A stretch of 32,744 nt of DNA from Rhodobacterales bacterium (GTDB taxonomy: Bacteria > Pseudomonadota > Alphaproteobacteria > Rhodobacterales > Rhodobacteraceae). Both the position numbers and the translations under genes were made by a program. Each line of letters opens with the position of its first letter. Within the stretch, counting starts at the first letter, position 1. The notes beneath the pieces were generated by a model. It had not been told where the DNA came from, did not search any database, and saw nothing but the letters and a program-made list of their open reading frames with translations. Positions 1-32,744 of the stretch are shown here, one piece after another. The stretch is taken from positions 1-32,744 of the forward strand of contig JANYFE010000052.1 in NCBI GenBank assembly GCA_025362795.1, given 5' to 3'.

Positions 1-131
1 CGAACTGAACGACGTGGCGCGACTGATGAACCAGCGCCCCCGAAAAACGCTCGGATGGAGAACGCCCGAGGAAGCCATGGCCGAGGAACTCGCGGCCTTC
101 AGATCAACCGTTGCACTTGAAATTTGAATCC
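1..131 (+). mobile_element. 3' end of an IS30-family insertion sequence
   Basis: The first ~130 bases hold the C-terminus of a transposase and a right terminal inverted repeat. The stop codon at 125-127 lies inside the sequence GTTGCACTTGAAATTTGAAT (110-129), which resembles IS30-family ends I know from alphaproteobacteria. The exact outer edge (about 129-132) is inferred, because no second end or target duplication is in view. The element runs off the left edge of the window and appears to have inserted into the gene that follows. Confidence 0.7.
2..127 (+). CDS. IS30-family transposase, C-terminal fragment (5' end outside window)
   Basis: Reading from base 2, 41 codons are open to TGA at 125-127. 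The peptide contains LMNQRPRKTLGWRTPEEAM, the characteristic C-terminal signature of the DDE transposase of IS30 elements, which excise and insert the element. Only the last ~40 residues of an expected 320-340 are present, so the catalytic residues lie outside the window. The stop codon overlaps the terminal inverted repeat. Family assignment is from this motif alone but the motif is distinctive. Confidence 0.8.
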   Translation, partial: ELNDVARLMNQRPRKTLGWRTPEEAMAEELAAFRSTVALEI

Positions 132-494
132 AAGGTGCTCGTGCGCTTGCCCTATGAAGTTACCAACAGAGATTGGCTAAGACTGGGTAAACGCAACAAC
201 CCTGACTGGCATATGCTGGAGAAACATTGGGAAATTCCTAAAGCATGGTTCAACGATGTCGTGGAAAGAGGGATAGAAAAATTTGGGGCTGTCTACGTGA
301 TCCAACCATTTCGTGAGCAGGAGAAGTGTTCGCCCGCTTGCCAAAATGCCTTGGGTCACGAGTGCCAATGCTCCTGTATGGGTGCACATCATGGAGCAGG
401 AAACGACGGAAGCTGGTTTGAAGTGTCTGAAGCATTTTCAACCCGTTGGGGCAATCTTCATCTTGCCGCACGGTTGATGACGCGCACAAAATAG
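111..494 (+). CDS. Cys-rich conserved hypothetical protein, 5' end replaced by IS30
   Basis: This is an open frame of 127 codons if read from TTG at 111, but that start lies inside the IS30 terminal repeat. The native N-terminus is therefore probably lost and the true coding remnant begins near base 132. The body looks like a real protein: a VRLPYEVTNRDWLRLGKR stretch and an aromatic-rich middle (YVIQPFREQEK) lead into a compact cysteine cluster, CSPACQNALGHECQCSCMG, with C73, C77, C85, C87 and C89 and histidines just after. This suggests a metal-binding knuckle. I recall similar uncharacterised proteins with the C-x-PAC / ECxCSCMGxxHG pattern, but no function. Codon usage is less GC-biased than in the downstream genes, which suggests acquired DNA. 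Whether it is expressed from within the IS is unknown. Confidence 0.55.
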   Translation: MHLKFESKVLVRLPYEVTNRDWLRLGKRNNPDWHMLEKHWEIPKAWFNDVVERGIEKFGAVYVIQPFREQEKCSPACQNALGHECQCSCMGAHHGAGNDGSWFEVSEAFSTRWGNLHLAARLMTRTK

Positions 495-732
495 CTCTGG
501 GCTGTGCTTTCGGCCACCTCAAAATCGGAGCAAAAGCAAAGTGCGCGGGTGGATCGTCAAAAGCACCATGTAGGGTATGCATTTATCACGCATCATTTCT
601 ACCACCTATCCGTGCAATGGCGATCAATAAATGCGGACCTGATCTGCCCGATCAACACTTGGTGTCGGACAAAATGATAGCTTTTTATTTATTTTCAACC
701 TCTTACCCGCCATTTCACGCGTGCAACGCCCC
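495..732. other. Non-coding gap between Cys-rich fragment and carnitine-type operon
   Basis: These 238 bases lie between the IS-truncated gene and the 3' end of the hydratase gene. The stretch is comparatively AT-rich, especially around 675-705. I see no convincing hairpin terminator for the minus-strand operon, no tRNA, and no protein with family-like features. The ORF of about 115 codons crossing it has none of the hallmarks of a gene. Confidence 0.5.
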
Positions 733-1530
733 TCACTTCCCCTTCCACACGGGGTCGCGCTTCTCCGCAAAGGCCCGCGCCCCTTCCAGCTGATCTTCGC
801 TGGAATACAGCTTGTCCACCGTCGGCATCAGCCGCTTGGAAACCCTGTTCAGGGCATCCTGAAACCGCATGTTCTCCGCTTCCCGCACCACTTCCTTGAT
901 CGCGGCATAAACCAGCGGCGGCCCCGATTCCAACAGCCGCGCCAGATCCCAGGCCTTGCCCAGCAACTCCGCAGGCGCGCAAATCTCCTTCACAATCCCC
1001 CAGCGCAACGCCTCCTCTGCGTCAAACCAGCGCCCGGTCAGCAGCAGATCCATTGCCACATGATAAGGAATCCGCTTGGGCAGCCGGATCGACGCCGCAT
1101 CTGCGACCGTCCCTGACCTGATCTCCGGCAAGGCAAAGGTCGCATTCGACGAACACAGGATCAGATCGGCACTCAGCGCGAGTTCCAGCCCGCCGCCACA
1201 GCAGATCCCGTTCACTGCCGCAATGACCGGCTTGTTCAGGTTCGGCAATTCCTGCAACCCGCCAAAGCCGCCAACGCCATAGTCGCCGTCCACCGCATCG
1301 CCACCCGCCGCCGCCTTCAGATCCCAGCCCGGGCAAAAGAATTTTTCGCCCTGCGCCCGCAGGATGCAGACGCGCAGCGAGTCATCATCGCGGAAATCGC
1401 GGAACGCCAGTCCCATCACCCGGCTGGTTTTCAGACTGATCGCATTCGCCTTGGGCGCGTCCAGCGTCACCTCAAGAACAGCACCTTCGCGCCGGGTCTT
1501 CACTGGCCCCTCGGTCCGCATTTCCATCAT
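733..1530 (-). CDS. Enoyl-CoA hydratase/isomerase family protein (CaiD-like, predicted crotonobetainyl-CoA hydratase)
   Basis: This is a crotonase-fold enzyme of 265 residues, a normal length for the family. The oxyanion-hole segments are FCPGWDL (about 65-71) and CCGGGLELAL (about 111-119). Both catalytic glutamates of true hydratases are present, Glu116 in GGGLEL and Glu136 in LPEI, with the usual spacing of 20. It therefore probably hydrates a 2-enoyl-CoA to a 3-hydroxyacyl-CoA in the cytosol. As the last gene of a five-gene carnitine-type operon, the likely reaction is crotonobetainyl-CoA to carnitinyl-CoA, as in E. coli CaiD. This substrate is inferred from context. Its ATG overlaps the stop of the upstream ligase gene (ATGATGG), with a GGAGG five bases before the start, so translation is coupled. 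A general fatty-acid hydratase is the alternative. Confidence 0.88.
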   Translation of the reverse strand: MMEMRTEGPVKTRREGAVLEVTLDAPKANAISLKTSRVMGLAFRDFRDDDSLRVCILRAQGEKFFCPGWDLKAAAGGDAVDGDYGVGGFGGLQELPNLNKPVIAAVNGICCGGGLELALSADLILCSSNATFALPEIRSGTVADAASIRLPKRIPYHVAMDLLLTGRWFDAEEALRWGIVKEICAPAELLGKAWDLARLLESGPPLVYAAIKEVVREAENMRFQDALNRVSKRLMPTVDKLYSSEDQLEGARAFAEKRDPVWKGK

Positions 1531-3515
1531 TCCGCCCTCCTGATCAAAGCATCCACCGCCACCGCACCCTGCGCCCTGACCAGCACCGGATTGATCTCAA
1601 TTTCTTCAAGCGAAACGTCCGACATCATCAGATCGCCAAGCTTCACCGCCATCGCCGCCACCGCCGCCATATCGGCCTTCGCACGCCCGCGATACCCATC
1701 CAGCAAAGGCCACAGCCTGAGCCGCCGCAGCGCCACCAGCACCTCATCCGCTGTGACAGGCAGGATCAAAGTCACCGTGTCCGCCAGAACCTCCGCCGTC
1801 ACACCCCCCATGCCCAAGGTCAGCGACACCCCGTAAACCGGATCGCGCCGCAGGCCGATCAGAACCTCACCGACCGCCCCCGTCACCATCTCTTCAACGA
1901 GATAACCCGTGGCCCCAGCCATCTCTGCCTGACCGTCCAGCGACGACAGCCCCAGCCTGACCGCCCCCGCCTCGGTCTTGTGCGCAAACCCCAACCCCTT
2001 CAAAGCGTAGGGCGGGGTTAACCCCGCCACCGACAACGCATCCAGCGACGCCCCCGACACCCCCTTCGGCACCGCAACTCCGGCCTCCGCCAACAGCCCC
2101 TTTGCCGCCGCCTCCGACAGCATCACCGTCCCCCGCTCGCCCACCACAGCCACCGGTCGCCACCCCGCAACCCCCGCCGCCATCTGCGCCGCCTTGATCG
2201 CCGCCAGCCCGGTTTCCAACCCCAGCAAGGCACAAACTCCCTGCCCCATCATCGCCGCCACCCGCGCCTCGCCAAAGTTCTCGACCATCGAGGCGACCGG
2301 AAAGGCGATCTTCCCCGTCACCCGCTGCGCCGCCACGATCGCGTCCAAGGCCGGCTGATACGAGGCATCCGAACAGCGATCGGTGCGCGGCGTGTCGATG
2401 ATGTAGATGCCAGCGTCATAAGCCTCCAGCATCGCGGTAAAGACTTCGGTGGTCTTCGGCCCGTCCCCCCAGATGAACGTGTGATAGTCCAACGGGTTGG
2501 CGATGGTCGGAATAGACCCCAGCACGTTGAACAGCCGGTCATGCGTCGCCTGCGGCACCGGGGGAAATTCAATCCCCAACGGTGCGGCCATGTCCGCGAC
2601 CAACCCCGCCTCGCCGCCCGAACAGGACAGCGAACAAATCCTCCGCCCGATCTGCGGCCCGTGAACGTGGAAAATCTTCAGCGTCTCGACCAGTTCCGAC
2701 GGCGTATTGACCTCCGCCACCCCGATCTGCCGCAGGAACGCGGATGATGCCGCCCCGCCCCCCGCCAGCGAAGCGGTATGCGACGCCGCCGCCACCCGGC
2801 TCAACTCGGTCTTGCCCGATTTGATACAGACGACCCCCTTGCCCGCCGCCCGCGCCGCCTGCGCCAAGGCGGCAAAGCCCGCGGCATCATCAATCCCCTC
2901 AATGTACAGCCCCAGCGCCGTCACGCGGGAATCATCCAGCAATGCCCCCGCCAGGTCCGCCAGACCCACGACCGCCGCATTGCCCACACAGGCGACATAG
3001 GCCACCGGCAAGGCGCGCTTTTGCATGCCAAGGTTAATGACGATGTTGGAGGACTGACTGACCAGCGCCACGCCGCGGTCCACCCGCACCCCGCCGTGCT
3101 GATCGGGCCAAAGCAGAGCGCCATCCAGATAGTTGATCACCCCATAGCAATTCGGCCCCAGAATCGGCATGTCCCCCGCCGCCGCCACCAACCGGGCCTG
3201 CAGTTCCGGCTCGCCCGACTCGGTCCAGCCAGAGGCGAAACAGACCGCCCCCCCCGCGCCCAGCGCCGCCAGTTCGCGCACCACATCAATCGTGGCATGC
3301 CGGTTGACCCCAATGAAGGTCGCATCCGGCACCCCCGGCAAATCGGCAAGCGTCGGATAGGCCTTCAACCCACCAATCTCGCTGCGGCTCGGATGCACCG
3401 GCCAGACCGGCCCGGCAAAGCCCATCTTGTGACATTGCTCGATCACATTCAGCGCCCAGCCTGCGCCCAGAACGGCAATGCTTCTGGGCCGCAACAGCCT
3501 GTTGAGGTCTTTCAA
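1527..3515 (-). CDS. NDP-forming acyl-CoA ligase (acetate--CoA ligase family), predicted to activate gamma-butyrobetaine/crotonobetaine/carnitine
   Basis: This is a single-chain ADP-forming acyl-CoA synthetase of 662 residues with both halves fused. The N-terminal CoA-binding domain starts RSIAVLGAG (11-19). The ligase region has GPNCYG (120-125) and SHTASLAG, whose His246 is the family's phospho-histidine. The C-terminal ATP-grasp domain covers roughly 450-660. The frame opens further upstream (to 3605), but I chose TTG at 3513-3515: GGAGG sits six bases before it and the conserved sequence begins right there (KDLNRLLRPRSIAVLGAG). The family makes an acyl-CoA from acid, CoA and ATP with release of ADP and phosphate. 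Next to CaiA- and CaiD-like genes it could replace the AMP-forming CaiC-type ligase. The substrate is inferred. A non-coding gap of 302 bases separates it from the preceding operon genes. Confidence 0.85.
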   Translation of the reverse strand: MKDLNRLLRPRSIAVLGAGWALNVIEQCHKMGFAGPVWPVHPSRSEIGGLKAYPTLADLPGVPDATFIGVNRHATIDVVRELAALGAGGAVCFASGWTESGEPELQARLVAAAGDMPILGPNCYGVINYLDGALLWPDQHGGVRVDRGVALVSQSSNIVINLGMQKRALPVAYVACVGNAAVVGLADLAGALLDDSRVTALGLYIEGIDDAAGFAALAQAARAAGKGVVCIKSGKTELSRVAAASHTASLAGGGAASSAFLRQIGVAEVNTPSELVETLKIFHVHGPQIGRRICSLSCSGGEAGLVADMAAPLGIEFPPVPQATHDRLFNVLGSIPTIANPLDYHTFIWGDGPKTTEVFTAMLEAYDAGIYIIDTPRTDRCSDASYQPALDAIVAAQRVTGKIAFPVASMVENFGEARVAAMMGQGVCALLGLETGLAAIKAAQMAAGVAGWRPVAVVGERGTVMLSEAAAKGLLAEAGVAVPKGVSGASLDALSVAGLTPPYALKGLGFAHKTEAGAVRLGLSSLDGQAEMAGATGYLVEEMVTGAVGEVLIGLRRDPVYGVSLTLGMGGVTAEVLADTVTLILPVTADEVLVALRRLRLWPLLDGYRGRAKADMAAVAAMAVKLGDLMMSDVSLEEIEINPVLVRAQGAVAVDALIRRAE

Positions 3516-3562
3516 TTGCGACCTCCGGTCATGAGGCCAGCGCCGGGGGCTGTCTGCCCCCC

Positions 3563-3603
3563 GCGTCCATCGGTTCTCGGACCGATGGCGCACCGATGGA
3601 CGC
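3563..3603. repeat. Nested inverted repeat with two competing stems
   Basis: GCGTCCATCGGT (3563-3574) pairs perfectly with ACCGATGGACGC (3592-3603). Its inner part CCATCGGT (3567-3574) can instead pair with ACCGATGG (3581-3588) around a six-base loop. The two stems are mutually exclusive. No U-run follows on either strand, so a simple terminator role is not obvious. Confidence 0.7.
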
Positions 3604-3610
3604 ACCCCGA

Positions 3611-3634
3611 GGATATTTGTGGACAGATGATGGG
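3611..3634 (+). repeat. Interspersed intergenic repeat, copy 1 (GGATATTT...GACAGATGATG)
   Basis: GGATATTTGTGGACAGATGA, continuing TGGG, matches two other copies in this window (3753-3776 and 8521-8543, both minus orientation) with one to three mismatches. Copies lie beside GC-rich hairpins and outside genes. Similar sequences are common between genes in Rhodobacterales as I recall, but I cannot count them here. Confidence 0.6.
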
Positions 3635-3752
3635 GGGGAACAGGCTCCCTGCCCCGACGAGTGAGCGAGGCAGGGTATCACCCGTCACCGTCATCGGGAT
3701 CCCTCCCTGTCCGGCTTTTTCAGTCTGGCGAATCAAAGTTAACATCCCGTTA

Positions 3753-3776
3753 CCATCATCTGTCTCTAAATATCCC
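3753..3776 (-). repeat. Interspersed intergenic repeat, copy 2
   Basis: On the minus strand this reads GGGATATTTAGAGACAGATG then ATGG, and it follows the GC hairpin downstream of the acyl-CoA dehydrogenase gene. About 20 of 23 bases match copy 1. Confidence 0.6.
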
Positions 3777-3785
3777 ACGGGGGGT

Positions 3786-3808
3786 CCGGGGGGTGTGAAA
3801 CCCCCCGG
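3786..3808 (-). terminator. GC hairpin downstream of the acyl-CoA dehydrogenase gene
   Basis: CCGGGGGG (3786-3793) pairs with CCCCCCGG (3801-3808) around a seven-base loop, nine bases past the stop codon at 3818-3820. There is no clear U-run, so it may be an imperfect terminator, a processing stem or an mRNA-stabilising hairpin. Confidence 0.45.
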
Positions 3809-3817
3809 CTCTTTGGG

Positions 3818-4981
3818 TCACGCCCCCAAGGGCCGCAGCAATTCGCGGCTGATGATATGCCGCTGAATCTCGCTCGTCCCTTCCCAGATCCGCTCGACCC
3901 TTGCGTCGCGCCAGATCCGTTCCAGCGGCAATTCGTCCATCAGCCCCATGCCGCCGTGAATCTGGATCGCCTCATCCGCGACCATCGCCAGCATTTCGGT
4001 CGCCTTCAGCTTGGCCATCGACATATCGGCTTCCGTCACAGTGCCCGCGTCATACTTCCACGCCGCCTCCCGCGTCAGCAGTTCCGCTGCCTTCAACTCC
4101 ATCGCCATATCGGCCAGCTTGAAGGATATCCCCTGAAACTTGCCGATCTGCTGGCCGAACTGCTTGCGCTCCGCCGCGTAACTCAACGCATGCCCCAAAG
4201 CCCGCTCCGCCCGGCCCAGACAGGTTGACGCAACCTGCAACCGGGTTGCGCCCAGCCAAGAATTCGCCACCTCGAATCCTTTGTGAACCTCGCCCAATAT
4301 CTGCCGCTTGTTCAACCGGCAGTCGTCGAATTCCAGCACCGAATTGGTGTAACCGCGGTGCGACACGTTGCGATACCCGTCGCGCACCGTGAAACCCTTG
4401 GTGCCCTTGTCCACGAAAAACGCCGTGATCTTCTTCTTCGGCCCGCGCGGTGTGGCCTCTTCCCCGCTGGCCACAAAGACAACGGCAAAGCCCGCGATAT
4501 CGGCATGGCTGATGAAATGCTTGGTGCCGTTCAGCACCCAGTCATCGCCGTCTTGCCGTGCCGACGCCTTCATGCCGCGCAAATCCGACCCCGCACCGGG
4601 TTCCGTCATCGCCATGCAATCCCAGGTTTCCCCCCGGATGCAGGGTATCAGATATTGTTCGCGCTGTTCGGCATTGCCCGCCAGCAAGATGTTCGACGGC
4701 CGCGCCACGCAGGTCCAGTGCAGCGCGTAATTCGCCCGCCCCAGCTCCTTTTCATACAACAGCCACGACAGTGTATCCAACCCGGCCCCACCAACCTCCA
4801 CCGGCATGTTGGCCGCATAAAGCCCCGCCGCCATGGCCTTCTTCTGGATCTCGCGGATCAGTTCCAGCGGCAGATGCCCGGTCCGTTCCACCATAGCCTC
4901 GTGCGGATACAGTTCCGCCTCGACAAACGCCCGGGTAGTCTCGACGATCATCGCCTGTTCTTCGCTCAAGCCGAAATCCAT
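3818..4981 (-). CDS. Acyl-CoA dehydrogenase (CaiA-like; predicted gamma-butyrobetainyl-CoA dehydrogenase)
   Basis: This is an FAD-dependent acyl-CoA dehydrogenase of 387 residues, the standard family length. The flavin/substrate segment MAMTEPGAGSD is present (about 124-134). The C-terminal catalytic base is Glu367 in RIWEGTSEIQR, the position used by medium-chain type enzymes. The frame extends 37 codons upstream, but the ATG at 4979-4981 has AAGGAGG before it and starts the canonical MDFGLSEEQ. That ATG overlaps the stop of the dehydrogenase-thioesterase gene by one base (TGATG), so the two are translationally coupled. In context it probably oxidises gamma-butyrobetainyl-CoA to crotonobetainyl-CoA, passing electrons to ETF. 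This substrate is inferred; the family call is secure. Confidence 0.88.
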   Translation of the reverse strand: MDFGLSEEQAMIVETTRAFVEAELYPHEAMVERTGHLPLELIREIQKKAMAAGLYAANMPVEVGGAGLDTLSWLLYEKELGRANYALHWTCVARPSNILLAGNAEQREQYLIPCIRGETWDCMAMTEPGAGSDLRGMKASARQDGDDWVLNGTKHFISHADIAGFAVVFVASGEEATPRGPKKKITAFFVDKGTKGFTVRDGYRNVSHRGYTNSVLEFDDCRLNKRQILGEVHKGFEVANSWLGATRLQVASTCLGRAERALGHALSYAAERKQFGQQIGKFQGISFKLADMAMELKAAELLTREAAWKYDAGTVTEADMSMAKLKATEMLAMVADEAIQIHGGMGLMDELPLERIWRDARVERIWEGTSEIQRHIISRELLRPLGA

Positions 4982-6435
4982 CACGCCCTCCTTTGCCCGG
5001 TGAACCGGCCCGCCGCCTCGGGCTTCGGCAAAGCCGCATGTGCCACCGCTATCGGCCCCAGCTTCGCCAGAACCTCCGGTGCCGCCGCACAAGCCTTCCC
5101 CGCCTTCATGTCAACATGCAGGCACATCTGCTCCACCGTCGCCACCGGCACCCCGTCCTTGAGGATGCGCACAAACGTGTGCAAACGCTTTTCATCCGAC
5201 GCCAGCACCTGCAACGTGCCGGTCAAACGGTCCCCCAGCTTGGCCTCGCCCAGATGCAGGATATGCGTCTCGGCGGTGTAATAGCTGTGCCCCGCCGCGA
5301 CATACTCCATCCCCGCCCCGATCAGCCGCAGGAAGGCGTCGCAAGTCTCGGACGCCGCAAACAGATAGCGGCTTTCGGTCATGTGGCCGTTGTAATCAAT
5401 CCACCCCGGCAGCACCTGCATCTGCGCCAGCACCAGGGGCGCACCCGATGGCTCCACCTCAAACGCAGCCGCCCGCCGCGCATCATGCTCGCGCAGAACC
5501 TTCCCCGCACCCCAGTTCCGCTCTTTCAGACTGCGCAGGAACCCCACAAGGTTCTGGTCGCGAATACGCTCCAGTTCCCGAATGCCATACATGCCGCTTT
5601 GCGCATCAGACTGCGACGCCACCAGATCGACCAGGTCCTCGTTGAACTCCGGCACGTCCATCAGCTTGGTCCAAGGCCATTTCAGCGCCGGGCCAAACTG
5701 GGCCATGAAATGCCGCATCCCGGCCTCGCCACCCGCAATCCGGTAGGTTTCGAACAACCCCATCTGACCCCAGCGCAGGCCAAAGCCCATGCGGATCGCC
5801 TCGTCGATTTCTTCGGTCGTGGCCACACCATCGACCAGCATCCACAACGCCTCGCGCCACACCGCCTCCAGAAACCGGTTGCCGATGAACGCGTCAATCT
5901 CCTTGCGGATCACCAGCGGGAACATCCCGATGTCCTTCATGATCTGCACGGTCTTTTCCACCGTCTCGGCAGAGTTCGCAGGCGACCCCGAAACCTCTGA
6001 CAGTGGCAAAAGGTACACCGGGTTGAACGGATGGGCGACGATGATGTTATGGGGTGCCGCCGAGCCTTCCTGCAAATCGCTGGCCTTGAACCCCGACGTA
6101 GACGACCCGATCAGCACATCCGGATTGGCCTGCTGCAACTGCGCATAAATCTTCTTCTTCAACTCGATGCGCTCGGAAACGCTTTCCTGCACATATTCCG
6201 CCCCCTCGACCGCCTCGCCAATGGTGCCGTGAAAGGTCAATTTGCCCTCCGGCGGCATCGGCACATCGGAAAGCGCAGGCAAGGCCAGCCGTGCATTGCC
6301 CAACACCGCCGCAATCTTGCGCTCTGCCTCCGGATCAGGATCAAACACCCCCACATCCCAGCCGTTGAGCAAGAACCGCGCCGCCCAACCGCCACCAATA
6401 ACCCCGCCACCAATGATCGCTGCCTTGCGTGTCAT
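4981..6435 (-). CDS. lcdH: Carnitine 3-dehydrogenase fused to a hotdog thioesterase (betainyl-CoA thioesterase)
   Basis: This two-domain protein has 484 residues. Residues 1 to about 320 form a 3-hydroxyacyl-CoA-dehydrogenase-like unit with a Rossmann loop GGGVIGGG (9-16) and the catalytic-His segment HPFNP (135-139). This matches L-carnitine dehydrogenase, which makes 3-dehydrocarnitine with NAD+. Residues ~335-455 are a 4HBT-type hotdog domain with DYNGHM (347-352), the usual catalytic Asp motif. Such fusions are known in rhizobial carnitine degradation, where the thioesterase half releases glycine betaine from betainyl-CoA. The frame opens upstream to 6489, but the ATG at 6433-6435 precedes the Rossmann strand directly and has GAGGGAAA ahead of it. 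The upstream neighbour is the BKACE gene, which supplies betainyl-CoA. The function is well supported by fold and neighbourhood. Confidence 0.85.
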   Translation of the reverse strand: MTRKAAIIGGGVIGGGWAARFLLNGWDVGVFDPDPEAERKIAAVLGNARLALPALSDVPMPPEGKLTFHGTIGEAVEGAEYVQESVSERIELKKKIYAQLQQANPDVLIGSSTSGFKASDLQEGSAAPHNIIVAHPFNPVYLLPLSEVSGSPANSAETVEKTVQIMKDIGMFPLVIRKEIDAFIGNRFLEAVWREALWMLVDGVATTEEIDEAIRMGFGLRWGQMGLFETYRIAGGEAGMRHFMAQFGPALKWPWTKLMDVPEFNEDLVDLVASQSDAQSGMYGIRELERIRDQNLVGFLRSLKERNWGAGKVLREHDARRAAAFEVEPSGAPLVLAQMQVLPGWIDYNGHMTESRYLFAASETCDAFLRLIGAGMEYVAAGHSYYTAETHILHLGEAKLGDRLTGTLQVLASDEKRLHTFVRILKDGVPVATVEQMCLHVDMKAGKACAAAPEVLAKLGPIAVAHAALPKPEAAGRFTGQRRA

Positions 6436-6484
6436 GTCCGCTTTCCCTCGTCGTGGGACAGTCTCCTGCCCCCTTTCATTTTGG

Positions 6485-6506
6485 TTCAAATATCCCCGCC
6501 GGAGGC
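6485..6506 (-). repeat. Intergenic motif GCCTCCGGCGGGGATATTTGAA
   Basis: On the minus strand the gap between the BKACE and dehydrogenase genes carries GCCTCCGGCGGGGATATTTG then AA. A near-identical version (GCCTCCGGCGGGAGTATTTT) occurs at 10615-10640, also between two same-strand genes. Both share the GGR(A)TATTT core with the longer repeat at 3611, 3753 and 8521. Confidence 0.55.
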
Positions 6507-6540
6507 GCAGCGTTCCACCCGCGCTCTGGTGTGGCGTCTG

Positions 6541-7455
6541 TCACTTCCCCACCGGCGCCCGCTTCTCCAGCTGCAGCTTCGCCCGCACTTCGGCCGGGGT
6601 AATCACCCGCGCCCCCAGATTGCTGATGATCGTCACCGCCCTCTCCACCAGTTGCGCGTTGGTCGCAAGCACCCCCTTGTCCAGCCACAGATTATCCTCC
6701 AGCCCGACCCGCACATTGCCGCCCGCCAGAACCGAGGCCGCCACATAGGGCATTTCGTTACGCCCGAGCGCGAATGCCGACCAGAACCAGTGCTTCGGCA
6801 CGTTGTTGACCATCGCCATGAAGGTGTTCAGGTCATCCGGCGCGCCCCATGGCACGCCCATGCACAGTTGCACCAGCACCGGATCGGGGATGATCCCCTC
6901 ATCCGCCAGTGCTTTGGCCAGCCACAGATGCCCGGTATCAAACGCCTCGATCTCGATCCGCACACCCGATGCCACCATCCGCCGCGCCATGTCGCGCAGC
7001 ATCCCCGGCGTGTTGACCATCACATAATCGGCCTCGTTGAAGTTCATCGTACCGCAGTCGAGCGTGCAGATCTCCGGCCGGCATTCGACCACATGCGCCA
7101 CCCGTTCCTCCGCCCCCGCCATGTCAGACTTCGGCCCCATCTGACCCATCTTTTCGGTGCCATCAAACAGCAGATCGCCGCCCATCCCTGCCGTCAGGTT
7201 CAGCACAACATCCGTGCCCGAATCCCTGATCCGCTCCGTAACCTCACGGTACAGCGCCAGATCGCGCGAGGGCTTACCGGTTTCCGGATCGCGCACATGG
7301 CAATGCACCACCGCCGCCCCCGCCTTGGCCGCCGCAATCGCACTGTCCGCAATCTGCAAAGGGCTGCGCGGCACATGTGGGCTGCGGTCCTGCGTCCCCC
7401 CCGATCCCGTCACGGCACAAGTGATGAAAACTTCGCGGTTCATGGTCAACGGCAT
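6541..7455 (-). CDS. BKACE-family beta-keto acid cleavage enzyme (predicted 3-dehydrocarnitine:acetyl-CoA trimethylamine-acetyl transferase)
   Basis: This is a DUF849/BKACE protein of 304 residues, the family's normal size. The zinc-binding pair His51 and His53 is in VHCHVRDPETG, and the late acidic ligand is Glu253 in VGLEDN. These enzymes condense a beta-keto acid with acetyl-CoA and split it. For 3-dehydrocarnitine the products are betainyl-CoA and acetoacetate, as for Pseudomonas CdhB. Substrate choice here rests on the adjacent carnitine dehydrogenase-thioesterase and CdhR-like regulator. The ATG at 7453-7455 is chosen because GGAGG lies eight bases before it; an in-frame start 27 bases upstream (7482) would leave that site inside the gene. 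It is the first gene of the operon, divergent from the regulator. Confidence 0.85.
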   Translation of the reverse strand: MPLTMNREVFITCAVTGSGGTQDRSPHVPRSPLQIADSAIAAAKAGAAVVHCHVRDPETGKPSRDLALYREVTERIRDSGTDVVLNLTAGMGGDLLFDGTEKMGQMGPKSDMAGAEERVAHVVECRPEICTLDCGTMNFNEADYVMVNTPGMLRDMARRMVASGVRIEIEAFDTGHLWLAKALADEGIIPDPVLVQLCMGVPWGAPDDLNTFMAMVNNVPKHWFWSAFALGRNEMPYVAASVLAGGNVRVGLEDNLWLDKGVLATNAQLVERAVTIISNLGARVITPAEVRAKLQLEKRAPVGK

Positions 7456-7528
7456 CGGGAATCCTCCAAACGTTCGCGGCAACCATAACCATCTTGCACG
7501 CAGGCGCTTGACGATTTACGAAATCCGC
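7456..7528. promoter_or_regulatory. Divergent regulatory region between BKACE operon and AraC-type regulator
   Basis: These 73 bases separate two divergent starts and must hold the operon promoter and probably the regulator's binding site. I see no clean -35/-10 pair. A TTGACG at 7508-7513 lies too close to the regulator's ATG to serve it. I could not define a credible AraC-type direct repeat by eye. Confidence 0.4.
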
Positions 7529-8491
7529 ATGGCACAAACCGCAACAATCTTCGCACCCTCGCGGCAACCCCTGACCCTCGCCCTGCTGGTCCTGCCGCAG
7601 TCCTCGATCCTGGAAGTCGCCTCCACCCTTGATCCCATGCGCTCCGCCAATCGCCACCTTGGGTCCGACGCCTACCGCTGGCGCGTCGTCACCCCCGATG
7701 GCAAACCAGCCCCCCTGACCTGCGGCATCGAACTTCCCACCAGCGGCCCGCTCACCTCTGCCGAAGGTGCCGACGCCCTCATCATCATCGCCGGCTTCCG
7801 CCAGTCCGAAGTCGCGACCCAACCCCTGATCCGCGATCTTGCCCGCATGGCCCCCCGCTTCACAGCCATCGGCGGCATCGACGCCGGGGCTTGGGTGCTC
7901 GCCCGCGCAGGGCTGCTCAATGGCCACAAAGCCACCGTCCATTGGGAGGATCTCGAAGATTTCACCACCGCCCATCCCGAAATCGAAATCCTGCCGGACC
8001 GCTATGTTATCGACCGCACCCGCTTTACCGCCAGCGGAGCTGCCCCCGCCTGCGACCTGATGCTGCACCTGATCCGCGCCCGCCACGGCCCCGCGCTCGC
8101 CCTGCAAGTCGCGGCCAGTTTCCTGACCACCCCGCGCGAAGGCTCCGACCCGCAGATTGCAGCCCAGCAAAACCGCCGCCTCGACCCCCGCGTGGCCCAG
8201 GCCATCGCCCGCATGGAATCCCACCTCGACCAACCCGAACCCACAGCCCAGATCGCCCAGCACATCGGCCTCTCCCCCCGCCGCCTCGAAACCCTGTTCC
8301 GGCAAGGCGTCGCCATGACCCCCGCCGCCTATGCCCTGTCGCTGCGCCTGCAAGCCGCAAGACGCCTCATCACCGACACAAGACACCCGCTCGCTGAAGT
8401 CGCCCTGCGCACCGGCTTCTCCTCCCCCTCCACCCTGTCCAGAGCCTTCCGCCACCACTTCGGCCACCCCCCCACCGCCCTGCGGCAATAG
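7529..8491 (+). CDS. GATase1-like/AraC-family transcriptional regulator (CdhR-like)
   Basis: This protein has 320 residues. The N-terminal ~190 resemble the DJ-1/PfpI (class I glutamine amidotransferase-like) sensor domain found in CdhR and GbdR. The C-terminal ~100 form an AraC helix-turn-helix pair: the first helix pair lies around IAQHIGLSPRRLETLFRQ and the second ends with VALRTGFSSPSTLSRAFR. CdhR of Pseudomonas activates carnitine catabolism genes, and here the gene is divergent from the carnitine-type operon, which fits a local activator. The start at ATG 7529 gives the usual short N-terminus but has no clear Shine-Dalgarno; an in-frame TTG at 7508 is an alternative. It is convergent with the oligopeptidase gene. 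The effector (carnitine or a pathway intermediate) is inferred. Confidence 0.85.
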   Translation: MAQTATIFAPSRQPLTLALLVLPQSSILEVASTLDPMRSANRHLGSDAYRWRVVTPDGKPAPLTCGIELPTSGPLTSAEGADALIIIAGFRQSEVATQPLIRDLARMAPRFTAIGGIDAGAWVLARAGLLNGHKATVHWEDLEDFTTAHPEIEILPDRYVIDRTRFTASGAAPACDLMLHLIRARHGPALALQVAASFLTTPREGSDPQIAAQQNRRLDPRVAQAIARMESHLDQPEPTAQIAQHIGLSPRRLETLFRQGVAMTPAAYALSLRLQAARRLITDTRHPLAEVALRTGFSSPSTLSRAFRHHFGHPPTALRQ

Positions 8492-8516
8492 AAAAAGGCG
8501 GCCCCTCAAGACCGCC
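8492..8516 (-). terminator. Rho-independent-type terminator after the M3 oligopeptidase gene
   Basis: On the minus strand GGCGG-TCTTGAGGGG-CCGCC is followed directly by TTTTT (8496-8492). It sits in the convergent gap, immediately after the regulator's stop and about 65 bases past the peptidase stop. The stem is only five base pairs, so strength is uncertain. Confidence 0.5.
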
Positions 8517-8520
8517 CACA

Positions 8521-8565
8521 CATCATCTGTCCATAAATATCCCGGGGCCCGGGGCAGCGCCCCGG
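8521..8565 (-). repeat. Interspersed repeat copy 3 with adjoining GC hairpin
   Basis: On the minus strand a seven-base-pair hairpin, CCGGGGC-GCT-GCCCCGG (8565-8549), is followed by GGGATATTTATGGACAGATG then ATG (8543-8521). The tail differs from copy 1 (3611-3634) at a single base. It lies 16 bases past the oligopeptidase stop, so it may act with the stem at 8492-8516 in 3'-end formation. Confidence 0.6.
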
Positions 8566-8580
8566 ACGCCAGCCAAGGGC

Positions 8581-10605
8581 CTAAACGTTCTCCACCAACC
8601 CCCGCCCCTTCAACAGCGGCTCCACCCCCGGCATCCGCCCCCGGAACCTTGTGTACAGAACCTCCGCCTCCTCCGACCCACCTGCCGACAGGATGAACTT
8701 CTCCAACCGCGCCGCCACCTCCGGGTCAAACGCGTCCCCCGCCTCCTCAAAGGCCGCGAACGCATCCGCATCCATCACTTCCGACCACATGTAAGAATAA
8801 TAGCCGCTGGAATAGCCGTCGCCCGAGAAGATATGCGCGAAATGCGGCGTCGCATGCCGCATCCGGATCGCCCGCGGCATCCCCAACCCCTCCAGCACCT
8901 CCGCCTGTTTCTGCATCGGATCGGCGGGCGCGTCGCCCTCGTGGAACGCCAGATCGACCAAAGCCGAACTGATAAACTCCACCGTCGCAAATCCCTGATC
9001 ATAGGTCCCCGCCGCCAACAGCCGCTTCAGCATGTCCGCAGGCATCGGTGCACGGGTTTCATAATGCCGGGCATGCTGCTCCAAAACCTCCGGCACCTCC
9101 ATCCAGTGCTCATAAAGCTGCGACGGCAATTCGACAAAATCCCGCGCCACGTTGGTCCCGGAAATAAACCCGTAAGTCACATCCGACAGCATCTGGTGCA
9201 GCGCATGGCCAAACTCATGAAACAGCGTCCGCGCATCGTCATAAGACAGCAGGCTCGGCTCCCCCTTGGCAAAGTTGCACACATTCACCACCACCGGGCG
9301 CTGATCACCGCCCAGCTTGCGCTGCCCGCGCATGTCCGAACACCACGCACCTGACCGCTTCGATCCCCGCGCAAAATAATCGCCGATGAACACCGCCACA
9401 TGTCCCCCCCCCCGACTGACCTCCCACGCCCGGCAATCCGGATGATACAGCGGCACGTCCAGCACCTTGAACTCCAGCCCGAACAACCGCGTGGCGCAAT
9501 CGAACATCGCCCCCAGCATCGCCTCCAGCCCCAGATAAGGCTTCAACACCGCCTCATCCAGATCATGTTCGGCGCGGCGCCGTTTCTCCGAATAATACCG
9601 CCAGTCCCAAGCCTCCAGCGGCCCGGCAATCCCATCCGCCCGCAGCATCCCCTCCAGCACCGCCGCATCCGCCAGCGCCACCCGCTTTGCCGGTTCCCAC
9701 ACCCTCATCAGCAACCCGCGCACCGCCGCGGGCGTCTTCGCCATCTCTGGCTCCAGCTTGTAATCGGCAAAGCTGGCGTAGCCCAACAGCTTCGCCCGCT
9801 CTTCCCGCAGCTTCAAAATCTCCGCCGCCACCCCGCGATTGTCCGTCGCGCCACCATTCGCGCCACGCAAGCCCCAAGCCTCATAGGCCTTCTGGCGCAG
9901 CCCGCGCTTCGGTGAAAACTGCAAGAACGGCACGATCAGCGACCGCGACAGTGTCACCACCGGCCCCCCCGCCTGCTTCTCCTCCCCCGCCGCCCGCGCC
10001 GAGGCGACCACGAACTCCGGCAACCCCTCCAGATCGCCCTCGTTCAAGGCCATGAACCACGCCCGCTCGTCCGCCAGCAGATTCTGGCTGAACGTGGTCC
10101 CCAGCACCGCCAACCGCGACTTCACCGCCGTCAACCGCGCCGCCGCCTCGCCTTCCAGCAACGCCCCCGACCGCACGAACATCCGCCGGTACAAATCCAA
10201 CACCCGCCCCTGCTCATGCGTCAGCCCCAAAGCCTCCCGCCCCTGCCACAACGCCTCCACCTTGCCGAACAGCACGCGATTGTTCGTCACCTCAGACGCA
10301 AAGGCCGACAGTTTCGGCGCCAGATCACTCTGCAACGCCTCCCGTGCCGGGGTGCTGTCCGCGCCGACAAGGTTGTAAAACACCCCCGCCACCCGGCTCA
10401 AAGCGTCCTCCGACAATTCCAGCGCCTCGATCACATTCGCAAACGTCGGAACCTCATCAGACGCAGCAATCGCCGCCACATTCGCCCGCGCCTCGACCAG
10501 CGCCGCGTCAAATGCCGGCCCAAAATCCTCATCCCGGACTGCCCCAAACGGCGGCAACCCAAACGCATCTCCCCACGCCGCCATCAAAACATTCGCCATA
10601 GCCAT
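8581..10605 (-). CDS. M3-family zinc metallopeptidase (oligopeptidase A / dipeptidyl carboxypeptidase type)
   Basis: This enzyme has 674 residues, in line with PrlC/OpdA and Dcp (about 680). The zinc site is LFHEFGHALH with His463, Glu464 and His467, and the downstream Glu ligand is expected in the FVELPSQLYEHW segment. There is no signal peptide, so it is cytosolic and probably degrades short peptides. PrlC and Dcp cannot be separated by eye. The ATG at 10603-10605 has AAGGTAAGG just upstream. A run of ten C (9404-9413, G on the coding strand) lies within codons for SRGGGH, where slippage would shift the frame. Downstream is the convergent regulator; upstream the gap to the ABC permease gene is 37 bases and carries an intergenic repeat. 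Confidence 0.9.
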   Translation of the reverse strand: MAMANVLMAAWGDAFGLPPFGAVRDEDFGPAFDAALVEARANVAAIAASDEVPTFANVIEALELSEDALSRVAGVFYNLVGADSTPAREALQSDLAPKLSAFASEVTNNRVLFGKVEALWQGREALGLTHEQGRVLDLYRRMFVRSGALLEGEAAARLTAVKSRLAVLGTTFSQNLLADERAWFMALNEGDLEGLPEFVVASARAAGEEKQAGGPVVTLSRSLIVPFLQFSPKRGLRQKAYEAWGLRGANGGATDNRGVAAEILKLREERAKLLGYASFADYKLEPEMAKTPAAVRGLLMRVWEPAKRVALADAAVLEGMLRADGIAGPLEAWDWRYYSEKRRRAEHDLDEAVLKPYLGLEAMLGAMFDCATRLFGLEFKVLDVPLYHPDCRAWEVSRGGGHVAVFIGDYFARGSKRSGAWCSDMRGQRKLGGDQRPVVVNVCNFAKGEPSLLSYDDARTLFHEFGHALHQMLSDVTYGFISGTNVARDFVELPSQLYEHWMEVPEVLEQHARHYETRAPMPADMLKRLLAAGTYDQGFATVEFISSALVDLAFHEGDAPADPMQKQAEVLEGLGMPRAIRMRHATPHFAHIFSGDGYSSGYYSYMWSEVMDADAFAAFEEAGDAFDPEVAARLEKFILSAGGSEEAEVLYTRFRGRMPGVEPLLKGRGLVENV

Positions 10606-10614
10606 GCCCTTACC

Positions 10615-10640
10615 TTTTCAAAAATACTCCCGCCGGAGGC
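10615..10640 (-). repeat. Intergenic motif GCCTCCGGCGGGAGTATTTTTGAAAA
   Basis: This is the second copy of the motif at 6485-6506. It fills most of the 37-base gap between the permease stop and the oligopeptidase start. CTCC-CGCC-GGAG within it forms a small palindrome. Confidence 0.55.
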
Positions 10641-10642
10641 TC

Positions 10643-11428
10643 TTATCTGTCTTTCGCCCGCAACCGCGTTTCCACCCTTCGCAGCACCAGACTTAGTGAG
10701 ATCGTCATCGTCAGATAGACCAGCGCCACGACGTTATAAGTCTCGAAGTAACGAAAGTTGCCAGCCGCCGTCACCTTGCCCAGCTGGGTGATATCCGTCA
10801 CCCCCAGCACCGACACCAAGGACGAATCCTTCACCATCGCCACGAAATCATTGCCAAGTGGCGGCAATATCGTCCGGAACGCCTGCGGAAACACCACAAA
10901 GCGGAACCCCTGCCACCCTGACAGACCCAGCGCCATCGCCGCCTCGACCTGGCCCTTGTCCACCGACAAAAGCCCCGCCCGGAACACTTCCGCCAGAAAC
11001 GCCGAATAGGCCAGCGTCAGGGCAATCACCGCCCGCGCAATCAACGGAAAATCCCGCGTCAGCCACGGCTGCACCCCGATCCAGCCCCCGACCCAGTTCA
11101 CCGCAAGAACCAGCGCCGGGGCCGCCGCGAATGCCACGTACAAGAGCAGCACGATGATCGGCACCCCGCGCACCACCTCGATGTAAAACCGCGCCACCTG
11201 CCGCAAGACCGCAAACCGTGACAACCCCGCCAGCGCCAGGCCCAGCCCGATCACACAGGCCGACCCATAGGCCACCAACGTCACCGCAATGGTGATCCAG
11301 ATCCCCTTCGCCAAGGTGCGCAGCACATCCGCGTAAATCTGGTTCGCCCAGACCTCATAAAACAACCACAGCCCGATGCCGACCAGCGCCACGAGCCACC
11401 ACGGAAAATCCGTCTTTTCATCTTTCAT
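10643..11428 (-). CDS. Polar amino-acid ABC transporter permease (HisM/GltJ type)
   Basis: This membrane protein has 261 residues. It has an N-terminal hydrophobic helix (WWLVALVGIGLWLFYEVW), four or more further segments, and the EAA loop EAAMALGLSGWQGFRFVVFP that contacts the ATPase. The pattern fits the His/Glu/Gln/Arg/opine permease family of the inner membrane. The paired binding protein is encoded directly upstream on the same strand, 37 bases away across a terminator-like hairpin. No ATPase gene or second permease is present in the window, so the ATPase must come from elsewhere, or the permease may act as a homodimer. The substrate is unknown; polar amino acids or opine-like compounds are typical. 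Confidence 0.88.
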   Translation of the reverse strand: MKDEKTDFPWWLVALVGIGLWLFYEVWANQIYADVLRTLAKGIWITIAVTLVAYGSACVIGLGLALAGLSRFAVLRQVARFYIEVVRGVPIIVLLLYVAFAAAPALVLAVNWVGGWIGVQPWLTRDFPLIARAVIALTLAYSAFLAEVFRAGLLSVDKGQVEAAMALGLSGWQGFRFVVFPQAFRTILPPLGNDFVAMVKDSSLVSVLGVTDITQLGKVTAAGNFRYFETYNVVALVYLTMTISLSLVLRRVETRLRAKDR

Positions 11429-11431
11429 CGG

Positions 11432-11457
11432 AAAAAGGCCCCGGATCCACCGGGGCC
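11432..11457 (-). terminator. Intercistronic terminator-like hairpin between binding protein and permease genes
   Basis: GGCCCCGG (11437-11444) pairs with CCGGGGCC (11450-11457) around ATCCA, and on the minus strand the stem is followed by TTTTT (11436-11432). It is the best terminator-shaped element in the window. Placed after the binding-protein gene and before the permease gene, it would allow more binding protein than permease to be made. Confidence 0.7.
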
Positions 11458-11465
11458 GCCCAGTC

Positions 11466-12251
11466 TTACGAGCCCATCTTGTAATCGAGGAACCACTTCT
11501 TGTTCAGCCCGTCAAACGTCCCATCCGCCTTCAACGCCGCGATCCCGGCGTTGATCGGTGCCACCAAAGCCGAGCCCTTGGGGAAGATGAACCCGAAATC
11601 CTCGGTGCCCAGCTTCTCGCCGACGATCTTCAACTTGCCGCCCGACGCATCGACATAGCCCTTGCCCGCCGTGCCATCGGTCAGCACCAGATCGACGTCG
11701 CCCGACTTCAGCGCCTCAACCGTGGCGCCAAACGTCTCGAACAGCTTGACGCGCGGATTGGCCTCGTTGCCGTCCAGCACGTCATAGATCACCGTGTAAA
11801 ACGGCGTCGTCCCCGGCTGCGCCGCGGCCAGCAGCGCGGTATCCGCCGCAAAACTCTTGGCATCGGTGAACCGGCTTTCATCGCCGCGCACCAGCATCAC
11901 CATTTCGCTGCGCATATAGGGATCGCTGAAATCGACCTTCTCTTTGCGGTCATCCTTGATCGTGATCCCGGTCATCCCGATGTCATACTGGCCTTCCGAC
12001 ACCGCCGGTATCATCGCATCCCAAGAGATATTTTCGTATTTTATCTTGAAATTCAGCCGCTTGGCCATCTCTGTCATCGCGTCATATTCCCAGCCCACCG
12101 CCGCGCCCGACTTGTCCAGAAACTGCAACGGCGGATAGGCGTTCTCGGTGACAATGGTAATCTCCTTGCCCGCAAGGTCCGGCAAGGCATCAGCCAACAC
12201 GGCACCCGGCAGCATCAAGGCAAGCCCGGCAAAAGCAGCAGTGATTTTCAT
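11466..12251 (-). CDS. Periplasmic amino-acid-binding protein of an ABC transporter
   Basis: This protein has 261 residues. It has a clear secretion signal (MKITAAFAGLALMLPGAVLA, probable cut after residue 20 before DALPDL) and a bacterial extracellular solute-binding protein family 3 fold. Typical stretches are YPPLQFLDKSGAAVGWEYD near the N-terminus, QYDIGMTGITIKDDRKEKVDFSDPY in the first lobe and a C-terminal LNKKWF. It binds a polar amino acid or related ligand in the periplasm and delivers it to the permease encoded next. The specificity cannot be read from the sequence. It is the first gene of the pair. The M3 peptidase downstream might supply related substrates, but that is only proximity. 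Confidence 0.88.
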   Translation of the reverse strand: MKITAAFAGLALMLPGAVLADALPDLAGKEITIVTENAYPPLQFLDKSGAAVGWEYDAMTEMAKRLNFKIKYENISWDAMIPAVSEGQYDIGMTGITIKDDRKEKVDFSDPYMRSEMVMLVRGDESRFTDAKSFAADTALLAAAQPGTTPFYTVIYDVLDGNEANPRVKLFETFGATVEALKSGDVDLVLTDGTAGKGYVDASGGKLKIVGEKLGTEDFGFIFPKGSALVAPINAGIAALKADGTFDGLNKKWFLDYKMGS

Positions 12252-12351
12252 AGTGTGAACTCCCCGTCACGAATTGGATGAAGGGACTATGGCCGAGGCA
12301 TGGCTATGGGGGCAAGGGGGGTAGCGTGTGTGGTTCCGCGCACCACGTTCC

Positions 12352-13770
12352 TCACACCGCCAGATGCAACCCCGCCCCCGGCGCCGAGATCAGCGCCATG
12401 CCGCCATCGCCCTGCTTGATCCCGATCGTTCCGGCCCCGATGCCCTTGAACGTCACCGATCCCCCGCCCATCCGCACCGTCGTGCCATCCGCGCCGAACT
12501 CCACCGCATAGGGCCCAGCGTCATCGCCGATCTGCAACACCACCTGCGCACCCGCCGCGACATTCACCGTGTCATTGCCGTCGCCCGCGCCATAGACCAG
12601 CGACACCGTGCCACCCGCCACGTTCACCGTGTCATCCCCGGTGCCGCCCGCCACCGCCAGAACCGACGCCGTCCGGACCGAGATCACATCATTCCCCGCC
12701 CCGCCGTCAACATCGGCATAGGCCTTGGCCGCCGCCCCGACAGACGCGCTGACCTCGCCGTTCGTGGCCACCACCGGGCTTTGGGCAAACCACGCCTCCG
12801 CATTGCTGACCCCGGCAAGTCCGCCCCCGGCATCAACCGCAATTGCATCATTCCCATCGCCGCCGGTCACGCCTGTCACCACCTGCGCCTTGATCGCCAC
12901 CGCGTCATCGCCACTTCCGGAATTGATATTGCTGACAATCCGGCCGACCAAAGCCACCGCATCACGGCCAGCCCCGGTCGAGATGTCGTTGATCAGATAA
13001 GCCGCAATCGACAGCGCATCATTGCCCGCAACCACCGGCGCCGCCGATACCACCGGCGCCGCCGCCGCTCCGCTGGTATCCACCACCGGTCCCGCGGCCG
13101 TGCCGCCTGAAACAATGTCTGCCGCCAAACTATCCCCGGCCAGGGTGTCACCTGAAACCGCATCGCCCGCCATACCAACCCCAACCAATGTATCGCCCGC
13201 CAAAGTGTCCGTGGAAACCGGCGGCACAGGCGGCGGTGCGCTCGGAGGCCCCGGTGGAGGCTCCGACGACGGCCCTGCAAGTGGCGGCGGCCCGGCCTCG
13301 CCCATATGGATCCCCGACACAAACGTGCCGACAATCGACAGCGAATCCGACCCGCCTCCGGTATAGATCCCCGTCACCCGGCCACCCTGCAACTGCACAA
13401 TGTCATTGCCCGCCCCGGTCGTCACATCGGAAATCTCATCGGCCTGAATGACCAGCCGGTCGCCGGTCTGCCCCGCCCCGCTGGTCGCGGCGACCGCAAT
13501 CGCCCCGGATCCCCCCGTCACGATGGCCGCATAACTCGCCCCCGCCGCCTCCGGGTTGCCGTCCGTCAGGCGCTGCAACATCGCCGCCAGTTTTTGCATC
13601 CGGTTCTGCAACCGCGTATCCGGCCCGCCATCCCCGCCGCCATTGTCCTGCACCCGGTCGCGCCCGTGGTGCCGCCCGACACATGCGCCGGCCTGCTGCG
13701 TCGGGCCGCCGCCACCCGTCTGCCGCAAAATTTCCAATGCACGCGTCTGAAAAGAGGTGCCAATCTGCAT
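12352..13770 (-). CDS. RTX-like repeat protein of unknown function
   Basis: This protein of 472 residues has no recognisable enzyme domain. Eight Gly/Asp-rich cores of the form GxGxDxVxV occur: TGAGNDIVQL (118), TGGGSDSLSI (137), TGAGRDAVAL (265), SGSGDDAVAI (284), TGGDGNDAIAV (302), GGAGNDVISV (356), GGTGDDTVNV (375) and GAGDGNDTVNV (394). They are about 19-20 residues apart within each block. They recall the nonapeptide beta-roll of calcium-binding RTX proteins but are degenerate. A Pro-rich linker (161-186) and an AGDTL-type repeat stretch (187-220) separate two blocks. There is no N-terminal signal, so type I export by the C-terminus is possible but no exporter gene is nearby. The ATG at 13770 has GGAGC ten bases before it. 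No function is assigned. Confidence 0.75.
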   Translation of the reverse strand: MQIGTSFQTRALEILRQTGGGGPTQQAGACVGRHHGRDRVQDNGGGDGGPDTRLQNRMQKLAAMLQRLTDGNPEAAGASYAAIVTGGSGAIAVAATSGAGQTGDRLVIQADEISDVTTGAGNDIVQLQGGRVTGIYTGGGSDSLSIVGTFVSGIHMGEAGPPPLAGPSSEPPPGPPSAPPPVPPVSTDTLAGDTLVGVGMAGDAVSGDTLAGDSLAADIVSGGTAAGPVVDTSGAAAAPVVSAAPVVAGNDALSIAAYLINDISTGAGRDAVALVGRIVSNINSGSGDDAVAIKAQVVTGVTGGDGNDAIAVDAGGGLAGVSNAEAWFAQSPVVATNGEVSASVGAAAKAYADVDGGAGNDVISVRTASVLAVAGGTGDDTVNVAGGTVSLVYGAGDGNDTVNVAAGAQVVLQIGDDAGPYAVEFGADGTTVRMGGGSVTFKGIGAGTIGIKQGDGGMALISAPGAGLHLAV

Positions 13771-13983
13771 GTTTCTGCTCCGATTTGCCCAAATCCAGGG
13801 GCAATCCTGCCAGATAATCTTGCAGCAATTCTTGACGACCCCCTGCCTGCCGCCAAAAATCTCCTGCCGATTTTCGACAAATCCAACGGCCTGCGCTTCG
13901 CCGCACAGTTACCCGGCCCAAACCCGCAATTGCCCCAGACCCCCGAAACCGCCATTTTGGCCCCATCACGACAGGAGCGTCCG
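13771..13983. other. Divergent intergenic region, repeat-protein gene / dioxygenase remnant
   Basis: These 213 bases lie between two divergent starts. I see a possible -35 (TTGACG near 13832) on the plus strand without a good -10, and no RNA gene. The plus-strand gene has AGGAG nine bases before its ATG. Confidence 0.4.
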
Positions 13984-14352
13984 ATGCCCAGACTTCCCAC
14001 CTATTTCATCTCGCACGGCGGCGGCCCCTGGCCTTGGCTGCCCAACATGCGCACCCAGCTCGCCACTCTGGAAACCTCTCTCGCCCGGATTCCCGCCGAA
14101 ATCGGCACCACTCCGAAAGCCGTCCTGATGATCTCCGGCCATTGGGAAACCGAGGATTTCGCCGTCATGTCCTCGCCCAATCCGCCGATGGTCTATGACT
14201 ATTCCGGCTTCCCGCCCGAAACCTACAAGATCAGCTATCCCGCCCCCGGTGCGCCCGCCCTTGGTGCCGCCGAGGGGGAAGCTGCCACGATGACCTACCA
14301 CGCCACCAACGTCTTTGGCGGCGTCACCGCGTCCAGCTACCGCATTGGCTAG
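13984..14352 (+). pseudogene. Extradiol (DODA/LigB-type) dioxygenase with large internal deletion
   Basis: This is an open frame of 122 residues, less than half the ~255-265 of class III extradiol dioxygenases of the YgiD/DODA type. Residues 1 to about 93 match the family's N-terminus: PTYFISHGGGPWPW with metal ligand His11, then AVLMISGHWE with His53, then YDYSGFPPETY and YPAPGAPAL. From about residue 94 the sequence jumps straight to the family's last ~28 residues (LGAAEGEA...FGGVTASSYR). The missing ~140 residues carry the remaining catalytic site. The frame is preserved across the junction, near 14257-14272, so the deletion was in-frame or selected to be. It has an intact ribosome site (AGGAG) and is followed by a hairpin. 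An active enzyme is very unlikely. Confidence 0.75.
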
Positions 14353-14371
14353 GGCGGGGTCTTTCCCCGCC
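14353..14371. terminator. Hairpin between convergent dioxygenase remnant and SnoaL-like gene
   Basis: GGCGGGG (14353-14359) pairs perfectly with CCCCGCC (14365-14371) around TCTTT, beginning immediately after the TAG of the dioxygenase remnant and ending ten bases from the stop of the convergent gene. There is no U-run on either side. Confidence 0.5.
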
Positions 14372-14381
14372 ACAGCATCCG

Positions 14382-14744
14382 CTATTCATCCGCATTCAGG
14401 CTGCACATGCGGATCAGCCAGGTGCCGTCGCCCTGACGCTCCAGAACGCTCAGCGAAGTGCCGCCGTAGGCTCCGGCTGCTTCACTGTATCGCGCCAGGC
14501 ACCAGGCCAGATCCCCAATGCCGCCCACTTTCGCAATTGTCATGGTTTTGTCCGCCCCGCCATCATCCCCAACCCAATCCCGGTGGACGGCCTCGATCGA
14601 GGCGCGCCCCAGAGCCGGCGGCGCATAGGGCGAATACATCTCGGCCAGCGGCAAGAAACACGCCGCGCAACCCGCAGCATCACCGGCTCTGTAAGCCGTG
14701 ACATAAGCGTCGAACACCCTTTGCAGATCCTCATGCAGCAGCAT
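14382..14744 (-). CDS. SnoaL-like/NTF2-fold small protein
   Basis: This protein has 120 residues, the size of a single NTF2-like (SnoaL/DUF4440) domain. The pattern is typical: an N-terminal amphipathic helix with VFDAYVTAYRAGDAAGCAACF, then MYSPYAPPALGRASIEAVHRDW, and a C-terminal strand GDGTWLIRMCSL. Such domains serve as small-molecule enzymes or binding modules, and no specific role can be read here. An in-frame GTG (14747) precedes the ATG at 14744; I chose the ATG because GGAGG is seven bases away from it. It stands alone, convergent with the dioxygenase remnant. Confidence 0.75.
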   Translation of the reverse strand: MLLHEDLQRVFDAYVTAYRAGDAAGCAACFLPLAEMYSPYAPPALGRASIEAVHRDWVGDDGGADKTMTIAKVGGIGDLAWCLARYSEAAGAYGGTSLSVLERQGDGTWLIRMCSLNADE

Positions 14745-14869
14745 CACCTATCCTCCGGAATGCAAGGCAGCGACGTCCACAAAAGTAACCCGAAACGCCC
14801 GATTCGCGGCAAAAAGTTAACACCGGCCCCTGTCGCTGACGTCTCCGCCGCGTAGAGACGCGGGCAAGA

Positions 14870-14905
14870 CGGAAGAAAGACGGGTTCAAGACAGCCCTTC
14901 CCGTC
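14870..14905 (-). terminator. Possible terminator after moeB
   Basis: On the minus strand GACGGG (14905-14900) pairs with CCCGTC (14884-14879) across a 15-base loop and is followed by TTTCTT. It lies 13 bases past the stop of the coaBC-dut-moeB run. The long loop and short stem make this tentative. Confidence 0.35.
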
Positions 14906-14917
14906 CAAATTTCCCGG

Positions 14918-15949
14918 TTAACCCGCCGACCGCACCCCACAAACCGCACAATCCGCCCGCTTTTCGATCCCGATCACCCGGGTCTCCGCATACAGCGCGT
15001 CGTGGATCAGCAACCGCCCCCGCAGCCCCTGCCCCGCCCCGGTGATATGCTTCACCGCTTCCATCGCCATCATCGCGCCGATGACCCCCGGCAATGGTGC
15101 GGCAACCCCCGCCTCGGCACAGGTAGGCACCATTCCCGGCGCTGGTCTGTCTGGAAAAATACATTCATAACAAGGGGTTCCATGCGCGGGATCAAACACG
15201 CTGATCTGCCCCTCCCACTGCGTGATCGCCCCGGAAATCAGCGGCTTTCCCGCCTTGGTCGCGATCCGGTTCACCAGATACCGCGTGTCAAAATTGTCCG
15301 ACCCATCCAGAACCAAGTCGTAATCCCCGATCAACTCCGCCGTCTCCTCGGTCAGACGACGCAAGTAAGGGCGCACCTCGACAAACCGGTTCAACGCCTT
15401 GATCGCCCGCTCCGCCGAAAACACCTTTGGCATCCCAATACCTTGATCAGTATGAATAATCTGGCGCTGCAAGTTTGACTCGTCCACGCTGTCATCATCG
15501 ACAATCCCGATGACCCCAACCCCCGCCGCCGCCAGATACAACAACGCCGGCGACCCCAATCCCCCCGCCCCGATCACCAGAACCTTGGCCGACTTCAACG
15601 CCTTCTGCCCCGGCCCGCCAATCTCCCGCAGCATGATGTGGCGCGCATAGCGGTCCAGTTCCGCAGCCGAGAATGCCCCCGCCTTGACGACCGGACGGTC
15701 TGACACTTTCACCCGTGATTTCAATCTCTTGACAAAACTGGCATACCCGAAAATCCCGGCCCCGATCAGGCTCAAAACCACCCAGTCCCGCGCCTCGCCG
15801 CTAAAGGGCGTGCCCTTGGGAAGCAGCAGAAACCCCAGCAGAACCGCAAACCAAACCGCCCCAATCGCGAGCCAGCGCTGCCGGTGCGGCGTTCCCAACA
15901 CCCACCCCAGCACCCAAAGCGCCCCGCACAGGACAAGTGCCAGCGTCAT
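14918..15949 (-). CDS. moeB: HesA/MoeB/ThiF family adenylyltransferase with N-terminal membrane segments
   Basis: This protein has 343 residues. Residues ~95-343 are an E1-like adenylyltransferase that activates the C-terminus of a ubiquitin-like sulfur carrier (MoaD or ThiS). Visible motifs are GAGGLGSP (127-134) for ATP, ESNLQRQ (157-163) with the catalytic Arg, and two zinc Cys pairs, CYEC and the C-terminal CAVC. There is no rhodanese domain. Residues 1 to about 75 add three hydrophobic segments (about 1-19, 24-43, 57-73), absent from E. coli MoeB, which would place the enzyme at the inner membrane. The start overlaps the dut stop by four bases (ATGA), giving translational coupling. Whether it serves molybdopterin, thiamin or both is not decided by the sequence. 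Confidence 0.87.
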
Positions 15950-16413
15950 GCCTTGCCCGTAGAGCCAAAGCCGCCCGCGCCCCGGTCCGTTTCACCCAAT
16001 ATATCAACCACTTGAAACCCCGCCTGCACCACCGGTGCCACCACCGCTTGCGCAATCCGGTCGCCGTGTTGAATGGTATATGGCTCGGTCCCCAGATTGA
16101 CCAACGCCACGCCCAACGGCCCGCGATAATCCGAATCAATCGTGCCCGGCGTGTTCGGCAGGGTGATTCCAAACGTCACCGCCAACCCGGACCGCGGACG
16201 GATTTGCATCTCGTAACCCACGGGAATCTCTACCCTAATCCCCGTCGGAATAACCGCTCGCCGCATCGGCTCCAGCGTCAATCCAACCTGACGGTCCTCG
16301 GGCATCAGGTTCGCGCGAATGTCCGCCCCCGCCGCCCCCGCTGTCTCGTACCCCGGCAAAGGCAGCGAACGATCTGCCCAGTCCTCCCAGACCACTTTCA
16401 CAACCAAAGTCAC
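15946..16413 (-). CDS. dut: dUTP diphosphatase
   Basis: This enzyme has 155 residues and all five dUTPase motifs in order: AGADIRA (28-34), PRSGL (73-77), GTIDSDYRG (90-98) with the catalytic Asp, GDRIAQ (117-122) and the C-terminal arm [10 protein letters not shown] (144-153). The trimer hydrolyses dUTP to dUMP and pyrophosphate, keeping uracil out of DNA and feeding dTMP synthesis. It sits between coaBC and moeB with four-base ATGA overlaps at both ends, so the three are one translationally coupled operon. The coaBC-dut pairing is common in proteobacteria. Confidence 0.97.
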
Positions 16414-17603
16414 TGCAGCGCCTCCGCGATCCTGGCCGCCAACCGCCGCCCCACCTCGTCCTTGCTGACCCGCGGCCAGGTCTCGGCCCCCGCTTTCGAC
16501 ATCAGCGTCACCGCGTTTTCCGATCCACCCATAATGCCGGTTCCGACCGAAACGTCATTGGCCACTATCCAGTCACAGCCCTTCCGCGCCAGCTTGGCTT
16601 GCGCGTTCGCCAACAGATCATCCGTCTCTGCCGCAAATCCGATCACCAACTTTGGCCGGTTTGCTGCATGCGAAACTCTCGCTAAAATATCAGTGTTTTC
16701 AGTGAATTGCAAAGCTGGCATCTGCCCCGACCCGTCCTTCTTGACCTTCGACGCACTCGCATTTGCCACCCGCCAATCCGCCACTGCCGCCGCAAACACC
16801 GCGGCATCCGCTGGCAAGGCTGCCTCGGCAGCCGCCAGCATTTCCGCCGCCGTCTCCACCCGTACAACCGTCACGCCCGAAGGCGGCGCAACTCTGGCCG
16901 GCCCAGTGACGAATGTAACCCTCGCCCCCAGATCACGCAGCGCCGCAGCAATCGCCGTGCCCTGCGCACCGGACGACCGATTGGCGATATAGCGGACCGG
17001 ATCAATCGGTTCCTGCGTCGGACCCGATGTCACCAGCACATGCCGACCCGCCATCGGCCCTTCGGTTAACATCGTTTCAACCATTGCCAGGATAGTCTCG
17101 GGTTCAGACACCCGCCCCGGCCCGTATTCGCCACACGCCATCTCGCCCTCATCCGGCCCGACGAACAAAATACCATCCGCGCGCAACTGCGCGATATTCC
17201 GTTGCGTCGCCGGATGATTCCACATTCGCACATTCATCGCCGGGGCGATCAGCACACGCTTATCCGTCGCCAACAGCAGCGTTGACGCCAAATCTTCCGC
17301 CCGCCCGGCAACCATCTTCGCCATCAGATCCGCGGTCGCCGGGGCCACCACGACCAAATCAGCCACGCGAGACAGCTGGATATGGCCCATCTCGGCCTCG
17401 TCGGTCAGGTCGAACAGGCTGGAATAAACTTTCTCACCCGCCAAAGCAGATACCGACAATGCTGTTATAAACTCTGCCCCACCGGCCGTCAGAACTGGCG
17501 TCACTGCGGCGCCAGCCTTCTTCAGCAATCTGATAAGGGACAAAGACTTATAGGCAGCTATCCCCCCGCCGATCACAAGAAGAATGCGTTTTTCGGATAG
17601 CAT
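16410..17603 (-). CDS. coaBC: Bifunctional phosphopantothenoylcysteine decarboxylase / phosphopantothenate--cysteine ligase
   Basis: This protein of 397 residues has the usual two-domain layout. The N-terminal CoaC flavoprotein has the catalytic His74 (EMGHIQL), the NHPATQ segment (129-134) and active-site Cys157 ([10 protein letters not shown]). The C-terminal CoaB ligase starts around 188 with [18 protein letters not shown]. Together they convert phosphopantothenate and cysteine to phosphopantetheine in CoA synthesis. The frame opens to 17666, but the ATG at 17601-17603 has AGGAG eight bases upstream and starts the family's [19 protein letters not shown]. An inverted repeat lies directly upstream of the ribosome site. 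It is the first gene of coaBC-dut-moeB. Confidence 0.96.
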
Positions 17604-17615
17604 GGGTTTGCTCCT

Positions 17616-17649
17616 GCCCCCTAACGGGGTTGCCAGCAAACTAGGGGGC
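17616..17649 (-). promoter_or_regulatory. Inverted repeat in the coaBC leader
   Basis: GCCCCCTA (17616-17623) and TAGGGGGC (17642-17649) are perfect complements separated by 18 bases. On the coding strand the second arm ends one base before the AGGAG ribosome site of coaBC. It could be the 3' stem of the upstream rpoH transcript or a structure affecting coaBC translation. No U-run follows. Confidence 0.45.
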
Positions 17650-17675
17650 CGCCATGTTGAACTCAAGGGCCGCTG

Positions 17676-18554
17676 TCAACTCAAGAAGTGCCCCAGCTTG
17701 GCCCCGTCTGCCTCAAGTGACCGGCGCAGCTTGCCATAGGCTGCCGCTTCCAACTGCCGGATACGCTCTTTCGACAAATGCAACTCCTGCCCAAGCGACT
17801 CCAGCGTGCGCGGCTGTTCTACCAACTGCCGCTCTCGGACGATAAGGCGTTCCCTATCGCTCAAACCCTGCAGCGCCTTGCCCAAGCGTCCGCGCAGCGA
17901 AGCACCATCGTGCTTGCTTTCAAACAATTCGGCCGCCTGCACACCTTCGTCTTCCAGAACGTCAATCCATTCACGGCCATCTTCATCCGACGCCTGCGTG
18001 GCGTTCAGCGAAGCGTCCGACCCCGCCAGTCGCCCTTCCATCATCGCGACCTCCGCGAGTGAAACGCCCAGTTCCACTGCGACGGCCACGCGCAATCCGT
18101 CCGCCGCAAGCGTCTCGCCCCGCGCCTCAGCCTCGCGACGCAACTTGGCCTCGACCCGCCGCAGATTGAAAAACAACGATTTTTGTGCCGTGGTCGAACC
18201 CGTCCGCACCAAGGACCAGTTGCGCATCACATAGTCTTGCAGTTGTGCCTTGATCCACCACATCGCATATGTCGAAAACCGTACCCCGCGTTCCGGGTCG
18301 AACTTCTCTGCTGCTTTCATCAGCCCGATCGCCGCTTCCTGCGTCAGGTCGTTCATCGAAGCCCCATAGCGCCGAAACTTCGCCGCCATCGAAATTGCCA
18401 GCCGCATGTAGGCCGTTACAAGCCGATGCAGCGCGGCCTTGTCGCCATGGTCGCGCCACGCACGTGCCAAAGCCTTTTCGCTGTCGGCATCCAGCAGTTC
18501 TGCCTTCCGTGCTTGGCGGGGCAGGATTTGGTCAGTATATCCATCAAGTGCCAT
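17676..18554 (-). CDS. rpoH: RNA polymerase heat-shock-type sigma factor (RpoHII-like)
   Basis: This sigma-32-class factor has 292 residues. Region 2 contains DLTQEAAIGLMKAAEKFDP and FSTYAMWWIKAQLQDYV. The RpoH box is QKSLFFNL (124-131), diagnostic for RpoH. Region 4 ends LSKERIRQLEAAAYGKLR. Rhodobacterales carry two RpoH proteins; the divergent N-terminus, RpoH-box context and neighbourhood suggest RpoHII, the singlet-oxygen/oxidative-stress one. The frame extends seven codons upstream, but the ATG at 18552-18554 has GGGGGAG in front. A TGATCC-N18-TATCAA element upstream (18594-18623) looks like an RpoE-type promoter, which would match the known RpoE-to-RpoHII cascade. The assignment to paralogue II rather than I is inferred. 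Confidence 0.92.
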   Translation of the reverse strand: MALDGYTDQILPRQARKAELLDADSEKALARAWRDHGDKAALHRLVTAYMRLAISMAAKFRRYGASMNDLTQEAAIGLMKAAEKFDPERGVRFSTYAMWWIKAQLQDYVMRNWSLVRTGSTTAQKSLFFNLRRVEAKLRREAEARGETLAADGLRVAVAVELGVSLAEVAMMEGRLAGSDASLNATQASDEDGREWIDVLEDEGVQAAELFESKHDGASLRGRLGKALQGLSDRERLIVRERQLVEQPRTLESLGQELHLSKERIRQLEAAAYGKLRRSLEADGAKLGHFLS

Positions 18555-18593
18555 TTTCTCCCCCAGACACCGCAATCTCAGCGCGGTCTAATT

Positions 18594-18623
18594 TTGATAC
18601 GCAGCAAGGCTATGATCGGATCA
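18594..18623 (-). promoter_or_regulatory. Putative sigmaE (RpoE)-type promoter for rpoH
   Basis: On the minus strand TGATCC (18623-18618) is followed after 18 bases by TATCAA (18599-18594), and the rpoH ATG is 39 bases further on. TGATCC is the -35 element of the RpoE-ChrR regulon of Rhodobacter, in which rpoHII is a direct target. The -35 box lies inside the first codons of the divergent cobU. This was read by eye; spacing and -10 fit are approximate. Confidence 0.5.
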
Positions 18624-19163
18624 CCCGCCCCAGGAAAGAAACTACCCGCTCTGAGCCTCGTGTTAGGTGGCGCCCGGTCAGGCAAATCACGCCTCGCGGA
18701 AGAACTCGCCAGCGCCGCTAAAGTTCCCCGTCACTACATTGCCACGGCCGAGGCAGGGGATGAAGAAATGGGCGTCCGCATAGCGCAACACCAAAAGGAT
18801 CGAGGGCCTGACTGGACCACTTGGACCGCGCCGCGGGATGTGACGCTTGTTCTGGCCAAAATCCCGCCTAATCAGGTTGTTTTGCTGGACTGCGCGACCC
18901 TTTGGCTAACCAATCACATGCTGGCAAAAGCAGACATTGCCGCCGAAACAGCCTCCCTGCTGACCGCGCTGGCTAGATGCGCCTCGCCCGTCGTGGTGGT
19001 ATCTAACGAAGTCGGCTGGGGGATCGTCCCTGAAAATGGTCTGGCTCGCGCCTTTCGGGATCATCAAGGGCGGCTCAATCAGCTTATTGCAGCGCAGGCC
19101 GATTTGGTGCTGGGCGTGATGGCCGGCCTGCCGATGATTTTGAAAGGTGCGATGCCGACCTGA
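18612..19163 (+). CDS. cobU: Adenosylcobinamide kinase / adenosylcobinamide-phosphate guanylyltransferase
   Basis: This enzyme has 183 residues, the normal size for CobU/CobP. The P-loop GGARSGKS is at 19-26, followed by HYIATAE and the nucleotidylated histidine, most likely His60 in RIAQHQKDR. VVVVSNEVGWGIVPEN is the conserved C-terminal segment. It phosphorylates adenosylcobinamide and then attaches GMP, the step before lower-ligand joining in cobalamin synthesis and salvage. The ATG at 18612 is chosen as the closest start to the P-loop; the ribosome site is weak (CAAGG). It is divergent from rpoH, whose predicted -35 box overlaps its first codons. No other cobalamin gene is nearby. Confidence 0.93.
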   Translation: MIGSPAPGKKLPALSLVLGGARSGKSRLAEELASAAKVPRHYIATAEAGDEEMGVRIAQHQKDRGPDWTTWTAPRDVTLVLAKIPPNQVVLLDCATLWLTNHMLAKADIAAETASLLTALARCASPVVVVSNEVGWGIVPENGLARAFRDHQGRLNQLIAAQADLVLGVMAGLPMILKGAMPT

Positions 19164-19261
19164 AGCTTCATCACGATCGTTGATCTTTCGCCCCACAATT
19201 CGCGACTGGTCGGTCAGGCGATTTCTACTTAGCTTGACTTCAAAACCAAAAGGAATGCCCC

Positions 19262-20131
19262 ATGCCTTACGACCTCGTTATCGGCGATCGCGCGTATTCC
19301 AGTTGGTCGCTGCGTGGCTGGCTTTTGTTTGACGCGTTCGGAATCCCCGTCAAAACCCTCTCGGTGCGACTTTATACTGAGGAATTACCCAACCTTCTCA
19401 AGGGCTACTTCCCGGCAAAAACCGCCCCGACCATGCGCACGGCCGAAGGCGTCGTTGTCCCAGAAACGATCGCCATTGCCGAGGAACTCGCGTCTCGCCA
19501 CCCTGCTGCGGGCATTTGGCCAAAGGACACCAAAGCCCGCGCAGTGGCCCGCGTGCTGGCCGCCGAAATGCACGCCGGGTTTTCTGCGCTCCGCGACCAT
19601 TGCCCGATGAACCTGCGGGTCAGTTACGCAGACTGTGCGCCGTCAGACGCCGTCCTTTCTGACCTCAAGCGTCTGGAGTTGCTATGGAAATGGGCGAAAG
19701 ATCAAACTGGATCGCAAACTTGGCTCTGCGGTGATTACTCTGCCGCTGATGCCTTCTATGCCCCGGTCGCCACCCGCATTGCGTCTTATAACTTGCCCAT
19801 CGGTGCGGCTGCGCAGGCCTATGTGCACGCACATCTGTCTCACCCTTCCTTCCGGAAATGGCGGGCAATGGGCATGGTTGATGGGGCCGATCAAGATTTC
19901 TACCGTCGCGACTACCCTCGCCGCGTCTGGCCCGGCCCAACACCGTTGCGTGCAAAAGCTGTTGAAGGAGATGAGTCGGAAAACTCCGCGTGCCCTTATT
20001 CCGGCAAACCCGTGACACATGTCCTGGAATTGGATAACCGTCGTTTCGGCTTTTGCAACGCTTTCTGCCGCGACAAAACCGTCGCCGACCCAGAAGCCTG
20101 GCCAAAATTTATGGCTCTTTACCAGTCGTAA
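19262..20131 (+). CDS. Glutathione S-transferase with Cys-rich C-terminal extension
   Basis: This protein has 289 residues. The thioredoxin-fold N-terminus has YSSWSLRGWLL (about 12-22), the Ser-type active-site signature, and PET (about 68-70) for glutathione binding. The helical domain contains WLCGDYSAADAFYAPV. Beyond the usual ~225 residues, a tail of about 46 residues begins CPYSGKPVTHVLEL and contains FCNAFCRDKT, giving Cys244, Cys265 and Cys269. This resembles a small metal-binding knuckle of the YHS/TRASH kind. The ATG has AAGGAA seven bases before it. The substrate is unknown. The gene stands between cobU and comM without overlap; gshB, which makes its cofactor, is 2.4 kb downstream. 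Confidence 0.85.
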   Translation: MPYDLVIGDRAYSSWSLRGWLLFDAFGIPVKTLSVRLYTEELPNLLKGYFPAKTAPTMRTAEGVVVPETIAIAEELASRHPAAGIWPKDTKARAVARVLAAEMHAGFSALRDHCPMNLRVSYADCAPSDAVLSDLKRLELLWKWAKDQTGSQTWLCGDYSAADAFYAPVATRIASYNLPIGAAAQAYVHAHLSHPSFRKWRAMGMVDGADQDFYRRDYPRRVWPGPTPLRAKAVEGDESENSACPYSGKPVTHVLELDNRRFGFCNAFCRDKTVADPEAWPKFMALYQS

Positions 20132-20150
20132 ACCTTTTCCTCGTTATCCG

Positions 20151-20165
20151 TTAACCAAGGTAAAC
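20151..20165 (+). promoter_or_regulatory. Possible CtrA-like site upstream of comM
   Basis: TTAACCAAGGTAAAC lies 11 bases before the comM ATG. One half matches TTAA exactly and the other (AAAC, consensus TTAA or TTAAC) only partly, with the correct spacing of seven. CtrA control of comM and other uptake genes is known in some Rhodobacterales. This is a weak sequence match. Confidence 0.25.
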
Positions 20166-20176
20166 GGGAGCAGGCT

Positions 20177-21691
20177 ATGGTTGCGCTGGCCTACACAGTC
20201 GCCTTCGAGGGCGTAGAGGCGCGGATTGTCGAAGTGCAGTGCGCGATCTCACCGGGCATGCCCAATTTTTCACTTGTCGGCTTACCCGACAAAGCAGTTT
20301 CCGAGGCCCGCGAACGCGTCCGTGCGGCCCTCTCGTCAATGGCCATCGCTTTGCCGTCCAAGCGAATAACAGTCAACTTATCGCCCGCAGATTTGCCCAA
20401 GGAAGGATCGCATTTCGACCTGCCGATTGCCCTCGCTGTCCTCGCCGCGTTGGAAATAATCCCGCAAGACGCAGTTGCCTCAACGGTTGCCTTGGGCGAA
20501 CTGTCCCTTGATGGCCGCCTGATCCCGGTTATCGGCGCCCTCCCGGCCGCTATGGCCGCTGCAGAGCAAGGTCGTTCGCTTTTATGTCCAAAGGCCTGCG
20601 GGGCGGAAGCCGCGTGGGTTGGTGCCACCCAAGTTCTTGCCGCCAATTCTTTGGATGAGGTGGTGCGCCACTTCACCGGCCAGACTTCCCTTACTGCCGC
20701 CGAGGCCGGCGAAGTCGTCACCGCGCCGGTTGCCCGCGACATGCGCGACGTAAAAGGTCAGGAACGCGCCAAACGCGGCCTTGAAATTGCCGCCGCCGGT
20801 CGCCACCACATGCTCATGGTGGGCTCCCCCGGCTCCGGAAAATCCATGCTAGCAGCCCGCCTGCCCGGAATTCTGCCGCCGCTTTCCGCCATCGAGGCCT
20901 TGGAAACCTCGATGATTCACTCCCTTGCCGGTTTGCTCAGCGAAGGCGGCATTTCCCGCTCAAGGCCATTCCGCGAACCCCATCACACCGCCTCAATGGC
21001 CGCGATTGTGGGCGGCGGGAAAGGGGCCAAACCCGGCGAAGTCAGCCTGGCACACAACGGCGTTCTTTTCATGGACGAATTTCCCGAATTCCCGCGTGCC
21101 GTCCTGGAAACCCTGCGCCAGCCGATCGAAACCGGCGACATCGTAGTCGCCCGCGCCAATGCCCACATACGTTATCCCTGCCGTTTCTTGTTGGTCGCAG
21201 CTGCCAACCCCTGCAAATGCGGCCATATGACCGACCCTGCGCGTGCCTGTGCCCGCGTACCCATCTGTGGCGAGGATTACCTGGGACGCATCTCGGGCCC
21301 GCTGATGGATCGATTTGACCTGCGCGTCGAAGTGCCCCCTGTCGCCTATACCGACCTAGACCTGCCTGCCTCGGGAGATACTTCTGCGACCGTCGCAGCC
21401 CGTGTCCTGGCTGCCCGGAACATTCAGCGGGTGCGCTTTGCCCATCAGCCCAACATGCGCGTGAATGCCGATGCCGAAGGTGCCGCGTTGGAAGAGATCG
21501 CCACCCCAGACACCGAAAGCCGTGACCTTCTGGCGCGGGTCGCAGAACGATTCGGCCTGTCTGCCAGAGGTTATCATCGTGTCTTGCGCGTCGCGCGCAC
21601 GATTGCCGATCTGGACGGCTCCGCCGCTGTCCGCCGCCCCCATGTGGCAGAAGCAGTCAGCTATCGTTTGGCTGTTGGGTCGAAGAGTTGA
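20177..21691 (+). CDS. comM: YifB-family Mg chelatase-like AAA ATPase (ComM)
   Basis: This protein has 504 residues, close to ComM of other proteobacteria (about 506). Order: a Lon-protease-like N-terminal domain without the catalytic dyad being evident, the P-loop GSPGSGKS (216-223), Walker B LFMDEFPEF, the zinc-like Cys stretch PCKCGHMTDPARACARVP, and a C-terminal Mg-chelatase domain with RVLRVARTIADLDG. ComM is a hexameric helicase that promotes branch migration of incoming DNA during natural transformation. The ATG has GGGAGCAGGC upstream. Its 3' end overlaps the convergent hydrolase gene by 35 bases. Confidence 0.95.
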   Translation: MVALAYTVAFEGVEARIVEVQCAISPGMPNFSLVGLPDKAVSEARERVRAALSSMAIALPSKRITVNLSPADLPKEGSHFDLPIALAVLAALEIIPQDAVASTVALGELSLDGRLIPVIGALPAAMAAAEQGRSLLCPKACGAEAAWVGATQVLAANSLDEVVRHFTGQTSLTAAEAGEVVTAPVARDMRDVKGQERAKRGLEIAAAGRHHMLMVGSPGSGKSMLAARLPGILPPLSAIEALETSMIHSLAGLLSEGGISRSRPFREPHHTASMAAIVGGGKGAKPGEVSLAHNGVLFMDEFPEFPRAVLETLRQPIETGDIVVARANAHIRYPCRFLLVAAANPCKCGHMTDPARACARVPICGEDYLGRISGPLMDRFDLRVEVPPVAYTDLDLPASGDTSATVAARVLAARNIQRVRFAHQPNMRVNADAEGAALEEIATPDTESRDLLARVAERFGLSARGYHRVLRVARTIADLDGSAAVRRPHVAEAVSYRLAVGSKS

Positions 21692-22574
21692 CAAGTCCTG
21701 CTATGAAACCCGCCACTTCCAGCAAGGCTGCTCTCGCCTCTGGCAAATACCCATCAGCCATTTGCCAAACATGTGGACAGTCCTGCCATTCGCGCAACGC
21801 CACCTCGCCGCCTGCCCTGCGCAGGACCTCTGCCATCCGCCGACTGTCATCAAGCAGGATTTCTGTGTTCCCCACCTGGATCAGCACTGGTGGCGGGCAG
21901 GTAAACCGCGCGTATAGCGGCGACAGCCGCGGGTCATCGGCATGCAGACCACCCCGCACAAGATCGACCGTTGGCTGCATCCGCTCTGCCGGAATGAACA
22001 CATCCCGCGCCGCATTTCGCACCAGGCTTTTCCCAGTCAACGCCAGATCGGTCCAAGGCGAAAATGCAAACAGGCCTGCGGGATGCAAGCACCGGTGACA
22101 AAGATCCGCCAGCAAGGCCAACGCCAGCCCGCCCCCTGCGCTGTCGCCCGCCAAAATGATCCGATCCGGCCGATAGCCCTTGCGGATCAGGCTGGCATGG
22201 GCCGCCCCTGCATCTTCGAATGCTGCCGGCGCAGGATGCTCCGGCGCCAGCCGATAGACCGGTGCCACAACCTGCAACCCGGTCAACTTGGCAATTCTCG
22301 CCATCAACGCCAGATGGGTCAGCGGGCTGCCCGTCGCATAGGCGCCGCCATGCAAATACAAAATGACCCAATCACTTGTGCTGCGCCGCACTGAAACCCA
22401 ATGCAGCGGCACCGGGCCGGGGTCTTCCAGATGTAGCACAAATGGCGGCATACGAAACAGGCGGGCCACCCGAAAAAAACCCAAACGCGACGCCACCGGA
22501 TCGTCCGCCTTTACCAGACCCGGACGCGCGAGCCAACGCAAACCCAGGTTCAGCAGGCGCAGCCGAAAACTCAC
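21657..22574 (-). CDS. Alpha/beta hydrolase (HSL/acetyl-esterase family)
   Basis: This protein has 305 residues. The oxyanion motif HGGAY is at 75-79 and the nucleophile elbow GDSAGG places Ser145 as the catalytic serine. The acid is probably in EILLDD and the base in CPHVWQM near the C-terminus. These mark the hormone-sensitive-lipase-like esterase family, which cleaves short-chain esters. There is no signal peptide, so it is cytosolic. Its start overlaps the gshB stop by four bases (ATGA), so it is the last gene of rsmI... no overlap links it to rsmI directly, but rsmI, yraN and gshB precede it on the same strand. The natural substrate is unknown. Confidence 0.87.
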
Positions 22575-23521
22575 AACATGGCGGCGCGTTTCGCCTCGAT
22601 CACCTGCCAGATTCGTTCTGCGGTGTTGGTCCCGTCGAACCTTTCAAGCTCCTGAATCCCCGTAGGCGATGTCACATTGATCTCGGTCAGATAGTCCCCG
22701 ATCACATCGATTCCGACAAAGACCTGACCCTTCTCCTTAAGCGTTGGGCCAATCGCCGCGCAGATCTCAAGATCACGCCGCGTCATGCCAATTTTTTCCG
22801 GTCGCCCGCCAACGTGCATATTCGATCGTGTCTCACCCGCCTGCGGCACCCGATTTATCGCACCGACCGGTTCGCCATCAACCAGAATGATCCGCTTGTC
22901 GCCTTTGGAAACGTCCGGCAGGAATTTCTGCGCGATCAACGGTTCGCGGCTCATCGAGGTGAACAGTTCGTGCAGACTGGAAAGGTTGCGGTCATTGGGG
23001 TCAAGGCGGAACACACCTGCGCCGCCATTGCCGTACAATGGCTTCAAAATAATGTCCCCATGCTTAGCTTTGAAGGCTTTGATCGTAGCCAGGTCGCGGG
23101 CAATCGCAGTCGGCGGGATCAAATCTGGAAACTGCAGCACCAACAGCTTTTCTGGACAGTTGCGAACCCAGAACGGGTCATTGACCACCAGCGTTTTCGG
23201 ATGGATCAGGTCCAGCAAATGGGTCGTGGTGATATAGCCCATGTCGAACGGCGGGTCTTGCCGCAACCAGACCACGTCATAATCCGCCAGATCAACTTCC
23301 GACTCCGTGCCGAAGCTCACATGATTTCCGCGTTCGGCGCGCAGTTCCACCCCATAGCCGCGCGCCACGACCCGGCCCTCGACAAATGCCAGTTTGTCCG
23401 GCGTGTAGAAAAACAGCGAATGCCCGCGCGCTTGCGCCTCCAGCGCGATGCGAAAGGTGCTGTCGGCGTAGATGTTTACCGACCCAATCGGGTCCATCTG
23501 CAAGGCGACTTTCAATGACAT
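22571..23521 (-). CDS. gshB: Glutathione synthetase
   Basis: This ATP-grasp enzyme has 316 residues, the E. coli GshB length. Typical stretches are [17 protein letters not shown] at the N-terminus, [35 protein letters not shown] in the ATP-grasp core and [15 protein letters not shown] near the end. It joins gamma-glutamylcysteine and glycine. An ATG two codons upstream (23527) abuts the GGGAG, so the second ATG (23521), six bases from it, is the likely start. It is coupled to the hydrolase gene by an ATGA overlap. The gap to yraN upstream is 58 bases. Confidence 0.97.
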
Positions 23522-23579
23522 CTGCATCTCCCGCTGCGTTGCCCCCTAGATGGCGCAGGACTGGTCCAGATGCAATTGA

Positions 23580-23933
23580 TCAGGCGGCAAATGCGTTCTG
23601 CAAAATTTCGATCCGCCCGGCCGAATCGACAAGTGCGACATCGAATCGCACCAAGGTATCTTGCCCCAAAGGCTCGGAACCAATGAATTCCGAGGCCGTC
23701 TGATAGATACGTTCCATCTGGCGCGGCGTCAGGTGTTCTGCCGCCATCGCGTGGGTCTTGCTTTTCTTGACCTCGATAAATACCACCCCGGCCCCATCCC
23801 GTGCGATCAGGTCAATCTCTCCCGCAGTCCCGCGCCAGCGCCGTGCCAATATTTTCTGCCCCTGCCTCGCGTAAAGCTGAGCAACCTGATCCTCTGCCGC
23901 AAGACCTGCGTGGTAGGAAACCCTGCCACTCAT
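23580..23933 (-). CDS. yraN: YraN family (UPF0102) nuclease-like protein
   Basis: This protein has 117 residues, typical for UPF0102. The restriction-endonuclease-like core is visible: GEIDLIARDG followed by VVFIEVKKSK, giving the Asp...Glu-x-Lys pattern of PD-(D/E)XK folds. The cellular role is not established. It is the customary neighbour of rsmI: its start overlaps the rsmI stop by four bases (ATGA), so they are co-translated. Confidence 0.93.
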   Translation of the reverse strand: MSGRVSYHAGLAAEDQVAQLYARQGQKILARRWRGTAGEIDLIARDGAGVVFIEVKKSKTHAMAAEHLTPRQMERIYQTASEFIGSEPLGQDTLVRFDVALVDSAGRIEILQNAFAA

Positions 23934-24805
23934 GCCTTGCTCTCGAGGCCAAGTGCCAACTGGTAGACATCGCGTTTGGGCAGGCCAAGTTCGTCGGCCA
24001 CGAGCGCCGCCGCGTCCTTCAGGCTGTGTGTCAACATCACCTTCTTTAACACCTCTACAACGGTTTCCGACTTTGCCTCGGCCGCAGTGGCACGGTCTAC
24101 CACAACGACAATTTCACCCTTCACGTCACGCTGTGCAAAGGCATCAGCCAGTTCCCCGAGCTCCCCCCTCGTCACTTCTTCGTACTTTTTGGTTAATTCT
24201 CTGCAAACTGCCGCAGATCTCTTTTCGCCCAGCACCTCCACCATATCACGAAGGCAGGCAGCAATGCGACGCGGAGATTCGTAAAAAACCAGCGTTCCCG
24301 GCACCACCGACAATTCGCGCAGCACAGAGCGCCGCGCCGCTCTTTTGTTTGGAAGGAAGCCTGCAAACAAGAACCGGTCGCTTGGCAGGCCTGACACGGT
24401 AAGGGCACAGAGGACTGCCGACGGGCCGGGCGCAGCAAGAACCGTCAATCCGGCGGCTATTGCTGCGCGCGACAGTTGGAATCCAGGGTCCGCCACCAAG
24501 GGCGTGCCGGCTTCCGAAGCATAAGCTACTGATTTGCCGTCCTGCAGCGCAGCGATTAGGCGTGGCCGCGCCGCCTCACCGTTGTGGTCATGGTAAGCGA
24601 TCAAAGGCCGGCCACCGAGGGCGATCCCGTGAATTTCCATCAGGTGGCGGAGAGTTCGGGTGTCCTCCGCGGCGAGTACGTCGGCACCTGCTAAGATATC
24701 AAGCGCCCGCAGCGTGATGTCACGGGCTGCCCCGATCGGAGTTGAAACGAAGTGCAACCCCGGCGGGATCCTGGAAATGTCTGGCACAGCCTTGCCCAAA
24801 GTCAT
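23930..24805 (-). CDS. rsmI: 16S rRNA 2'-O-ribose C1402 methyltransferase
   Basis: This protein has 291 residues and belongs to the tetrapyrrole-methylase fold family. Landmarks are LHFVSTPIGAARDITLRAL at the N-terminus, AAEDTRT, the SAM-loop ASEAGTPLVADPG, APGPSAVLCAL, FLFAGFLPNK and YESPRR. It methylates the 2'-OH of C1402 in the ribosomal P site region. The frame opens another 60 codons upstream, but the ATG at 24803-24805 has AGGAG ten bases before it and begins the conserved domain. It is the first gene of the minus-strand run and is divergent from the lipoprotein gene, the standard rsmI/lpoA arrangement. Confidence 0.96.
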   Translation of the reverse strand: MTLGKAVPDISRIPPGLHFVSTPIGAARDITLRALDILAGADVLAAEDTRTLRHLMEIHGIALGGRPLIAYHDHNGEAARPRLIAALQDGKSVAYASEAGTPLVADPGFQLSRAAIAAGLTVLAAPGPSAVLCALTVSGLPSDRFLFAGFLPNKRAARRSVLRELSVVPGTLVFYESPRRIAACLRDMVEVLGEKRSAAVCRELTKKYEEVTRGELGELADAFAQRDVKGEIVVVVDRATAAEAKSETVVEVLKKVMLTHSLKDAAALVADELGLPKRDVYQLALGLESKA

Positions 24806-24894
24806 TGCGAGTTTTCTCCTGCCAAGTTTACTTCCGCAGTTGATGGGCTTAGTCTTTAATCCGTCTGCCACCCGGTGGAAGTGAGGAGTATCCC

Positions 24895-26085
24895 ATGTTG
24901 TCTGCTTTGTCCCGCGCCTACAAGCCGTTGATCTCAATCGCCCGCATCCTTGCCCTGATGGTAGCGGGCTTAGTGCTTGCCGCATGTGAGGCTGGTACCG
25001 GACCAGTGGCGAACGGTGAAAGTCAAAGCAATGGCGCTGCCGTCCCAGTTGCTCTGCTAGTTCCCGGCGGTTCTGGTGAGGCGACCGACGATCTGATTGC
25101 GCGTAGCCTGGAAAACGCCGCGCGCCTCGCGATCGCCGATCTGGGCAGTGTCAAGATTGACCTCCGGGTTTACAACACCGCTGCCTCGCCTGCGCAGGCC
25201 GCCGCGATGGCGACCAAAGCAGTTGATGACGGGGCCAAGATCATTCTGGGCCCGTTTTATGCGCTGGAAGCCAACGCTGCCGGGGTCGCGGTTGCCTCGC
25301 GAGGGATCAATGTTCTGAGTTTTTCCAACAACCCTGACGTGGCAGGCGGGAATGTTTTTATCCTCGGCCAAACCTTCGACACTTCGGCGCGGCGCCTCGC
25401 AAGTTATGCCGTCGGCAAGGGCCTGACCCGCATCATGATCGTTCATGATCAGAACCCCGTCGGCGAAATTGGCAGTGCCTCGATCCAGCGAGCGGTAGCG
25501 GATTCTGGTGGAACGGTGGCAGCGGTCGGCAGCTATGCGTTCTCACAAAGTGATGTGGTCCAGGCCGTGCCGCAAATTGTCGCGTCGGCCCGGTCAAGCA
25601 ATGCGAACGCGATCTTCCTGACGGCTGACCCCGGCGGGGCCCTGCCGCTGATCAGTCAGCTTCTGAAAGAGAATGGGCTTGATCCGGCGACAACGCAGTT
25701 CATAGGCCTCGCCCGTTGGGATGTCCCAGCCGCGATACAGACGCTGCCCGGGGTGCAAGGGGGTTGGTTTGCGCTGCCCGACCCGGCACAAAATCAACCC
25801 TACCAGACCCGTTATGCGGCAACCTATGGCGCCGCGCCGCCGATCTATGCCGGCTTTGCGTATGATGGCATTGCAGCGATTGGGGCATTGGCCAGCCAGG
25901 GTAGCAGTGCCGGGTTTACAAATGCCGGGCTCACTCAGGGCGCAGGTTTCGTCGGCGTCAATGGCATCTTCCGCTTCCGCGGCGATGGCACGAATGATCG
26001 CGGTCTCGCTGTGGCACAAATTCAGAACAGCACAGTTGTGATAGTCGATGCAGCTCCTCGCAGCTTTGGTGGTGCCGGCTTCTGA
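24895..26085 (+). CDS. Periplasmic lipoprotein, LpoA/YraM-like penicillin-binding-protein activator family
   Basis: This protein has 396 residues. A lipoprotein signal ends in the lipobox LVLAAC with Cys31 as the predicted lipidated residue. The rest is a type I periplasmic-binding (Leu/Ile/Val-binding-like) fold with VPVALLVPGG, IILGPFYALEA and IMIVHDQNPVGEIG, matching the C-terminal half of LpoA. LpoA activates PBP1A in gammaproteobacteria; in alphaproteobacteria the partner is not established. The N-terminal TPR half of E. coli LpoA is absent. The ATG has GAGGAG eight bases before it. It is divergent from rsmI, and its 3' end overlaps glnD by 38 bases. Confidence 0.85.
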   Translation: MLSALSRAYKPLISIARILALMVAGLVLAACEAGTGPVANGESQSNGAAVPVALLVPGGSGEATDDLIARSLENAARLAIADLGSVKIDLRVYNTAASPAQAAAMATKAVDDGAKIILGPFYALEANAAGVAVASRGINVLSFSNNPDVAGGNVFILGQTFDTSARRLASYAVGKGLTRIMIVHDQNPVGEIGSASIQRAVADSGGTVAAVGSYAFSQSDVVQAVPQIVASARSSNANAIFLTADPGGALPLISQLLKENGLDPATTQFIGLARWDVPAAIQTLPGVQGGWFALPDPAQNQPYQTRYAATYGAAPPIYAGFAYDGIAAIGALASQGSSAGFTNAGLTQGAGFVGVNGIFRFRGDGTNDRGLAVAQIQNSTVVIVDAAPRSFGGAGF

Positions 26086-28873
26086 CGCGACGCGGGAGGG
26101 CACCCGCGTCGCTGTAACGCCACAGCCGAAGGCGCCTTTGGATCTGCTTCGGCCTGCAGCCAAGATTCTGGATACGGCAGATCTGACCAGCCGAATTGCG
26201 ATCGCGCTTCAAGGTCAGACTGATACGCGCGCCTGCCGCAGCATCGCCGGAAATCTGCTGGCCGAGGCAAAGACCCACGCCAATGCCTTGCTGGAACAGG
26301 CCTTTGCTGCCGCCCCGCTCAACGCGCTGGACCTAACCCGTGCGCAAGCGCAGCTGACCGACGACCTCGTGCAGATCGGCTTTGACACCGCTCGCCATCT
26401 CCACCCACTGTCCAACCCCACCGAGGCCGAGCGCATTTCAGTTCTGGCGGTTGGCGGCTTTGGCCGTGCCGAAATGGCACCGCATTCCGATGTGGACTTG
26501 CTGTTTTTATACCCGTGGAAGATCACTCCCTGGGCTGAAAGCATCATCGAAAGTCTGCTATACATCCTGTGGGACTTAAAGTTGAAGGTCGGACACTCCA
26601 GCCGCACCATAAAAGACTGCATCCGGCTTGGCCGCGAAGACATCACCATCCGCACTGCTTTGCTGGAACATCGTTTCATCACGGGCGACCGCAAGTTGGC
26701 GCAAGAACTGGACGAAAAACTGTGGGCCGATTTGTTCCGCAACACCGGGCGCGAGTTCATTGAGGCCAAACTTGCCGAACGGGCTGCCCGGCACAAACGG
26801 CAGGGGGGGCAGCGTTACGTTCTCGAACCCAATGTGAAAGAGGCCAAAGGCGGCTTGCGCGACTTGCAAACATTGTATTGGATTGGCAAATACCTGCATC
26901 GCGTGCCGTCTTCCGAAGGTTTGGTTGCCGCCGGGCTGCTCACGTCAGACGAATATGCAATGTTCCGCCGCGCCGAAAATTTCCTGTGGGCCGCCCGCTG
27001 CCATCTGCACTATATCACCGGCCGTGCCACGGATCAGCTGACCTTTGACCTTCAAGTCGAAGTGGCCGAGCGCATGGGCTACAAGGATAGCGGCGGAAGG
27101 CGGGCTGTCGAACACTTCATGCAAGATTATTTTCGCCACGCCACCCGCGTCGGCGAACTGACTCGCATCTTTTTGACAGAACTGGAGGCGCGCCACGTCA
27201 AGCCAGAGGCACGGATCATCGGTTTTTTTCGACGTGGGCGCTTGAAGGCGGGTTACCAACTTGTTCAAGGTCGAATCGACGTTCTGGATCAGAAAAAGTT
27301 TCTGGAAAAGCCGCTAAATCTGCTTTCGATTTTTGAAGAGGCGTTGCGGTCGGGTTACCTTTTACACCCCAATGTTATGCGCCTGATCGCGGCACATCTT
27401 GACCAGATTGACGATTCATTGCGGGACGATGCCGAGGCTGTGCGCACCTTTCTTGATATGTTGCTGAAACACGGCAACCCCGAACGTGCGCTGCGGCGGA
27501 TGAACGAACTGGGTGTCTTGGCTGCCTTCATCCCCGAGTTTGAAAACATCGTCGCGATGATGCAATTCAACGTCTACCACCACTACACAGTAGACGAACA
27601 TATCATCCAGACGATCTCAGTGTTGGCCCAGATCGAGCGCGGCGAGTTGATCGAAGAGCTGCCGGTCGCGACGGGTATTCTCAAAGCCGGGGTCAATCGC
27701 CGCGTGATTTATGTGGCGTTATTGCTGCATGACATCGGCAAAGGTCGGCCGGAAGACCATTCGATCATCGGTGCCCAAATGGCGCGGCGGATCTGCCCGC
27801 GACTTGGTCTGACGGCAGAAGAAACCGAAACCGTAGAATGGCTGGTGCGCTATCATCTCTTGATGTCGGACATGGCGCAAAAGCGCGACATAGGCGACCC
27901 CCGCACGGTCCGCGACTTTGCCAAAGCGGTCAAAACCCGAAAACGGCTGGATTTGCTGACCGTCATGACGGTCTGCGACATTCGTGGGGTCGGTCCGGGA
28001 ACTTGGAACAACTGGAAGGCCATGCTGCTGCGCCAGTTGTACGGCCACACGAACGAGGCGCTTGAAGGTGGGCTGGAATACGTCAACCGCGAACGTCATG
28101 TGGGCGATTCCAAAACCGCGCTGCGGAGACGACTGACTGATTGGCTCAGTCTTGACATCTCCAAAGAAATGGCTCGTCACTACGACCCCTACTGGCAAGC
28201 GCTGACCACGGACACGCAGGAGGTGTTTGCCTGCCTGCTTAAGGACTTGGGCGACGATGAAATCAGGATAGACCTGCACCCCGAACCACAACGCGATGCA
28301 ACAAGAGCTTGTTTCGCCCTAGCCGACCACCCGGGCATATTCTCGCGTCTGGCCGGGGCCTTGGCGCTCGTCGGCGCCAATGTTGTCGATGCGCGGACTT
28401 ATACTTCCAAAGACGGGTACGCCACTGCCGTGTTCTGGATTCAGGATTCGGAAGGGCATCCCTACGAAATCTCGCGGTTGCCACGCTTGCGCGGCATGAT
28501 TGACAAAACACTGATGGGAGTTGTGCAACCGCGCACCGCTTTGGCAGACCGCGACAGGATCAAAAAGCGCGAACGAGAGTTCCGCTTTCCGACCCACATC
28601 ACTTTCGACAACGAAGGCTCCGAAATCTACACGATCATCGAGGTCGATACCCGCGACCGCCCAGGGTTGCTGTTCGATTTGACCCGGACGCTTGCTGCCA
28701 ACAACATCTATATTGCCTCCGCTGTGATTGCGACCTATGGGGCGCAGGTGGTGGACGCCTTCTATGTCAAGGACATGTTCGGGCTGAAATTGCACGCCGG
28801 GCATCGGCAGGAAAGTCTGGACAAAAAGCTGCGGCAGGCCATCGCAGACGGCGCCGAACGCGCACAAGGATAG
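26048..28873 (+). CDS. glnD: [Protein-PII] uridylyltransferase / uridylyl-removing enzyme
   Basis: This protein has up to 941 residues. Domain order is standard: nucleotidyltransferase with GGFGR (136-140) and catalytic Asp148/Asp150 (HSDVDLLFL), the HD hydrolase with LLHDIGKG (His561, Asp562), and two C-terminal ACT domains (about 755-830 and 860-941) that sense glutamine. It adds UMP to PII at low glutamine and removes it at high glutamine. The start is uncertain: ATG 26048 lies inside the lipoprotein gene and has no good ribosome site, while a GGGAGG (26092-26097) falls after it. In-frame TTG at 26138 is an alternative that would trim 30 residues. murJ starts two bases past its stop. Confidence 0.95.
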   Translation: MQLLAALVVPASDATREGTRVAVTPQPKAPLDLLRPAAKILDTADLTSRIAIALQGQTDTRACRSIAGNLLAEAKTHANALLEQAFAAAPLNALDLTRAQAQLTDDLVQIGFDTARHLHPLSNPTEAERISVLAVGGFGRAEMAPHSDVDLLFLYPWKITPWAESIIESLLYILWDLKLKVGHSSRTIKDCIRLGREDITIRTALLEHRFITGDRKLAQELDEKLWADLFRNTGREFIEAKLAERAARHKRQGGQRYVLEPNVKEAKGGLRDLQTLYWIGKYLHRVPSSEGLVAAGLLTSDEYAMFRRAENFLWAARCHLHYITGRATDQLTFDLQVEVAERMGYKDSGGRRAVEHFMQDYFRHATRVGELTRIFLTELEARHVKPEARIIGFFRRGRLKAGYQLVQGRIDVLDQKKFLEKPLNLLSIFEEALRSGYLLHPNVMRLIAAHLDQIDDSLRDDAEAVRTFLDMLLKHGNPERALRRMNELGVLAAFIPEFENIVAMMQFNVYHHYTVDEHIIQTISVLAQIERGELIEELPVATGILKAGVNRRVIYVALLLHDIGKGRPEDHSIIGAQMARRICPRLGLTAEETETVEWLVRYHLLMSDMAQKRDIGDPRTVRDFAKAVKTRKRLDLLTVMTVCDIRGVGPGTWNNWKAMLLRQLYGHTNEALEGGLEYVNRERHVGDSKTALRRRLTDWLSLDISKEMARHYDPYWQALTTDTQEVFACLLKDLGDDEIRIDLHPEPQRDATRACFALADHPGIFSRLAGALALVGANVVDARTYTSKDGYATAVFWIQDSEGHPYEISRLPRLRGMIDKTLMGVVQPRTALADRDRIKKREREFRFPTHITFDNEGSEIYTIIEVDTRDRPGLLFDLTRTLAANNIYIASAVIATYGAQVVDAFYVKDMFGLKLHAGHRQESLDKKLRQAIADGAERAQG

Positions 28874-28874
28874 C

Positions 28875-30446
28875 ATGAAGCCCACAAGCCTGATCCGCAA
28901 CATCCTGACCGTCGGGGGATGGACCCTGCTATCGCGCGGCGCTGGCTTTGCGCGCGACGTGATGATGGCGGCTTACCTCGGCACCGGTCCGGTGGCCGAA
29001 GCCTTCCTCGTCGCCTTTTCCCTCCCCAACATGTTCCGCCGCTTTTTCGCCGAGGGCGCGTTCAACATGGCCTTTGTGCCGATGTTTGCCAAAAAGCTTG
29101 AAGGTGGCGAAGATGCAAAGGTGTTTGCCCGCGACGCGATGAACGGTTTGGCCACCATATTAGTTGTCTTCACCGTCATCGGCACGATCCTGATGCCGGC
29201 GCTGGTCTGGGCAATGGCCTCTGGCTTTGTGGGTGATCAACGCTTTGATCTGGCGGTAGAGTTCGGCCGAATTTCGTTTTCCTACATCTTGTTCATTTCG
29301 CTGGTCGCACTCCTGTCCGGCATTCTGACGACGCATGGCCATTTCACCGAAGCCTCGGTCGTACCAGTGCTGATGAACCTGATGTTTATCACCGCGATGT
29401 GGATGGCGGCGCGGGGCGGTTGGGATATGGGGCGCACCCTGTCATGGACTGTGCCAGTGACGGGTGTTGCGCAACTTGCCTTTACTTGGTGGTCGGCGCG
29501 CAAGATCGGCTATTCCCTGCGACCCGGCTGGCCTCGCTGGACGCCAGAGTTAAAGCGCCTGGCGATGATCGCCGCTCCCGCCGTGCTGGCGGGTGGCGTC
29601 GTCCAGATCAATCTGTTGGTCGGACGGCAGGTTGCCAGCTTTACCGAAGGCGCGGTCGCCTGGCTGACCTATGCTGACCGACTGTATCAACTGCCATTGG
29701 GCGTCGTCGGTATCGCCATCGGCACCGTCCTGCTGCCCGATTTGTCGCGGCGACTGCGCAACGGCGACGCTGAAGGTGGCCGTGCCTCGTTGAACCGCGG
29801 CGCAGAGTTTGCCCTCGCCATGACCCTGCCCGCCGCAGTAGCCCTCGTGGTAATCGCCGAGCCATTGTGTTCAGTCTTGTATCAACGCGGTGCTTTCAAA
29901 CCTCAGGACACTGATGCGACCGCCATCGCTCTGGCCATCTATGGTGCGGGTCTGCCTGCCTTCGTCCTGCACAAAGTTCTGCAACCGCTTTTTTACGCCC
30001 GCGAGGACAGCCGCCGCCCGTTTCTATATGCTATCGCCTCGATGATCACCAATGCGGTGATGGCGGTCGGTCTGATGCCGTGGCTCGGCTTTGCCGCTGC
30101 CGCCTGGGCCACCACTCTGTCCGGTTGGGTCATGGTCTGGCAGCTGTGGCGCGGATCGCGCAGTATGGGTCCAGAGGCGCAATTTGACGACCGGTTCCGT
30201 GAAAGATTGCCTCGGATCATCCTCGCGTCGTTGCTGATGGGAGGCGCGCTTTGGTTTGGATCGATCGCCTTAGCTCCATTGCTGGCCACCCATCTTTGGC
30301 GGTTTGCAGCGCTGCTCTTGTTGATCACATTCGGCATCGTCAGCTATATTGGCATAGGCACATTGATCGGAGCGTTCCGTCTAAGCGACCTTAGAACGCT
30401 GCGCCGCAGCGCAGTCAAACTGCCCGCCGAACCTGATCAAAGCTGA
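28875..30446 (+). CDS. murJ: Lipid II flippase MurJ
   Basis: This integral membrane protein has 523 residues, with about 14 hydrophobic segments and the MviN-family N-terminus (LLSRGAGFARDVMMAAYLG). FSLPNMFRRFFAEGAFN is the strongly conserved segment with functional Arg residues, and ADRLYQLPLGVVGIAIGTVLLP is the mid-protein signature. It flips lipid II across the inner membrane for peptidoglycan synthesis. It starts one base after the glnD stop (TAGC-ATG), so it is probably co-transcribed with glnD. Its last codons overlap the convergent rhomboid-like gene by ten bases. Confidence 0.96.
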   Translation: MKPTSLIRNILTVGGWTLLSRGAGFARDVMMAAYLGTGPVAEAFLVAFSLPNMFRRFFAEGAFNMAFVPMFAKKLEGGEDAKVFARDAMNGLATILVVFTVIGTILMPALVWAMASGFVGDQRFDLAVEFGRISFSYILFISLVALLSGILTTHGHFTEASVVPVLMNLMFITAMWMAARGGWDMGRTLSWTVPVTGVAQLAFTWWSARKIGYSLRPGWPRWTPELKRLAMIAAPAVLAGGVVQINLLVGRQVASFTEGAVAWLTYADRLYQLPLGVVGIAIGTVLLPDLSRRLRNGDAEGGRASLNRGAEFALAMTLPAAVALVVIAEPLCSVLYQRGAFKPQDTDATAIALAIYGAGLPAFVLHKVLQPLFYAREDSRRPFLYAIASMITNAVMAVGLMPWLGFAAAAWATTLSGWVMVWQLWRGSRSMGPEAQFDDRFRERLPRIILASLLMGGALWFGSIALAPLLATHLWRFAALLLLITFGIVSYIGIGTLIGAFRLSDLRTLRRSAVKLPAEPDQS

Positions 30447-31153
30447 TCTCGCTGCCTGATCCGTGCCACCACCCGCAACCAGCCCCCGGGGCTCAGCACA
30501 AAAGACAACACGAACCCGGATGCAAACCCCGCCAGATCAGCGACCCAGGTCCAGTTCGCCCCCGCCTCGCTGCCATACCAGGCCAGCGTCGCCACCGCGA
30601 AAACCATCTGAAATCCCAGCAAAAATCCGATCAGCTGAAAGGCCCTCAACTGGTTGCCGCCACTGCCCGACAGACGCACCCACAAAATGAACGTATAGGC
30701 TCCGATCATGCCATAAACCGGAGGATAGCCTCCGATCAGCGCAGTCTGCGTCACGGGTACGGCGGTGTAAGCTAGGGCGCCCGTGCCGGTAGCCACCAGA
30801 AAAATCGCCAACACTGCCCACCAATGGAACACCTCGCCAACGAATTTTCCCAAAGCCAGAAAAATCACCACGACGAAAATCGCTTGTGTGGCATCCGTGT
30901 GGACCAGAGGATAGCTGATCATGCGCCACAGCCCGTCCACCGGGTATTGATGCAAGCTGATCATCTGACGCAAATAATCAGGCGCGAAGGCCAGTGTCTG
31001 CAGGGCCTGCACCCGCCAGCCAATCGCGGCAGGCCCGCCGACCATCCCGCTCGCACCCGCATTCAGCGCAAGTTCCATCGCAATCATTGGCAAGGCTAGA
31101 ATCCAGACAATGGGCGGCAGTGGGTTCAGCGGCGGCGCGTTATGGTCTTGCAT
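30437..31153 (-). CDS. Rhomboid-fold membrane protein lacking the catalytic Ser and His
   Basis: This protein has 238 residues and about six transmembrane segments. The rhomboid scaffold is recognisable: MISYPLVHTDATQAIFVVV matches the family's loop before TM2, GGYPPVYGMIGAY (141-153) aligns with the GxSGxxxGLxGA segment, and DLAGFASGF (206-214) with the HLGGxxxG segment. In both the active residue is replaced: Ser by Tyr143 and His by Asp206. It should not be a protease and may act as a client-binding pseudoprotease. The frame opens to 31324, but the ATG at 31151-31153 has AAAGGG upstream and starts the domain. It is divergent from trpS and convergent with murJ. Confidence 0.72.
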   Translation of the reverse strand: MQDHNAPPLNPLPPIVWILALPMIAMELALNAGASGMVGGPAAIGWRVQALQTLAFAPDYLRQMISLHQYPVDGLWRMISYPLVHTDATQAIFVVVIFLALGKFVGEVFHWWAVLAIFLVATGTGALAYTAVPVTQTALIGGYPPVYGMIGAYTFILWVRLSGSGGNQLRAFQLIGFLLGFQMVFAVATLAWYGSEAGANWTWVADLAGFASGFVLSFVLSPGGWLRVVARIRQRDQL

Positions 31154-31238
31154 GTCGTCCCTTTCGGGGCTGGTTGATTGACGGCCCGTTATGGCAGCGA
31201 TAATGCCAACGGACAGCATATTCCAGATGGAGCCTTTC

Positions 31239-32282
31239 ATGTCCGAGCCGGTCCAAACGCCTCCGACCTTCCCGCGCCGTATCTTCTCGGGCATCCAGCC
31301 TTCCGGCGGATTGACCCTTGGCAACTACCTTGGTGCGCTGAAACGCTTTGTCGAAAAGCAGGATGAAGGCATTGAAACTATTTACTGTTTGGTCGACATG
31401 CACGCCATCACGGTCTGGCAGGACCCCGTCAAACTACGCCAACAAACCCGCGAAGCGGCGGCAGGGTTCATTGCGGCGGGCATTGATCCAAGACGCTCGA
31501 TTCTGTTCAACCAGTCTCAGGTGACAGCACACGTCGAACTGGCATGGATTTTCAACTGCATAGCGCGGATGGGCTGGATGAGTCGCATGACGCAGTTCAA
31601 GGACAAGGCCGGCAAGAACAGCGAAAACGTTTCGCTTGGCCTGTTTGCCTATCCTTCCCTTATGGCCGCCGACATCATGGCCTACAAAGCAACCGATGTG
31701 CCGGTGGGCGAGGATCAGAAACAGCATCTTGAATTGTGCCGCGACATCGCAATCAAGTTCAACAATGATTACAAAGTTGATTACTTTCCGATAGTTGAAC
31801 CTCTGATCGAAGGGGTTGCAACACGGGTCATGTCCCTACGCGACGGCACGAAAAAAATGTCCAAATCCGACCCGTCGGACCAAAGCCGAATCAACTTGAC
31901 GGATGATGCCGACATGATCGCCAACAAAATCCGCAAGGCCAAGACCGATACAGATCCTTTGCCGGATTCGGTCGAGGGGCTGAAGGACCGGCCAGAGGCG
32001 CGAAACCTTGTCAACATCTATGCGGCGTTGGCCGACCTTGCGCCTGCCAAGGTGATTCAAGACTTCGCAGGTGCCCAGTTCGGCACTTTCAAACCGGCCC
32101 TGGCAGAGCTTGCGGTTGCCAAACTGTCGCCGATCACCGGCGAGATGACACGCCTGATGAAAGACCCAGCTGAGATTGACCGGATTCTCGGCAAAGGCGC
32201 CGATCAAGCCGACGCAATTGCCCGCCCGATCGTAGACAAAGTTTACGATATCGTGGGGATGATCCGCTCGCGGCAGGTTTAG
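31239..32282 (+). CDS. trpS: Tryptophanyl-tRNA synthetase
   Basis: This class I synthetase has 347 residues, the normal bacterial length plus a short N-terminal tail. The ATP signatures are TLGNYLGA (26-33, the HIGH equivalent) and KMSKS (206-210). [14 protein letters not shown] is the family start. It charges tRNA-Trp in the cytosol. The frame opens to 31191, but the ATG at 31239 is chosen because GGAG lies seven bases before it. No attenuator is visible upstream. The gene ends with TAG 32280-32282, directly followed by an open but start-less frame. Confidence 0.97.
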
Positions 32283-32324
32283 GTTCGCAATCTTGCAAAG
32301 CTGTGCCTGTTCGCGCTTATCGGC

Positions 32325-32603
32325 GTGTCGCTGCTTGGTTTCGTTCATAGCACCATGCGAATCGCATCTGATCCTTTGCTACGCCCCATTGTGGAACGCA
32401 CCAAACAGGAATTTGCTGCAGCACTTGACAGCGAACTCGCGGCGCGTGTGACGCCCTCAAGGATCGCATCTCGCAATGGCGAGCTTTTAGATGAAGAGCC
32501 GTGCAATCGGATCGCCTTTCAAGCAGTCGAAGTAATAGCGATAGATCGCGACATCACGTTGCCAGACGAACTGGCACATCGTCACGCAAATACTTTGGGA
32601 TGA
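32325..32603 (+). pseudogene. Remnant of a small membrane-anchored or secreted protein gene, cut by the right-hand IS
   Basis: An open frame follows the trpS stop without interruption from 32283 (VRNLAKLCLFALIGVSLLGF...), giving a hydrophobic N-terminal stretch and then a soluble part (DPLLRPIVERTKQEFAAALD, ending LPDELAHRH). The first codon after trpS is GTT, not a start; the only starts are GTG at 32325, which would cut the hydrophobic segment, and ATG at 32355. The frame ends at TGA 32601-32603, where the IS probably begins. I recall similar sequences after trpS in related genomes that are longer, but cannot name a function. Reading: a degraded gene with start lost and 3' end replaced. Confidence 0.5.
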
Positions 32604-32744
32604 CGACAGAGGTGGTTCGGGAAAACTGAACAGTTGGGATAAGTGGATTTTCCGCGCAACAACGGCATGATTGCCGCATGCGAGGAGATGACCATGACGA
32701 GACGACCGCGCCGGAACCACAGCCCGGCATTCAAGGTGTGAGGA
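32601..32744 (+). mobile_element. 5' end of an IS3-type insertion sequence
   Basis: The element seems to begin at about TGACGACAGAGG (32601), as IS3-family ends commonly start with TG. The leader contains a ribosome site GAGGAG (about 32681-32686) and then the orfA start. The other end is outside the window. The boundary is inferred from where the preceding gene frame stops making sense. Confidence 0.6.
32694..32741 (+). pseudogene. Start of IS3-family orfA (transposase subunit), reading frame stops after 15 codons
   Basis: The peptide MTRRPRRNHSPAFKV is the characteristic first stretch of IS3-family OrfA helix-turn-helix proteins, which usually continue with Ala-Lys-Val-Ala. Here GTG is followed at once by TGA (32739-32741), so the frame is broken by a small deletion, a frameshift, or an assembly error at the extreme window end. 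The fragment is too short to tell these apart. Confidence 0.6.

Follow-up and report, generated by a model that had tools for sequence, protein, structure and literature searches.

Bazire et al. (2019) reportedly gave an in vitro characterisation of the gamma-butyrobetaine/carnitine route of Sinorhizobium meliloti, and the abstract of that work is said to call the half leading from butyrobetaine to carnitine anabolic. For the same organism, BcoAB is described as a gamma-butyrobetaine:CoA ligase and SM2011_c01638 as a carnitine dehydrogenase that also converts betainyl-CoA to glycine betaine (PMC8364193, PMC12482172). The account of carnitine catabolism in Pseudomonas includes carnitine dehydrogenase and BKACE steps (PMC12482172), and HK4-type strains, placed between Agrobacterium and Rhizobium, are described as turning butyrobetaine into carnitine in a manner that parallels the degradation of fatty acids (PMC2131755). 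In the bbu cluster, which converts gamma-butyrobetaine to trimethylamine, class III CoA transferases are described beside a lyase-type flavoprotein (PMC8364193).

The window analysed here is a stretch of 32,744 nucleotides from a Rhodobacterales bacterium. Positions 733-8491 were read from the sequence alone as five minus-strand enzyme genes, some of them overlapping, with a divergent regulator, and ORF, domain and model searches confirmed that all six genes are present, the regulator being of the AraC/GlxA kind. The features are as follows.

733-1530, minus strand: CaiD-like enoyl-CoA hydratase, proposed crotonobetainyl-CoA hydratase (best NCBIfam model CaiD; two Glu kept)
1527-3515, minus strand: fused NDP-forming acyl-CoA ligase, proposed gamma-butyrobetaine/crotonobetaine:CoA ligase (domains, H241, W344)
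3516-3817, no strand: gap separating the ligase gene from the dehydrogenase gene; it contains a dispersed repeat in two inverted copies
3818-4981, minus strand: acyl-CoA dehydrogenase, proposed gamma-butyrobetainyl-CoA dehydrogenase (domains; Glu 367 at the catalytic-base position)
4981-6435, minus strand: carnitine 3-dehydrogenase (CDH) with a fused 4HBT-type thioesterase, the latter a proposed betainyl-CoA thioesterase (NF005716; 3HCDH_N, 3HCDH, 4HBT_2)
6541-7455, minus strand: BKACE, proposed 3-dehydrocarnitine:acetyl-CoA cleavage enzyme (Pfam PF05853)
7456-7528, no strand: divergent intergenic region of 73 bases, common to BKACE and the regulator
7529-8491, plus strand: AraC-family regulator with a DJ-1/PfpI domain, GlxA type, GbdR/CdhR-like

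The starts were refined with the help of ribosome-binding sites and of the points at which homologues start, giving a TTG at 3515 for the ligase (preceded by GGAGGT, in a frame open to 3605), 6435 for CDH (frame open to 6489), 7455 for BKACE and 7529 for the regulator. The CDH stop and the dehydrogenase start share one base, 4981, the ligase stop and the hydratase start share four, 1527-1530, and the contig begins 732 bases beyond the hydratase gene. The repeat copies in the 3516-3817 gap lie at 3611-3630 (+) and 3756-3775 (-). Some relatives have a gene of the Rdx/SelW family in this gap (tblastn finds it in 16 fetched loci, and ORF clustering in 13 of the 91 loci that have carnitine genes upstream), and a hidden seventh gene of this kind was rejected because the gap of the window holds no homologue. 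No Rfam family at gathering thresholds was found in the window, and no sigma-70-type promoter site in 1-8700.

Gene content, gene order, residues and co-occurrence make it very probable that the block is a catabolic cluster leading from gamma-butyrobetaine and carnitine to glycine betaine, and the substrates and the direction of flow proposed here are drawn from them. The ligase would spend ATP to form gamma-butyrobetainyl-CoA, and probably crotonobetainyl-CoA too; the dehydrogenase would then convert gamma-butyrobetainyl-CoA to crotonobetainyl-CoA, with ETF and ETF-quinone oxidoreductase (ETF-QO) taking up the electrons, and the CaiD-like hydratase would add water to give L-carnitinyl-CoA. 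Release of L-carnitine would fall to a thioesterase, perhaps the domain fused to CDH, after which CDH would produce 3-dehydrocarnitine. BKACE would turn this and acetyl-CoA into acetoacetate and betainyl-CoA, from which the fused thioesterase would release glycine betaine. The divergent regulator probably turns the block on in response to a betaine. The term self-contained, used in the sequence-only reading, is too strong, since the six genes include neither an importer nor a separate carnitinyl-CoA thioesterase.

The layout bears on a different reading, in which the ligase, dehydrogenase and hydratase (the CoA trio) serve to supply carnitine for osmoprotection, and the carnitine genes merely remove the surplus. 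The anabolic label reported for the S. meliloti half would suit it. In the window, however, both halves lie on a single strand with a single divergent regulator, and CDH overlaps the dehydrogenase gene, an arrangement that ties the expression of both halves. This reading is unlikely, although it is the most probable of the alternatives to a catabolic cluster.

CDH exceeds the cut-off of the NCBIfam equivalog NF005716 (741.7 bits; cut-off 592), with 3HCDH_N and 3HCDH domains and a C-terminal 4HBT_2 thioesterase domain, and BKACE matches Pfam PF05853 with 335.3 bits. The best model for the hydratase is CaiD (NF002936), at 300.7 bits below the 500-bit cut-off, and all 145 homologues compared retain the two Glu at the positions that are catalytic in this enzyme family. 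For the regulator, the divergent GlxA-type character holds and the earlier label CdhR-like stands as a resemblance, not a model match: the best NCBIfam model is GbdR (NF052371), at 190.3 bits below its cut-off of 480.

The ligase contains CoA_binding_2, Succ_CoA_lig and ATP-grasp_5 domains, and among solved structures its best match is to the DMSP lyase DddX (7cm9; 200.1 bits). With residues numbered from base 3500, H241 and W344 are present in all 133 full-length homologues (3 of 136 were dropped for being incomplete or containing a stop) and correspond to the phosphorylated His292 and to Trp391 of DddX. In the MAFFT alignment an aromatic residue stands at the Y381 position in all 133, and W344 and Y381 match the onium-binding aromatic pair of DddX; the phmmer alignment places Ala, not Tyr, opposite DddX Phe435.

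The search for conserved co-occurrence proposed from the sequence alone was carried out on the best 80 of at least 522 confirmed ligase relatives, whose titles mostly name Rhodobacteraceae or Paracoccaceae genera and in some cases just 'Alphaproteobacteria' or 'bacterium'. Six genes in the same order with a divergent regulator occur in 54 of these best 80 loci; the remaining 26 comprise 16 truncated at the edge of a contig, 8 with the five enzymes and no regulator match at E 1e-10, and 2 with, of the five enzymes, only the dehydrogenase, ligase and hydratase. Where the sequence spans the block, 62 of 64 relatives from this best-80 sample possess all five enzymes. Downstream of the block, the same 80 loci show genes of betaine metabolism, namely a choline-dehydrogenase-like GMC oxidoreductase in 38 and a choline-sulfatase homologue in 29 (e.g., locus L025, 861.1 bits against a 433.45-bit cut-off). 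The same cluster was found in Sinorhizobium, Rhizobium, Neorhizobium and Sulfitobacter, and with a second gene order in Alloyangia. The cluster is conserved and of a type already known from root-nodule bacteria, and the combination of both halves cannot be presented as new, given its presence in Sinorhizobium and Rhizobium and the S. meliloti route, which has reportedly been published already. That both halves are combined into one route to glycine betaine is, as a prediction, well supported by the conserved co-occurrence and the active-site residues.

Across 295 genomes of the family, 173 have both the ligase and the CDH fusion, 6 the ligase only, 42 the fusion only and 74 neither; the Fisher's p of 8e-32 for this association is a guide only, because the genomes are related. 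The table used E 1e-120 limits, chosen after the match lists had been seen, and all 212 matching genomes. The sequence-only reading would have been refuted by CoA genes paired with unrelated pathways; the trio is frequently found at a locus apart from the carnitine genes, yet the fusion is present in 173 of the 179 ligase-positive genomes. The linked and separate states require at least 16 changes on the 91-row ligase tree, which is a quick tree. At separate trio loci, a GlxA-type regulator match adjoins in 11 of 20 fetched, and such shares of arrangements are not frequencies because the far-apart ligase/fusion loci were hand-picked. The picks comprised 20 of the 59 listed with ligase identity below 52%, plus 20 stretches from 17 further genomes; the far-apart list used 135 ligase places and by oversight left out at least 15 others (G214, G117, G041, G055, G230, G122, G131, G104, G064, G192, G166, G093, G234, G174 and G281).

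The dehydrogenase has the N-terminal, middle and C-terminal acyl-CoA dehydrogenase domains. Among NCBIfam models it scores highest with acryloyl-CoA reductase (283.8 bits, cut-off 640), and the crotonobetainyl-CoA dehydrogenase model gives 176.3 bits (cut-off 540). The catalytic-base position is occupied by Glu in the window (residue 367) and by Asp in Sinorhizobium sp. B11 and K101 and in 40 of 46 fetched family loci. This difference is unexpected and new here; among the literature matches listed, nothing was found on a butyrobetaine-related dehydrogenase that uses Asp as its base. Both types occupy the same slot, and the base residue was therefore not counted as defining the kind of cluster. 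Also new here, the dehydrogenase and ligase histories disagree in quick trees (long rows L170-L173 unsure), compared on 39 chosen rows, the group having been named with the dehydrogenase tree already in view; 17 of 156 loci were dropped for want of a near-complete dehydrogenase. A tentative explanation, to be taken seriously if not yet favoured, is that the slot holds either the Glu or the Asp type and that dehydrogenase and ligase genes have been swapped in place between clusters several times. If true, the two types would either perform one and the same gamma-butyrobetainyl-CoA step, the base being positioned differently, or stand for two related substrates. As a natural experiment, the difference can show how much variation acyl-CoA dehydrogenases tolerate in their catalytic base.

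The two dehydrogenase types, together with the frequent separate trio loci and the regulator adjoining 11 of the 20 fetched, would also suit a trio acting on another quaternary or acyl compound that merely feeds carnitine metabolism. This is improbable, as the aromatic pair is kept in all 133 ligases and the presence of the trio is tied to the CDH fusion. Still less probable is a DMSP lyase function of the DddX type for the ligase, with the trio handling DMSP and acryloyl-CoA instead of butyrobetaine, as the closest solved structure and the top dehydrogenase model might suggest. DddX, an ATP-dependent enzyme, shares the ligase family, the phospho-His and the aromatic pair for the onium group, but its lyase base Glu432, the alanine mutant of which is reported as inactive (PMC8163506), is missing from the window ligase, which has Asp (MAFFT) or Cys (phmmer) at that position. 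Glu stands there in 1 of 133 homologues and within three columns in 13 of 133, and DddX identity was rejected on this residue. Moreover, the ligase tracks the CDH fusion across genomes, and a CaiD-like hydratase gene is present in 148 of 156 ligase loci. A ligase with the phospho-His and the aromatic pair and without the DddX base is as expected of a betaine-CoA ligase.

The window's genome encodes one ETF-QO, six MttB-family proteins, two OpuAC-type binding proteins and two sarcosine oxidase alpha subunits above cut-off. The least probable reading, a trio working in reverse in the style of the E. coli cai operon to reduce carnitine to gamma-butyrobetaine as an electron sink, is suggested by the sub-threshold CaiA-like and CaiD-like scores (176.3 against 540 and 300.7 against 500 bits) and opposed by cluster proteins without a CoA transferase III or AMP-forming ligase domain, a genome without a match to BCCT (CaiT family, PF02028), the ETF-QO, and a CDH in the same block that would compete. 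Against the catabolic cluster itself stand the hydratase score below the CaiD cut-off, the 42 genomes with the fusion and no ligase, the 6 with the converse, the base residue that differs from Sinorhizobium and the phmmer Ala opposite Phe435. The catabolic reading would supply a likely substrate for ligases labelled 'acetate--CoA ligase family protein' in rhizobial and roseobacter plasmid records, and would mean that butyrobetaine use accompanies carnitine use across a large alphaproteobacterial family.

Among the known systems, the bbu cluster is unlike the window, whose cluster proteins are without a class III CoA transferase domain. The E. coli cai operon shares the CaiA-like and CaiD-like steps, but CaiB, CaiC and CaiT have no counterpart in the window cluster and the proposed direction is opposite. 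HK4-type strains are alike, at the level of the described route, in turning butyrobetaine into carnitine. Pseudomonas shares the carnitine dehydrogenase and BKACE steps, whereas its betainyl-CoA is handled by DhcAB and the window has a thioesterase fused to CDH, plus the CoA trio. In the Sinorhizobium-type cluster the dehydrogenase base is Asp, unlike the Glu of the window, and the locus of strain B11 runs on into an ABC importer, where the window contig begins 732 bases past the hydratase. By way of these other Sinorhizobium records, the window ligase is probably orthologous to S. meliloti BcoAB. In Sinorhizobium sp. B11 and K101 all five enzyme kinds stand together as in the window, in the order regulator, BKACE, CDH fusion, dehydrogenase, ligase and hydratase, with identities to the window of 48-49% for the ligase, 64-66% for the dehydrogenase and 71% for BKACE.

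The contig starts with the first base of the window, in a genome of 3.84 Mb, and positions 733-8491 hold five enzyme genes on the minus strand and one regulator gene on the plus strand, which bears out the gene content proposed in the sequence-only reading. The starts of the genes were set by the start points of homologues and by ribosome-binding sites visible in the sequence. In order of transcription, the enzyme genes are:

7455-6541, minus strand: BKACE, first, its start placed by homologue starts and a ribosome-binding site
6435-4981, minus strand: carnitine dehydrogenase-thioesterase fusion, second
4981-3818, minus strand: acyl-CoA dehydrogenase, third
3515-1527, minus strand: NDP-forming CoA ligase, fourth, with a TTG start after GGAGGT
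1530-733, minus strand: CaiD-like hydratase, last

The spacing between BKACE and the regulator is 73 bases, and a gap of 302 bases without a recognised gene separates the dehydrogenase from the ligase. A dispersed repeat, GGATATTTNNNGACAGATGA, is found in the window at 3611-3630 (+), 3756-3775 (-) and 8523-8542 (-); an inverted pair of it lies inside this gap, similarly placed in several relatives, and several copies are preceded by a G+C-rich hairpin. The genome contains 62 sites with at most two mismatches, against 0 for the reversed control pattern. Past a peptidase gene adjoining the regulator, a polar-amino-acid-type ABC permease and binding protein (10643-12251) share their placement with many relatives and may form an importer.

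In the proposed pathway, the ligase would form the CoA ester of gamma-butyrobetaine and probably that of crotonobetaine, the dehydrogenase would yield crotonobetainyl-CoA, and the hydratase would form L-carnitinyl-CoA. Carnitine dehydrogenase, BKACE and the thioesterase would then take L-carnitine to glycine betaine and acetoacetate. The hydrolysis of L-carnitinyl-CoA to L-carnitine has the fused thioesterase as its nearest candidate; the six genes include no separate enzyme for this step, and to call the route self-contained was thus an overstatement. The residues that we take to be catalytic are kept almost throughout: the two Glu of the hydratase in 145/145 homologues, the His of the dehydrogenase motif HPFNP and the thioesterase Asp in 98/99 each (one gap each), and the BKACE His in 98/98. 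Together with co-occurrence over 295 genomes (see below), this makes it very likely that the reading from gamma-butyrobetaine and carnitine to glycine betaine is right.

The best solved relative of the ligase is DddX, an ATP-dependent DMSP lyase, for which phosphorylation of His292, docking of the sulfonium group at Trp391 and Phe435, and Glu432 as the likely base of the elimination are described (PMC8163506). The phospho-histidine and the tryptophan are common to both enzymes (H241 and W344 in the window, counted from base 3500) and are kept in 133/133 homologues, whereas the DddX base is not Glu in the window, being Asp by MAFFT and Cys by phmmer, and is Glu in 1/133 homologues. The Phe435 column is aromatic in all 133 by MAFFT (Tyr 65, Trp 44, Phe 24; Y381 in the window), and the phmmer alignment sets an Ala of the window ligase opposite Phe435. 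Onium binding kept and the elimination base not kept is what would be expected of a butyrobetaine:CoA ligase, and these residues suggest that the enzyme binds the onium group without eliminating it.

A ligase scan of GTDB genomes was used to retain the best 80 of 522 confirmed relatives, and 54 of these 80 loci match the window in gene order, with none of the six genes missing and the regulator divergent. Among the remaining 26, a contig border truncates 16, eight have the five enzymes without a regulator hit, and two Defluviimonas loci (L055 and L063) have only the trio of dehydrogenase, ligase and hydratase, next to a different regulator that is 34% identical and belongs to the same broad type; in both genomes, the carnitine dehydrogenase fusion and BKACE are located elsewhere. 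Some clusters hold additional genes. Of the 91 loci whose carnitine genes lie upstream, 34 contain a short-chain dehydrogenase, mostly between carnitine and acyl-CoA dehydrogenase (e.g., L007 and L008); D-carnitine dehydrogenase is one guess for it, and the window gave no hit. A small Rdx (SelW-type) gene lies between acyl-CoA dehydrogenase and ligase in 13/91 loci (L007, L008, L024, L025 and others), and an HD-domain protein with weak similarity to oxygenases of the PhnZ/MIOX type lies between BKACE and carnitine dehydrogenase in four (L027, L037, L074, L085).

Pairing of the trio with unrelated pathways, which would speak against the proposed route, was assessed by ligase and fusion searches (E 1e-120) in 295 family genomes sampled evenly from 294 genera. 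Both were found in 173 genomes and neither in 74; 6 genomes had only the ligase and 42 only the fusion. Thus, the ligase practically implies the carnitine half, which also occurs without the ligase; this is the pattern expected of a trio that supplies the carnitine half. In the 103 genomes for which positions of both were compared, they lie within 10 kb in 37 and not in 66, some of the latter being contig breaks, such as G275 and G224. Of 20 unlinked loci fetched, 18 have the full trio, one is truncated at a contig border and L106 lacks the hydratase; a GlxA-type regulator hit adjoins the trio in 11, and BKACE does so in L100. Across 156 fetched ligase loci, carnitine dehydrogenase is upstream in 91, downstream in 11, absent within 9 kb in 35 and not callable in 19. 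In a 91-row ligase tree, at least 16 changes between the linked and the separate state are required, a minimum that does not distinguish gains from losses and comes from a partly hand-picked sample. Such repeated changes of linkage are good evidence that the two halves work together.

Outside the family, a class-wide ligase search matched 25 of 289 genomes at E 1e-100, four of them family members, and 20 loci were fetched from 19 of the 21 others. All five enzyme kinds occur in seven of these loci (L154, L155, L161, L162, L164, L165 and the rearranged L173), and L167 and L168 have only the ligase of the six genes. The carnitine dehydrogenase match ends before the thioesterase in L164 (residues 18-315) and L173 (residues 4-269), where the fused thioesterase seems to be missing.

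The dehydrogenases are of two types. The Glu of the motif EGTSEIQR is presumably the catalytic base, and its position, located by alignment with the short-chain acyl-CoA dehydrogenase 2vig, is occupied by Glu in 86 of 139 homologues and by Asp in the other 53. It is Glu in 73/73 usable loci from the best 80 of 522 ligase relatives, Asp in 5/5 annotated plasmid loci (Sinorhizobium, Rhizobium, Neorhizobium, Alloyangia, Sulfitobacter) and Asp in Sinorhizobium sp. K101; the fetched family loci have 40 Asp and 6 Glu, and the class loci 8 and 7. A single group of 20 rows, with support 100, takes in the family's Glu-type rows in the dehydrogenase tree. On a 39-row ligase tree, a grouping of the 16 Glu-type rows is rejected (log-likelihood 550 lower, AU p 3e-59), and the dehydrogenase type changes at least six times. 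In L107, L109 and L111, the ligase is far but the Glu-type dehydrogenase near; in L127, L130, L131, L132 and L150, an Asp-type dehydrogenase accompanies a nearer ligase; and L129 and L140, judged by identity, look like foreign ligases beside a near dehydrogenase and hydratase. Because the two trees disagree, the block appears to be a mosaic, with parts that were exchanged in place, and the dehydrogenase exchange is the part of the cluster worth following. The Glu/Asp state changes at least four times on the dehydrogenase tree itself, so the residue is an imperfect mark of subfamily, and these changes count against a deep functional meaning.

The contig begins 732 bases beyond the hydratase, and the genes that follow in relatives are thus cut off here. 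Among the best 80 of 522 ligase relatives, the fetched flank has a choline-sulfatase in 29 loci (861.1 bits for the L025 protein, cut-off 433.45) and a choline-dehydrogenase-like GMC oxidoreductase in 38 (539.7 bits, cut-off 605); therefore, the block often lies in a larger region of glycine betaine synthesis genes. Beside the block in L025, these are:

12448-14061, plus strand: GMC oxidoreductase
14146-15651, minus strand: choline-sulfatase

The source genome has one ETF-quinone oxidoreductase, a candidate acceptor for the dehydrogenase's electrons, and two OpuAC-type binding proteins for uptake; it gave no BCCT match. Candidates for the further use of the betaine are six proteins of the MttB family and two sarcosine oxidase alpha subunits that score over their cut-off. 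In Ruegeria pomeroyi, growth on N-osmolytes is described as raising CdhABC, and a role in demethylating glycine betaine has been proposed for an enzyme of the MttB family (pfam06253) (PMC12478193). A second BKACE of the source genome, at locus L174 (contig C28:18000-30770), exceeds the cut-off for 3,5-dioxohexanoate:acetyl-CoA acetone transferase (490.7 vs 430 bits). Its neighbours include an MttB-family protein, an oxidoreductase of the OYE type and an ABC ATPase, and the locus is possibly another betaine locus.

The combination of the two halves, which had been put forward as new, is not: Sinorhizobium sp. B11 and K101, Rhizobium sp. Pop5, Neorhizobium and Sulfitobacter carry the cluster, and Alloyangia has an equivalent one whose gene order differs from the window's. 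In S. meliloti, the carnitine-making genes reportedly adjoin the carnitine-degrading genes, with the enzymes characterised in vitro by Bazire et al. in 2019. BcoAB of this species has been employed as a gamma-butyrobetaine:CoA ligase (PMC8364193), and SM2011_c01638 as a dual enzyme, for carnitine dehydrogenation and for the conversion of betainyl-CoA to glycine betaine (PMC12482172). For strain HK4, near Rhizobium meliloti, growth on carnitine and a route from butyrobetaine to carnitine that resembles fatty acid degradation have long been known (PMC2131755). Given these precedents, the window cluster is of an already known kind.
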